DNA of 64,000 nt from Bryoerythrophyllum caledonicum (Eukaryota > Streptophyta > Bryopsida > Pottiales > Pottiaceae), in assembly GCA_963971425.1 (NCBI GenBank), contig OZ020520.1:7172553-7236552 (forward strand). The letters run 5' to 3'. The translations under genes and the position numbers were made by a program. The notes beneath the pieces are model-generated. The model searched no databases. It had not been told where the DNA came from and saw nothing but the letters and a program-made list of their open reading frames with translations. Below, one piece after another: positions 1 to 64,000 of the stretch (its first letter is position 1; every line of letters begins with the position of its first letter).

Positions 1-489
1 ATTTGAGTTATACCTTGTGTTCTTTCTCTTCAAAATTGGGGCATGAAAAACGCTCAAAAATGGATAGGAGGTGGATAGAATGACTAGATCTAGATTGGAT
101 CTAGTGAAATGAGATCCAATCTACTCAACCTGAAAGGTCTCCTACACAAAACCACTCTCTAATAACAAGATCCCATGTCCATACACTCGGCCTTGCCTCT
201 AAACACACATTAATGTTTTAAAAGAGTGTCATTACTTCACAAAATCTTCACATAGTACTCAGTGTGTACTCTCCTAACCTTAACAACCGGTTTAGCCACT
301 CTAACAACTCTACACTATCACCTTTTAGCTCTCTCTCTACACACACATCCCACAATAAGAGAGTGAGAGAATGACGGCCTTTGACCTATCCCCTCCAAAC
401 CCTAGCCGCCATAACCCTAACTTAGTTTTCATTGGCAGCTCCAATTTCATCGACTAAACACAGTCCAATTTAGTACAAATAAATTACTA
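1..489. other. Non-coding flank, nothing recognised
   Basis: AT-rich sequence with no credible coding region, RNA gene or clear repeat. Stop codons are frequent in all frames. Confidence 0.5.
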
Positions 490-1027
490 TGGCAGCCATC
501 CATGTCATCAATTATGTAAAAATATCCACAAGTTATTTTATAGTTATAAATTATATTATTGCCCGAGTTATTTTACACTTATATAGTAGTTATTTTTTAA
601 TGTATTACTACAGGATTACTAAGGCACAATTCACGTCACAACGTACTTGCCACATCAACACCACCATACGTGCATAGGCAGCCATCTACGTCATTAATTA
701 TGTAAAAATGATCCACAAGTTATTTTTTAGTTATAAATTATATTACTACACGAGTTATTTTACAGTTATACAATAGTTATTCCTAAATGTATTACTACAA
801 AATTACTAAGGCATAATCCACGTCACCCATGTACTTGACACATCAGCACTATTGGACGTAAATAGGCATCCGTCCACGTCAACAATTATATAAAGATATC
901 CATGGGTTTTTTTTAGTCATAAATTATATTATTGCCTGAGATATTGTACAATTTTTAATTTGTTATTCTCAAATGTAATACTACAAAATTTCTAAGGCAC
1001 AATCAACATCACCCACTACAGTAGTAA
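490..1027. repeat. Tandem repeat, about 188-bp unit, nearly 3 copies
   Basis: Three diverged copies lie head to tail at about 490-677, 678-866 and 867-1027. Each begins with GGCAGCCATC-like sequence, contains AAATTATATTA in the middle and ends with a CACGTCA/CATCA-rich segment. The copies differ by point changes and small indels, so the array is old. It has no coding potential and may be a satellite fragment or part of a retroelement LTR. Confidence 0.7.
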
Positions 1028-2778
1028 TATTTTCAATTTGATGATGTTCTCTTAGTTTTTATGTGAATAGCGGCTTATTATCAAGTGGATATTAAAAGTA
1101 AATGGTAAAGTGAATCAATTGGATGAATGATGTAGTTTTGGTAGTTAAAATAGGAAGAGGTTTGGCTGAGTAGTTAAGATTTTAAGAGGTACGAAGACGT
1201 AACTACTTAGGAATATAAGATAGATGAAGAGGAAGGGAGAAATACTACTCTCTTTGCACTTTAGCGATAGATCTTCAAGTGATGGTCACCACTTTGTTTC
1301 AAATCCAATTGATCACTCTTTCAATTGTAGACTTTTCACATATTGTAATGTTGTTGTGTAGTTTCTATCAACTGGATTGCTATTGCGTATGATATCAAAT
1401 CAATGTTGTGATCTATTGGATGCAAGTTGCGAGGGTGGATATGTTTGCTGTGACTTAAGACTTTATCTAATTGATTTGTTTACATGCTAATGGGAGTCCG
1501 TGAATTAGAGATGTAGAATAGGCATTGGTTGAGTCACGAGAGATAGAGGTTTAGAAAGTAGAGAGTCATCTTGAGAAGTGTCATCAAGTCGATTAAGAAA
1601 GAAGTCCATGTAGTGTCGAAGTCTATCAGGAGTTACAATTGTGGCAATCTACTCGATTATAAGAGACGTTAATCATAGACGTGACGACCCTATGATAACT
1701 ATGGCATAACTGGGCATCAAGTGGATGTGTGTGCATGTTGATAGGAGGTGTCACTACACGAGAAGATTCAAAGAGCCGATAGACAGAGAGTAGCCATTAT
1801 GAAATGTCGATGATTAACACAAATATATTCTATTTGATGATAGTATAGCTAACTAAGTGAAGTAGAAGACTCGTGATTGAGCACATGACCATCTAGTATG
1901 TGACGATATCATGTTGTAATTCATTGTACTCAGTAAGGGATTGATCACCTTTTATCGAATAGATGATATCAATGTGACCTATGAGCCGAAGTCATGGGTG
2001 TGAGTTGACTGAATAGAAGTTGGTATCGTGTGATTAATGCATTCTACATATGCAGAGACATCCAAGGGATGGTGATAAACACTGACGTGAGGACAGAGGT
2101 GTAAGAATAAGTGGGAGATTGCACAAGATAGTTGCAAATCCTAATTTCCGTTCACAACATCATAAGGGCTAAAGGTCAATGAATCCACGAGTACGGTTAC
2201 AATCAACTTGATCACGATCACTATCTACTGGATCACGATTCCAATCTATTTGACTAAATTAAGAGTGATACCTTGTCTCTATAATGTCATAAAGAACATA
2301 TCCTAGAATAATTTAAGAGTGAATCCAATTACTTAACACATGTGGCTTTAAAGCTACATTCCACACAAACAAAAAGCCTTCCATTCACGAATTGAATTGG
2401 TAGACTTGAGTTGTTTGGGTCGTTTTGGTGTTTGGTTGAATTTCTCTTCAAGTCTTGCATGTTGTTGTAGTTTGAGTTGATAGGAGTTGGGGCATGTTGT
2501 TCCAAATGGTGGTTGGTGGTTTGTCAACCTTTTTACAAAGTGTTACTCATTTTCTCAAGCATTTTTGCAAAACTAATCCCATTGAGACAAAGTAGAAGTT
2601 TTCTTAGAGTTTGAGGAAGTTTATTATTCGATGGTTGTTTATCCATGCCTTTTTTTAGTCTAGATTTGCCTTAAAGCATTTGTATATGGTTTACCGTCGA
2701 TAGGCTTATAGTTTACAACACCTTTTATTAGCGATGTAGAGTGACACAACATCCTGTACATCACGCAATATCCTTCAA

Positions 2779-4114
2779 GTGGATAATTAAGCTCAAACAC
2801 GCCCAAGGCTACATATTGGAAAGATATAAAGCTTGTCTAGTTACTCGAGGTTTCCAACAACACAAAGGCATTGATTAATACAAAACCTTTGCCTCCATTG
2901 TCAAATACAACACAATCAATGTAATTACTTCCTTTGCAAGCACCTTTGGCTAAGAAACCCATGATATGGATGTTAAAACTATGTATCATAACAATCAATT
3001 TGAAAGGGAAAGTCTACATGTGTCAAACTCCCGGACGCGTAGCCAAAGGACAAGAACATTTGGTATGTGAACTCCACCGATCACTATATGATCTCAAGGA
3101 ATCCAAACAGAATTGGAATTGAAAGATTAACCGATGGCTTTGACACAACTTTCAACAATCTCATGCCTACAACAACCTCTATTACCTATGCCAAGAAACT
3201 TAATTATCATCCTCATTCTACATGTCGATGACTTCATTCTCACTGGCAATTTTATAGTAAAAATTTCATGGCTTTGAAACAAACTGCAAACAAGATTCAA
3301 GATGATTTATCTTGGTTTCATCTCAAAATATCTTGGCATTGTGTTCACTTTATCTTGCCACAATAATAACATTCATAAAACCAAATATGCAGAGACTATA
3401 CTTATAGACTATAGAATGCAAGATTGCAATCCAATTTAGACGCCTTTGCCCGTTGACTACACCACTTCTGCTCACACCGGCACACCTGATGTTGATCCTA
3501 CCAACTATCGGTCTCTTATTGGCAAACTCTCTTTTTTAACCACTAGATGACTAGATATCATTATGCTGTTCACATCCTTTCACGGTACAATTTTGCACCT
3601 CAAACCACACATTTTTATATAGCAAAGCAAATCTTAAGATATCCGGGGGGAACATCTCAAAGCCTCTTTTATCTACGCTTTGACACTTTTACACTCATTG
3701 GCTATAGCAACACCAACTAGGGAGATTTAGATCAACGCAAATTAACTGGGGCCTACATCTTAACTATAAACAATACTCCGGTCACTTGGAATACAAAAGA
3801 GTAGACATGCATTGCATTATCATCTACCAAATCGAAGTATCGCTCATTAGTTGAAGCTATAAAAGAGGTAAGACGGATTCATATTCTGCTTCAAGAGTTG
3901 GGATTTGAGAAGAATGAACTCATTTAGATTGTGTGTGACAATCAAAGTGCAATCAAGATTTCCAACAATTGACGATTTTATTCCAAAACCAAACACTTTG
4001 AGATCCATCTCAAATATGGTTGAAAAAGGTTTAAGAACATTCTTTATACCTCAACTAACCGCCAACTAGCCAACATGTTGAGAAAAGCCTTAGGCCGCAT
4101 GATATTCAGCTTAT
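2779..4114 (+). pseudogene. Copia pol remnant (RT and RNase H)
   Basis: Fragments of the copia polyprotein can be read by hopping frames: RT palm motifs between 2780 and 3260, and RNase H from about 3800 to 4114. Single in-frame stops are common, for example after 'GID' near 2877. The last piece before the LINE ends in the 'NMLRKALGRMIFSL' tail typical of copia RNase H, and the same tail is repeated after the LINE at 10050. No intact protein can be made. Confidence 0.8.
4004..4114 (+). repeat. 111-bp target site duplication, left copy
   Basis: This sequence is repeated without a mismatch at 9979-10089. The two copies immediately flank the LINE at 4115-9978 and both derive from the copia RNase H region. 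LINE target duplications are usually about 7-20 bp, so this one is exceptionally long. Confidence 0.93.
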
Positions 4115-7100
4115 ATACCTTACAACACCCTTATAAGCAGACCTCCCACTACCATTAACTCAAATAACATTAAAATACTAAACCCCATTCCAAAAGAAAA
4201 CCTTGCTAACTTTAACACAATATTCTTTGAAAAAAACGCACTACTAATAGACTCCCTTACCTATACTCTTTCTAACCATCAACACCTCACACAAATACAA
4301 TGGCAGGAAGCTTGTTCAACTATTGACCAAATCATTAATGAAATCTCTAGTACACTAGAAAAGACCTGCAAAGCACCTCCAATCCCACAACTCACACCTA
4401 GAACCTCGAAACAAGGAGGGTATCTCCCAAGAAAGCTAGCAAAAAAGTGGAAACAACATCTTGTCACATACCACACGATTCGTAAAACAATTCATATCGC
4501 TAAAACTAACCAAAATTGGCGAACCCACCCTATACTCTCCGAACTACAAAACCTCCGCCACCCTGAAATCCCACAAATACCACTATCCAACATCCATCAC
4601 GAAGATTGGTTAATAACCATTGCAATCATTGCAAAAAATGCCAATAAAGAAGCTCGGAAAATTACCACAAAATATGCAAGAGAATGTGTCAAAAAAGCCA
4701 TTTCTAAGTACCGTCAACTATACGAAACTAGCCCAAAAAAGATCCATAGAAATGTCTTTAAAAATAACACAAACCTGCCACTAGACTGCATTTTAGATCA
4801 AAACAACAACATTCTAACCAATCCAGATGACATCGCAAATGAAATACATTTCCAACAATCCAGAAGCAATAGTCCAACCACCCCCCCATGCCACTTCCAA
4901 CCACAACATATACCAACATGCACGTGCGGTGTTAGGCAATACCCGTGGCATGACTTGGACGGACTTACTATTGATAAAAGAGGAGTTCCAACAACACCTC
5001 TCCACACATATTATAATAGAGACACATACAACATGTGCCTAAAAAATTTAGGAACCAACAAGGCCCCCGGCCCGGACCATATACCTAACTCAATCCTAAA
5101 AAATATGCCCCCAAGATTCCACGATCTCCTATCACTATTCTTCCTCCACTGCTATAAACAAAAATCTATCCCCACATCTTGGAAAACAAGTCTAACAATC
5201 TTATTATACAAAAAAGGAAACCCATCCGAGCTACCTAACCACCGACCTATTGCCTTAGCTAACACCATTTATAAATTATACACTAGCACACTAACATCAA
5301 TATTATCGGCTTACGGGGAAGCACACCAAATATTACATGAAAGTCAAGAGGGGTTTAGAGCCGAGAGGAGAACGACACGGCAACTTCAAACCCTCATTGC
5401 TGCACTCGAAGATGCAAAATTTACTAATAAAGACATTTACATACTCTACATCGACTTTAAAAACGCATTCGGTTCCATTGACCATCCTCGATTACTAGCC
5501 ATAATGAGCGACCTTGGGTACCCGGAAGACGTAGTAGCACTGGTTGGTAATATATACTCTCAATCTACCACTACATACACCGGAGAATTCTTTGGTAAAA
5601 CACGCCCTATCCCCATCCAACGGGGTACCATCCAAGGTGATACACTGAGCCCATACCTCTTTATTATCTTTTTAGAACCTTTATTGAGATGGCTCCAGAG
5701 AGGTAATAATGGCTACACATTTGGCACCTCAAAAATTACCGTAAACTCGGCCGCATATGCCGACGATCTAGCAGCCATCTCCGGTCACCTTAAATCACTC
5801 CAAATTCAATTGGACAAAATAGACAAATTTTGTCTTTGGACCGGGATGGAACTTGGGGTCCAGAAATGTGCCGTAACTGGTTGCCCAAACAAATCCAAAA
5901 TAAATCCGACCGCCTTCAAAGCCCTCATTCAAGCCACCAATATTCAATATCGTAGCCAACCAATTCCGGTTCTTAACCAAAACCAACCCTACATATACCT
6001 TGGAATAAATCTAGTCCCATCGTTAAAATGGAAAACTCAAATCCACGCTACTACTACAAAACTTATTAAACAATGCAAGGAACTTGCACTATGTCCGGCT
6101 ACATTACAACAAAAAATAAAAATGATTGATACCGTCATACGCCCGGGTATCTCATATAGTTTCTATGCGGTCCCTTATTCCATGCCCGCCATAAACAAAC
6201 TGGATAAGAAAATCATAGCCCTACAAAAGAAAGTATGCGGACTCCCTAATTGTACTCCCAATGTCATAACACAACTCCCTCACGAACTATTTGGTTTAGA
6301 AGCTTTCTCCCTCAAAAATGCCTATCTACGGTGCATTGGAGAACAACTCCAGAATGCACTTAACGACAAAGGACGACTAGGACTAATCTATAGTGGACTC
6401 CTTCGGCACATTCTTGCCATCTATGGAGGAGCACAATACCTCCAGAGACTTAAAAGATCTGATTGCCTTCGGTCCCCTATTACCCGCACACTTTTTTTAC
6501 TAAAAACAGAAGGCCAAACATTTCTAAAAAGCACGCTAGATGATTTCCTACTAGGCCCCGCGCCACTCGAACAAAACTGGACAAATGAAATACATAACCT
6601 TCCAAGACTTAACCGACAATTATCCGACAAACTCTTACAAAAACTTATTTCTGCAAACATTACCGATATAAAACAAATTACACTACCAAATGGTACACAC
6701 CTTATGGACGACAAGAGCTACAAAACAGCCTACGGCACCCCCCATAAATTAATAAAAAGCGCACTAAATATTGCTAAACAACTTTTTTGTCATCCCCCAT
6801 GTCTCCCTATATGCCCCAACCCTTGCACCACTCACGCCACACCATACACACTTAAAGACTCATACATCATTGATCACAACGACACCCACCACAACATCAA
6901 CCCCCCTCTAATCCCCCCAAACCCGCCACATTCACGTCCATATACCCCTCCACCACATATACTAAAGAATCCTTCCATACACCCAATAAACAGCATAACC
7001 GCGCACAAACATAGAAAGTACATTGACTCCTACAACATAAACAAACAATATACGTCATACCTATGCCATTGGACCCACAACAACACCACCTACGCCAAAT

Positions 7101-9739
7101 GGCTCCCACAAAGAAATCTCTTCCCTTGGCACAACCCAAATACTTCCTTACATAACACTGAAATCCTCACACAATACTACCTCAGAACTCAAAACAATTA
7201 TTACCTAAATATCATACAATTACACCACCCTCAAGCACAATCTCGAGATAGAAGATTTATCACACCACCTATTATTATCCCCCTCCTTAACATCTTTACA
7301 ACCGAATGTAACCCCGAAATTGACATCCTCGCACAAACAAATACAATCAAAATACAACAAGATAATGCCGACATATACGAAAATAATGGGAGACATCTAA
7401 TAACCATACCACTCACTAGACTACAATGGTTGTGGAACCAATATCACGACGCACTACAAACCCCCATTATCATTGAACCAATACCCCAATCATTTGAAAC
7501 CGAAGTTGTTTGGCTATACCAAAGATATAACTACCGAATACCCAAAAACGACCCCCTTAAAAATGCACACTATACATTACCCAACCCTATCTTAGACTAC
7601 CTTATTACATCTTTGAATATAACACATTCATACTTCTCATCCCCCGTTACATGCTCCACAAAAATCTCAAAATACTACTCTCCATTCGAACGGGATCAGA
7701 TTTTTGGATCTCTTGGAAAAGCTTTTGATTATAGATGGAGCGGAATAGGCCTTGCACACCCTCACAACAAAGAAGAAACCCAACAAGCAATACATTGGGC
7801 ACGCCTAGCGGCAAACAATGACCCTGACCGCAACATCACCATTATCATCACTCCTGACACTCATTGGTACCACAACTCTAATCCACACTCAGGCCCATTC
7901 CCGGACTCACACATCATAGTACTATTTGAAGCTGACACTATAACTTACAAAGAACCCACTATACCGCCGCATATACAAACACCCCGCCTCGAACCAGCAA
8001 CCCTACGTATCCTATGTATACATCACTAAACTCAAGAAATTGGTAACCTAGAAAACCTCACTCATCTCACTCTGATAGCAAAAAATCTAAACATTAACAA
8101 AGTATACACCGCAACCGCCTCTCCCACACCCATTCTAACCCGTGTAAACCGCAACAAAAAATGGTCTAAAACCCCCCACACAAACATCACCGCAACACCA
8201 ATTACCGAACTAAGCCTCCCCCTCTCCTACTACCAAACCAATAGAGACCTTAAATTTGACCCCAACTTTAGTTACTACACTGACGGCTCCTTTAAAGAAC
8301 CAACGGAAGTAAGCCCGGGACACTGGCACCGTGAAAAAGCCGGTTATGGGATATACAATTCAACCAAACAAATTAAATCAGGCAAAAGACTACATGGACT
8401 CCAAAATATTTTAAGAGCCGAAATGATGGCTATACATAAAACTCTTAAAATAATCACAACTAAATACCCAAACGAACCGGCTCACATTTTTACAGATTGT
8501 GTAAATGTATTATACCTCATCAATACACACATTAAACACCCTACTTTACACAACAGTCATCCGGACAAAACTATCCTTGCATCTATGGTTGAAATGCTCC
8601 AAAACCGTACACAGATTACTACACTCCACAAAGTCCGAGCCCATGCTAATATAGACGGTAATGAACAAGCTGACAAACTCGCAAAGGAAGGAAGAGAAAA
8701 ATCCCACAAGAAAGCCGAACACCCATACGAACACGCCCATGCCACCCCATATTACTTTCATAGATATGAATGGCCCTCCATGGGAGAAACTCCCGATAAA
8801 GGCCCCATACGATTCTTAGACAAATACCTTAAAAAACATGATCTTATAAATAACCTAGAAAAACTTACAGAAAACTTCCCCAATATTGATAAATGGACTG
8901 GCAACCCAAACATTCACAACGCACTGTCCAATAATTTTTGGAAAAACCCCTTTATAACGGACCCACAAATCACATGCCTAATTAAATTCCGCACGGGACA
9001 ATACATGGGTAATGCCCGCAAACAACTTTTTTTTGGAATAGATAGATTTCCTACAATTACATGTCCAATTTGCAACTCCACGGACCCAGATACATGGCCA
9101 CATGTCTTACTCAAGTGCCAAAACCCCCATATACACTCACTAATTGTCAAAAGACATAACAAAGCCGTATGGGCTATTCGCAAACTACTTATATCATCAA
9201 CCAAATCCCGGTGTTTCATTCTTATGAATGCCGGAACCTTTAACGACAACCCACAAGAAAATACGGTCCCTCCTTGGCTGTTACCCTGCACCTGTCATAC
9301 TCAAAGATGCCACTGCAATGCAAGATTCAAACCGGACCTATTATGTGTTAGAGGACTTTCATACAAAGACCCCCCACCAAACCACATAGACCCTAATCTC
9401 ACCATCCAATTTATTGAATTCACATATTGCAATGATAGATTCTCTCCAGACACCATTTCAAATAAAACAAACAAATACCAACCACTACTTGACGAGATTC
9501 ATGCACTAGGATGGAAAGTAGACCCCATCATTGTCATCACCGCGGGTGCCAGAGCCACCACCTACATCCCCTCAATGACAACTCTTGAAGAAACCTTTAA
9601 AATCCCTATCACTTCAATCAAAACCACCTTTTCGAATATTAACACTATTGCAATCCAACATGCTATATCGATACTCCTACATAAACGTAAACTTGAAAAC
9701 AAACAACCCCTTCCGGACGCCTTAAACCCCCCTCCATAG
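4115..9739 (+). pseudogene. LINE ORF2: reverse transcriptase and RNase H
   Basis: One frame stays open from the truncation point at 4115 to 9739, apart from a single TAA at 8027-8029. The RT domain includes 'NKAPGPDHIPN', 'LYIDFKNAFGSIDH', 'IQRGTIQGDTLSPYLF' and the catalytic box 'AAYADDLAAI' (about 5750-5785). After the stop an RNase H domain follows, with acidic residues in 'YYTDGSF', 'LRAEMMA' and 'IFTDCVNVL' and a 'GNEQADKLAKEG' box (8270-8700). The C-terminal part has a Cys/His cluster ('CPICNSTD', 'LLPCTCHTQRCHC'). The upstream APE domain is absent. The protein would copy element RNA at nicked DNA; this copy is dead because of the truncation and the nonsense codon. Confidence 0.9.
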
Positions 9740-9978
9740 ATCTACAATTCCACTTTTTGCACTTCACCATACTTACCCTCCCTCTTTTAAAAACTCTTTG
9801 GGACCTTGGGTCCTTTGGTATCGGTTACTTGTTACTGGGTACATAGTGTCCACCCTCGAAAGGGGGAAGTAGTTCCATACTACTAACCCATGCCCGGTGG
9901 GCATGGACTTAGTGGTGGAATGAACGGACACTTTACTCACGCCGGCCCCCTCTCGGGGGCCGGCGTTCTTCTTCTTCT
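9740..9978 (+). promoter_or_regulatory. LINE 3' UTR with stem-loops and (TTC)n tail
   Basis: A long imperfect hairpin spans about 9849-9930 and is capped by CCATGCCC-GGT-GGGCATGG. A perfect GC-rich hairpin follows at 9941-9964 (GCCGGCCCCC-TCTC-GGGGGCCGGC). A TTC microsatellite then ends the element. The same arrangement is kept in the diverged copies at 22378, 33985 and 51060, so it is probably the RNA structure recognised by the LINE reverse transcriptase. Confidence 0.7.
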
Positions 9979-10089
9979 TCCATCTCAAATATGGTTGAAA
10001 AAGGTTTAAGAACATTCTTTATACCTCAACTAACCGCCAACTAGCCAACATGTTGAGAAAAGCCTTAGGCCGCATGATATTCAGCTTAT
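9979..10089 (+). repeat. 111-bp target site duplication, right copy
   Basis: Identical to 4004-4114. It begins directly after the LINE (TTC)n tail and leads back into copia RNase H sequence. Confidence 0.93.
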
Positions 10090-10240
10090 GCAAGCAACTT
10101 TTCAATTTCAATCCATCAACTACATCTACTCCATGGAACAAATTGGCTCCTGCTAAACTGTACAAATATCTCCCTCCTGACTTAGAAAGGGTGCTGTTAA
10201 TACAAAATCTGTGTCGATTAATTGTACAATAACTACATTA
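10090..10240 (+). mobile_element. Decayed Ty1/copia retrotransposon, right part
   Basis: This continues the copia RNase H reading frame ('GRMIFSLCKQLFNF') from before the LINE insertion. It then runs into 'LAPAKLYKYLPPDLERVLL' and a stop at 10232. A recognisable 3' LTR was not found. Confidence 0.6.
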
Positions 10241-11890
10241 ATTAGGTTTAGGTTTAGGTCTAGATCTCACATTTCTTTGTCACATCCTCTAATGTACTTA
10301 GGAGCTTCATCCCAATTTCAATAATATCTTTTTTTTATACATATTCATCACCTCAATGAGCACCAAATTTGCCTTTTGAATCTTGCATTCATCAAACTAA
10401 ACTACAATGGCACTCTGACAAGCAATGCATCAACCAAAATCAACAACGCCTCCAATATCTAAATGCAAATTGCAGTCCATCTCCACCAAATCGAGCCACT
10501 GATTGGGCACTTAGACTCACCATGACAACACGGTGGTGCGAATGCATGGCCACATTGTTGCAAGCATACTAGAACCGCTCCCCGCGACGCCCCCCACCGC
10601 CCATAAGCGGCGTGAGGAACAACAAGTCCATGGACACCACCAACATGGCCACCCTCTGCCTCACACACTAGGAAGGCCGATTCACACTCAACCTTAATAA
10701 AAGGGAATCCGGAGACGATGACAATTCTGGACGAAACTGGCGATGAGACGGATATTCTTAGTCGTCGATGGTTCCAGCGGGTAGTTTGGATGCGTTGTCA
10801 ATTTCCTTCTCTCTTTCCATTCTATTGTTGGCTCAAAGAGAAGCGGTGTTGCACACAAGAGGGCAGCATACCAGCCAGAAATTGAACTTGTTTGCCCATA
10901 GCCATCGTCATTGTCATTGCCGCAGACGGTGTGTCAATCTATGAAGGTGAAGCCACGAGCACTAGAGCCTCGTTAGTGCAATTTTCTTCTTGAAATTGGT
11001 AGTAGATTCAAGGTTAGGGTTTGTTGGATCATAGCGCGTTTGAGAGCCTCGTGGATGCTCATCTCTAAGCTCACGCACATGTGTGCGGATGAGCCTCCGT
11101 TGCGGCCCCAACAATTGGTGGTGGGTCCCACTAAACAAAAGGTAAATTTGGATTAAAAAATTTAAGTATAAATTGGTTCGAGTGTAAACGCATTGGGAAC
11201 TCTTTGGGAACGTGGGGAACACATGGGGAACGGGGAAAACGTTGGGGGAACACATTTGAGAACACGGTCGGGAACTCTAAGGAACAACATGGGAACTCAT
11301 CGAAAACGCAATGGAAACCTTGTGGTAATAACATGGTTAAAATGGTAAATGAGAAGAGGGTAACCAAATGGTTTGGTTAGGAACCACATCGGATTTTACC
11401 GTGAAACATGAGGAGCCCAACCCGGACTTGTAGGGACCATATCTGGGAGATGAAGCCCCATACGGTCGTCATGTGCGTCTACTTTCTCTTGTGCTGTAAA
11501 GTTGGGGTCAATTGAGTTTCAGAATTGGAATGGCTTGAAATTCAGAGACAAAAGAAGAAATGAGGTCGGGGTTCGGGATTTGTAAACCAAGAGCTTTCCC
11601 TCTTTTTTATGGTTTGTTTATATTGTAGTTTTGATCAGAGCACATTGTGAGCACTTGGCGGAGATCAAGAAATGGGCATCATAAGTACCTTTTTTGGAAT
11701 GCTTCTAATTTATTACTCTTGCTTTCAACTCTCTATCCCTCGCTGATCATATTTCTCTCTCAAATTCTCAATCATCTCTGACCACTTCTCATAATTTGGA
11801 AATGGCAACTCTGGGCTTGAGAGGGATTTGTAGAAACCCAGAATTTTTGAGATCTTGTGAAGCTGACTAGTAGGTATTTGTTAGTAATTA
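10241..11890. other. Intergenic, no gene recognised
   Basis: No ORF with convincing coding character is present. The stretch at about 11190-11310 is an irregular GGGAAC-rich repeat (GGGAACNNNTTGG-like steps). The ORFs read from it are low-complexity and not supported as genes. The rest looks like old, unclassified sequence. Confidence 0.5.
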
Positions 11891-12249
11891 CTAAGGAAAG
11901 CCCCCCTAAAACCGACAAGTTAAGGAATGTGCATATATGGAGAGAGGAGATAGTTATACTATTATTTTTCAGTGATAGCCAATAGAATTACAATTCTGAC
12001 CCAAGTGATTTCATATTTTTTCGATGAAAACTGAATTAGTTATGAATTTTCAAATTGTGCAGGCATGTTTAGTAAGTGGCTAGCAGTAGGACCCCCCATT
12101 ACCAACGACCAAAAGTAAGGGTCTTGACTAATAGCAAACCTCCATTTGGAGCTGAGTTGGTGGTAATGGAATGGAAGAGGTTTGGATATACCCCAATTTT
12201 ATAGGCATTGGCTATGGGTTTTTGTTGGTTATGGGGGGGCTTACCTTAG
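11891..12249. mobile_element. MITE, probably PIF/Harbinger-type (TTA duplication)
   Basis: The termini read CTAAGGAAAGCCCCCC at the left and GGGGGGGCTTACCTTAG at the right, an imperfect inverted repeat, with TTA on both sides. There is no coding capacity. A related truncated copy lies at 15186-15395. Three-bp TWA duplications are typical of PIF/Harbinger elements; assignment to that family is an inference. Confidence 0.6.
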
Positions 12250-13520
12250 TTACTAGTAAGTATTTGTTACTAACAATCCCACTGCTAAAACAGTCCACCA
12301 GGCTGCCTGCAGTCTAGGCCATGGATGCTAGATTTTCTTGCAACAACGGGTCAACACCAAATTATGTCGTCTGCCTGCACCACTCCCCTCACATCACGTA
12401 TCAACTCCATAGTAGTTGCAGCATAAAATTTCACAGTGGTTACAATAAAAATATTCACGCCAGTGAGCGGCATTGTCTTGCCACAAAAGAGGACAAGCTG
12501 TAGCTCAAAATAAACACCCAACGTTAGTCAGCATTGAGATTTCGTTTCCCGCAGATCAACTCTCCGTTGCCGGTGTAGGTTTCATGCGGGCGCATTGCCT
12601 AAACCGTCCCCGCTCTTTCAGGCATTTTTCCACCGAGGTGTGGAATTTTCCCCGCTAGAGGTAGAGATGCTCTGAGGGCTCGAATATGGTTGGTGGGATT
12701 CTTTATATCTACTCCATATCCAACAAGACGTAATCTAGGCTTCTTTGGGCCATGTGAAGGCCAGATAGCTCCGGCCAAACCACATTGTTCATTGTGTATA
12801 GTGTGGATTCGTTATTGATGTGGATTACTTACACTAGTTTACTTCAAGCACATGCATGTCAAATTTTGATTGCATATTTGTTTTCAAGCAAGTATGTGCT
12901 AGTCAACAATTGCATGTCAATTTCCAATTAGTATAGAAACTCAAACTACTTTGGTCCACACTATGTTTAGGGAATAGTGCAACAAATTGAATTTCTTTGT
13001 GAAAATTAATTTTCAAGGTTTAATAAAATCAATATCTATAATATCAAATTGGACAAGCAATGCTATATTGAATACTAGCCAAAAGTTTTGAAAGTACAAT
13101 TAAAATGGCTAAATAGGTCAATTCCTTTTTAAAAATTAGATTTTTTTTTCAAAATATCTTATATTTACAAGACAAATCAAATATGTTCTAGCATCTACAA
13201 GGTTCAAAAGCTATAATTCTTCATATGGTAGTCTCTCAGAAACAAACTTTGAAAAAAATTGCTCATTTGGCATTTTTGTGTGCAATGGCCATCGTTGTAG
13301 TCAAGTGCATTTATAAATCACAAGGGACAAATTGCTTAGTTGTGTGTTTAAATATTTTTTAAATAAATAAACTTTTGACTCTATACAATTTCACCACTCT
13401 TTACCACTCCTTTACTCATTGCACTAGAATCAATAGTCTTGAAATGTTTTTGGTCCTATAGGGGGTAAATTTCAATCTCCCTATTTTAATTTCTTTCTTC
13501 CGCAAGAAGGATTTCAACCC
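12250..13520. other. Intergenic, no gene recognised
   Basis: AT-rich DNA with only short, compositionally random ORFs. No repeat structure was noticed apart from homopolymer runs. Confidence 0.5.
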
Positions 13521-13521
13521 C

Positions 13522-13937
13522 AAAGGGACCAAGTGTTTGTTCGGGGGACAAAATCTTTTAGTTTAATGCAATTTTCATTCAATCCGTACAATCGTAATTC
13601 ACAAAATTTTCTTACCACATCATCTCATATAAGTTTAGAAGAAGATCCTACCGTTACATTCTCAAAAGAATTCATCTTGATAGTTTTTCATCAATGGAGT
13701 AGAGATCCCTCTAAATTAGTTTGGTCTTTTAGGGGTTAATCCCTAAAGGACCAAGGCATTTTAAATAAATCTTTACTCCATTGATGGACTTCTCGAGAAC
13801 GTAACGGTGGTATCTTCTTCTAAACTTATATGAGATGATACGGTAGGAAATTTTGTGAATTATGACTGTACGGATTGAATGATGATTGCAGTCAAACTCA
13901 AAAATATTGTCCTCCAAACAAACACTTGGTCCTTTAG
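13522..13937. mobile_element. Foldback MITE of about 415 bp
   Basis: The whole element is one large inverted repeat. The left arm begins AAAGGGACCAAGTGTTTG and the right arm ends CAAACACTTGGTCCTTT. The arms stay complementary over almost 200 bases each (TCTCATATAAGTTTAGAAGAAG at the left matches its complement at the right) and meet at a centre near 13730-13745. It has no gene. A transcript would form a long hairpin and could feed small-RNA production. Confidence 0.8.
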
Positions 13938-14019
13938 AGATGAGGAAAGATTCTAATATAAGCTAGCAGAAGTTACCGGTACAAGTTGGCATATCATAAC
14001 TTATGTGAGGGAGCCCATG

Positions 14020-14780
14020 GCAAATTGACCCCCTCGTTGGGAGTTATAGCAACGGAGGATCCACCAGGGTAAACAATGACCGTAGGCCCCATATTTGTCC
14101 AAAAAAATTCCAAAAAAAGCCTTTGGACCCCCCAAAATAAGAGGGCTAGAAAAATGACCCCACGCAATTAAGACAGGACCACCTCGGGTAAGGGCCGCTT
14201 CACACCTAATGCCCAAGTCGAGAGTCCGTCGGTTTCCACCTATGAGATTGTTTGAATGGCCAAAGTCCGGCCTCTCGGCCTTCACACCAAAGGCCAAAGT
14301 CCAAAGGTTGTCGTCTTCCAATGTGCCTACATGGCAGTACTTTTGGAGAGTTTTGGCGCCAAGGCAACGGACTCTCGACCAAAACTTGGGTCGCCATTTT
14401 TAATCAACCCAAACTTCCTTCAAGAGTCTGTTGATTTTTTCAATAAATTAATCAAAATCTGACAAGATCTGGAACATTAGATGAAAGAGGCCAAATTTTT
14501 TGGCTAATTAATTTTGGCTAATTTTTTAGGCTGATTTTTATTGGCTGATTTTTATTGGCTGATTTTTTTTGGCATAACGATATGGGGTTTGGACTTTGGA
14601 CTTGGGCTTTGGGGCTTTACGCCACAATTACCCAAAGGCTTCAATATATTTATTTTAATGTTTTTTTTGGTCCAAAAGTTTGGACTCTAGCCATAGTTCG
14701 GGCGGAAATGTTGACAGACAGACTCTCGACTCCGCCAAGTGTGAAGCGGCCCTAACTCCCAACGAGGGGGTCAATTTGCC
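14020..14780. mobile_element. Outer MITE with 28-bp inverted ends, interrupted
   Basis: Left end 14020-14047 starts GCAAATTGACCCCCTCGT; right end 14752-14780 is its reverse complement (CTCCCAACGAGGGGGTCAAT). The two ends are nearly perfect. Most of the span is a second element (14192-14753) that landed close to the right end. Confidence 0.65.
14192..14753. mobile_element. Nested MITE, Tourist/PIF-Harbinger-like (TAA duplication)
   Basis: The element runs from GGGCCGCTTCACAC to GTGTGAAGCGGCCC, a 14-bp perfect inverted repeat, with TAA directly outside on both sides (14189-14191, 14754-14756). Imperfect inverted similarity continues inward (GTCGAGAGTCCGTC versus its complement). It is 562 bp long and non-coding. 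GGGCC ends and a 3-bp TWA duplication point to the PIF/Harbinger superfamily. Confidence 0.8.
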
Positions 14781-14822
14781 CCGGGCACGTGAGGGATGAG
14801 TGTAATTTGAAGAGCAGCATAC

Positions 14823-14938
14823 ACGGAAGAACATATACGGAACCTTATACGGAAGAACAAATACGGAACCTTATACGGAAGAACGAATACGGAACCTTAT
14901 ACGGAAGAACAGATACGGAACCTTATACGGAAGAACAT
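14823..14938. repeat. 26-bp tandem repeat, about 4.5 copies
   Basis: The unit is ACGGAAGAAC-NNATACGGAA-CCTTAT, itself built of two related halves around TACGGAA. Copies are almost identical, so the array is recent or homogenised. It would encode a periodic TYTEPYTEE-like peptide, but nothing suggests it is translated. Confidence 0.85.
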
Positions 14939-15185
14939 TCTATAGTCAAACAGAGCAGGAATCGAGGAATGAAGTCAAGGAGGAGTTTGGGAAAGTTCGG
15001 AGCAATTTGATGAGCAGCTTCACGGAAGTGCCCGGAGCGCGTTTCAAAGAAGAAGTTTCCGAAAGTGGCAAGTCACAGATCACATTGTTTTTTGTATTTT
15101 TCTGTTCATTCTATGGCTACATCTACATGTATGCCTGCAGGTGGTGGCTTCCCCATTGGCGGGGAAACACCTGCACCTGTACGAG

Positions 15186-15395
15186 AGTAAGGTAAGCCCC
15201 CCTAAAACCGACATGAGCATATATACATAGAGGAGATAATTACACTATTATTTTCCAGTCATAGCCAGTAGAATCATTAATCCAACCCAAGTGATTTCAT
15301 AATTTTCCAATGAAAATTGAATCAGTTATGAATTTTCAAACTGTGCAGCCATGTTTAGTGGGTGGCCAAAAGTAAGGGTCTTGACTTATATTCTT
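15186..15395. mobile_element. Truncated copy of the 11.9-kb MITE
   Basis: From AAGGTAAGCCCCCCTAAAACCGAC onward this stretch follows 11891-12131 with small differences (both contain CCAAGTGATTTCATA and AGTAAGGGTCTTGACT). The right inverted end is missing, so it is incomplete. Confidence 0.7.
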
Positions 15396-15842
15396 TGTTT
15401 TTTCTCCTTGTTTTCTACTCCAACTTCGGGTCAACAACTCTTTGAGCTTCGCTTCATTTAGTCCTTTTGCTGCATCAGCAGCTAGCGCGTGGGCGTCACT
15501 CTCGCAGCTCAGGCTCCGACGTCAGAGTTCCGCGTAAGATCTCGGTCGAGTCTCAGATGAACGGACGTTGGAGTCCTTCACTGTTTGCGGAAGTATTCCT
15601 CGCGTTGTCGGAGGGGAGCTTGCTCACTCACGAGTGCGAGGGTTGACTGGAGAGCATCTGGACGTCGTTACCAGGTTCATCTTTTTGCAAACATTAGCTC
15701 GAGTTGATGACTGTTGCAGTCCGATGAATTGTCAAGGGAAGCGGGTTTTTGTGAGAGGGAAGAGTTGAGTGGCGCGACAGAATATGTCTAGGTTCTTTGC
15801 TGCGTGAGTTTCGTCTGGAGAGATTGTTGTTAGGTGGACAAG

Positions 15843-16127
15843 ATGGGAGATCGCAGTGCCGGGGTGTTTGAGGATCTGTCGCTGAGCCATCTTCCCGAGT
15901 GGACCAACGTGTGCGAGCTCCTGACGGCCATCGAGGACCAGCTCGGGAGGCAAGTGCGCGACCAGATCGAGGACGCGCTGGACCGCGACCCGGACGAGAT
16001 GATCAACGTGCGCCAGCTTCTGGCCGACATCCAGAATGAGCTCGGGGGCTCCTACTTCGACACGCTGCTGCTGCAGGACGAGGAGGGTGAGAGTGGGATC
16101 ACCAGCCAGGAGAATTCCAGAGGGTGA
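15843..16127 (+). CDS. Small helical-repeat protein, unknown function
   Basis: The ATG at 15843 opens a 94-residue ORF with very strong G/C at third positions, unlike the flanking DNA, which is good evidence for a real gene. The protein is acidic and predicted helical. It contains two related blocks: 'TNVCELLTAIEDQLG' and 'INVRQLLADIQNELG', about 36 residues apart, so it looks like an internal duplication. No enzyme motif, signal peptide or membrane segment is visible. The ORF could also be a first exon, because the GGTGAGAG at about 16084 resembles a splice donor; no downstream exon could be assigned. A 186-residue antisense ORF over the same DNA is a shadow of the G/C-rich codons. I do not recognise the family. 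Confidence 0.55.
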   Translation: MGDRSAGVFEDLSLSHLPEWTNVCELLTAIEDQLGRQVRDQIEDALDRDPDEMINVRQLLADIQNELGGSYFDTLLLQDEEGESGITSQENSRG

Positions 16128-17033
16128 AGATGAATCCAACAACCTCGCGGTTCCTGTGATCATCGGCTTCGAACCAAGGGTTTGTACTACTAGCTTCTCT
16201 TTAATCACCAACTGTAGAATGGTCCGAAGAGACGTCATCGCTACGAGTCTTGCGTGACCAGAAGAACTGTAGAACGAAACGCTGAGTACCATTTTGCGGC
16301 AGCTCCTGCACGTCGATGGAGTACGATAGCGTCACAAGACCGTCTTTGTAATTTGGATCACTAGAACCTGTAACGGGAATTCGCAAAACCAAACCAGGCG
16401 ATCGATCGGTGTAGTCCGAAAACTGTGTTTGTGTTTATACATGATTACTCGTCTTTGTAATATTGAAAATTTTGTTCTATACCAGATTGAGCACCTTGTC
16501 TAGATTGAAGTCCTGTCTCGGTTCTCCTGTGCTGTGTATTGTGGGATGCATTTTTTCATTCGAAAAATGCAGCTGAGGACGGACTGCAATAGCGCGCGTA
16601 ATATGCTTGTTCGCCGAGATTACGGTAAACCACGAGCAATGAACCTGAAGAACTTCCCAGTGTGCATTGTGTCATTCGAGCGACGAGAAATGTGACGACG
16701 TTATCATCTCCGCCAACGAGAGTTCTGTATTTCAGCGGTAACAGCAAATTTTTTCTCACTCCGGTATATTCATGAATGAAGTGTCTACCAACTCTACAAA
16801 CATTCTACATAAATTGTGAGATTCTTTTGGACTCTATTTCACAGCAAAAGAAATAATCTCCCCGTGAATTTTTCTTTCTATCAAGAACCAAAAACCAACC
16901 AACAAGAGACGAGGTGGTTAGTAAACCGAATCCGCGGTGACAACAACAGCAAATTTCCTGGCTATGGAGGTTTAGGGACTGCGTTCTTCGTCATCTCTCC
17001 TCCAAGGAAAAACTCCTCACCTCTCCCACCACC
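16128..17033. other. Intergenic and 5' region of the C9orf78-like gene
   Basis: No further gene is supported. The last 200 bases up to the ATG at 17034 are A-rich and then CT-rich (CTCACCTCTCCCACCACC), as in a plant 5' UTR. No clear TATA box was identified. Confidence 0.4.
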
Positions 17034-18349
17034 ATGGGCGTCACTGGGAAGCACTTCCGCAAGCGCACCGCTCCAGAGCCAGACGAAAAGCCCGAAGAAA
17101 ACGACGACGACTACGACGAGGACATCAGGTCCATCCCATCCCTTGTCTCTCTCGCTTCATATTTTTTCGAGTTTTTCTTTTACGAATTTTGTTATTGTAG
17201 GTCTATGTTGGAGGAGGTGAAGTTTTTGCAGAAGCAGAGGGAGCGCAGATTGGGCGTGGCGGTGAACCAGGTCGCGCAGGCGGCCGGGCGGGTGAATGCC
17301 AAAGCGGCGGAGAAGGGCGAAGGCGAAGGCGAGAAGGAGGAGCTCGTGTTGCAGGACACGTTTGCGCAAGAAACCGCTGTCACTGTGGAAGATCCCAACA
17401 TGTGTGAAGTTTCTTATGCACATCTCTTACGTGTCTCCTCTGCTGTAATAACAGTTTCAACAGTTATAAACAGTTGGTTTTTCCATGACTTCAGGCTGAA
17501 GTACATTGAGCAGGAGATGGCGAAAAGAAGGGGCCGGGAGCTGGGCGTTGTGGAGGAGAAAGTGAAGGCTCCGGAAGATGACCTGTATGTCACCCCGGAC
17601 CATCTCAAGGTGTGTTGATCTTGCATGTTTCTTGTGATGGCTTTTAGTAGTGTTTATGCCTTTTGTTGGCTAAGACCATCTCTTTCAGTTTCGTATTGAC
17701 TGCAACAATGCTCCAGTGCATAATATAATTTTGTCGTGTGTCGTCGCCCTCAGGTGAGGAGACGAAATGGAGAGGAAAGCTCCACACAATGGACCACTGG
17801 AATCGCTGAAGTCCAACTCCCCATCGAGTGAGTCATTTCAAACCTCCTCACCATGTCTATATATTTAGGATGAACACAAGATAAAGGGTGTAATGATCCG
17901 CTTGTTTTATTCAGGTTCAAGCTGAAGAACATCGAAGAGACCGAGGCTGCGAAGAAGCAGTTGCAAGACAAGCGGCAATTTGTGGGGCGTGGCAAAGCGC
18001 AGTCCTGCATTCCAGCCAGCTACAGCGCGGATTTCTTCCAACGAGGTCGAGAGTATGCGGAAAAACTAAGGCCTGGTATGCATCGTGAAGCTCACCTGAT
18101 TTCAGACAACTTATGGTAATGTCGCCGCACTTTTGATTTACGAAAGAGCGTTGCTGTTTCTTGTCAGATTATCCTGAAGAGCACAAGAACAAAGGAGGAG
18201 GTGAAGGGGGAGGAGGAGGGCGCGGCGGCCCAATTGACACAAGTTGCAGTGAGACTCTGGAAGCGGGGAGCAGGAGGCAAGCTGCCACGGACGAGATCAT
18301 GCTGGAGCGTTTCCGGAAGCGAGAAAGAAGCCGCCTCATGAGAAGATAA
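17034..18349 (+). CDS. C9orf78/Tls1-family splicing factor (HCA59-like)
   Basis: The gene has six exons: 17034-17128, 17201-17401, 17495-17609, 17754-17827, 17915-18075 and 18168-18349. All introns are GT-AG and the joined length is 828 nt, giving 275 residues. Diagnostic conserved stretches are 'MLEEVKFLQKQRERRLG' near the N terminus, 'DPNMLKYIEQEMAKRRG' in the middle, 'EVQLPIEFKLKNIEETEAA' and the C-terminal 'MLERFRKRERSRLMRR'. Human C9orf78 is a spliceosome-associated protein that contacts the helicase BRR2, and fission-yeast Tls1 affects splicing of telomere-factor transcripts; a nuclear splicing role is inferred from that homology. The N terminus is acidic (EENDDDYDED) and there is a glycine-rich stretch near residue 225, both likely disordered. 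The gene converges on the dehydrogenase gene, with 404 bp between the two stop codons. Confidence 0.93.
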
Positions 18350-18753
18350 CCTCACCCTCAATTCCTGTACAGTACAGTCTTCGCTTTAATAGGAACACAA
18401 TAACCTATGTATGCGAAGTGGATTTCTGTCCTCACTAATTTGATAGCTTGAATGACCTAGTGACTTCACAACTCCATAGATGTGTATGCACTAACATCGT
18501 GTTGTTATGTTGTACAGTGGTGTGCAGTACAGTATTCTTCTTCTTTTCCTACAACATTGGCGAAAGACGACTGCAGGATAGTATGTCGTCTGCCAAGTGT
18601 TGGTTAACATCTCTAAAAAATGGAAACTGCCGCGCAATACACTGATTCACAGCTCCACGTTCCCGAGGAACTGAAGATCTTAACAGTAAACAGCCGTACA
18701 TGATTTAGGTCACATGGGAGGCTTACAATGGGAGGCGGATTGTGGAGTTTTCA
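18350..18753. other. Intergenic between two convergent genes
   Basis: This holds the two facing 3' UTRs. No additional ORF or RNA gene is supported. Confidence 0.5.
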
Positions 18754-21700
18754 TCAGCCCTCTTTGAAGAGCTCGCGACCAATCAACATGCGCCTAATCT
18801 CGCTCGTCCCTGCTCCAATCTCATACAGCTTTGCATCCCGGAGAAGACGACCGGTTGGGTACTCATTCACGTATCCATTCCCTCCCAAACACTGAATAGC
18901 CTGGATGGACGGTATGACAACATGTCAACATGAACCTGACTCAATTATGAAATGTGAGAGAGAGCCAAGTGTGGAGTTTGGTACCTGAAGCGCCATCTGT
19001 GTGGCGTTCTCAGCAGCGAAGAGTATCACCGCTGCACAGTCCTGGAAAACCAAGAGGAACCAATCATTGAAATGAGTAGCACAATAAGCAATAAAAAACT
19101 TGGAAGAGGCTTAAATTCGATTCAAAGATAGAAGAGCATACCTTCCTGTCTGCGTGCCCGGCGTCACACATGCGAGCGACGGAGTAGACAAAAGACCTGC
19201 CCATATTCACAAGGAAATAGGTGAATGCTCCACAAAATGTGAGCTCCAGTTACCTATGTATCAATGGGAGGACCAACTAAGCAATATCGCAATCGTTTTC
19301 CTGTGTTATTACATAATGCAATTATCACTGAACAGATCTACTACGGTCAGGACAAAATCAAGGTCTATGAATAGAAAATCAAAGTGCTAAATTGGTTCAA
19401 TATTCAGGTCTTTTCGCTTACCTAGAGGCTTGCATTTTCGTGTACATGTCTGCTAGCTTACCCTACACATTGACATGAGGGCCATGTTTGAGTTAGGATA
19501 CATGGCATTCTTTATGCTCTTTTAAAAGAAATATTTTCCTAGAGCTGAGACTGGACTCGTTTCCAACCGCAGAAACGACTCTTCAATGGAAAAGGGCGGA
19601 GGCAAACCGAATAAACCTCCAAAACTGTGATTAAGAGAGAATTCAAACCAGGCATATTGGTACAAAAGAAGACGAAGATCGTCATGCAGCATAATGCTGT
19701 ATATGGTTTAATCAGAGACCTACCTGCATCAATTGAAATTCACCGATGGCTTTCCCAAACTGCTGACGCTCATGCACGTAAGGAAGTACTACATCAAGGC
19801 ATGCTTGCATCAATCCCAAAGGCCCGGCTGCAAGCACTAGCCTCTCGAGGTCCAACCCAGACATCATGACATACACGCCTGCATCCAAACCACTCGTCCA
19901 TATCAATCAAAAAGTTTCAGAAGACATTTGAACATGTCAAGCTGGTAGACTTGGCTTCTTGTTATATCTACAAACCTTTGCCTTCCTGACCAAGTATCTG
20001 GTCGTTTGAAACAAAACAGTTTTCGAACACAAGCTCGCACCTGTCAGGAATGTGGAATTCAATTAGAGATTGTCCAAAAACAAATGCAGACGAACCCTCA
20101 ATGAAATAGAGAACTAAGTTCGTAGGTTCAAAGGACTCACGTGTCACTGCCCCGCATCCCAAGCTTGTCAAGCTTCTGAGCAGTGCTAAATCTGCAACAG
20201 GAATGGAGACACCGGAGGTTTTTAATGAAAATCACATTGCCTCCCAAAAATATAGACTGCTTCCCGAGTCCAAGCCCAGCTTACCCTTCCATGCCTTTCT
20301 CGATAATGAAAGCTGTGATCCCATGTGCTCCAGCATTCGTATCCGTTTTGGCGTAAACAATCTGGTCAGAGAGAAAGGTAGTTGTCAAAAGAAGCCCTCT
20401 AGAAACAAAAGAAAATATAAAATGTGCTTACGAAAATCACCAGTGTGCTCGCTTTGGGGCCGTTGGTGCACCACATCTTATTTCCATTAAAAATATAACC
20501 ACCTTCAGTCTTTTGAGCCCGGCACTTCATGCTAACGACATCAGATCCAGCTGCCTCAACCATGTTCGCATCAGAGATAGAAAACTTGCTCCATCCCAAT
20601 GCTCAAGACAAAAGATAAGGGAATGGAAATGTACTCACAGTTTGGTTCGCTCATGGCCAACGCTCCAATATGCTCCCCACTAATCAGCTTCAATGAGTAA
20701 CATACCAGTTGTCCACATCAATAACATTTTAGAGAAGCCAACATGTAGAGTAAAAACTTGATTTAAACACTGACCTTTGGTAGGTATTTTTCTTTTTGTG
20801 CCTGTGTTCCATTCCGAACCTGGACAAAGGAGGTCAATTATCACTGAAGCAGACTATCACAAGCAGAGAATAAAAACTAAGAGTAATAAAGAGCGTAAAA
20901 TCCATTTCATACCAGTTGATTGATGCAGAGGTTAGAGTGTGCTCCATACGAAAGAGCAACGGAGCCTGAAGCCCTGCTGATTTCTTCCATGGCGATGCAA
21001 TGGTAGAGGTAGCCCAATCCAAGGCCACCGAATTCCTCTGCACATACAAGCATCAGAAAATGACCCAAGTAAAGAGTGCAATCACATGAGGGATCAAATC
21101 GAAAAGAAGTTCGAAGCAATCTCTCGCCTGGAACAGTAATGCCATGCAGATTAAAGTCGCCCATCAACTTCCACAAATTAACATCCTGGAATAAGAAAAA
21201 AGGAAAAAAAACAAGCTTCAATGCCTTACTAGTGGGAAAACCCTACAGAGACTACAAATCACAACCATAAATGCAATCAGGCTGCGCGAAAACAAGATAA
21301 AAAATCACCAAAAAAATACAACAGAGGTGTGATAGATGTCACAGACCGTTGGGAAGCTGTTATTATGATCAATAGCAGCTGCATGAGGAGCAATGCGCTC
21401 CTGAGCGAATTGCCGGACGCTCTCTTTGAACTGAAAAGAACCGCACATATCTCCCCAATTAGAAAAGAGGCCTCTAGGTTCATGGATTCTTACATGAGAT
21501 CCACGCATTTGAGAAATACCTGCTCCGCAGTGTCGTCAAGTAGAAGGCTCCGGCCACCACCAACTCCTTCCTCCATAACCGCACTAGACGTAGAGATCCG
21601 CCTGCTCGCAAAGTACTGCACAAACAATTCAAACCACTCCAATAAAATAGAACCCGAGACTCTCTCTCAAAGGAAAAAAAGAGCACTTACCGCAGCAGGT

Positions 21701-21780
21701 GCGGGAAACAAACTGGCGTTGCTCCGCGGCCATGGCTGATTCCACAGGCGCTTCGCAAGCGCCGGCCCCTGCCTCCTCAT
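18754..21780 (-). CDS. IVD: Isovaleryl-CoA dehydrogenase, mitochondrial
   Basis: A flavoprotein of leucine breakdown: it oxidises isovaleryl-CoA to 3-methylcrotonyl-CoA in mitochondria and passes electrons to ETF. Sixteen exons in gene order: 21780-21691, 21615-21520, 21430-21347, 21185-21128, 21037-20913, 20819-20775, 20687-20639, 20550-20441, 20361-20285, 20191-20141, 20040-19976, 19878-19724, 19462-19422, 19196-19142, 19041-18985, 18900-18754. Together they give 434 residues, close to plant and animal IVDs. Family marks are '[17 protein letters not shown]', '[13 protein letters not shown]', '[11 protein letters not shown]', '[19 protein letters not shown]', '[15 protein letters not shown]' (its Glu matches the catalytic base in helix G of IVD) and '[12 protein letters not shown]', where other acyl-CoA dehydrogenases carry the base. 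The Arg/Ser-rich first 60 residues fit a mitochondrial presequence. An in-frame ATG at 21873 would add 31 residues. Exon 4 ends at a GC donor. Exon 8 could end at 20432, but 20441 matches the family length. Confidence 0.95.
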
Positions 21781-22009
21781 GACGATCTCCGCAGTTAGCT
21801 TCCCGCAGAAGCAGAATCCGGACCAAAAACCCTTCGATGCAAAGCTTGGATCAATCCTGTGAGTACTCAACAATTGGGCAGGATTGTTGTGATGAGGGAA
21901 TTGGAGATTGTCGTGGCAGCGTGGAAAGGGTACCCCGTGACGTCATCCAGGTCTCCACGTCAGCCGTCGGTCTCATCCACGTGGGACCCACCTTCCAATC
22001 TTTGGGTTG

Positions 22010-22072
22010 GAGGGGGACTTGGAGGGGGACTTGGAGGGAGCGGGGGACTGGGAGGGAACGGGGGTCGCAGGT
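22010..22072 (+). promoter_or_regulatory. G-rich tandem repeat upstream of IVD
   Basis: The + strand carries GGAGGGGGACTT repeated and then degenerate GGGGGACTGGGAGGG, giving eight G-runs of three or more in about 60 bases. It is roughly 230-290 bp upstream of the IVD start codon, on the non-template side. Such sequence can form G-quadruplexes; a regulatory role is only inferred. Confidence 0.5.
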
Positions 22073-22709
22073 GAATAAAAAAAAAGGTTGGGGGGGGGAA
22101 ATATGGTAAGTTCTTTAGCATTAGAGTATTTTTTTAAATAAGAAATAGTTTTTGACAAGTCTAAAATCATGGATTGATATATTTAGCATACTTTGATGAC
22201 AAAGGATTTGGGTTCGAAATTGGATTCTTCATGCGTGTACCTCCAAAGACCAAGGCCCCACTCCCCACTGATGTTTCACTTAGTTGCAGATTTTTTTTTA
22301 TTGATGATTTTTTCAATCTCGGCATTTTTTACTTGATTTGGCATGCCTTTTTAAAGCGTGATAGTAGACTATGATAGGCTAGGTTGATAGTGTCTACCTT
22401 CAAAGAAGGAGAAATAGTTCATACCAGTAACTTATGTCCCATAAACCGAGGTCTTGCGGTGAAAAAGAATTCAATATATTGATGTTGACTTGCTTTTTAA
22501 TCTTATCATGAGTACTTCTTTTATTTTTTAATTGATTTGCTACCATTTCTTCTTTCTTCCTTCCTTTTAAAAGGTCCATCAGTCAAAGGAGCCACATGCA
22601 GCTGTTTGGATAAGCAAACATAAACACAAAAAATAAATATCACAGCAATATCTTGTGCATAATAAAATAACAATATTTAATGTGTGTGCGCTTGTAGAAC
22701 ATGTGCATA
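22073..22709. other. Intergenic with a LINE tail fragment
   Basis: No gene is seen. At 22378-22465 there is a diverged sense-orientation copy of the 3' UTR of the LINE at 4115-9978 (GTGTCTACCTTC, then a pyrimidine/purine hairpin and GGTCTTGCGGTG). Confidence 0.55.
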
Positions 22710-22719
22710 GCATTTAGTA

Positions 22720-23032
22720 CCCGCTCACTAGGTTCAATCCGTGTTCGGGCTGTCAGGCCCTGTTTTGGTCTTCTTTCCGTCTCCCGCGGCCGTCCCCCAA
22801 AAGCATCTTTCCGCCCCCTTGTCCGCGTCTTTTCCTTCCAGCGCCTCTCGCCCTTTCCGAGATCCCTGCCCGATCCATCCCGATAAGCGCCTGCCCGCCC
22901 CTGCTATCGGCGCAGACCCCGAGACCCGATAACACCATATCAGCTATCGGCCTAGGAACGGATCCACGCCCACGTGTACCGGTGGGACCCATCCACCCGC
23001 CCTCCGCCGCCGATAAGCCAGTATCATCCGGG
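22720..23032 (+). repeat. MULE left terminal inverted repeat
   Basis: It matches 32630-32942 in inverted orientation with very few differences (one is CATATCAGC here versus CATATCGGC there). GC-rich, with several TATCG/CGATA copies. A promoter for the + gene probably lies in or just after it. Confidence 0.95.
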
Positions 23033-23802
23033 GATGGTCACAATCATCCATCGCAGGAGGGTTGCAATCAGCCGGAATCCAAATCGATTGAATCTGAAAG
23101 CAATCATTTTTTGCATAGGGTTTCGATGGAGCTATCGCGGATTGAATGACAGGGCGGTCTCTTGATTTGGTCTAGGCGATGTGCTTTCATGGTAAAGCGT
23201 GAGATGGTTTTGATAGCTATAGTTCTGTGGTTGGCGGCTGGTAGTCTCGACAGGAGAATTAGAGTCTCATCATTGTCGCCATCAATTTCAAATGTTCCGG
23301 CGGCGTTGTTCAAATGGCGAAGGCTGCTGTTGGCTCGTTTTCTCTCTCATTTGCAAACCCGTTTGTTTGTACTCGCTATTATCGTTTGCGCTGTTCTTTT
23401 GCGAGCTCGATCTCAGAGAATTCCTTGACATCTTCCATCTCCGACGACGCCTTCTGGTAAGCATGCAAACCCTCCCGCTCTCATTCAGTTTGTAAACCTA
23501 TAGGCTCATATCGAGTTGTGAAGTGGACGCGGGAAGTTGATAGTTAGGGTTTCTGGAACTCGATATTCTCAGTACTATTTTTTCTGGAATCATACTGAAG
23601 TTTATCTTCGATTGGAGTACGAAAGGAGATAACGATTGGAATTCCAAGTGCCGCGCTGATAGGAGTACCAAGGGAGATACCGTTTGGAATACTAAAAGGC
23701 TTTAACTTCTCGGTTTTAGTTTAGGGTTTAGGGTTTCTCATGTACCACGTTTCATAATAAGTTTCATGACTGATTTGCGCTGTATGCTGTAGGTCTGCAA
23801 AA

Positions 23803-26800
23803 ATGCCGAGATGCAACTGCGTCAGTGAGTTACCGAGAGGGGTGGAGGCTGTTCCCACCCACCCGAAGTACAACGATAGGCTGAAGAGGATAGAGCAAGT
23901 TTTCAAGGTGGAGGGGCATTACTGGCAAGACAGCTGGTCTCCTCTCACGGCCAGGAGAATGATTCTGGCGATGCACGGGCCAGACTCGCAGATTTACAAG
24001 ACCAGTGAACTGTCTCCGGAGAAGAAAGCTTTTCACTGTCCGTATTGCAAGGAGGTCGGGCAGAAACATAGGATCAATCTGCACCTGAATCACGCGAAGT
24101 GCCCTGGGCGACCTAACAGGAAAATGCCTGCTTATCCGAACCTCGACATCAAGAATCAACCTCAATTCATACAGAAGATGGTGGATTCTACAATAGTGGA
24201 CGAAATCATTGCTGCTTTCCAACATATCGTCCCACTCGATAGGGCTAGCAGGAAGCCGAGAGGCGGCGGGAAGAGAGCGGCCGGGACTAGATCTCGGGAC
24301 ACGCGCGCAAGAAAGCGAGGAGCGTCGTCCTCTCGGGCATCGAGAGAAGTCCGATTGGAAGCCGATGACGAGGAGTCGTCATCGGATGACGACGATCAGT
24401 ACGAGGCGGGCGAGGATGGCGATAGGTCTGAGGACCGCGAAGATGTCGATGCTAGGCCCATGGACATCGTCGCCTACAGCGTTCCAGCGACATCGAAAAG
24501 TGGGCACTTCGTTTCCGGGAATGTCGCTTCCAGAGCCCCGATAAGCCAGGCGATTGTTACATCAAGTGCTCGTGGTCGGGACATGCACTCGATAAAGCGA
24601 GGTGCATCGTCCTCTCGGGCATCGAGAGCAGTGCATGCACAGGCCCCGTCCGATACGACCACATCGGATGAGGAGGACCAGGACGGGTCGCGAGAGGATA
24701 GCGAATCCTCTGAGGCGCGCGAAGATACCGATGCGCGTCCCAATGAAGCGATCCCGGTCAGGCATCCAGCGACGGCTAAGGGTGGGCAATGCAGCTCCGG
24801 GAACGTCGAGAAGAGGCCTACGATAGGCCAGGATGTTGCAACATCCTCTCGGCGTGCGAGGAGCCCCAAACCGAACTTTACTGCGCGTGCGATGTGTCCC
24901 TTTGACAGCATCACTGCCCCGAATTTCCATGGAGAAGACGATCCATATTCCGTAGGGAATGCACCGGAAGTGCGCGAACAGTACAAGGTGGTGCGGAGGG
25001 ACGATGGACCTAGCGCGACTCTCGCCGATATCTCCGACGAGAGGTTAAGTATCAGACAATACCTCGCGGGGGGCGCTAGGCCGAGGTACAGTAACCCGGA
25101 CAGAGAAGCCAGGGCGCGGGAATTGGAGGAAATGCGCATTCGCGAAATAGAGCGCATTCGTCTCGACGTGGACGAAAAGTACGCGGCGTCCATCCAAACC
25201 GACATACCTCCAGTGAGGCGAACCCGAACTCCTTTGTGGATTCTCATGAAGAATGGTTTGCTGTCTGAAGAGGAGCGTCGCAGCATATCGTCCGAGGATC
25301 ATCTACTTCAGATGATGCAGGACGTTGTGGCGCAAGGGCAGTGGCGTTTTACGTCTGCTATCGGGCAAGCGTTCTGCACACAAGCCATCTCCACCGACGA
25401 GCTAAATGAGTGCAAGCCTATCGTGGAGCTGGCGCAGTTTCCGTGGAGCGAGAAGCTGAGAATTCGGTGGGTTGCTACTGTGAGGGAGACGTGGCTATTT
25501 CTTCAACGAGAGAAGGAGGCGCAAGAATGGGAGGTCTCGGGAAGAGCTAGGGCCGCCAGGATCCAACAAGACCGCGAGGCGGAACTGGTCTCCCGAATTG
25601 CCTCCTACGACAAGGAGCGGTCTGTGGAATGGGAGGCCTTGGTGTGGGACTACAATCTCCTGTTCCACTTCTGCGCCGATAACCCCTTCATTCGCGAGCT
25701 CTTGCCGCCCATGCCATGGAAACACAACTCCGAAGAGGCGAGAGTGGTGTTATCGATCTTGAAGGCAGCAAGTATCGATCCCATGCGTCCTCCCCGAGAA
25801 GCGAGGCTCCTGAAGTGCTGGTTTATCGCCAACGGTTTCAGTAACCGGTTTGTCCCCCCTCTATTATCGTCATCTATTTTACCAGCTATTTTAGGGCTTC
25901 AATGCTATCGGATTCTCGTTCCAGTTCAGAGTTTTTTGTCGTTTTAACAACTACTGGATTGGAGGTATCGCTTATGAGTTATCGGCTGACTGTTGTTTGA
26001 ATTGCAGTGGAACAAATATGTGCCATCCCCACGCGCGAATGACGCCGCTGATGGTTGATAGGAACTCCGATAACGCACATTCGCCTTGGGATGGCGCATT
26101 ATTTCTGTACGAGAAGCTAGGGAGGTTTCTCTTCGGGCATGTGGAGTACGCGGATGAAGATCCGGAGGTGGTAGAACTCCATCAGATGCTCGTTAACGAA
26201 GCGCGTGAATGCGGCAGAGCTGTAATACAGTTCACCCATCACGTAAGAGCGCGGACAGTCATCGACATGGCCTGTAGACACGAGGTGCAGTTTGAGCTGA
26301 GGTGGTGTCAAACCGATCTGGCGTCGTACATGCCATGGGAGCTTCTCGAAGAGCAATGCCTGTTTCGGGAAGACATCGACTTACTATATGTCGGCAGTGG
26401 ATCGAGTAAGCCGTCCGCCACATCGTTTACGATCTTCACTTACAATTTTATGCATATCGTGTGTGAGTACTTATGTTTATCCACTGTCACGTGTGTACAG
26501 ATATGGTAGGTGGTCACCTTATCGGAGTCCATGACGGGCCCGAGATGCAGGCTTGTCTCACGGCGATAACAAATTTCTGCCGGAAGCAATGCGCAGCATC
26601 GGTGTCACGTATTCGATCCGAAGACGTCACGGAGGATTCTTCTCGGAATACTCGAGACATCGAGGGTGCCCAGGCTCTTATCGCCGTCCACGACGGAACT
26701 CCGATTGGGCTCGGAGAGCGACAAGAACCTGCTCAAAGAAGGGAGCACGTAGAGAAGGTCTCTCTCCCGCCGCATATCGTGGTGGAGGACGTCGGCGATA

Positions 26801-28980
26801 AGAAAGATGAGAGTCCTTCAGAACCTGCATCTCGGGAGGGGGAGGAGACGATGGACGTCGACTCCGAGAGGGAGGAGATCTCGGGTAACGAAGGAGATGC
26901 CAGTATCCCCGACCGCGGGTTCGATGACGTCCCGAATTTAAGCCGTGGGAGCGAGGAGCGAGAAGCCGATGTCACACCTGACAACGCCGAGGTCAGCCAG
27001 GAAGCTGAGAACCTAGCGGACCGGCGCACTAAATCTGTAGGCGGTGCTACTGCCGAAGGCGATATGTCAGGCGTCGCTTCTTACATGGTCCCGGTTCCTA
27101 TCGAAGCCGAGAAGGAATGTCGGGCTAAAGAAAACAACGATCCGCCTATCGTTGAGAGGGATTCGCAGCCATCGGAGCCTAGGCTGTCTGAAGAAGAAGC
27201 GGCAATGCCTTCGGAGGCTACCGTACCTGAAGAAGGAGCGGCAACGCCATCGGAGCCTGTTGTGGCGGACGACGGGGACGAAACGCCTCTCGGATGGACC
27301 CAGGTAATGGCTGACCTCACGCTTGGAGATGGGTTGCTAAACCTACACGGGAACCGAACCCCCGAGGACTTACGATTATTACACGGGGTAAGAACACAAC
27401 GTAGTCGTGAAGGTTGCCGAGGGAATTAATAGACAAAACCGTCCTTTTAACCTATCGCGATATCCGCCTATGTATGCTATGTTGTTTGCTTCCCCTCGAA
27501 TCCGTGTCATAGAGACTACGCCCCTAACGACTATAGATTCTTGGTTTTTGTAGGACGGGTTATCGGAACAATGGAGAGAGCGAACTCTAGCGCAAGTCAT
27601 GGAGGGCGTGATGGAGAAGAGGGAGTCCATTGTGTATCATCCAGGACTTCTGGAATCGCTCGCGAAACGCGTCCCTGATAACCCACCCCCGTATGAGTGT
27701 ATGTTGCCCGAGAACCGCCACATCTGCACGTCTCGGATGCCCGACTGGAATAGAGAGCCCACTCTATGCTTCGAGGCTGCAAGTCACTCTCCGGAGCTGG
27801 TCGAGCAAAGTTTGGGTCTTATCGTCGAGCTTCTGAAGCACAGGTTTAGTTTTTTTACTCTTATCGTCCGATACTTCATGTTCGATATCTTGTGAACGAT
27901 AACCCCTTAATACGATATGACTTGTACTGTACAAATGCACGTATCGTTTGCTAACTCACAGTGTCATTTCTGTCCCGCAGACCCCCTGGCAAGAAACTCG
28001 ATGACATTGTAGACGATATGCTCGTCTTCGGCCCGGACAAGAGGAAAGCTGTGACCATATCGCTCAATCGTGCCGACTGGGGCTGCATTCTCCAGGACCG
28101 GCGAGAGCTCGACGGCTCTCTTATGGACTTCCTACTCCGGCATATCGTATACCGCGCTGACCCGGAGGTACGACGGCACTACGCGTTGACTCACAACTGG
28201 ATGTCCAATTGCATGCAGTCGAAAATCGATGACGCAAGCACATGGGACGAAGTCGTGTATTACATCTATCGTACCGTGCGTACCGTATCTCGACTCGAGG
28301 ACACACTAGTGGTGCCCTACCAGAACATGGGTCATTGGAGTATATTTGTCGTGGAGGACTCCCAGACGATACAATTCGACACGTTGAATATGCACCGGGA
28401 CGAGCGAGCGGGCAACTTCGCGTTTGTGTTGCACATGGCGTGGGCGATGGCGAGGGGTGTTTCGCCAAAGTCGGCCATGTGGAGGAAGTGGCAAGGACGG
28501 AAGGTGAAGAGGTTGCCGATTCCAAAGCAAGCGTTGTCGTGGGAGTGCGGTTACGTGTCGTGCTTAGCATTCTGGCAGTACCTCGTCATACGTGGGAGTA
28601 GTCCAGTGTCCGATCCGGATTTGCTGAAGAACCACAAATGGCAGGACTGGGCGGGGTCAAAAGCGCGACTGTGGTTAGTTCAGGCGTTCTATCTCGAGCT
28701 TATTTCCCCGCCCAATGGGTTTTCTAAGCCTACAGTTGATGTCTGGAGTCCTGTACAGGCATATGTTCTCGCCAGCGAGAACATGGAGGGCGATGATGAA
28801 ACCATGGAGATGAGCCCGGAAACAGGAAGGAGGAATACGACGAGGGCTGCTATCGACTTGGGTATCGAGAAGACGATAGCATTGGAGCTCAAGGGATGTC
28901 GTGTGAGGCAGGCTCTCGGCGAAGCACCTAGGGAAGGGGTGAAGAAGCCGGGCACGAAGAGAAAGCCGAAGAAGAAGTAG
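23803..28980 (+). CDS. MULE-borne zinc-finger protein with Ulp1 (C48) protease
   Basis: Five coding exons (23803-25847, 26008-26405, 26501-27387, 27554-27843, 27981-28980) join to 4620 nt, 1539 residues. A further intron (23457-23792) lies in the 5' UTR. Residues about 79-103 hold a C2HC-type zinc-finger-like cluster ('FHCPYCKEVGQKH...H..H..C'). Residues about 165-360 contain two diverged copies of a 90-residue Ser/Asp/Glu-rich segment, each starting 'KRGASSSRASR'. Exon 3 is acidic and looks disordered. The C-terminal third is a Ulp1-like cysteine protease: 'DWGCILQDRRELDGSLMDF', His in 'MGHWSIFVV', Asp in 'IQFDTLN', and Gln and Cys in 'PKQALSWECGYV', so the full His-Asp-Gln-Cys set is present. 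The family removes SUMO or related modifiers; a role in countering host silencing is an inference from VANDAL-type elements. Confidence 0.88.
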
Positions 28981-29389
28981 GCTCAGAGCTTCTTCTTCTT
29001 GTATTTTATATGTACGATAGGTTAGGCTCAGACATATCGTGCGACGATAGGTGTGTATACATTCATTTTCCGATCAAATACCGGACGAATCTGTACTGTA
29101 TATTCCATAATGTACAAGAATGTGTTGGTAATGAAATGATCGCGAAGATGTCTTTCTATCCTGGCTATCGTTTATCTATGCATTATAATGTGTATTTGTC
29201 CTAGCAATCCTGTTTGTATCCTGTCGAGGACTATACCTCCCACGATAAGAACTATAGGAGCGAGAGCAGTATACCTCTTCCGATAAGATGAACATATGTA
29301 GGAGAGGACGATGGACCGCAATATGGCAACCCGATAACGCGGTGGCGTTATCGGATATCTAAATTTAGAATATAGACTACTGGCTATGC
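28981..29389. other. MULE convergent intergenic spacer, motif-dense
   Basis: It separates the 3' ends of the two MULE genes and codes for nothing. It contains about eight TATCG/CGATA copies in 409 bp (for example GACGATAGG, CTATCG, CCGATAAG, GTTATCGG), far above expectation. Confidence 0.7.
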
Positions 29390-32300
29390 TTACTGCGTAA
29401 GGTTCTCGGGAGCACGAGCCGAGGAATGTCGGTAACCTCGCGAATCTAAGAAATCGCGCAGTCTTTGAAGCCTCATTCCGAGCCCGTCTCGGTTACAAGG
29501 GAGGGAATGAACAATCTGCTGCAGTGGATGAAGCATGCCGGCATCAATATCTGCCTCGATTCTGGACAATGTCGCATCCATACTTCGTAACCCGGCGTCC
29601 AAGTGCCGCGCCAGTATCGGTTGCCGATACGCCTTATCGAGGAGCTTCAAAATGAGTTGGTGCATGCGGTCGAAGTCAACTGACCACACACTTCCCAGTT
29701 CTCGTGTTGGCAATGTCTCGAAACATACATCTCGGTCACATGATCTTGAAGGCAAGATATCGTTGGCGTCGATATCGAGAACAGGCCGTAGGATTTCCGA
29801 TCTCTGGTCGTTGGAGAGCAGGAGATTTGTCATACCTCCTTGGGCCGTGCCGCGTAGAGAGCCGAGGTATCGGGCAATCTTGCCCGAGGCGAGGTCGGGT
29901 CTCGTTAACTCGAGTACTTTAACTTGATGCTTGCAGATGTTCCCTTTCTGGGAATACACACACTCGCAGACGGCCCACTCTGTGCAGGGATTGTATATAG
30001 CGTACGCAATGTGACCTCGTTTCGAAGACCTAACCAAAGCCGGTCCTCCAATATACATTGGCAATACGACGTTCTCGTTTGGGATCGAATTGGCTTGAAT
30101 AATGGAGTTTACCATAATCTGCCTCAACTTCTTGTTCTTCACGAACCCGTTCTGTTTACTCCAGTCGGTGTAGTCATATTTCTCAATGACATTCCCAGTG
30201 AGCTCATAGATAAGCCAGTCCATCCGTCGGCCGATAAGCTTCCTTTTCGACTGTCGCAAGACGGATTTCATGTTCGAATGGAATGACTCTATCGTAGCTG
30301 TGGTATCCTGGCCCGCATGAGGGATCTTTCTGTCTCCCACTACCCACATATGGATTTTCGGCATCCATTCCTTGTCAAAATACTTCCAGTACTCCTTTGC
30401 ATCTGGAATGCGTGCCTTTGCCTCCATATAGACGTGTTGAACCCACTCTAACAACGTCCAGATCCTCGTAGGAGCTCCTCTCGTAGCAGGGTCATCGCAA
30501 TCACTTGGTGTCTCAGACATGTACATAAGATCCCCTACAGTACGCAATGCAGCAGCTCTCGTCTCCATGTCTTTCAACTTCGTACAAGCGTTCTTTTGCC
30601 AGGCTCGACGCACGTGCCACAAGCATAGGAACAGAAACGACCGAGGCCAAACTTCCCTGCGATAAGTAAAAACACGATAACCCATCAGATAACCCGGCAC
30701 GATACGAGAAAGCCGGAACGCCGATATGTCGGATCATCCCGACCTGAACCTGACGTACAAAAGGCAAGATATGAAACCAGAGGGGGTATTCTGTGAGTCT
30801 CTATAGTTTCTTACCGGAGTGAGTTGATCTCGTTATCGGCGTCGTCGAGTACGAATGCTGTAGGTCTCCATCTTGGGTTGATTTGCTCTAGCTTCTCTTT
30901 TAGAGCGTGCATCCAAGGCACTAGATCACTTTGTTTTGATCTCGCGGTGATTATAAAGGCGACGGGCACGCCATTCCTCCAGTCGTCGAACACCATCATC
31001 GTGAATAGAGGGTACTGTAAACAATAGGAAATATTAGTACTAGAAGATACGAATCGATGTAGCAGAAGTTCGTAGATAGGATGAGTAGACACATTCAGAG
31101 CGAATCGTAAAGGCGCATACCTTCTTGTTGTTTGTAGCGAAGGTCCCGTCTATCGCAATAATGCTATCGTGCCCATAGTTGAGCATCATCCGCAGCTGAA
31201 AGGGGGTCTGAATCCCTATCACGAAGGGCACGTTGTCAGAGTTCAAGACCCCTTCTATCTTAGTCCCCGGATCCTGGTAGTAGAATACCATCTCTCGATT
31301 CTCTCGTACCCACATTCTAACACTCTCGGCATCATTATGGTGCTTCTGGTAGAGTTCTTGCGCACGGACGCCACAAATGTTCCGAATATCCTCCATGCTC
31401 AGGAAACAATCCCGAGAAGGTGTGAGCGTGCCCTCATTGCGTCCTTTGAGTACCAACCTCTGATGCTTTAGTTTAATCGATTCCATAGGAACGAGCTCGT
31501 CGTACTGCCGTAGAACCCAATCTCTAACCTCCTCCGATATGCACTTTCGGAATCTGAGTCTCCCCCTTGTGATGTTTACCTTATCGTGAACGATAATGCC
31601 CTCTCTATCAACGTGATCTTTGCAGAAGTACCCTATCTCGGCGATAGATGGTAGAAAGTAGTACCTCTTTACATAGAATCTACATTGGCAGCCCACCTTC
31701 ATAGACCCTCCCTCCTTCGCGTCAGTAGCACGAGGGCCTTTCTGACCACGTCCTGAGTATATCTGTTTTCCTTTCCGATTGTATCGTCGTGCTGTGGGTG
31801 CCATATCGGGAGTGATATCGTCGATCTTGTCTCTATTGTCTTGGGGACCGTATTGACAACGCCATCTGCAACGACAGCCGAGAACTTTTAGTGATGGATA
31901 CAGTGCGCAGTAGACGATATGACAGTAACCCTCGTAACAGCAATGACCATCTTACCGTTGAAGCTCGATGGGGCAGTTCCAGCGATAGTGGGTCTTATCT
32001 CCCACGTTCGTGGGGTCGAATTTATCCCGCACGAATGTGGTCTCGACGTCCTTTCGGCCTGATTGCTCACCGTTCACGAAATCCATTACTCTATCCCATG
32101 GAATGTAGGCGATAAGCTTCGATTGCTTTCCCTCACCGGGGTCATGATCAGGAAGACCATGGAGGTCATCAACAGCGGACTTCGTCTCCCTCTCGGCCTC
32201 AATATTCCACCTCAGATCTTTCCAAGTTAGCAAACCAGGTGGAGGCTTATGTAATGCATCACGCATCCTAAGAACCTTGTGACCATGCTTCATGAGGTAC

Positions 32301-32497
32301 CGAGCGTGCGGGCCTTCTCGGATAGCTGTATCTAGATCTTGCACACCCTCCTCACGCACACCAGCAGGCTTCTTTCGACCCTGCCGCCTCCATCCTCTCG
32401 CTGCCACCCCGTTATTGGCTCCACTCCGAACTGGTACCTCACTTGCATCCACACCTGGGAAGACCGGCGGCAGGAGATTCAGATCCAGGAACTCCAT
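29390..32497 (-). CDS. MULE transposase (zinc cluster, DDE, SWIM)
   Basis: Four exons in gene order (32497-31956, 31865-31121, 31014-30815, 30656-29390) join to 2754 nt, 917 residues, all with GT-AG introns. The N-terminal half carries a WRKY/GCM1-like cysteine/histidine cluster ('HYRWNC', 'WRCQYG', 'VGCQCRFYVKRYY', 'CKDH') that probably binds the element ends. The catalytic core shows Asp in 'IIAIDGTFATNN', Asp in 'FVLDDADNEI' and Glu in 'TIESFHSNMKS', the expected DDE triad, plus the 'LCLWHVRRAW' block between them. A SWIM zinc finger follows ('AVCECVYSQKGNICKHQ'). No stop or frameshift breaks it. The enzyme cuts and rejoins the element at its inverted repeats in the nucleus. Confidence 0.93.
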
Positions 32498-32629
32498 TCC
32501 CGCTGCCTATCGGTGACACTCTACTCTCCCGCGAGCACAACAAATGGCGCCGCAATGAACACGGGCTGGGAAGACGTTGCAAGCCGAGTCCAACATAAAT
32601 CATCTACATCATATCCGCTCCTCGGATTG

Positions 32630-32942
32630 CCCGGATGATACTGGCTTATCGGCGGCGGAGGGCGGGTGGATGGGTCCCACCGGTACACGTGGGCGTGGAT
32701 CCGTTCCTAGGCCGATAGCCGATATGGTGTTATCGGGTCTCGGGGTCTGCGCCGATAGCAGGGGCGGGCAGGCGCTTATCGGGATGGATCGGGCAGGGAT
32801 CTCGGAAAGGGCGAGAGGCGCTGGAAGGAAAAGACGCGGACAAGGGGGCGGAAAGATGCTTTTGGGGGACGGCCGCGGGAGACGGAAAGAAGACCAAAAC
32901 AGGGCCTGACAGCCCGAACACGGATTGAACCTAGTGAGCGGG
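32630..32942 (-). repeat. MULE right terminal inverted repeat
   Basis: Inverted counterpart of 22720-23032. It ends in GTGAGCGGG, directly followed by the target duplication GCATTTAGTA. The 130 bp between this repeat and the transposase ATG (32498-32629) must hold its 5' UTR. Confidence 0.95.
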
Positions 32943-32952
32943 GCATTTAGTA

Positions 32953-33169
32953 CACTAAACATCGCATTTAGTGTAGCGCCCAGTAAATGACTTGTAAATG
33001 CTATAAGTTTTTACTTTAAGTGAATAGTTTTACCAACTATGTTTATGATGATCCTCTTATTTGAATACTATAGAGAGTTGTGCTCTTGGTAAAAATTGGC
33101 ATCAAGTGAAAAAATTTATAGCATTTACAAGTCATTTACTGGGCGCTACACTAAATGCGATGTTTAGTG
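32953..33169. mobile_element. 217-bp MITE with TA duplication (Tc1/mariner-like)
   Basis: Inverted arms of about 53 bp begin CACTAAACATCGCATTTAGTG and are almost perfect, with TA directly outside both ends. Each arm tip is itself a small hairpin (CACTAAA.../...TTTAGTG). The MULE inserted just outside the left end of this element, so the MITE was there first or marks a preferred target. TA duplication suggests the Stowaway/mariner type. Confidence 0.8.
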
Positions 33170-33575
33170 TAGTTGGATTCAATTTGTTCCTATCGGATGG
33201 TGGAGAATAAATGAGTTGTTCCCAAAACTCAATCTCCATAATTATAGGTTAATTTGAATACAATTAAAGTTGAATGCAAGAAGAAGCAATGATTTGATGA
33301 AATCCATAGTGTATCGTTTTGGTAGGACCCTTGCCTTTCTTCTCACTTTTCTAATCTCCTCTTGTGACTATTGTGTTGTGGACCTAGATGCAACTGGTAC
33401 TCAGAGTTGCATAGTCTTGTACATAATTTTATTGTTTAGTGTCACAATAAGTCTTCATTTCAAGGGAGCATTGTAGCTTCAGACTACATGGCCTTTCTTG
33501 TGAGACTGCAAAATATAAGACACGGACTTCTAAGTTATATTTCTCCTAAGACATGAAGAGATGTTGTAGAAAACA
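33170..33575. other. Intergenic, nothing recognised
   Basis: AT-rich DNA without coding potential or clear repeats. Confidence 0.45.
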
Positions 33576-33589
33576 CAATTTAACCTTTA

Positions 33590-33980
33590 AACGTTAGTCG
33601 GGTATCATATATATAGACAAGTATTTTTTTGTAGATTACAAAAAATGTTACAGTATTGAAGAATAGCAAGACATACACCTTTGAATTGAAGATTCCTCAA
33701 CTAACACCTCTAATTTGTAGGCCATTTCAATGTTCAAATACAACACCGTACATGTAGAATATTGTAGCCACTAGTGAGCTATTCCAATGTTTAATGTCAA
33801 CCCTTAAAGGTCTGTAGGGGACCATATATACGGTCACGTATTTTACTATAGTAATACAAAAATGTATTAAAATTTAGTAAGAAATACACCTTTGGATTGA
33901 AGAATCTTCAACCAATTTCTTTCATTTGGAGGTCATTTCAATATTTCAACCTTATCATGTTCAAATACGACACTATAAGA
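33590..33980. repeat. Two diverged copies of a 215-bp unit
   Basis: Both copies contain an ACCTTTAAA/CCCTTAAAGG start, CATATATA, GTATTTT, TACACCTTTG-ATTGAAGA and ATTTCAAT in the same order and spacing. They have diverged considerably. Confidence 0.6.
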
Positions 33981-33984
33981 AGAG

Positions 33985-34135
33985 AACTCTGGTCCTTGAA
34001 GGAGGCTGGAGTGAATAAAGTGTTTGTTTGTTCCACCACTAAATCCATGTCTACTAGACATAGGCTTAGTAGTATGGAAACTACTCCCCTTCTCGAAGAT
34101 AGACTTCCCTTGTGGGCACCAATGGCACCAGATGT
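33985..34135 (-). mobile_element. LINE 3' UTR fragment, antisense
   Basis: The reverse complement follows the 3' UTR at 9790-9965, including the capped hairpin (TCCATGTCTACTAGACAT) and the following TTAGTAGTATGGAA. Only the tail remains. Confidence 0.75.
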
Positions 34136-34559
34136 GAGGCACCTTCCTTTTAGAAAAACTATACTAGAGTCTAACCTCTTTAAAATGTCATTTAACAATT
34201 ATGTGACTCCTTGAGTTTAAATTGAATTGTTCATTCAAAATGACATTTAGCAATTCCAGCGTTGCTTCTAGAGATCCTAGAAATTGCGCAGACTCTGCCG
34301 TGTCAACTACACATGCGCGACTTCCTTCTTCTTTCTTGAATCTTTCTCACCGTATGATACAACTGAGAACATACATTCAAACACAATTGATGCAACTCAA
34401 GGCCGCTTCCTGTGCAAAGTAGACCATTTGACGCGGAAGAATCTGCCCTACAACCATCCAGAGAAGATTGAGCCCGTTGCCCACTCTTTGAACAACGTCG
34501 CGAGAGAAACTGCCTCCATTGACCCCGTTTGAGCTCTCCCGGCGTTAAAGGGTTAAAAT

Positions 34560-35960
34560 GCACAATAATAGATGTCTAAAGGTTGCCAAAAAGTATTTAC
34601 AAGAAAAAAGATTGTCAAAAAGTACCTACGAGAAAGAAGAACCTTAATCCGTGATGCACGTGTTCCCATTGTTCACAACTTGTTCCCAACATTCACAACT
34701 TGTTCCTAGCATGATAACATGTCCCCAATTCATTTATTCCCTCCATTATATGACGAAGCGGGGTTCTCAAAGTGTCACATTATTGAGTTGTCAAAGTTGC
34801 ATCATAGGAGTTTTAGACTACAAAGTTTGGTCACAAGAAAATGTGTCATATAATCAAGGTTGTAGTATAATATAGAGTCGTAATAAAGAGGTTAGAGCAT
34901 GTCCACCGCATGCCCATTTGAAGAGTTACCCAAAATCAAAGGGATTCACATGGAGGGGATGCGGTGGAGCACCCGCCACAATCTGCATGCCTGGGCCATC
35001 AACCGGCCCACCACTGCTTCCTTCAGTGTGCCCCGCATAAAAAGAATCGGTGGATATGCTCTTAGAGCATGACCATCGCTCCTTCCTATACAGGGCACAA
35101 CAAAGGAAGCAGTGGTGGGCTGGTGACTGACCTTTTGTGGCAGTTGACCCACTGCATCCTCTCCACGTGAACCCCCCTTGATTTGCTCTTGATTGCCCAT
35201 TTGTTGCAAATCATGTGTGCAAGCATATTTGAACCAAATTATGTTGACCAAACATATCGGCGTCCCCAAAATTCCCACACCATAGTTGTGTGAAATCACA
35301 AGTATTTGGAGGGACTCCATATTTGGAGTGATGAATATTGTCTGCGGTGGGGTGTGTTGGAGCCGTATGACGCTAAAGTTCTCTTGCCAAACCTATTGGC
35401 GTGGTCAGATGGGAGGATGAGGATTGAGTAAGCTCCACGTTTTTTGGTGAAGGAAGAGAAGACTTAGACTCAGATCTAGCACCTACGAGCATTAAGATGT
35501 GGCTGGACTTACTGAGGAGCCCTCGTTTGTTGCAGATCTGATGTTTGATGAGGTTTTCGGTAGCAGACTGTTTGTTGGGGAGTGCTCCTACTCTAGATCC
35601 AAGATCAACTCGAGGGAAAACGTGGAAGTGCACTAGATCTATGTGATGAGAGATTTGAAAGCGAGCACACTTGTGTGTTGATGCATAGGACTGAAAGCGA
35701 GCGTGTGTTGGCATATGAGTAGAAAGTGGGCAACATTGTGTTGGTGCATATTTTGAACGCATTAGACACGTTTTGCAGCGAGATCTGACTTAGATCTAGA
35801 TCATGGAAACAAGATCTGCAACCTCTCACTAAGTCCTCCCCACCCGACCTAGCCACCAAGCCATTCAACATTGCAAGGACGACCAGCATAGGCGCGCACC
35901 ACGGCAACAACCACTCTCCAACTCTAGCTACTCTCTACACCTTACACTACGTTTGTTTAC
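34560..35960. other. Intergenic, possible old repeats, no gene
   Basis: No gene is supported. A GTTCACAACTTGTTCCCA-like step is repeated near 34665-34710. Around 34905-35180 two segments with CCACTGCTTCCTTC/GAAGCAGTGGTGGG-type sequence form an inverted arrangement, perhaps a decayed MITE. ORFs at 35373-35910 on the minus strand have no recognisable motifs. Confidence 0.4.
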
Positions 35961-36288
35961 TATTTTTTTTGTTGTACTTCCACCTCTTCCTTCATAATAG
36001 CAACACACTCAATAGCAACACATCATATAGATTGCACCAAGATGTCCTAGCTGCTAGAAATCAGTCACAGAGATCCCACCTTAGAACCCACAAGTTAATC
36101 AGTCACCTACCACCCACTACCTCCTCTCATCACAAGAACACTACGCACAGTGATACCCCGTCTCACACACATAACAAAGTCCAAACAACACTCACAATTC
36201 AAGTGCAGAAACACCATTCAGCACCTAACAGGCCAACCGCGGAAAGTAACACCCTAGCACAGACAAGGAGCACCCCAGGTGAGAGCAG

Positions 36289-36412
36289 GCTCCAACCGGC
36301 GAGGAGTAGTCTTCAGCCGGCCACGAACACTCTTCAGCCGGCCAGGAATAGCCTTCAACCGGCCATGTGCAACCTTCAGCCAGCCAGGAGCAGTCTTCAG
36401 CCAGCCCCACCA
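36289..36412 (+). repeat. 21-bp minisatellite, nearly 6 copies
   Basis: The unit CTTCAGCCGGCCAGGAGTAGT is repeated with 1-5 changes each and encodes LQPARSS-like heptads in one frame. It lies in the 5' region of the LINE. Confidence 0.85.
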
Positions 36413-36839
36413 AACAAACAAGGAGTGCCCCAGACGAGAGCTGCGACCTGCAGCACCAAACAAAAAAGGAATCAGCAAAAGGAGCAACAAAAACACGATG
36501 AGGGACAACAACGAACCATCACACAAGACCAGCAAGACGTCCCTGCCTTGATAAAACAGGTTGGAGCTCACGCAACAACAGGTGCAAGGGAGCTCAACCC
36601 CCACACACGCCACATCTATGACACTGAAGGCCCACCAAGAGCAGCCAAAACAAACAGGCTACATCTTACCTCAACTCTTCATTTACTACAATATCACCAC
36701 ACTCCTTGTTCTTGCATTTTTTACTTTTGCTTCGTAACTGTATGTCATTGCCTAATACTAGACCCTAAACAAAAGAAAAATCTAAAAACCCTGGCCTATA
36801 GCTGCAGGTACACACACTGCACAAGAATAGAAGCAACAC

Positions 36840-38040
36840 TGCTAAATGATAACCATCTCCCCAAGCGTACCACCTCGAACAAGACTCAGAGACAAGATAC
36901 TGCATCGCACAAAACCTCAAGAAAGAACAAGCAGCGCAGCGGACAAACCTCAAGCAAGAGAAGACACACCTCAAACAAATCGACGCACCCCGTCCAACCC
37001 GACCGTCTATTGCAATAGTGAGCGTCCACTGGAGGCGCAGGAACGGAGAACCAAGCTGGCAGCCCATCGCAGCACCCAGCGATCACCAACAACGTGAAGA
37101 CAAACAGTCTCCCCACCCGAGCACTACAAGAAACAACAACAAGAAACGACGTAAGAAAAAAAGGAGACCTCTCCACCCGGAGCCCCTGCCCAAGCCGCTG
37201 CTCGACGGCACGCAGCGCCGTAGCCCTAACTCCAGAACCAAGAAGTTACCAACCCTCAACCTCCTCCCCGACAACATTGCCAAGAAAGCCCGCACCCATT
37301 CACAAAACAACAATCTCGTCCCCAACTCCAGAGGCAAAGATAAGTTCTCCTACACACTTTAACACCATATTCATTATATTGGGAGATTTCCATGATTTTG
37401 ATCTAGTGCACATTCAGCTCGACTCGAGCTGAATGTGCATAGTGGGTACATTTTAGAGCTCAAGAGCAACATACGTATTAAATTGGGAGGCTCACAATCT
37501 CCCAATATAATGAATATGGTGTTCTTTATACTTCGAAGTTCTTTCTAACAAGATACAATTGGCATGTAAAGTACAGGACTTTGTGGAGGAAGCAGATCAA
37601 ACAGCACCAACATCAGGTCCCCCAACAACAAAATCTACAGTGCAAGAAGGAGACGCATCTCAAGTCGACTCACCTCGCCCAACCCGACCGCCCACTACCA
37701 CAACGAACGCCCACAAGACACGAAGGAACATAGAAGCAAGTTGGCCACCCATCGTAGAAGCCAACGATCACAAACAAGGTAAGTGCAGACAAACTCCCCA
37801 CCCGTTCACTGCAGGAAACAACAACAAGAAATGACGTGAGCGCAGAAGAAGACGTCTCCACCCGGAGCCCCTGCCCAAGCCGCTGCATGACGTCACCCAA
37901 CGTCGTAGTCCTAATCTCAGAATCAAGAAGACACATGCTCTCAACCTCCTCTCCGAAAAGAGTAACCGCACCCACACACAAAGCAGCAGTCCCGTCACCA
38001 ACACCAAAGGCAAAGGTAAGTTCTCCTACGCACACCATAC
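36840..38040 (+). repeat. Tandem duplication of a roughly 690-bp segment
   Basis: 37100-37355 and 37790-38030 are diverged copies sharing CCACCCGGAGCCCCTGCCCA, AACAACAACAAGAAA and GGTAAGTTCTCCTAC-type sequence in the same order. Preceding parts (about 36900-37090 and 37590-37780) also correspond. Such tandem monomers resemble the 5' UTR promoter repeats of some LINEs. Confidence 0.65.
37361..37523. mobile_element. 163-bp MITE between the duplicated segments
   Basis: Inverted ends ACACCATATTCATTATATTG and its complement are perfect for at least 25 bp. A 33-bp perfect palindrome (37407-37439, arm TGCACATTCAGCTCGA) lies inside. The flanks share CTTTA within one base of the ends, a possible target duplication. 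Confidence 0.75.
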
Positions 38041-38400
38041 CTCAAAGACCTCTCTATCAAGAAACAAGCGGCAAGAACAGTCCTGGACGTTGTGCAGGAC
38101 GCACTGGAACCGGACATCAAGGCTGAATACAAGCACGACAACCCTGCCTACTCCAAAAACAAGTAGCCAAAAGTCGAATAAGCACGAAGAACTTGGAGGA
38201 GAAATGCTGGACGTTGGCGACAAGGCCGAGTACAGGAAAGGCGCCATTCAAGAAGAGAGAGTCGTTACGAACACGAGTAGCAGCCACCACACCCACCAGG
38301 CAACTTTCTCAAAGAAATCCAAGCAACTAACAGAACAAGGACAACCCAATAAGAAATCCTATCAGATAAACTCCCTAACCCAATCCCGTTATATCTTACC

Positions 38401-40034
38401 TAACATGACGGGTAACACCAAGAAAAGCTTTAGCGCCCACATGGAGATAAAGGCCATGGACGACAACTCCACAACGACCCCAACCGCGAAAACACCAAGA
38501 AGGATGGACAAGGAAGGTGGGAGCAGCAAGAAAAGCAAGGTATCCCCGAGACAAGAAGGTAAGATAATCTCCACACCAGAACTATGCTCCTTCGAATTTT
38601 GGATGGGCTTCCAAGCTATGGAAGAAATTGCAATTGAAGAGGGCGTTGAACCTCTATTAAGCGGTAAAACGGTGGAAGACATGGTCACTAGAGGGCTAAA
38701 ACCGGAGGAGGCCAAGGAGGTAAGCGTTGCAAGGGTAGCATTTCCCCGAATCCCACAAGTGCTATACCCAATGTCAAGGAAAGGGGTGGTTGGACAACAC
38801 TACAACATTATCCAAATTCCTTTCGACATTCTCACAAACGTGAACTCTAGTATGTCACTAGACTTTCATGTTGGAATTCACTTCTAAATTCCACAAACCA
38901 CTATTATGCATGATGAGGTAAAGGAGATGGTCATTGCAAGGTTAAAAATGATGAACATTTCTCTTGGCAAACAATTAATTGACCCTATAGCTATTCAATG
39001 TCTAAGCATCAAACAAGGGAAGATTAAGGGGGTGTGGGCGGGAAGCATTAAGTTACATTTGCTCAAACCCGAAGTAGATGGATTGATGTTACTAAAAGGC
39101 ATTAGACCCTTCATTTTTAAAATTGAAGGAGAACTAGTTGTTGGCAAAGTTTGCAAAGCCTACCAAAATATTTCTAAGGGTACTAACCTCTCCATGAAGG
39201 TCAAAAGTATTGCATTGAAGGATATCAGAGCTCAAGCACTCTTCAAGAAGTGCTCAAAGATAGCTTCCGCCGAGGCTTCGAATTCAAGCTAACGGGAGTA
39301 CAAAAGAAATATGAAGATTCCCACGCCTTTCTTATTACTACTACTTCCAAGCAAGTGAAGAAAATCCTCCTCCACCAAGCGACCGCCCAACATGAAGTAT
39401 TGGAAACAAGACAAGTGCTTGAAGTCAATGGGCCAAAAGGTAAACTTGAAACTAAAGCTAAAAAGATGCACTAACCTTAATTTTATCTCCCCTCCCCATT
39501 CATTTGGATGTAGTGCACACCACCCAAGAAATTTACAAAGTCATGGGTGGAGCAAATGTCCGCTCCGTATAGTTCTACAAGGATAACGGCACTAGCCATA
39601 ATGACAATGCCAATATTCTATGTGCTAACCCTATTGTGTATAGGACCTTTGTGGGGAAAACTCATATCATTGGAGGTAACTATGTGGATTTTGCACCTCA
39701 CTGACGTAGCTTGGAAGGAGACACCCCTTCCTCCATGGAAGAAATCAAATCCTTTGGATTTGATGACATCAACACGGCCATTGTCAACACCATGTCCACC
39801 TTCCAAACACAAGGAAAGACCAACAATGTGACCAAGGAAGAACTAGTGGTACTATTGGAAGAAAACAACAAGAAAATCCGGGAGGAGAATAAAGAATACG
39901 CCGATATGAAGAGCGAGGAGTTGAAGAAACAAATGGCAAGTGTGCAAGATTCTATGAAGGCCGCCCTAGCCACACTACAAGTCATGGCAAGCACTATGTC
40001 CACCCCAATGCTTGAAGATGGAAGGCCAAACTAG
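38401..40034 (+). pseudogene. LINE ORF1 remnant with C-terminal coiled coil
   Basis: Coding sequence can be followed from about 38401 to the stop at 40034. A TAA at 38885-38887 interrupts it in frame. The frame changes near 39250-39290 and again between 39480 and 39700. Visible segments include 'MEEIAIEEGVEPLLSG', 'GKIKGVWAGSIKLHLLKPE', 'SIALKDIRAQALF' and, at 39711-40034, a Lys/Glu-rich stretch 'ELVVLLEENNKKIREENKEY' with coiled-coil spacing. Position upstream of an APE-containing ORF2 suggests an RNA-binding ORF1 protein, but I see no zinc knuckle and cannot name a domain. Confidence 0.5.
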
Positions 40035-41241
40035 ATAGGTACAAAGACTACAAACTACTACATAGAAATCGAATAGTAAGCCATATCCATAGTATACTAC
40101 ATATAGTATTTAAACAATACTCCAAATACACAGTAGAACACAAGTATGCCAATACCAATACAATATCCGAATACTGTATTAGACATTGTACTCAATACAA
40201 AAACTACATACAAAAACCGAGATAAAAAAACATACTTGTATAATATTCAAATACTATACTCAATACTATACACCAAACACAAGGTTTAGCAAAAAAATAC
40301 ATATGAACGTAAATACAAACGTAAGACCAAATACAAACCAAAAAAACACATACCTCCACATACACACCACCACTATACATACAACCATAGCCACAAACCC
40401 AACTAAACACACAACCATGGATATACACAAACACACAACTACCATACTCTCAAGGAATCATACCTCTTATTGCACAACCTCCCTCATGACCCCCTATAAA
40501 AAAATACACACAATTAACAATACACAAACACATACACCCCCCAAAAAATAGCATCTACTTAAAACTATACAAATACAAAAATACACCCACCCTCGCATAC
40601 ACACCAAAAACTAGTCTCACACCCACAAACACAAATCCAATCAACTATACTATCACACACGCAACACAAAATATTTCACACACAAAAAACTACTTCACTG
40701 ACAAAAAAATAACTACTCTCCACACAATGAGTCACCCCCTACACAAACTCACATAAAAGTACTACAAACACAAGCACTTTCCAAACCACACCCAAACCCA
40801 CATATACAATCATCCATACTAAAACAAGTAATTATAGACATAATAACACACACTTATACACAAGCATAAAAACATACACAAAAAATGTACACACAAACAC
40901 ATATATAATAACACTCACACACAAAGATATAAACAAAACCATAACTACCTCTTTTTTACTAAAATACAAAATAGAAACCCTACTTGCCATTACAAACAAA
41001 AAAAATCTCATATACCTTACAAAACCAAATACATTTAATAAAGAACAAATACTATTCAACACAAATATCTATTCCCATACAAATAAAAACACATACACAT
41101 ATATCAATACAAAAAAACCTACAAACACATACACACACAAGAGTACGTACATGAACACAAATACAAAACTAAGAAACAAACAACAACAATGCATCAATAT
41201 AAACACAATAAAAATTATAAATAATAAATACAAAAATATAA
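40035..41241 (+). other. A/C-rich spacer between LINE ORF1 and ORF2
   Basis: The + strand is dominated by A and C (ACACAAAC, AAATACAAA, CACATACAC), with G nearly absent. Random ORFs of low complexity occur but none is convincing. It may be untranslated LINE RNA or a second target-like repeat. Confidence 0.5.
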
Positions 41242-42743
41242 TACATACATAAAACACACCACTATTCAAAAAATACTCATAAAATAAAAAAAGAAATCAA
41301 TTTTCGAATCTCAACACACCAACACACAAAAAACATAAAAACAAAAAAACACCTAAAATATAAACATAAACAACAAACACCAAACTATCACACTAAACCC
41401 AAACACTATAAACTCCTAATACTACTAAGTGGAGACATAGAAACCAACCCCGGACCCATGCCAAATATACTAAAAAGACACCTTATAACACATAAGAAAA
41501 ATGCCAGAATATACTTCATACCTAATACCATAAAACTCCAACCAGGATATGAACACATTGCAAAATCTTTTGCACCTTTCTTAAAAAACACACATACACT
41601 ACACCATATATACAACACTATCCACCCAAACATTTCCCAATATATACAACAAAAAAACACGCATCCACCACCCCAATTTCTATATGCCCTAGCAGTCACT
41701 GCTCATCCACACATAGATGAATGTAATCATCTCATGAATCTAAGAAATTTGAACACAATTACATGGACCGATACACTTCTACAAACTCTACTAAACTTAC
41801 AAAATCCACCAGAACGACACATCCACACTCCACACCCCTATGTAAAGTTTCTTGAAGACAACCAAAATATTATAAACCATGAGAACTCAATACATAAGGA
41901 ATTATATGATTTGCTACATAGGCAAACCATACCTCCCTCAAATGAAACAATCAAACTAAAATTCCCATACCTCCCTAACAAACTCATCAATGAATCACTA
42001 AAATGTTTAGACCCTATACCAGAGTACATCCATCCACTTCCTCCACTTCCCCACATCCCCCCACAAAATCAAAACATTAGATCAAATCAAGAAAATACAT
42101 ACATAACCACATGGAACGCCTCCTCTCTAAACACTGCCCTTCCTAGCCTACAAACTTTGGTCACGCATACAGACATACCACCAGCCCTCACAGTTTTACA
42201 AGAAACAAAATTATCCGCCTCAAAATCTACAAAATATATACAAAATATATTTCAAGACTATAAACTCATCTTTAACAATACACATGCGCTTACAAGATGC
42301 ATCCAACAGCGAAGACCATACACACCGGGCCGCGGTGGCCTTCTTACACTAATACATAAAAAATATGCTTTCCCGGGCAACATCAAAAAAATTCCTACCC
42401 CAATGTACATATCACCTTACATTCAAATAATCAAAATTACTAATCACCCACTACAACCATGGTTAATCTTCCACTTGTATATGCCATCTCATCCCGAAGA
42501 TACTAGATTCGTCATAGACATACAAAACGCTATTATATCTCAAATTAACAAAAACCCCAACTACACATACCTACTATGTGGAGACTTCAATAGAGACATA
42601 ACATTAATCGGTCGTCAAAATGGAAGTCAGAACACTCCCCTGCAAAACATTGATTACCAATGGCGCCGCTTCACAGAAAACCTAAACTTTGCCTACATCA
42701 ATACCGATACACATTTTTCTAGACAAGGTGGCTATAATTATAG
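41242..42743 (+). CDS. LINE ORF2 N-terminal part: 2A-like motif and APE
   Basis: The frame is open from 41242, with no ATG until 41458. Just before that ATG the frame encodes 'LLILLLSGDIETNPGP' (41410-41457), a complete match to the 2A ribosome-skipping consensus D-[VI]-E-x-N-P-G-P with the usual hydrophobic and Ser-Gly lead. About 215 residues later an APE-type endonuclease begins: 'ITTWNASSLNT', 'LTVLQETKLS', 'GRGGLLTLIH', 'YLLCGDFNRD'. APE nicks target DNA to prime reverse transcription. The domain is cut off at 42743 by the gypsy LTR, so RT and RNase H of this copy are missing here. The Met-Pro after the motif would be the new N terminus after skipping. The upstream partner is unclear because the frame opens only about 190 nt before the motif. 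Confidence 0.8.
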
Positions 42744-43346
42744 TGTCGTGCACAACCGCATCGTGCCAAGATAACATCGTGCTAATCAGGTGAGAACGCA
42801 CAGTCAAAGACAACTCGAGAGTAACGGTGACATAACCACCACCGTTACCTCTATAAAATAATAATACAATGCACACTTACACACTTTCAGCAATCCAGAC
42901 TTGGGGAAAAAGAAATAAATGACCCATGACCTCGTACACCAAGAAGTAGTAAGCGGTCTCCAAGTACCCCTTTACTAATAAACAAGTAGAAAATACTCAT
43001 AAACTACACATAGTCAAGCCAATGCCATTCTTAAAGAATAGTCGCATAATAACAATGAAGTTCAAGAAGTGCACGCACGCACGCACTCTCTCACTCCATC
43101 ACGTGGGAGACTCAACTTGAGAAAGATGAGTCTCCCCACACTACACGTGGAGGTCATTTGGACTCCAAGTCCCAAATGAGGTGTCAAAAGACACCACCAA
43201 GGCCCTAAAAGTCAAATAACACTAATACTAACTCTAATTAACAACTAAAGCTAGCATCTAGGGTTTCCTTGGGCCATTTAACCTCCTAGTTGGTTTACAA
43301 CGCGTAAACCAACCTCCACAAACCCTCCAACGCGTCGAACCTGACA
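42744..43346 (-). mobile_element. Gypsy 3' LTR (candidate)
   Basis: In the + direction it reads TGTCGTGCAC ... GAACCTGACA, giving 5'-TG...CA-3' ends and a length of 603 bp. LINE coding sequence stops exactly at its outer edge. Its terminal 235 bp (42744-42978) are repeated at 43349-43580. The matching 5' LTR lies outside the window, so the boundary is not verified. Confidence 0.6.
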
Positions 43347-43348
43347 GC

Positions 43349-43580
43349 TGTCGTGCACAACCGCATCGTGCCAAGATAACATCGTGCTAATCAGGTGAGA
43401 ACGCACAGTCAAAGACAACTCGAGAGTAACGGTGACATAACCACCACCGTTACCTCTATAAAACAATAATACAATGCACACTTACACACTTTCAGCAATC
43501 CAGACTTGGGGAAAAAGAAATAAATGACCCCTGACCTCGTACACCAAGAAGTAGTAAGCGGTCTCCAAGTACCTCTTTAC
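43349..43580 (-). repeat. Direct copy of the LTR end
   Basis: Nearly identical to 42744-42978 (differences include CCCATGACC versus CCCCTGACC). It sits two bases inside the candidate LTR. It could mean that the LTR is longer with an internal duplication, or that a partial LTR was duplicated by template switching. Confidence 0.75.
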
Positions 43581-43812
43581 TCGCCCCCTTCGCCCGTGCT
43601 GAAGCCCCTTTCACACCGGCGAACCACACAGTTTACATGTAAACTGAATGATGACCGCGAATGAAAACCTCTCAAAACCATAGAATCACTGTAATCCATA
43701 TGAAAAGGCGCTAAAAGACTTAACAAACAAAGGGTAGGCCGGGTGCAAGTAGAGCCCCATCGTTAATCGCCTCTAACATATTTTTAATGCTAGACTTTGT
43801 CCACTCAGACCC
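43581..43812 (-). other. Gypsy 3' untranslated region
   Basis: Non-coding sequence between the polyprotein stop and the LTR. On the element strand it includes purine runs (GAAAGGGG, GCGAAGGGGGCGAG), candidates for the polypurine tract. Confidence 0.5.
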
Positions 43813-46800
43813 TCAACGTGCTAAACACTCAGGACAAGACCATTGATCCACTGGTACTTCCAACAGAGGTGGAGTTAAGCATTCTAAATGCCACCCCGTA
43901 GAACATAAGTCACAAATAACCATAGTGGCTGCCCTTTTGGCACTACCACACAACCGACAACGTAATCCAGCAGAGATGTGAGAGAGACCAGGGTGTATTC
44001 TCCCATCAATGTGTGGCAAGTGACAAGGTGCACAATTACGTGTGTGATCCTTCCACTTCTTGCCATCACGATCCTCGAACACTAACACTCCTGAGTCCTT
44101 CACCTCACGAACTCTCAAGATTACCCTTCTTGCTGTCACATCCAAGGTGGTGGACGCTGTTTGCTGCAAATACACATAGTCTCCAGGTGTGAAACGCTGC
44201 ACCTGCAGTCGATAACCACCTCCTCGTATTGTAGCATAGCGCAACGTATCCCGATGTTGAGCAATGGAGAGGTTCTCCAATGCCATAGGCATCACCCTTT
44301 TGAACAACTCTGCACGTTGCTCACACACTTGAGCCCACGTGTCTGGATCGTCCATGTTAGCCAACACGATGTCAGCATCTGCTTGAATGGCCTTCGGTAA
44401 AACCGGGTGCCTTCCAAACAATAGATAGTAAGGTGAAAAAGACGCCAAGGATGCTTGTTTGCTGAACCGATAACCCATTGCTATCCATGGTAGTTGTAAA
44501 TCCCAATCCTGGTGATGTCCTTTCTTCAAGCTGTACTTCCGGAGCCCCCTCTTGACGGTTTGCACCATGCGCTCCGCCAATCCATCTGCTTCGGGGTGAT
44601 CCCTCGAAGTAGTGCGATGATCAATCATCGCTTGCTCACACAACGTCTGAAACTCACCCAAGAATTCTCTGCCTTGGTCTGTAAGTACCTCTGCTGGAGC
44701 TCCAAAGCGACTCAGAACACGGTCAAGAAACGAATAAGCAGCTCCCTCACTGAACTTATCAGGCAATGCCACTAACTCTATCCATTTCGAAAAATGCTCG
44801 ATGATTACCAACACATACTTGTTGTGTCGAGGTGTCACTGGCAATGGACCTGCAAAATCCAAGCTCCATCTATATCCTAAGCCCATAATTGGCAAAGGTT
44901 GTAACTGAGGCATTGGAGCGTTGAAAGACGCTTGTACCCTGTCACACACCATACACCGAGCCACTGAAGCTTGCACTTGGGATTGCATTCCACGCCACCA
45001 GTAGTGAATCTGAAGTAGACTATAAGTCCTCCGCACTCCAAAGTGTCCAAGGTCCTCATGTGTGTCTTTAATCAGTTTCACTCTTTCTATTGGAGTTGGT
45101 ACTACCTTCTTAGTACCATCTGGCCACACTCTCACAAGGTGAGTCCTCTCCCACACAAACCTCTTAGCTCGTTGTAGAACCCTATCTCTCTCCTTATGAG
45201 ACCATGAAGCCACCGTTTCTCTATCTTGCAAAAACTGCATCACATTCATGACTTCGTGAATATCTCTGGCGCCCCGAGACTCCTCACCTCCATCCTCATC
45301 TACTGTGGCCACAGTAGCTTCCCCGGTGATATCTCCCTTCATTGCCAATATCCCCAGAAAACCCGAACAATGCCACCTTGGCAACGGGTCGGTTTCACCC
45401 TCAGTATGCCACCTAGCACCTGTATCATCCTCTTGGTTTGGAATTGGATTGCGGCTAAGGCCATCTGCATCCATATTAACCAAACCTGCCCTATGAACCA
45501 CCTTGAAGTCATACTCCATCAACATCAAGGCCCACCGTGCCAATTTTTCTGTCAATTTATCAGACTCCATCAATCATTTCAACGATTGATGATCTGTAAC
45601 TAACAGAAATTCGTTACCGTAAAGATAACACCGAAAATGAGCAATTGCCCATATTGCAGCCAAACATTCCCCCTCATACGAGCTATACTGAGCTTCAGCA
45701 TTGTTGTTGGACCGGTTGGCATACGCAATCACAAATTCCTTGCCATCATCATCCATTTGCGTCAATACTGCACCAATCCCCAACGAGCTCCAATCTGTGT
45801 GTAGCTGGTATGTCCTACGTACTATAGGCCTCCGAAGTATTGGTGCTGATGCCAAACGGTCTTTCAATTGTCGAAAGGCCGCCTCTTGCTCATCTCCCCA
45901 GATCCAAGGTTGATCATTCCTTGTCAACATGGTTAATGGCATGGCAATAGCACTGAAAGTTTTGACAAACTTTCTATAATAGTTACACAACCCCAGAAAT
46001 GCTCTCAACCTACTAACATCTCGTGGTCTAGGAATAGACATCACTACTTCCACTTTGCTAGCTACCACACCTAATCCACTTGGATAAATCATGTGGCCTA
46101 AATACTCAATGCGATCAAGGTAGAATTTGCACTTACCAGGGTGCAACTTTAATCCATGAAGCCTCAATCTAGCAAAAACCTCCATCAAGTGTAGTCTATG
46201 TTGATTTCGATTCCTGCTAAAGACAATGATGTCATCAATATAGCATCTCACGAAATCCAACCCCGAGAATACTCTGTCCATGACTCTTTGAAATTCTGCT
46301 GGAGCATTCTTCAATCCAAACGGTAGAAACTTCGATTGAAACAACCGGTCCTTCCCATTTCTGTCAATGCTAAGAACGCGGTTTTCTCCTTGTCTTCCTG
46401 TCTCAATCCAATCTGGTGGTATCCAGAGCGTAAATCCAACGTACTAAATACCTTGGCATAGCCAATGGCCTCAAAATTCTCCTCAGGAGTTGGCATTGCA
46501 TAACGGTCTGACTTAGTGAATTTATTAATTCTCCTATAGTCACCACACATCCTTTTCTCAGTCCAATTACCATAAATGTCCTTCTTCGATGGCATAACCG
46601 TTGCTGATGCATACTTACAATCTGGAGGAGCCAACCCCACCAATCCTGCAGCCATCAATTCTTCTGTGCGAACACGAATCATCTTCCGCTCCATGTCGCT
46701 GTACTTGTATGGCTTTCGATAAATTGGTGCTTCGTCGGTTAAGTTAATACATACTTCTTGCCCCTTCAACACTCCTAAATCATGTAAACTAAAAGCAAAA

Positions 46801-46928
46801 CAATCTAAATACTCCTTCAGGAACTCATGTTCCTCCACCTCCACTGCTCCATCCGCCAGGTCTACTCTTGGTTTCCAAGTGTCCTTAGTCACCACCTCCT
46901 TCGGTTCCTTTGGAGCAGGGTTTTCCAC
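43813..46928 (-). pseudogene. Gypsy pol: RT, RNase H, integrase, PHD finger
   Basis: In element order, RT runs from about 46860 ('EKRMCGDYRRINKFT', 'YAMPTPEENFEAI', 'LDLRSGYHQI', 'LPFGLKNAPAEFQRVM', catalytic 'CYIDDIIVFS'). RNase H follows ('QLHTDWSSLGIGAVL', 'YEGECLAAIWAIAHF', 'LLVTDHQSL'). Integrase has an HHCC zinc finger ('HEDLGHFGVRRT...CMVCDR') and a DDE core (Asp in 'WSLDFAGPLP', Asp in 'VLTDQGREF', Glu in 'HPEADGLAERM'). The C terminus is a PHD finger with all eight ligands ('CRLC', 'CDLC', 'H..C', 'CPEC') ending at 43813, where chromoviruses would have a chromodomain. Defects are a frameshift near 46335 and a TGA at 45574-45576 in place of a conserved Trp. Confidence 0.93.
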
Positions 46929-46937
46929 CCTTGGTTG

Positions 46938-48340
46938 CTATTGAATCCCCAGTGAAGGAGACTCCCCTACTTCCTCCTCAATAACACTCCCAAGTCCTTC
47001 CAATTGACCCAATTTATCAATTTCTTCCATGTGAAGAGCTGTGTGTTCTTCCAAGAAGATCTTCTCCACAACATCCTCCAAATCCATCCTCTCGTGAGCC
47101 AATCTGTTCCCTTCACTCCAATTCTCCCCTCCATAGTGAAGATCTGATGCCTTGGTGGTCGCAAAAATATTTGCGTTATCCCACATGTTCCATGGATGAG
47201 GTGCAGAGGCCCTGTCGCCCCCAACCACCTTGTTTGTCACCCTGACAGAGGCAAGTGGTTCTCCTGCCGCCCGCAACTCATAATAACCCATGTAACTAGT
47301 CAAACTAGAAGCTAACCGCTTCTGTTCGGCAACCACTAGTGAAACAATCCAAGTCAAGCAATTTAAGCCCATGGCCTGACCAAGTAAAAATCGTCTCTGT
47401 GGTTCTGAAATCCCAGGCACATCGGTGGTGCCAGTGGGAAATCCCATGGCTCTCTCTCTCTCATCTGCATTGGGCTCTACCATCTCCTGAGACACTGAAT
47501 CCCAAACAAGTCCAGGTCCATTATCCTTGAAAGCATAAGACCTTGCAAAACTAACCAACGTGGGCAAGGCCCTACGTGGTTCCCCCTTGCGGTTAACTAC
47601 CGCTAATGGTGCCTGGTCATCGTGATATACGCGCCGTGGTGTCCTGTGAGGATCCAGAATGTCACTCACATACACATCTGGATGTTTAATACGATCCACC
47701 GCGGACTGTAGCAATTCTGCTGGTGCCAGGTTTGTCCACCACAAGCGTGGTCTATGTACTCTAGACCCTACTACAGCCGCATCAATTAACACTGGCAATT
47801 CCAGAGTCAGATGGATCCTATGCATACTCTCGAGTGTCCTGGACCTCGAACTGCTCACCACGGGCACGTTCTCCACAATATAACCAGGCGGTTGCCTCTG
47901 AGAAGTCTGAAGTAATCGAATCACTCGAATCATGTCAAAGAACCTGGGAAGAACGGGAATCCTTTAACCCATTCTGATTTCCTACCATAGACATGCCTTG
48001 GCAAGGCCATCCTGCAATGACAAGGTCCACAGGACCCACACGGTGAATGTCATCATCTGACAACAGAGAAATATCACCCACAAGAGTAGAGAAAAGGTTG
48101 TGATGGCACTAGTTGGCCAACAATTCTGGAAATTGAGTCCTCAGTCTCCGTGTGTGACGTTTGGCCACATGTCTTGCTGCTTCATCATCATATCCATCCA
48201 CTAATAGTGCGCATAACTTGATCCCGGCTTGAAAAACAGCTGCCAAACCTTGTGGCCAATTCCTCCAAAAAGCTCCAATAATACGATACCATCCATTGTT
48301 GCCTTCCAATGGATGGTAGCACTGTCTAACGAGGTCCATG
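46938..48340 (-). pseudogene. Retrotransposon-encoded C5-cytosine DNA methyltransferase
   Basis: The catalytic domain lies in the polyprotein between protease and RT. Motif IV with the catalytic Cys is 'DLVIAGWPCQGMS' (about 47990-48030), motif VI is 'GYIVENVPVV' (about 47870), motif VIII is 'HRPRLWWTNL' (about 47740), and the C-terminal motifs include 'RERAMGFPTGTTD' and 'GQAMGLNCLTWIV' (47360-47460). Upstream, 'GLAAVFQAGIKLCALLVDG' resembles the SAM-binding motif I region. Such enzymes move a methyl group from SAM to cytosine in DNA. Breaks are a TAG at 48109-48111, a frameshift near 47945 and a TAG at 46938-46940 just before RT in the same frame. The hAT composite separates the first codons of this region (60908 onward) from the rest. 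Confidence 0.9.
48333..48340. repeat. 8-bp target duplication of the hAT composite, left
   Basis: GGTCCATG here pairs with GCCCCATG at 60900-60907, six of eight bases equal. Deleting the insertion and one copy joins the two halves of the gypsy frame exactly (aspartate-methionine on one side, aspartate-leucine on the other). Confidence 0.75.
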
Positions 48341-48515
48341 CAAGGTTACCAATCCGACGTCCTTGGGGGTCTGGAGCGTTCTAGGGCGTCCTGGGACGAG
48401 GACGTCCTGACATCACGTCAGACGCAACGTCCCGGGGGGGGGGGGGAAAGATGCAGTTTACCGAAGGGCCGTAGTAAGTTTTCTAGACCGTCAGATTCGA
48501 CGAAGTGCGACGCGG
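48341..48515 (+). repeat. Left terminal inverted repeat
   Basis: Inverted match to 58110-58277. It includes a run of 14 G at about 48430, longer than the corresponding run of 8-9 at the right end, and stops at the assembly gap. Confidence 0.88.
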
Positions 48516-48715
48516 NNNNNNNNNNNNNNNNNNNNNNNNNNNNNNNNNNNNNNNNNNNNNNNNNNNNNNNNNNNNNNNNNNNNNNNNNNNNNNNNNNNNN
48601 NNNNNNNNNNNNNNNNNNNNNNNNNNNNNNNNNNNNNNNNNNNNNNNNNNNNNNNNNNNNNNNNNNNNNNNNNNNNNNNNNNNNNNNNNNNNNNNNNNNN
48701 NNNNNNNNNNNNNNN
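48516..48715. other. Assembly gap, 200 N
   Basis: Exactly 200 unknown bases, probably a placeholder length. It falls inside the inverted repeat and GC-rich region, a common assembly failure. ORFs read across it are not meaningful. Confidence 0.99.
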
Positions 48716-48759
48716 AAGGAAGTGGAGGAGCGAAGAGGGGAGGCCGACCGATCGAGGTC

Positions 48760-49090
48760 CCCCGCGGAAGACCTCGGCCGTCCGATCCGACGGCCGCGGA
48801 CGGACTTTGCGGCCGGATCCGATCGGACGGCCGAGACAGATCCTACGGCCGTGGCCGTCCGATCCGACGGCCGTGGCTATGGACGGCCACGGCCGTCCGA
48901 TTGGACGGCCGCGACCCGTCGGACGGTCGCGACCGTCCGTGGCGGCATCGTGGCCGTCCGTGGCGGCATCGTGGCCGTCCGATCGGGCGATACGCCCGAG
49001 GCCGTCCGCCATCGGACGGCTCGGACGATTCGCCGACCGTCCGCCGAGGCCGTCTGCCACTCGCGGACGGCATAAAAGGCGGACGGCCGA
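48760..49090. repeat. CGGACGGCCG-rich subterminal repeats, left
   Basis: Dense irregular copies of GGACGGCC and CGGCCGTCC. Similar blocks lie at 57770-58060 and 60600-60785. Short repeated motifs near the ends are where hAT transposases bind (AAACGG in maize Ac is the model); this role is inferred here. Confidence 0.75.
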
Positions 49091-49457
49091 CCTTTCTCCT
49101 ACACTCTAGTGGGCGAGCTGGTCGCTTTGGCATATTCTGCCGAATCGCTTGCGCCCTCTCGAGTGGTGGGATACTTATTATTTTTTAATTCGTTTAACCC
49201 CTTAACGACCAGAATCTCCTTCGGGTGGATTTCTTGATTTTGGGGCAGGTTCCTAAAATTCGATAACCACTCAATTTTCTCTGAAATTTTTATTCTACAT
49301 TGCCTTTGATAAGAGCTTCGTCGACATATTTTTATTTTATTTTTTGGATTTCTGGTTTGAAAGTTAGTATCACTTATAGTTTTTGAGGGAAATTGTCAAG
49401 GAACTTTAGGGGTTAATTCCCATTCATTCATTTAATTGTTTGTTCGAGTTAGGGAAG

Positions 49458-50689
49458 ATGCCAAGGTCCAACCGGCCCGTTGCTCCAAAGGGCAAAGCGC
49501 CCGAGATGGATTGGGACGCAACGGACGATCCAGATGTTGTTGCAGAGTTCGGATGGCAGGACGAGGAAGAGAGGTTGTGGACTTGCACCATGTGCAAGAG
49601 GTACGTGAAGATGAAGCACCTCATGAAGTTGTGGCCGAGGGCACAAGCGAGGATATCAGGGCCGCGGCGCGAAGGTCTAGCGAGCAATTGTCTGAGCGAC
49701 CATTTCCGCCATCGATATCATGAGGTCACTGCTGCGGTGGGTGTGCGTAACTCGAGGCCGGAGATCATGTTGTATTCGAACATGGCGATGGTTTGGGCGG
49801 AAATCGTCCTACACAAGGATGTGGACTGGCGCACCGTGGCGGGCCGCAATGTCAGCCTGATGGATCGAACTCCCATTTTATACCAACCACCTGGAATCAA
49901 CCGAGTGATTGTTGGCCACGTTGGTCAAACCGAAGATCCGGGGACGATCCCGATGCCCACCAACAACAACAGACACCTCCAGAAGAGTACGGAGGACATA
50001 ACTACAACGACTACAACCGTGGCAATGATATGGGTTCCACGCCTGTAACATTTGGTGGGGGGAGTGGCAGCCATTACTACGAAGGCGGCCAATGTGGTAC
50101 AGGGACCAACACCCCTCAGAGCTATACGCCAACGCATCCAAGGGATACGTACGAGTCTCGTCGTAATTCCCTCGGAGAAGAGGAAGAACATACCACCCCA
50201 CACTCTGCACCCGTCTATCACGACGGATATGGCGGTTCTTACCATGCATATGGCCGTTCTTTGGATGGCGGCCAATGTGGTACAGGGACCAACACCCCTC
50301 AGAGCTATACGCGAATGCATCCAAGGGATACGTACGAGTCTGGTCGTAATTCCCCCAGAAAAGAGGAAGAACACGACACTCCAAACCCTGGACACGTCTA
50401 TTACGACGTATATGGCCATCCTTACGATGGATATGGCCGGAGATTAGATGGAAGAGACAACACACCTCCATCAACGTTTCCACCTCGTCAGAACGAAGAT
50501 GCCGAGTTTGAAAGACAAGTGCATGAAGCCACAATACAAAGCCAGAACGAGTACATCCGCAGGCTCGAAGATGAATCTCGCTACATGAACAGGCAATACA
50601 ATAACTTGTATGATGTTTATTCAAGCGGGCCGTACTCAAGTGGCGTTGGGCCAAGTCAAAGACGTGATACTGACTCAGATTCCGATTAA
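49458..50689 (+). CDS. Unknown transposon ORF with 62-residue repeat
   Basis: ATG at 49458 follows the left inverted repeat and its ATAAAAGG box. The first frame gives about 150 plausible residues, including 'ERLWTCTMCKRYVKMKHL', a possible zinc-binding CxxC, and 'LYSNMAMVWAEIVLHKDVDW'. Coding character then moves to another frame, open to 50689; either an intron (an acceptor CAACAACAG lies near 49976) or a frameshift joins them. The second part has two direct copies of a 186-bp/62-residue unit ('GGQCGTGTNTPQSYT...RDTYES'), then a short helical segment ('NEDAEFERQVHEATIQSQNE') and an acidic tail 'DTDSDSD'. I do not recognise a family; a DNA-binding accessory protein is possible. The long minus-strand ORF here is a shadow. 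Confidence 0.5.
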
Positions 50690-51059
50690 TCATACATGGT
50701 CTTTGTGTAATGTAATCCATGTGGATAATGTCTTCATGTGAGAACAATGTTGACTATTTTGTACATTTAGAAGGTCATTTTTTAAGATCTTCTAATCGAT
50801 GTTTATTAAATATTTCTACGTTGCGGCCATGTCAATGTGGATGATGAATGTACAATGCATGCTACATGTTTCCAAATGAATTTTATTGATAATTTTTTAG
50901 TATAAGTGGATGTGTGGAATGAGAAATTTTTATACATTCCAACTTTTCATTCACCTCATAAAAGTTAAAGAGTAATTCATATCATTACATGTTAAATAAT
51001 TTTTTTTTTCAACCTGTACCTCTAAAGTTCCTTGACTATTTATGACCTAGAAGTTAAAG
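50690..51059. other. 3' flank of the unknown ORF
   Basis: AT-rich, with no ORF or structure supported. It probably contains the 3' UTR. Confidence 0.4.
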
Positions 51060-52275
51060 TAAGAAGAGAAACGCCGCTCCGCAAAGGGGCTGGCGTGAAT
51101 AAAGAATCTGTTCGTTCCATCAGTAAGACCATGCCCACCAGACACCCTGTCAAGGAGGGCTTGGTTTCTTTTCCATTTTCCGTTGGTGTAGTAGAATGGA
51201 CATGGCATGTTGAATGGCAACAGTGTTAATAATATTGAAAGTGTGTGAAATTGTTTCGATGGAGATTTTAAAGGTATCTCAAAAGGATATTTATAGATGG
51301 GATAAAGGTGGTGGCACGAGCATCGGCAGTGATTACAATAAGCGGGTCCATTTTCCATCCGAGGGCAATGATGTCATTAATAAGGGGTTGCTGGGTTGGT
51401 ATTCATTTATTTTGTTTTCAAATGTTTCCGGGGAGAATCTATCATTACAATATGTGAATTCGATAAATTGAATGGTATACTCTTGGTTAATGTGGTCGAT
51501 GGTGGGTCATTGTATGGTAGGCCCCGAATGCAAAGTATGTCGGCTTTGAGTCTAGCGTTACAAAGACAGCGCTATGTTGCGCATGTACATGGGACTCGGG
51601 AGTAGCCAATGGGGGGACCGTATTTCCTTGTGGGTTGTAACTTGTTATTAAAGGTGCCGGCATTCATGAGGATAAATCATCGTGATTTGTTATGGGAGGT
51701 AAATAGTTTTTGAATTTCTCGTACTGCTTTGTTATGTCTTGTGACAATTAAGGAGTGTATGTGATGGTTTTGGCATTTTTGGTAGAACATGGAGTGATTT
51801 GTCGGCGTCTGAGAAAGTGCATATGGGGCATGTTACATATGGGAATTTTTCTATTCCAAATAAGAGTTGTTTTCGGGCGTTTCCCAAATATCGGCTATTA
51901 CGGAATTTGATGACGCATGTTATTTGTGAGTTTGGGATGATGGAATTTTTCGAAGAATTCGTAGAGAGTTCATAGTCTATTTTGTTGTTGCGAACCCATT
52001 ATTCTATACTAGGGAAGTTTTATTGGATTGTGTCAAGGTTGTTATAGAGGTCTTGTGTCTTGAGATATTTGTTCAAGAATAAAACCGGAACCTTAATGGG
52101 GGTATCCTCTTTAGGAGGCCAATATTCTTTTTGGAAGTGGTATGGGGTAGCATGTGGATGTTCGTACAAGTCTTTGGCATTTTCATGCGTTTTTTTGAGG
52201 ACCTCTTTCCCAAGTTCTATAGATGCAAGTTCGTTTCCATCGATATTTGCTTGAGCAGAACTTTGTGAAGGATTG
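51060..52275 (-). mobile_element. Degenerate LINE fragment, antisense
   Basis: Read on the minus strand, fragments follow the LINE ORF2 C-terminal region: 'ANIDGNELA' (RNase H end), 'HPHATPYHFQKEYWP', 'CVIKFRNSRYLGNARKQLLFGIEKFP' and a final 'EIPLKSPSKQFHTLSILL'. The 3' UTR hairpin follows at 51060-51170 (GGCTGGCGTGAATAAAG complement). Many stops and indels are present. It inserted into the long-TIR element after that element formed. Confidence 0.85.
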
Positions 52276-53051
52276 TTATATGTGTTCAGTTTTGTAACAT
52301 GTGGATCAACGACATTAAAATGGTTTGGTCGAGATGGCTATTGTAGAGGATAGGGTTTGTTATTTGGATGTTTAGTAGATAAAGTGCATTGATACAGTCA
52401 GTGAATATGGGTGCGGGTTAGTTGTTGTACTCTGTTGTGATGATTTGTCATGTTTTGTGTATGGGCATAAGTTATGCTCTAAGGATATTTTAGTGTGTGG
52501 AAATTACTCTATAGAGTACACGAAATGGTATACCAAATACATTATACAATATCAATGAATACAACAAAATCTTCCTATAAGCATTTTTGCTATTCATATT
52601 TGAATGCCTCTACAATTTAATGTATGCATGTTTGTATTAATGATTGCATATACTTCATTGCTTTAAATTGTTATGATTCTAGATGTCCGAGTAAATATGT
52701 CGTAGCAATCTACCTACGGAGTTAGGCATTGAACTTCCTTAAAATGCTTTATAAACACACAGAAGAATGTGGTTTTTGGAAAACCTCCTACACAATTTAT
52801 TTTTTCTACTAAATATAACCCTACTTAGAGAGCCGATATCCACTATTAATATAATGTGGCCAAATTACAATTTCCGCCATTGCGGATGAAAATAGTCAGA
52901 GGATGGAAAAGTAGTCCTTGGTTGAGAAAACAATCTCTGGACGAAAAACAGTCTTCAGAAGCTACGTGGGCCAGGCGCACTTTAATGAAAATCGTCCGCG
53001 AATGACTATGGCAAAGTGTTAAGAATCATCACGAACACTATTAAGAAACAC
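52276..53051. other. Intergenic inside the composite, nothing coding
   Basis: AT-rich DNA without genes. Near 52870-52960 a few GCGGATGAAAA/GGACGAAAAA-like motifs foreshadow the repeat at 53640. Confidence 0.4.
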
Positions 53052-53055
53052 TTAA

Positions 53056-53405
53056 CCCTTAAACGTCAGAGCCAGCCCGAGGGGCTTGGTTTCTACAGAA
53101 TCTTCTCTATAGCTCTTCCTGTACTCAACTTTTCACATATTTGATATCATTCTAATCACCTTCTTTTGATGCATTCACAAAGTGAAATTTTACAATTCAA
53201 ATCACAATTTGTATGAGTGATTTGTGCTTTGAAAGGATTGTGGTAGGTAGGTTGATAACCTTTAGGAGGGTGCAAGCTCATCATTGATTGGTTTATTCAT
53301 GATGCCCAAGTTCAAAAAGTGCACTATTCATTGATGTCCAAGTACAGAAGATGCCGTGATCCAATTTCGGGCTGCCCGCCCAGGCCATGAAATGTCGTTT
53401 AAGGG
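53056..53405. mobile_element. piggyBac-like MITE with TTAA duplication
   Basis: TTAA sits outside both ends (53052-53055 and 53406-53409). The inverted termini are CCCTTAAACG and CGTTTAAGGG, perfect over 10 bp, with weaker similarity beyond. It is 350 bp long with no coding capacity. TTAA duplication and CCC ends are characteristic of piggyBac elements. Confidence 0.7.
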
Positions 53406-53504
53406 TTAACGTTTGTAACCCGCTCCTTCTCTACTCTTCCTGTTTTTTAAAAGTAATTTTGAAATGAATGTTTTTCTTAATATTAAATAATATAGAGAAT
53501 TCAT

Positions 53505-53625
53505 TAAAGTGGTTGTTATAATGCGTTGCAAAACAAGCGCGAACCACTACCAAACTTCTATAGATGCAAATTAGCGGTTGGCGCTTGCTTCGAAACGCAT
53601 TAGTCCAACCATTGTAATGTAGTTT
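53505..53625. repeat. Foldback element of about 115 bp
   Basis: AATGCGTTGCAAAACAAGCGC at the left pairs with GCGCTTGCTTCGAAACGCATT at the right, with continuing complementarity outward (GTGGTTGTTATA/TAGTCCAACCA). It would fold into a long hairpin. Likely a small MITE. Confidence 0.7.
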
Positions 53626-53639
53626 AATATTATAATGAG

Positions 53640-53885
53640 GTTTTCAAAATTTCATCTGCAGTCTATTTTTCATCCGCTGCGAATGTTTTCATCCGTTGCA
53701 AACATTTAAACCGGACTCTGATTTTCCTCCACATGGTGATTTTTCATCCGCAGTTTTTTTTCCATCCGCTCCTTGTTTTTAATTCGTTGCGCTGTTTTTC
53801 ATCCGCTGCGGAAATTTCCATCCGCTGCGGGATTTTTCTTCCGCCGCATAGAATTTCATCCACAGTGGATGAAACTGTTTTTTTG
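53640..53885. repeat. Interspersed TTTTCATCCGCTGCGG repeats
   Basis: At least nine diverged copies of a TTTTCATCCGCWGCGGA-like word occur at 10-45 bp spacing (TTTTTCATCCGCTGCGAATG, TTTTCATCCGTTGCAAAC, TTTCCATCCGCTGCGGGA and others). The last, CATCCACAGTGGATG, is palindromic. It is unlike ordinary microsatellites because spacing is irregular. Confidence 0.7.
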
Positions 53886-55848
53886 GCAGAATTAAGATAA
53901 CAGCGACTTAATAACTTCCAATTTTTTTTTTTTTCAATTCCGACTTCGGATTTGGGCTTTTTAGGTGCGTTTTCATCTGGTATGTAAGCAAAAAAATTGT
54001 TACAAAAGTTTTGAAAATTTGACATTTTGGAGTGTACTTAAAAATAACATTTTAGGGACTAAACTTTGGATGTAGATTATGGCTAGAGAATATGTTCATC
54101 ACATTCAATCTCATGCATGTTTTTTGTGTGTTAGTGATGGTTGTGTTTTCAAATTTGTTATATATGGCGATATTCATTTACAAGACATGTAAGGTGTCTC
54201 GTTTGAAATCTCATTTGAAACAATAATATGATGACGGACACGGAAAGAATACAATTGGATGGAAGGGGACGTCGTCAAAGCGTGCATGAACCCTAAACAT
54301 GCAAAGTTTGAATCAAACTTTTAACTTTTCTATGCATCTAATTCAGGTGTAAATATTTAGAAGAATGTACATGACAATGTCATGGAAAACCTTATGAGAA
54401 ACGATGTATTTCACCGTTCCCTTGAAAAAACAAGTCTTCTCTTTATTGAAAATTTTAAAAATAGCATACCAACCCAAGTCAAACATTTTCACACATTGTC
54501 ACTCATTGTCGGGCGAGGTACCAAAAGATCTTATGAATTTTCACATAAAACCTACATATCTTTGTATTTCTTACATTTTATTTTCTCTACATTAATATGT
54601 GGTGTAAACCTTCTTATTGACCATTCGAATTAGTAATTCAAAACACATGAAGTTCACAAGAAAAAGAAGTTTGAATTGGCAAAGTTTGAACCTCCACTAC
54701 TTCCATGGTTGTTTTGAATACGCTACAGCTGTCCTCTACCTCAAGAAATTGTTGTCTAAGGAACTACCATCATGTTTAAGGTAGTGGATTTAGACCTTGC
54801 CTAGTTCAAAATTTTGACGCCAGGTAAAGTCAAAGTCTGCGGATCCACTAAACGCAGTGAAGACCCTAAACCATTTGCTTCACTTCACACACTATAATCT
54901 TCAATATGTGCGGTCAAAGTTTCTGAAATTTTGTAAACATATTTTTTAATAAGTCTTAATTGAGTTCCAATGGTCACAACTAGAAATCAAACTTTTGGTT
55001 TCCTTCTATGGTCATTGCACTAGAATCCAACAACTTTGAAATGTTTCCGGATCAAAACTGCCACGATATTTTTGGGGATATAGGAGACATGTTGTATGAG
55101 TAGGGAGTCGGGCATGAGGAGGCGTTTCAAATGGGGGTAATTCCTATAAATGCTAAATTGTATTCAAGAAACATAAAATGGTTGAGGTTATGTATGATTT
55201 TGTGCCATGGGCACTATGATCTATCCGAAAAGTTCGAACCCAAACTCGTAAAATTTGATATACGTCTTCTCTACATAAAACCTAGAGATCATCATATTTT
55301 ACACATTTTGCTTTTTCAACAACATGTACTGAATACATGAAAACCTTCCTAAACCTGGGTTTGGATTATCATTTGAAATCTTATTCAGTTTACTAAAAAA
55401 TAAAACATGGAATGGCAATTTTTAAACTCCAGTATTTGCGCACTTGATTTGAATATGGTACAGTTCTTTTCTACCTCTAAAAATTGGTGTGTAGGGAAAT
55501 CTCATCATAAGGTTGGATTAGGATATTTTGAGGTAATTTTAACAAAAATTCTGAAATACAAGAATTTTGAAATAGAACACATTGATAAGTAAAAAAATCG
55601 GAACTATGCCACAACCTAAACCATATAAAATTCAAAAAATGTCGCTCTTTGCACGGCTATATGAAATAAGGTTTTTTTACTTCTTGTGCCCAAATTATAA
55701 AGGCATGTAATACATATTAATCTAAGACTATTGCTATAGTCACTTCAAAATGTGCATGCTATCTAGTATAGTCTAATAATGCCGAAAGGAATAAAGTAAA
55801 ACCTATGTATTACTAATACGTTGACCGATAATGCTCATGAGGCGTGGG
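53886..55848. other. AT-rich stretch, no gene recognised
   Basis: Several ORFs of 60-90 residues occur, but all have random-looking composition and no family motif. No inverted or tandem repeat stands out. Confidence 0.45.
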
Positions 55849-57297
55849 CTAGTTGTATGTGTCGCTGAAGCGTGTAATGATATGAAACAATCCTCCAGCG
55901 CTTTCTCGGTTTTCGTTGCAGACTCTCTCCATGTACATATGAAATGTATCCGCAAATTCTTGATTTGAGAATACTACGGAACTCCGAGATTCCCGTTGCA
56001 GATTCTCGTAGTCTATGGACATTGTCCGCCCGTTGATTCGTTGCGCTATTCGGGCCGTAGCGAACTCCTCCGAAGCCATTGTTAACTTCGGAATCATTTG
56101 CACATCCGCATCTGGTTTGTGCAAGTACGCAACCCGCGGATCGACCCACCATCGCCTTCGCAGAGTCTCGGCCATGTCTTCACGCTTTGTGAACGTATAA
56201 AGAGACTGCATTGGTTCGTTAATCTTCGTGGTCATGCCCCAATCGCATACTCCAATATACACTCGCGATTCATCTGGAGGGAAGTGGAGGAGGATATTGT
56301 CCGGAGACAAGTCATTGTGGAGATTCTTGCTCTTGTGGACCTCGTTCATGATGCGCAACAACGCCCACGCAAGCTCGGTCCGTTTTTTGCGAAAACGAAC
56401 CAACTGTTGAACTCGAATAATCTCATCATCGAGGAATCTCCCATAGTTCAAATGTGTGATGACATCGTCACCAAACTCGATATCCCGGTTCAACATCTCT
56501 CGAACTGTCCCGCCATTCCACTAATACGCATAGCCTTCGTACTTGTCCGGATGAATGGCCACGAAACGGATGACACCCGGATGTGGAATCCTCACCGCCA
56601 TCGACTCATTCTGATGCTCAACTTTTGCCAAATCCGGCCGTGTCTCCGATTGGTTGGACAACTTGGCGGCAAATTCCCAGAATGGTTCAATGCCCGGAGC
56701 ACCCTCAATGCGGATTTTGCGAATGGTGGCGTATCCACCTCTCCTGTTCGCATTGTCCATTCGTATAACCGTGGCTGTTGGCGGAATGGCAATGAGATGA
56801 GCTTTACGCAACAGGTCTTCTTGGTGCCCCTCTATCGAATTCCACCATCCCACGGAGCCACGCCGGTTTCGATTCTTAGCGAATGGCTTCATTTGGGCCA
56901 CGAACAAATCCGCCTTCAACAGCACGTCGTTGAAAACTTCATCCGCCGGGCGATTGAACCTCCCAAACTTGGTCAACAAGTTCTTGGCATTCCAGAGTGA
57001 ATCGGGCACTCTGGCATCCAAGAACTTCAAAAACCCGCGCTTCTCGGTCTCCGTATGCCACATCGGGGCTTGAAGCGCGTCCATCATGTGCTGCCGCATG
57101 TCCGTCCGGAACTTCTCGGGGCCTTCATCTTTATATCTGATGTACTTGCTCTCCAATGATCGAATAGAATTTTCCTCATAGAATTTGACGGTCAGTTCTA
57201 TGAGGAAATTCTTGCAAGCCTCAGATGGAACGTCGTGGATTGGATGAAGCTTTACTCCGAAGTCCGCAACCTTCTGCTTCTTCTTGTCCTTCGGCAT
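55849..57297 (-). pseudogene. Protein-kinase-like cargo gene with one nonsense codon
   Basis: ATG at 57297 ('MPKDKKKQKVADFG') opens a frame of 483 codons to the stop at 55849, broken only by TAG at 56521-56523 (codon 259). The first 165 residues are of unknown type. Then come kinase marks in order: a glycine-containing N-lobe start ('RRGGYATIRKIRIEG'), a candidate ATP-site Lys in 'EFAAKLSNQ', 'HPGVIRFVAI', the catalytic loop 'LHNDLSPDNILL' (H327, D329, N334) and a 'CDWGM' metal-binding motif in place of DFG. The key catalytic residues are therefore kept. The gene reads away from the right inverted repeat and its TATAAAAGG box. A host origin followed by capture by the transposon is inferred. 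The single stop could be a mutation of this copy or a sequencing error. Confidence 0.75.
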
Positions 57298-57319
57298 CTT
57301 CTTGACTCCGCCGCCGTTC

Positions 57320-57620
57320 GAAGTTTTAAAAAAAAACTTTTTAGAAGAAGTTTTTAAAAAAACTTCAAGAAAAAAACTAGATGGGAACAAGTTCTAAAAA
57401 AAACTAAGAGAAAAAATTTCTTACAACAAGTTTTAAAAAAAAGTTCAAGAAAAAAACTAGTTTGGAACAAATTAAAAAGAAAAACTATGAGAAAAAACTT
57501 CTAAGAGCAAGTTTTAAAAAAAACTTGAAGAGAAAAACTAGTTTGGAACAAGTTCTATAAAAAAACTATGAAAAAAGCATTTTACGAACAAGTTTTTAAA
57601 AAAACTTTCAAAAAACCGCA
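57320..57620. repeat. A-rich tandem repeat in the kinase gene leader
   Basis: About 3.5 imperfect copies of a unit near 75 bp, each holding AAAAAAACTAGTTTGGAACAA, CTATGAGAAAAAAC and AACAAGTTTTAAAAAAA. It lies between the promoter box and the kinase start codon, so it would be in the 5' UTR. Confidence 0.75.
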
Positions 57621-57769
57621 AAAACTCCCCCCCAAATGAAAATCACTTTCTCCCTCCCAAAGATGAGGAGCCAATGGATGGAAAAATGCCAGCCAAAGCC
57701 ACTCCGCATCCACTCAAAAATATATTTCAATTTTCGAGAGGGGAAGGAAAAAGTGAGAGAGAGAGGTTG

Positions 57770-58060
57770 GCGGACGGCCTTTTATAGGGTGGCGGACGGC
57801 CATGAGGCCGTTTGATCGGACGGCCGGCCGGCCGTCCTCCAATCGGACGGCCGATGTACCGGTCGCACGGCCGTCCTATCGACCGTCGTATCGGGCGGCC
57901 GTCCACGGATCGGACGGCCGTCCGCGGATTGGACGGCCCTAAAGCCGTGGGCCTAATCGGACGGCTGTCGTGCGCCCCTGCGATCAAGTCGGGGCCGTAC
58001 GATCTGTCCATCGGCCGTCTGATCACGCGGACGGCCGAGGTGCCGTCCGATCTCTCCGAC
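57770..58060. repeat. CGGACGGCCG-rich subterminal repeats, right
   Basis: Counterpart of 48760-49090 with repeated CGGACGGCC/GGCCGTCC words. A TATAAAAGG box at its inner edge (complement of CCTTTTATA near 57779) points toward the kinase-like gene. Confidence 0.75.
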
Positions 58061-58109
58061 GGCGGGGTCCGGTCGGACGACTCGACGCATTTCGACGGCT
58101 GAGATCTCG

Positions 58110-58277
58110 CCGCGTCGCACTTCGTCGAATCTGACGGTCTAGAAAACTTACTACGGCCTTCGGTAAATGCATTTTACCCCCCCCGGACGTTGCGTCCGAC
58201 GTGACGTCAGGACGTCCTCGTCCTAGGACGCCCTAGGACGCTCTCAGACCCCCAAGGACGTCGGATTGGTAACCCTG
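58110..58277 (-). repeat. Right terminal inverted repeat of the cargo element
   Basis: Inverted match of 48341-48515, ending in GGATTGGTAACCCTG. The next base begins hAT transposase coding sequence. Confidence 0.88.
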
Positions 58278-60338
58278 CTCACGTGGTTGTGGATCCTCTA
58301 AATCCAAGTTGTCCGCGTACCACCTCTTGTCATCCGTGAACTTTGCATTCGCAAGCAACTTTGAGTTTGTATACACAAAGACCAAGTCATCAGCCCTTCC
58401 CGGTAATAACCGATTCCTTTTCTTGTCGTGGACGAAACAGTAGCTACTCCAATTGCGTTCGCAAGAAGAAGATGACACTGTCTGCGCTAGTATTCTCTTT
58501 GCAATTGGTGCAAGGAGCTTTCCACAAGCACCTTCAAAATCCCACCAAGCATACGGAGAACATTTTTGGTCCTTAGGATCCAACATGTCATGGAATGGTA
58601 CATCCTTGTTTCGAAATGCGAGGAACTCGTTCACTACGTCCGGGTAAATCTTAGGATCACATAGCTTTTGTAGTACTCGTTTGCATGCCGCGATGACATC
58701 CGGATCATCGGCCAACTCTTCGTCATGGAGTAAATAAGGATTGAGAAGTGCACCCGCGGAATGTAAATCCGTGGTCATCATCCGTTTCCGTGTGTAGAAC
58801 TCGTCCTCAGCAATGAACGCTAAATCGCTATCGAGACTGAATGGTTCATCACGCAACGCTAGGACATGCTTCTCGAGGTCGCGAAAGATGTGGAAAACCT
58901 TGGACATGCAAGGTTCCTTGGCATCAAATTCCCGAAGCGCATACACTACAGGGGCTACCATCTCGTGAAAGTTTGTGCACCGCTCCCAGAAATGCTCATC
59001 TAGAACCACTCTTTTGATGGCTCGAGAAATGACTACTTTATCTCTAGCCGAGAGTGACTTCTTGGAGGCATATGCCCGCCATTCAGGATCAACGACGGTT
59101 TGCTCCAATGATTCCTTAACCTTCAGCAAACGATCTATCATTATGAAATTACATGCAAATCTTGTTTGCCCGGGGAGCAATAGGCTGAACTTCGCCTCGT
59201 GTTTACGAAACGGGGCGAGGGGCATTTGCCGATTCTTGACAAACTTAACCAAGAACTTGGCCTTCTCGAGAGTTTCTTTTACCCATGTAGCCTTCCCTCA
59301 GTCCTCCAACCATAAGTCCATGGCATGCGCGGCACATCTTTGGATGTATATGTGTGGATATTTCTTGACGACCAATGCTGAGGCATTGAGCATGACTGGA
59401 GCATTGTCGGTACACACCTGAACAATGTTGTGGCGGCCAACTTGTTCAATGAACTTGAACATGATAGATGCCAGGTACGCAGCGTTCTTTTCATTGCCCG
59501 TAGTATCTACAGCTCCCAAGAAGAGCTCTCCAGCGGGAGACACGAGCATTGCATTGCACAAAGGGCGACTAGTCACAGACGTCCATCCATCGATGGCTAG
59601 AGTTCCTCCAAACTTCCGAACACTCTCGAACAGTCTTTTATTGAGTTGTGCTTCCAAATTAGCCTTCGCTTGTCCCAACAACCTTGTTCGAATGTCATGG
59701 TAAGAGGGTGGGACATATGATTTTTAGAAAGAGGCAGTCTTTGTCACGGCTTCCTTGAATGCAGCATTCCGTGCTATAGCAAACGGCACGTTTGCTTCGT
59801 AGAAAAACTTCGCCCACACTTTGTCTAGCTCCCGCCGCTCCACTTTTTGAAAGCCCTCTTCGAGCACGGATTGCCTCACCAATTTGGGGAACGTGGCACC
59901 TACACTCCCTTGTTTGGTGAAGTCGTGGTGGAAGGTGGGGGTTGGTTCAACCATGGTTGATGGTAAAATCACGGGGGGGGCTTGAGTGGACCCTACACAA
60001 GAATCTTCACCGGTGGACTTGGGCGTGCTATATCCTGAGGCAGGCGTAGATTTCAATGGTGGGGTGGGGCAATGTTCGGAGAAAAGTTCTCCATTGTGTT
60101 TCGGGTAGTGGCCACGACAATTTTTAAACAAAGTCTGTACGCGGGGTGTCAATTTGGTGTAGAGGCCAACACCGCTATTGCGCTTGCCAGGGAGTTCTTC
60201 GTACCCGAGATGACTTAGTTGTCGTTCTAGCCTTCTTGCAAAAATGTGGTGACAAAGACTACATCGGACGGAGTCGGTCTTCCTGCCTTGTACTTCAGTG
60301 ATTTCGACATACCAAGGAGACCAAGGTTTGGTAGACAT
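58278..60338 (-). pseudogene. hAT transposase, broken
   Basis: The ATG at 60338 starts a frame holding a BED-like zinc finger ('VRCSLCHHIFARRLERQLSHL'), the catalytic segment 'LAIDGWTSVTSRPL', 'VQVCTDNAPVMLNAS' and 'HAMDLWLED', and a hATC dimerisation domain ('AWWDFEGACGKLLAPIAKR', 'SSSSCERNWSSY', 'NRLLPGRADDLVFVY'). In-frame stops are TAA at 59724-59726 and TGA at 59298-59300; no frameshift was seen. The last codons run into the inverted repeat of the neighbouring element, so the natural end and the element's own left terminus are lost. An intact version would mobilise elements with the CAGGGTT-type ends present here. Confidence 0.9.
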
Positions 60339-60899
60339 TCTGATGGGTGTAGTATCGAGAAATGAACAAACGTAATAGGTAGTATGTGGAAGAAATATCA
60401 GGAGTTCCAAAAGAAACTCTGATATTCAAGACTTCCGAACTCGATGATTACCAAGCAATAGATACATAATGCAGCTGAAAGCTCTTGGGAAACAAAAGTT
60501 CAGAAGTGAAGTGAGGCTCCATGTACTGTTTTCTTTATACTCACGGTGGTTCTGACCGTTGGGAGACGATTCATTATCAATCTAATAAGGGACGGGGGAG
60601 CTGTAGTGAGAAGGCCGTCCGCCGCGGCGGTCGGCCTTCGCGGACGGCCACGCGGACGGCGGACGATGGACGCCGGTCGCCTGAAGCGGACGGCCATGCG
60701 GTCGGCCGCGGAAAACAACGGACGGCCGTGCCGTCCGCCCAAGCGGACGGAATGGGCGGTCGGCCGGGACTGCGGACGGCTATTTACCCCCGGGTAAATT
60801 GACCAAACGGGTTATGTCACCGGATGTCCTGATATGCCGGAGGACGTCCTCCGTCCTGACGTCCGGACGTCAGGGACGTTGAGCGTCTTGACAACCCTG
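60339..60899 (-). promoter_or_regulatory. hAT 5' terminal region and subterminal repeats
   Basis: It contains the CGGACGGCC-rich block 60600-60785, then GACGTCC/GGACGTC repeats, and ends in the CAGGGTTGTCAAGACG terminus on the minus strand. A TATA-like box (TATAAAGAAAAC on the minus strand, near 60535) lies between the repeats and the transposase start. Confidence 0.6.
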
Positions 60900-60907
60900 G
60901 CCCCATG
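60900..60907. repeat. 8-bp target duplication of the hAT composite, right
   Basis: GCCCCATG, partner of GGTCCATG at 48333-48340; two mismatches suggest an old insertion. Confidence 0.75.
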
Positions 60908-61338
60908 TCTTGATCAATTCCAGTCTCCTGTTGCGTTTGTGGTAGCAATGATTGTTGCCATGCTTCTTCCACTGCTAACTCCGCGGCCTTCCTCAACCGA
61001 GTGGTGTTACTCCATGCCGCCTCAATCCGAGGTCTATATCTTTCTTCCTCTCCACCACTCGTGTTGCCCATGTAGGCATCCACCGTCTCTGAAATGTGGT
61101 CAACCATAGAAGGATCCTCTAAACCTGACTGAAACCATGAAGGTTTCATATTCATACCTCCAGAGAAGGCAAAAAACATCAGGAAAGTTACCAGTAAGAA
61201 CTCGAACAAATCGAGCTGGCAGCTGAGCCTTCCGCCCATCTCCTGCTTGCCATCCTGGTCTACAGCTTGCTGACTCCTCCCAGAAATCCAAGGTGAATCC
61301 CATAGGGTATAGCACCGCCGAGCCCACCAAGACATCAT
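60900..61338 (-). pseudogene. Gypsy polyprotein segment between protease and methyltransferase
   Basis: This frame reads 'SQVIDHISE'-type sequence (visible: 'MKPSWFQSGLEDPSMVDH', 'SNTTRLRKAAELAVEEAW') up to 'QETGIDQDM', where the hAT composite starts. It continues at 48340 in the same frame. It overlaps the end of the protease frame, so a frameshift joins them near 61110-61150. Function unknown; probably a linker or the N-terminal part of the methyltransferase. Confidence 0.65.
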
Positions 61339-61915
61339 ATGACTTGGCCTCCGTAACGATCGCCTTCACCTTCATAGAACTGGCATCTGCCACATCACTT
61401 TGGTTGAGTTGTAACACCAACTCAGCCCTTGTGATCCCTGTCGCGTGCTCTGTACCCCCCATGGATGTGCCAATGGTCCAGGGACACTTCTCCAAAGTAT
61501 CCCCAGTTAATCCCAACCCTTCCATAGTAGACGCTCCCAGCATCAAAGGTTGAACTCCCGAATCCAGAAGCACACGTCGAGGTACAAATATCTTCCCCTT
61601 AGGCCCAACGAGTTGGAAAATGCCTTGGGAATTATCAACCACTACCACACCAGGGGTAATGGATGATCTCTCAATCGCAGGTCTAGCGGCCATTTTCTTC
61701 ACACGCATGGCTGCTGAAAGCAGCCCCTCCACATTGTCACTCTGGCTCTCCTCTGCCTGGATTATCTCTGTCTTCAACACATTAACGCCCGTGGAGTTGT
61801 CCAACTCACACATTGAGGCTACATTCTTGAAAACCTCTGCCACACTGAAGCCATCATGTGACAACATCTTAGCAGAAAATAACGAGGCTTCCCACACGGA
61901 AGTAGTTGCCTCCAT
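61100..61915 (-). pseudogene. Gypsy aspartic protease domain
   Basis: The frame contains 'IFVPRRVLLDSGVQPLMLG', with the DSG form of the retropepsin active site, followed by 'SYDVLVGSAVLYPMGFTLD', typical of the second half of gypsy proteases. It releases the polyprotein parts during particle maturation. It is continuous with the gag region upstream except for a stop at about 61916-61930. Confidence 0.8.
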
Positions 61916-61930
61916 AAGTGCTCCAGAACC

Positions 61931-62764
61931 TCATGTGAGTCCTCCTGCTCGTGGTAAGGCTTGTGTGGGGGTTGCCACTGGTCGTGGTGGAGGTACCATG
62001 GATGACGTCGGTACCATCTCTTCTAACGTGAAGGATTGAGGCAACATGGCTTGTCGATTATCCTTTCCATGGTGGGGATCCAGAGTTGGACTAGCTCCAC
62101 GTGGAACATCCTTAGAACTTGGAGTATGACTCCGTGTGAGGGCATAGGCCTCCTGTGTGCCATCCCTGATGGCAAGTGCCATACCACTCAACATAAAGTC
62201 TCCAAATTCATCATCTACGGAGCTAAACCCGCCCCCAGCATGAAAACTGGGAGTAACCTGAGGCTTGCTACCTACCACATTGGTATTGGCACTCATAGCT
62301 TCCATCTTGGCCTCCAACTCGGAAAATTTGGCCTTCCAACTCTTCTTCTCCCCTCCAGTGGTCTTGGACTCCTTGTCCTTGCCTCCTTTAGCTCCCTTGC
62401 TCCCCGTTGGCTTCAATTCTGGATGAAGCTTCCAGCAGCTGGCCTCTGCATGCCCCTTGGCACCACAACCCGAGCAAAAACCTCCAGTCTGAGGTGTGGA
62501 AGTCTTACCTTCCTTGCAATCCTTCCTCTGGTGTCATGGCTTCCCACATTTGAAGCACAAGGCACCAGACTCTGCAGTGTACGAAGGAATGGCCACCTTG
62601 GCCACCTTAACCTTCTCTGGGACCTTCTCTTCACGTTTGAAAAAGCCCATGGCTGCCTTCTCTTCCAGTAAGTTTATCTCAATCTGCTCTGAAGTCTCAA
62701 AAACAAATCGTAGTGTCGTGGATACTCCCAATCGCAACGCCTCATTGCGAACCAAGGTCTTCAA
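61931..62764 (-). pseudogene. Gypsy gag: two CCHC zinc knuckles and linker
   Basis: Two nucleocapsid knuckles of the CX2CX4HX4C type are visible at about 62470-62555: 'CFKCGKP*H...C', with a TGA inside, and 'CSGCGAKGHAEASC'. A Lys-rich coiled segment follows ('SWKAKFSELEAKMEAM'). The knuckles bind the genomic RNA. The frame shifts at about 62762 relative to the upstream capsid part. Confidence 0.85.
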
Positions 62765-63959
62765 TCCTTATCGAGGATACTGTACCAATGTTGCACTGCC
62801 TGTTGTTCTGTAACTCCATGAGTAGCTGAGATTAGTCTCCTTAATCTCGCATGAGCCTCTCTCAGAGACTCGTCACCTCCACGTGTGAAGGAACGCAGGG
62901 CCTTCATCTTATCCGCCCTCTGTCCTTGGTAGTCTCTATGGAGTTGCACGAAAAATCCCACGGTGGGATTGAATGGAGGTGGATGATTTACCAGTGCCTC
63001 TGGCTGCTCCACATCCTCCGTTGAGCTCGTGCCTTCCTCCATCTTCCCCTTGGACAAGAGTGGGGGTGTCACCCTCGGTGCTCCACCGAACACGTCCACG
63101 TAGTTCGGTGCGTAGAAGTCCCTCCAGGCCATGATTTCGGTGAAATGAGCTGCCTCGAACTCTCCGTAGTCCGCCAGTGGCGCTCCCTCCAGACACCCAA
63201 ACAAGGCTCTCCACACCATATACGGATTGAAGTTGGGGTTACGTGACTTCTGGAGTTCACACCACATGGTGAACTCCCTCTTGAAGTCATCGACTTCGAT
63301 GGTGCCCGTAGCACCTGAAAATCTTCGTACCCCTCTTTCTCCACCTCCATATGGTGAAGCCATTTCCTCCCAATCAAAATATGATTGGTAAGGCTTTGTG
63401 GGTAACACTCGGACCTGGACACCCGCCTGTGGGCCTTCTAGAAATTGTTCCTCTTTTACCACAGGCAAAACACAGTCCTCAGACTCTTTTGATTGACCAC
63501 GAATTTCAGATAACACTCTCTCACTAGCATCTACTGAGAAGGGGGTGTTTCTACGCGTAAACCCGGGACCCTTCCAATTCTCCAGATTGCTAGTTTCGTG
63601 ATCTACTCGAACAACTGCCAGGCTTCATGGGTCCCTCTTATCTGTGGAGCATAGATCGTAGGTGTCACTTCCCAGTCCAATAACTCTAACGTAAGAGTAT
63701 CCCACACACTCGAGGCACGCTCTTGCCACGTATTAACCTCCCACTGCCAGGTAGTGTGGAATAAAAATCCTTCGCTCTCGAACTCGGTGAAAATGAGGGA
63801 GAAGGTGGGTAACTCGATTCCTGAAGAGAAGTCCTCGACTTCTACACTATATCTGGATCCAGAATTTCGTAGAACCACAGCCTTACCTCCAATCACTAAG
63901 TCTCCGACGCCCACTTGCCCACGAGCACGGCACAGCGGTGTTGAAATTCCCTCCTTCAC
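62761..63959 (-). pseudogene. Gypsy gag: capsid and N-terminal part
   Basis: 62761-63516 encodes the capsid-like region ('TIEVDDFKREFTMWCELQK', 'ALRSFTRGGDESLREAHARL', 'AVQHWYSILD'). The upstream piece 63603-63959 ('TTWQWEVNTWQERASSVWD') is in another frame, separated by a frameshift near 63605. The gene may begin beyond the window edge. The 5' LTR is not included in this window. Confidence 0.75.
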
Positions 63960-64000
63960 CCGAAGTGAGCGGATCTTCTGGACCCCACCTAGTGAAGTCC

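Follow-up and report, generated by a model that had tools for sequence, protein, structure and literature searches.

Why should a transposon carry one five-letter word, TATCG, at very high density along its whole length, and which protein, if any, reads that word? This question was raised by an initial annotation of a 64,000-nucleotide stretch of the Bryoerythrophyllum caledonicum genome (contig OZ020520.1; hereafter the window), which described a Mutator-like element (MULE) saturated with TATCG. The classification held up: 22720-32942 is an intact Mutator-like transposon with two open spliced genes, terminal inverted repeats (TIRs), a target duplication and a MULE-type transposase (Table 1). 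Its TIRs are long (313 bp, with one mismatch between the pair), and both flanks carry the same 10-bp duplication, GCATTTAGTA, within the 8-11 bp given for MULEs in the part of the source available to us (PMC6446971). The transposase, T, is an open 917-aa protein in four exons, with a MULE domain for which PF10551 stayed below cut-off and a SWIM-type C-x-C...C-x-H that was invariant in all 28 alignment rows; relatives of T matched Pfam (P0043 to PF10551, P0023 to PF04434). With T and the second gene, U, the element looks autonomous.

Table 1. Features of the element and its flanks (window positions).
Feature	Positions	Strand	Content or evidence
Left target-site duplication	22710..22719	.	GCATTTAGTA, 10 bp
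Left TIR, 313 bp	22720..23032	+	5 TATCG
U exon 1	23803..25847	+	GT-AG joins picked by hand, giving a single open frame
Zinc-finger-like stretch of U, C79-x2-C82-x11-H94-x5-C100	24037..24102	+	sequence pattern
U intron 1, 160 bp	25848..26007	+	4 motifs
U exon 2	26008..26405	+	hand-chosen GT-AG joins
U exon 3	26501..27387	+	hand-chosen GT-AG joins
U exon 4	27554..27843	+	hand-chosen GT-AG joins
U intron 4 (last), 137 bp	27844..27980	+	6 motifs
U exon 5, putative Ulp1/C48-like domain	27981..28980	+	residues H 28333, D 28378, Q 28528, C 28546
Convergent spacer, 409 bp	28981..29389	.	8 motifs
T exon 4, SWIM-type C-x-C...C-x-H	29390..30656	-	
T exon 3, MULE domain	30815..31014	-	PF10551 E 0.0066 (open frame 30814-31149), below Pfam cut-off
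T exon 2	31121..31865	-	
T exon 1	31956..32497	-	
Right TIR	32630..32942	-	6 TATCG
Right target-site duplication	32943..32952	.	GCATTTAGTA, 10 bp

We counted 98 copies of TATCG/CGATA in the element, split 52/46 between the strands, in agreement with the 95-100 estimated by eye. About 20 had been expected by chance; a dinucleotide shuffle of the element gave 25.0 ± 5.0 (maximum 41 in 300 shuffles), and the excess holds. Under a combined null, with a synonymous shuffle in exons, a dinucleotide shuffle elsewhere and one TIR counted, 92 copies were observed against 26.6 expected (maximum 40), and 0 of 1000 reached the observed value. TATCG ranked first among the 512 strand-collapsed 5-mers of the element. 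The motif is spread over the whole element at about one per 100 bp, and its frequency steps sharply at both ends: the window outside the element holds 47 copies against 59 expected, which is chance level, and 33001-43000 holds 6, where fewer than ten had been claimed. Regular spacing was rejected, as the positions in the element resemble random ones (CV p = 0.11), and so was a tandem-repeat origin as in VANDAL21, TRF giving just three short rows in the element. The DREF-type palindrome TATCGATA occurs 0 times in the element. In a genome-wide pattern search, two TATCG six bases apart gave 348 matches vs 289 for the reversed control.

The word of this family is about 8 bp, S-N-T-A-T-C-G-K, so that the motif first noticed was the right core of a longer word. 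Under the combined null, [CG]NTATCG numbered 76 vs 14.8 expected and [AT]NTATCG 16 vs 11.8, and the same preference at −2 was found for TCTCG, a second-best form in coding DNA (54 vs 20.6 for [CG]NTCTCG, 15 vs 15.8 for [AT]NTCTCG), giving a combined consensus of S-N-T-M-T-C-G-K. Nearest-site distances (68 vs 64 bp) did not support a role of TCTCG as filler between TATCG sites. The remaining neighbour classes tested under this null lay at 0.77-0.99 of expectation, and the single-base neighbours of TATCG except TCTCG reached 1.16 times expectation at most. Given that the excess is restricted to the word and its −2 base while neighbours are flat, it has the profile of a bound site rather than of composition bias. 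CpG composition was rejected as the sole cause: TATCA, TATCT and TATCC show no clear rise, and the −2 base has an effect. GC and CpG are higher in the element than in most of the DNA around it, and the word could on that account mark a bias in base usage or mutation, either of the element or, after horizontal transfer, of a former host. We consider such an artefact very improbable, given specificity down to a base two positions off, the different words carried by MULE families of one genome, and at least 73 near-identical places, which point to residence or bursts in this genome.

Non-coding DNA had been described as the place where copies concentrate, which is correct for density (19.7 copies per kb in introns, 17.6 in TIRs, 9.9 in intergenic DNA and 7.6 in exons; coding vs non-coding p = 0.0014) and incorrect for number, as exons hold 56 of the 98 copies. 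The local counts proposed for the last intron (6), the spacer (8) and the TIRs (5 and 6) agreed with ours, and the first coding intron has 4 rather than about five. Neither a count near expectation nor an equal density in coding and non-coding DNA, two of the three outcomes named beforehand as refuting, was seen; as to the third, the same enrichment throughout the genome, the window beyond the element shows none. With proteins and codon usage fixed, TATCG was the most over-represented of 512 words in the exons (synonymous-codon shuffle: 35 vs 10.9 in U, 21 vs 7.7 in T), and a wobble T preceded ATC-G in 19/27 cases vs 7/29 preceding ATC-H (p = 0.001). This synonymous effect indicates that selection for a word can reach into coding sequence. 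The capacity of relatives' proteins to still encode the motif was mixed in nine comparisons, which ranged from 14/15 (control 0.74) to 4/7 (control 0.79) and 3/6 (control 0.68). Dispersed, strand-balanced short words are known from bacterial uptake and Chi sites, and by analogy the word might act in replication, repair or target immunity of the element's DNA, or in its RNA, rather than in chromatin. This is improbable in our view, as Chi and uptake sites are far sparser than one per 100 bp, and as the occurrence of both orientations in genes, introns and spacer speaks against a role in RNA. An RNA-level or splicing signal was rejected by strand balance and by presence in the TIRs and spacer.

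The candidate reader is U, an open 1539-aa protein in five exons. The zinc finger and Ulp1 domain attributed to it are present as a C-x2-C-x11-H-x5-C pattern and an H/D/Q/C register, and fail to appear as Pfam matches: the zinc-finger region matched no Pfam family even at E 10, a BED finger was rejected with zero Pfam matches, and the window copy had no match to PF02902, to which relative P0001 scored E 0.081 (13.2 bits, below the cut-off of 20.7). The catalytic-type H, D, Q and C, in that order, are invariant in 4/4 sequences (the window copy and three relatives) and in register with SENP1/Ulp1. Against SENP1/Ulp1, hhalign gave the C48 region of U E 0.0016 at a probability of only 16%, with a score of 30.1 vs 25.3 for the best among 20 column-shuffled controls, and the C48 profile returned no C48 entry from solved structures. 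Structure models of exon 1 and of the C48 exon were both too poor for use (pLDDT 38 for the C48 exon, whose strand/helix order was read as fitting). We treat U as a putative Ulp1-like protein, weakly identified by sequence. In its exon 3, a 39-bp (13-aa) unit occurs in three copies, 64-77% alike, at 27168-27284. Relatives were more numerous for the transposase exon (39) than for the U C48 exon (3) and U exon 1 (1, among the best 8000 candidates scored; P0004, with 82% identity over the aligned part); none were found in viral and prokaryote contigs or in plasmids.

To our knowledge, VANC is the only known transposon protein that, jointly with a short word, frees an entire family from silencing. 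Binding of the word and hypomethylation were shown for VANDAL21/VANC21 (Hiun) and VANDAL6/VANC6 of Arabidopsis (PMC5735166). As in these systems, our element is a MULE with an additional gene beside the transposase, this gene is variable and has internal peptide repeats, and an enriched short word, different between related families, saturates the element and is densest in non-coding parts (PMC5735166). The VANDAL-like word initially suggested is thus family-specific as supposed, without the tandem repeats of VANDAL21. VANDAL words form same-orientation arrays, often tandem and mainly non-coding, whereas here the word occurs in both orientations without tandem arrays and uses synonymous exon sites; VANDAL TIRs are degenerate, unlike the near-perfect pair described above, and VANC has DUF1985 (PMC5735166), for which the U exons gave zero matches at E 0.1 (only a below-cut-off TP1, E 0.032). 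A PF09331 profile search of the host genome returned 0 matches and control genomes, which included no positive control, were equally silent. KIU/Kaonashi are Ulp1-bearing VANC genes of non-TIR MULEs in angiosperms, and the capture of their Ulp1 is placed at about the time when monocots and eudicots split; U, likewise the second gene of a MULE, would share a Ulp1-like domain with them, and differs in its TIR element, zinc-finger-like N-terminus and lack of a DUF1985 match, as far as the available part of the source describes them (PMC13317346). Because there is no DUF1985 match, we tentatively favour an independent equivalent of VANC over common descent. In maize, TnpA of Spm acts at terminal regions. 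MuDR/MURA and Spm/TnpA are transposon proteins tied to demethylation of their own family, much as proposed here, and MURA acts at TIRs, according to the portion of the source at hand (PMC10398659). Unlike our element, neither MuDR nor Spm is known to have a word through its whole length.

Our main reading, with a probability of roughly 0.6, is that the predicted zinc-finger/Ulp1-like product of U reads the word, that selection spread the word through the element, and that the outcome is anti-silencing; the reading role and this outcome are what we infer. U protein would most likely recognise the 8-bp S-N-T-A-T-C-G-K on either strand, and selection would have written the word throughout at the observed density, synonymous codon positions included. 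Dense words would let U protein cover its own copies with hardly any binding elsewhere, and the bound protein would most likely counter host silencing of the family, by methylation loss or by deSUMOylation of silencing factors. Related families would have diverged second genes and correspondingly altered words. A host DNA-binding protein (an insulator, GATA-type or CGATA-reading activator) could instead keep the chromatin open, each family having gathered another factor's sites, and Drosophila BEAF-32B provides a precedent, reading through a BED finger CGATA clusters that follow no clear spacing or orientation rules in the part of the source consulted (PMC5021357). This seems quite unlikely, given that U itself has a C-x2-C...H-x5-C stretch, that TATCG keeps to chance level elsewhere in the window, also near host-gene-like exons, and that four families with four words would require several host factors.

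These families were compared in the 437-Mb host genome. The window family, A, occupies at least 73 places, and 30/30 fetched copies, including the window's own, keep the word at 35-44 TATCG per 4 kb. Family B (at least 48 places, 2 read) carries TTATCG 47 and 51 times vs about 3.7 expected, in the context SSTTATCGKC. Two families more remote from A have different words: D (two copies) strongly, with GCACTAC 16 times vs 0.5-0.6 expected, and E (also two copies) less so, with AGGCCA found 20 and 22 times where 4-5 were expected. Outside its own family each word falls to background frequency, except for the core common to A and B. The comparisons of copies and related MULEs suggested at the outset therefore bore out a family-specific word, with family E the weakest: AGGCCA passes cross-validation in one direction only, with no excess in 2/4 tested ORFs. 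In family D, GCACTAC has no significant excess in the transposase ORF taken alone. Other MULE transposases gave no enrichment of TATCG at 11/11 loci (1-7 copies where 4.2-6.9 were expected), and at four such loci, L048-L051, no private word was convincing. The top words of L051, CGTCCC, CCGTCC and CCCGTC, have equal counts and may resemble a repeat.

A central region is common to the second genes (U-D2 E 2e-8, D2-E1 E 9e-14, U-E1 only 0.002, within a set of 7 sequences), and that of family B aligns with U residues 2-811 and 1135-1450. The Ulp1-like segment is present in families A and B and partial in D, its Q...C part not being found there, and the Ulp1 part was not found in E. By these alignments, the second genes of all four families are related. 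Transposase identity is about 71% between A and B, and 29-37% to D and E. Across families, the word changes along with the divergence of both the second gene and the transposase. Given that the families carry lengthened or different words, each is suggested to encode a protein recognising its own copies; given that the transposase diverges together with the second gene, this covariation does not single out U. T, whose changes are in step with those of the word, could be the reader, with internal sites helping to find, bridge, mark or regulate its own element. Motif density is high in the TIRs, and MURA was reported to cause TIR hypomethylation in the part of the source available (PMC10398659). 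On the other hand, MULE transposases bind TIRs, whereas 87/98 sites here lie between the TIRs and none falls in the outer 161 bp of either TIR, and we regard a reading transposase as unlikely. Returning to U as the reader, we propose tentatively, and at somewhat less than even odds, that several MULE families of one genome have diverged zinc-finger/Ulp1-type proteins with private 6-10 bp words and synonymous-deep rewriting, independent of Arabidopsis VANC. With four families, four words and related second genes in one genome, word/protein matching, domain swaps and methylation comparisons are feasible, and one of the four has many near-identical copies, useful for direct tests.

Conservation of the motif among family A copies is only suggestive: non-CpG sites were polymorphic at 15/127 motif positions vs 615/3240 elsewhere (p = 0.048), and CpG sites at 25/86 vs 184/516 (p = 0.27). 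CpG sites mutated at 0.0188 vs 0.0113 for other sites, and 198/289 CpG changes outside motifs were C>T/G>A; given this fast and mostly C>T/G>A mutation, the copies are not wholly spared methylation-type decay. The high CpG retention of the element (1.08, against 0.74 for the remainder of the window) is not unique, as 56001-58000 reaches 1.22. The sole mismatch between the TIRs of the window copy, at 22942, lies inside a motif (TATCA on the left, TATCG on the right), whose CpG thus differs by G/A.

A complete Mutator-like element occupies positions 22720-32942 of the window, with terminal inverted repeats (TIRs) of 313 bp that differ at one base and a direct duplication of 10 bp, GCATTTAGTA, on both sides. 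The sole difference between the TIRs, at 22942, is a G/A at a motif CpG, giving TATCA on the left and TATCG on the right. The element carries two convergent genes, both readable stop-free with GT-AG introns when the exon joins are chosen manually: the transposase (T) and a second gene (U) with zinc-finger-like and Ulp1-like parts. The MULE domain match in T was weak (PF10551, E 0.0066); the protein collection held 39 relatives of its last exon, and the SWIM-type cysteines and histidine were invariant in an alignment of 28 sequences (the window copy and 27 of these 39). Adjoining the right end is a further inverted repeat (32951-33171; arms of 86 nt, 87% complementary, loop of 49 nt), the edge of which overlaps the right target duplication.

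Genes and open reading frames in the window
Feature	Position	Strand	Description
LINE-like ORF	4103-9739	+	reverse transcriptase; PCIF1 WW-domain family match E 1.1e-9
Isovaleryl-CoA dehydrogenase exon	20913-21053	-	E 2.5e-17
U	23803-28980	+	five exons, 1539 aa
T (transposase)	32497-29390	-	four exons, 917 aa
Gypsy-type element	43813-47963	-	integrase then PHD finger, RT/RNase H, upstream ORF
Protein-kinase-like ORF	55849-57393	-	Pkinase E 1.1e-5, below cut-off

The initial annotation had estimated 95-100 copies of TATCG or CGATA in the element and fewer than ten in the 10 kb to its right, and both points held: we counted 98 (strand split 52/46) against 25.0 expected from dinucleotide shuffling (maximum 41, n = 300) and 6 at 33001-43000, while the window outside the element had 47 against 59 expected, with density changing abruptly at the element's two ends. 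Word counting against shuffled sequence, which had been proposed as a check, ranked TATCG first among 512 words and far above both nulls, the stricter of which (proteins and codon usage fixed in exons, dinucleotides kept elsewhere, one TIR counted) gave 92 observed against 26.6 expected (maximum 40, n = 1000). C or G stood two bases upstream at 76 of these 92 sites, with 76 [CG]NTATCG against 14.8 expected and 16 [AT]NTATCG against 11.8. TCTCG was the second enriched word, with 54 copies against 20.6 when preceded by C or G at -2 and 15 against 15.8 when preceded by A or T, and the neighbours TATC[ACT], T[GT]TCG, [ACG]ATCG, TA[ACG]CG and TAT[AGT]G were all at 0.77-0.90 of expectation. Therefore, the site has approximately the form S-N-T-(A>C)-T-C-G-K. 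Exons held 60 TCTCG against 30.3 from synonymous shuffling, with no clear excess outside them (9 vs. 6.2), and we read this word as a second-best site where coding constrains choice.

The motif had also been described as densest in non-coding DNA, which is correct by density (19.7 per kb in introns, 17.6 in TIRs, 9.9 in other non-coding DNA and 7.6 in exons; coding vs. non-coding p = 0.0014) but not by count, since exons hold 56 of the 98 copies. The exons of each gene exceeded synonymous-codon shuffles, with 35 copies in U where 10.9 were expected and 21 in T where 7.7 were expected, and the third base of a codon depended on the following codon and the base after that: wobble T preceded ATC|G in 19/27 cases and ATC|H in 7/29 (p = 0.001). 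No tandem array of the motif was found in the element, and motif spacing did not depart from random. The last U intron (27844-27980) has four CGATA at 14, 14 and 16 bp spacing, with no tandem repeat detected.

We searched the genome assembly (437 Mb, 894 contigs) with the U C-terminal exon and scored 121 of 355 candidate places; counts from this search are lower bounds. At least 73 places, at 94-100% identity, form family A, to which the window element belongs. In a sample of 30 of the 73, taken as 4-kb loci and including the window's own copy, the density comparison suggested at the outset gave uniformly high values (35-44 TATCG per locus, 30/30), with a median divergence of 1.3% from the window copy among the other 29. 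Non-CpG motif positions were polymorphic at 15/127, compared to 615/3240 other sites (p = 0.048), and motif CpGs did not differ significantly from other CpGs (25/86 vs. 184/516, p = 0.27). CpG sites in these copies mutated faster than other sites, and therefore methylation-type decay does reach them.

A further set of at least 48 places at 39-46% identity, family B, was read from two of the 48 (L039 and L040). Over aligned parts, U is 29-40% identical between A and B (40% in the C48 region) and T ∼71%. The B copies had 47 and 51 TTATCG against ∼3.7 expected; at the 60 TATCG sites of L039, T occupied -1 in 47 and C or G occupied -2 in 48 and -3 in 47, i.e., the family B word is SSTTATCGKC, whereas T stood at -1 in only 32/92 family A sites. 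Aligned transposase codons contained 22 motifs in A and 13-15 in B, with 8-10 in the same place, 12-14 in A only and 5 in B only, and were thus partly inherited and partly turned over. In synonymous shuffles of stop-to-stop ORFs, some of which may contain an intron, the B word was in excess in transposase exon 4 (L040, 8 vs. 1.2; L039, 5 vs. 0.65; 0/500 each) and U exon 1 (L040, 6 vs. 1.5, 0/500; L039, 5 vs. 1.3, 3/500), with 2 and 1 vs. 0.25 in T exon 2 (12/500 and 112/500).

Related MULEs bearing other motifs, a comparison the annotation had called for, were found with a remoter transposase (P0024; 96 of 891 candidates scored, 11 loci read). TATCG was enriched in none of the 11 (1-7 observed vs. 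4.2-6.9 expected), the highest being marginally above expectation (7 vs. 6.9), and was below expectation in families D and E, each examined as 10-kb stretches in two copies (L052, L053 and L054 overlap L041, L042 and L047). Family D instead had GCACTAC, 16 vs. 0.5-0.6 in either copy (z ∼14; best of 40 shuffles 6.1), and family E had AGGCCA, 20 and 22 vs. 4-5 (z 7.3-7.6, where the highest shuffle reached 5.5). The evidence for E is weaker than that for D, its word passing cross-validation in one direction only. Both words were at background in families other than their own, and no private word stood out convincingly in four further loci (L048-L051). Under synonymous shuffling of ORFs again taken stop to stop, the D word was in excess in ORF1 (6 vs. 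0.9) and ORF2 (4 vs. 0.2; 0/500 each) and not significantly so in the transposase ORF (116/500), and the E word in the transposase (5 vs. 1.2, 0/500) and a 460-aa ORF (4 vs. 1.0, 5/500) and not significantly so in two further ORFs (230/500, 290/500).

The second genes of these families are related and have a common central region (U-D, E 2e-8; D-E, E 9e-14; U-E weak, E 0.002; values for a set of seven sequences). U has a C-x2-C-x11-H-x5-C stretch near its N-terminus, and the D second gene, from ORFs read by eye, starts with a finger-like C-x2-C-x12-H-x5-C. A separate D ORF ends in a Ulp1-like ...VPIVDSTHWSLAILSSRGFLKFDS... segment matching U weakly (E 0.017); the Q...C part was not found downstream of it, nor the Ulp1 part in family E ORFs. 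The C-terminal exon of U has H, D, Q and C residues that do not vary between the window copy and three relatives and that lie in register with SENP1 and Ulp1 (hhalign E 0.0016, probability 16%). However, PF02902 gave no match in the window copy and was under cut-off in the relative P0001 (E 0.081), solved structures searched with the C-terminal profile included no C48 match, and the structure model had a mean pLDDT of only 38. Kinship to Ulp1 is thus likely, though weak by sequence. Ulp1 domains in MULE second genes have been described in angiosperms, as KIU/Kaonashi (PMC13317346).

The simplest account is that the U protein reads its family's word and coats that family's copies, and that the bound protein may then counteract silencing. 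The analogy is to VANC21, a protein whose binding site in VANDAL21 is YAGTATTAY and which induces methylation loss, and to VANC6, with motifs other than those of VANC21 (PMC5735166). As in the VANC pattern, the word is family-specific and changes along with the second gene, the searches yielded more relatives of T than of U, and U has internal repeats. The transposase, which diverges between families as U does, is also a candidate reader; the annotation's proposal of U as a VANC-like reader of TATCG has family specificity and word-U covariation in its favor, with the divergence of T against it. In contrast to VANC systems, the words here are dispersed on both strands and in synonymous sites rather than in tandem repeats, and DUF1985 matched neither U nor the genome, the latter in a search without positive control. 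This element has long, near-perfect TIRs, while those of VANDALs are noted as degenerate (PMC10398659). Our search of open-access literature returned no report of such a system.

The isovaleryl-CoA dehydrogenase exon and the left end of the element are ∼1.7 kb apart; the exon lies in a gene region (20907-21535, minus strand) that has the element on its upstream side and includes an exon-like stretch nearer the element (21305-21535), read by eye only. Gag-like and protease-like pieces at 61103-63624 were grouped with the Gypsy-type element, perhaps split by later insertions. The best solved-structure matches of its upstream ORF were DNMT3A/3B (E ∼0.01 to 0.1), and this DNMT3-like stretch with a PHD finger recalls the charophyte KnitGypsy-Dnmt3, as described for Klebsormidium (PMC5890265). 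The PCIF1 WW match in the LINE-like ORF shares the reverse-transcriptase frame, and an RNase H ORF then follows. The protein-kinase-like ORF sits in a CpG-rich stretch, with an ORF for a hAT dimerisation domain (58236-59297) close by. Elsewhere in the genome, TATCG runs with an 11-bp period occur at L006-L008 (G000 C1:11720888 area) and at G000:C3:17552157-17552205.
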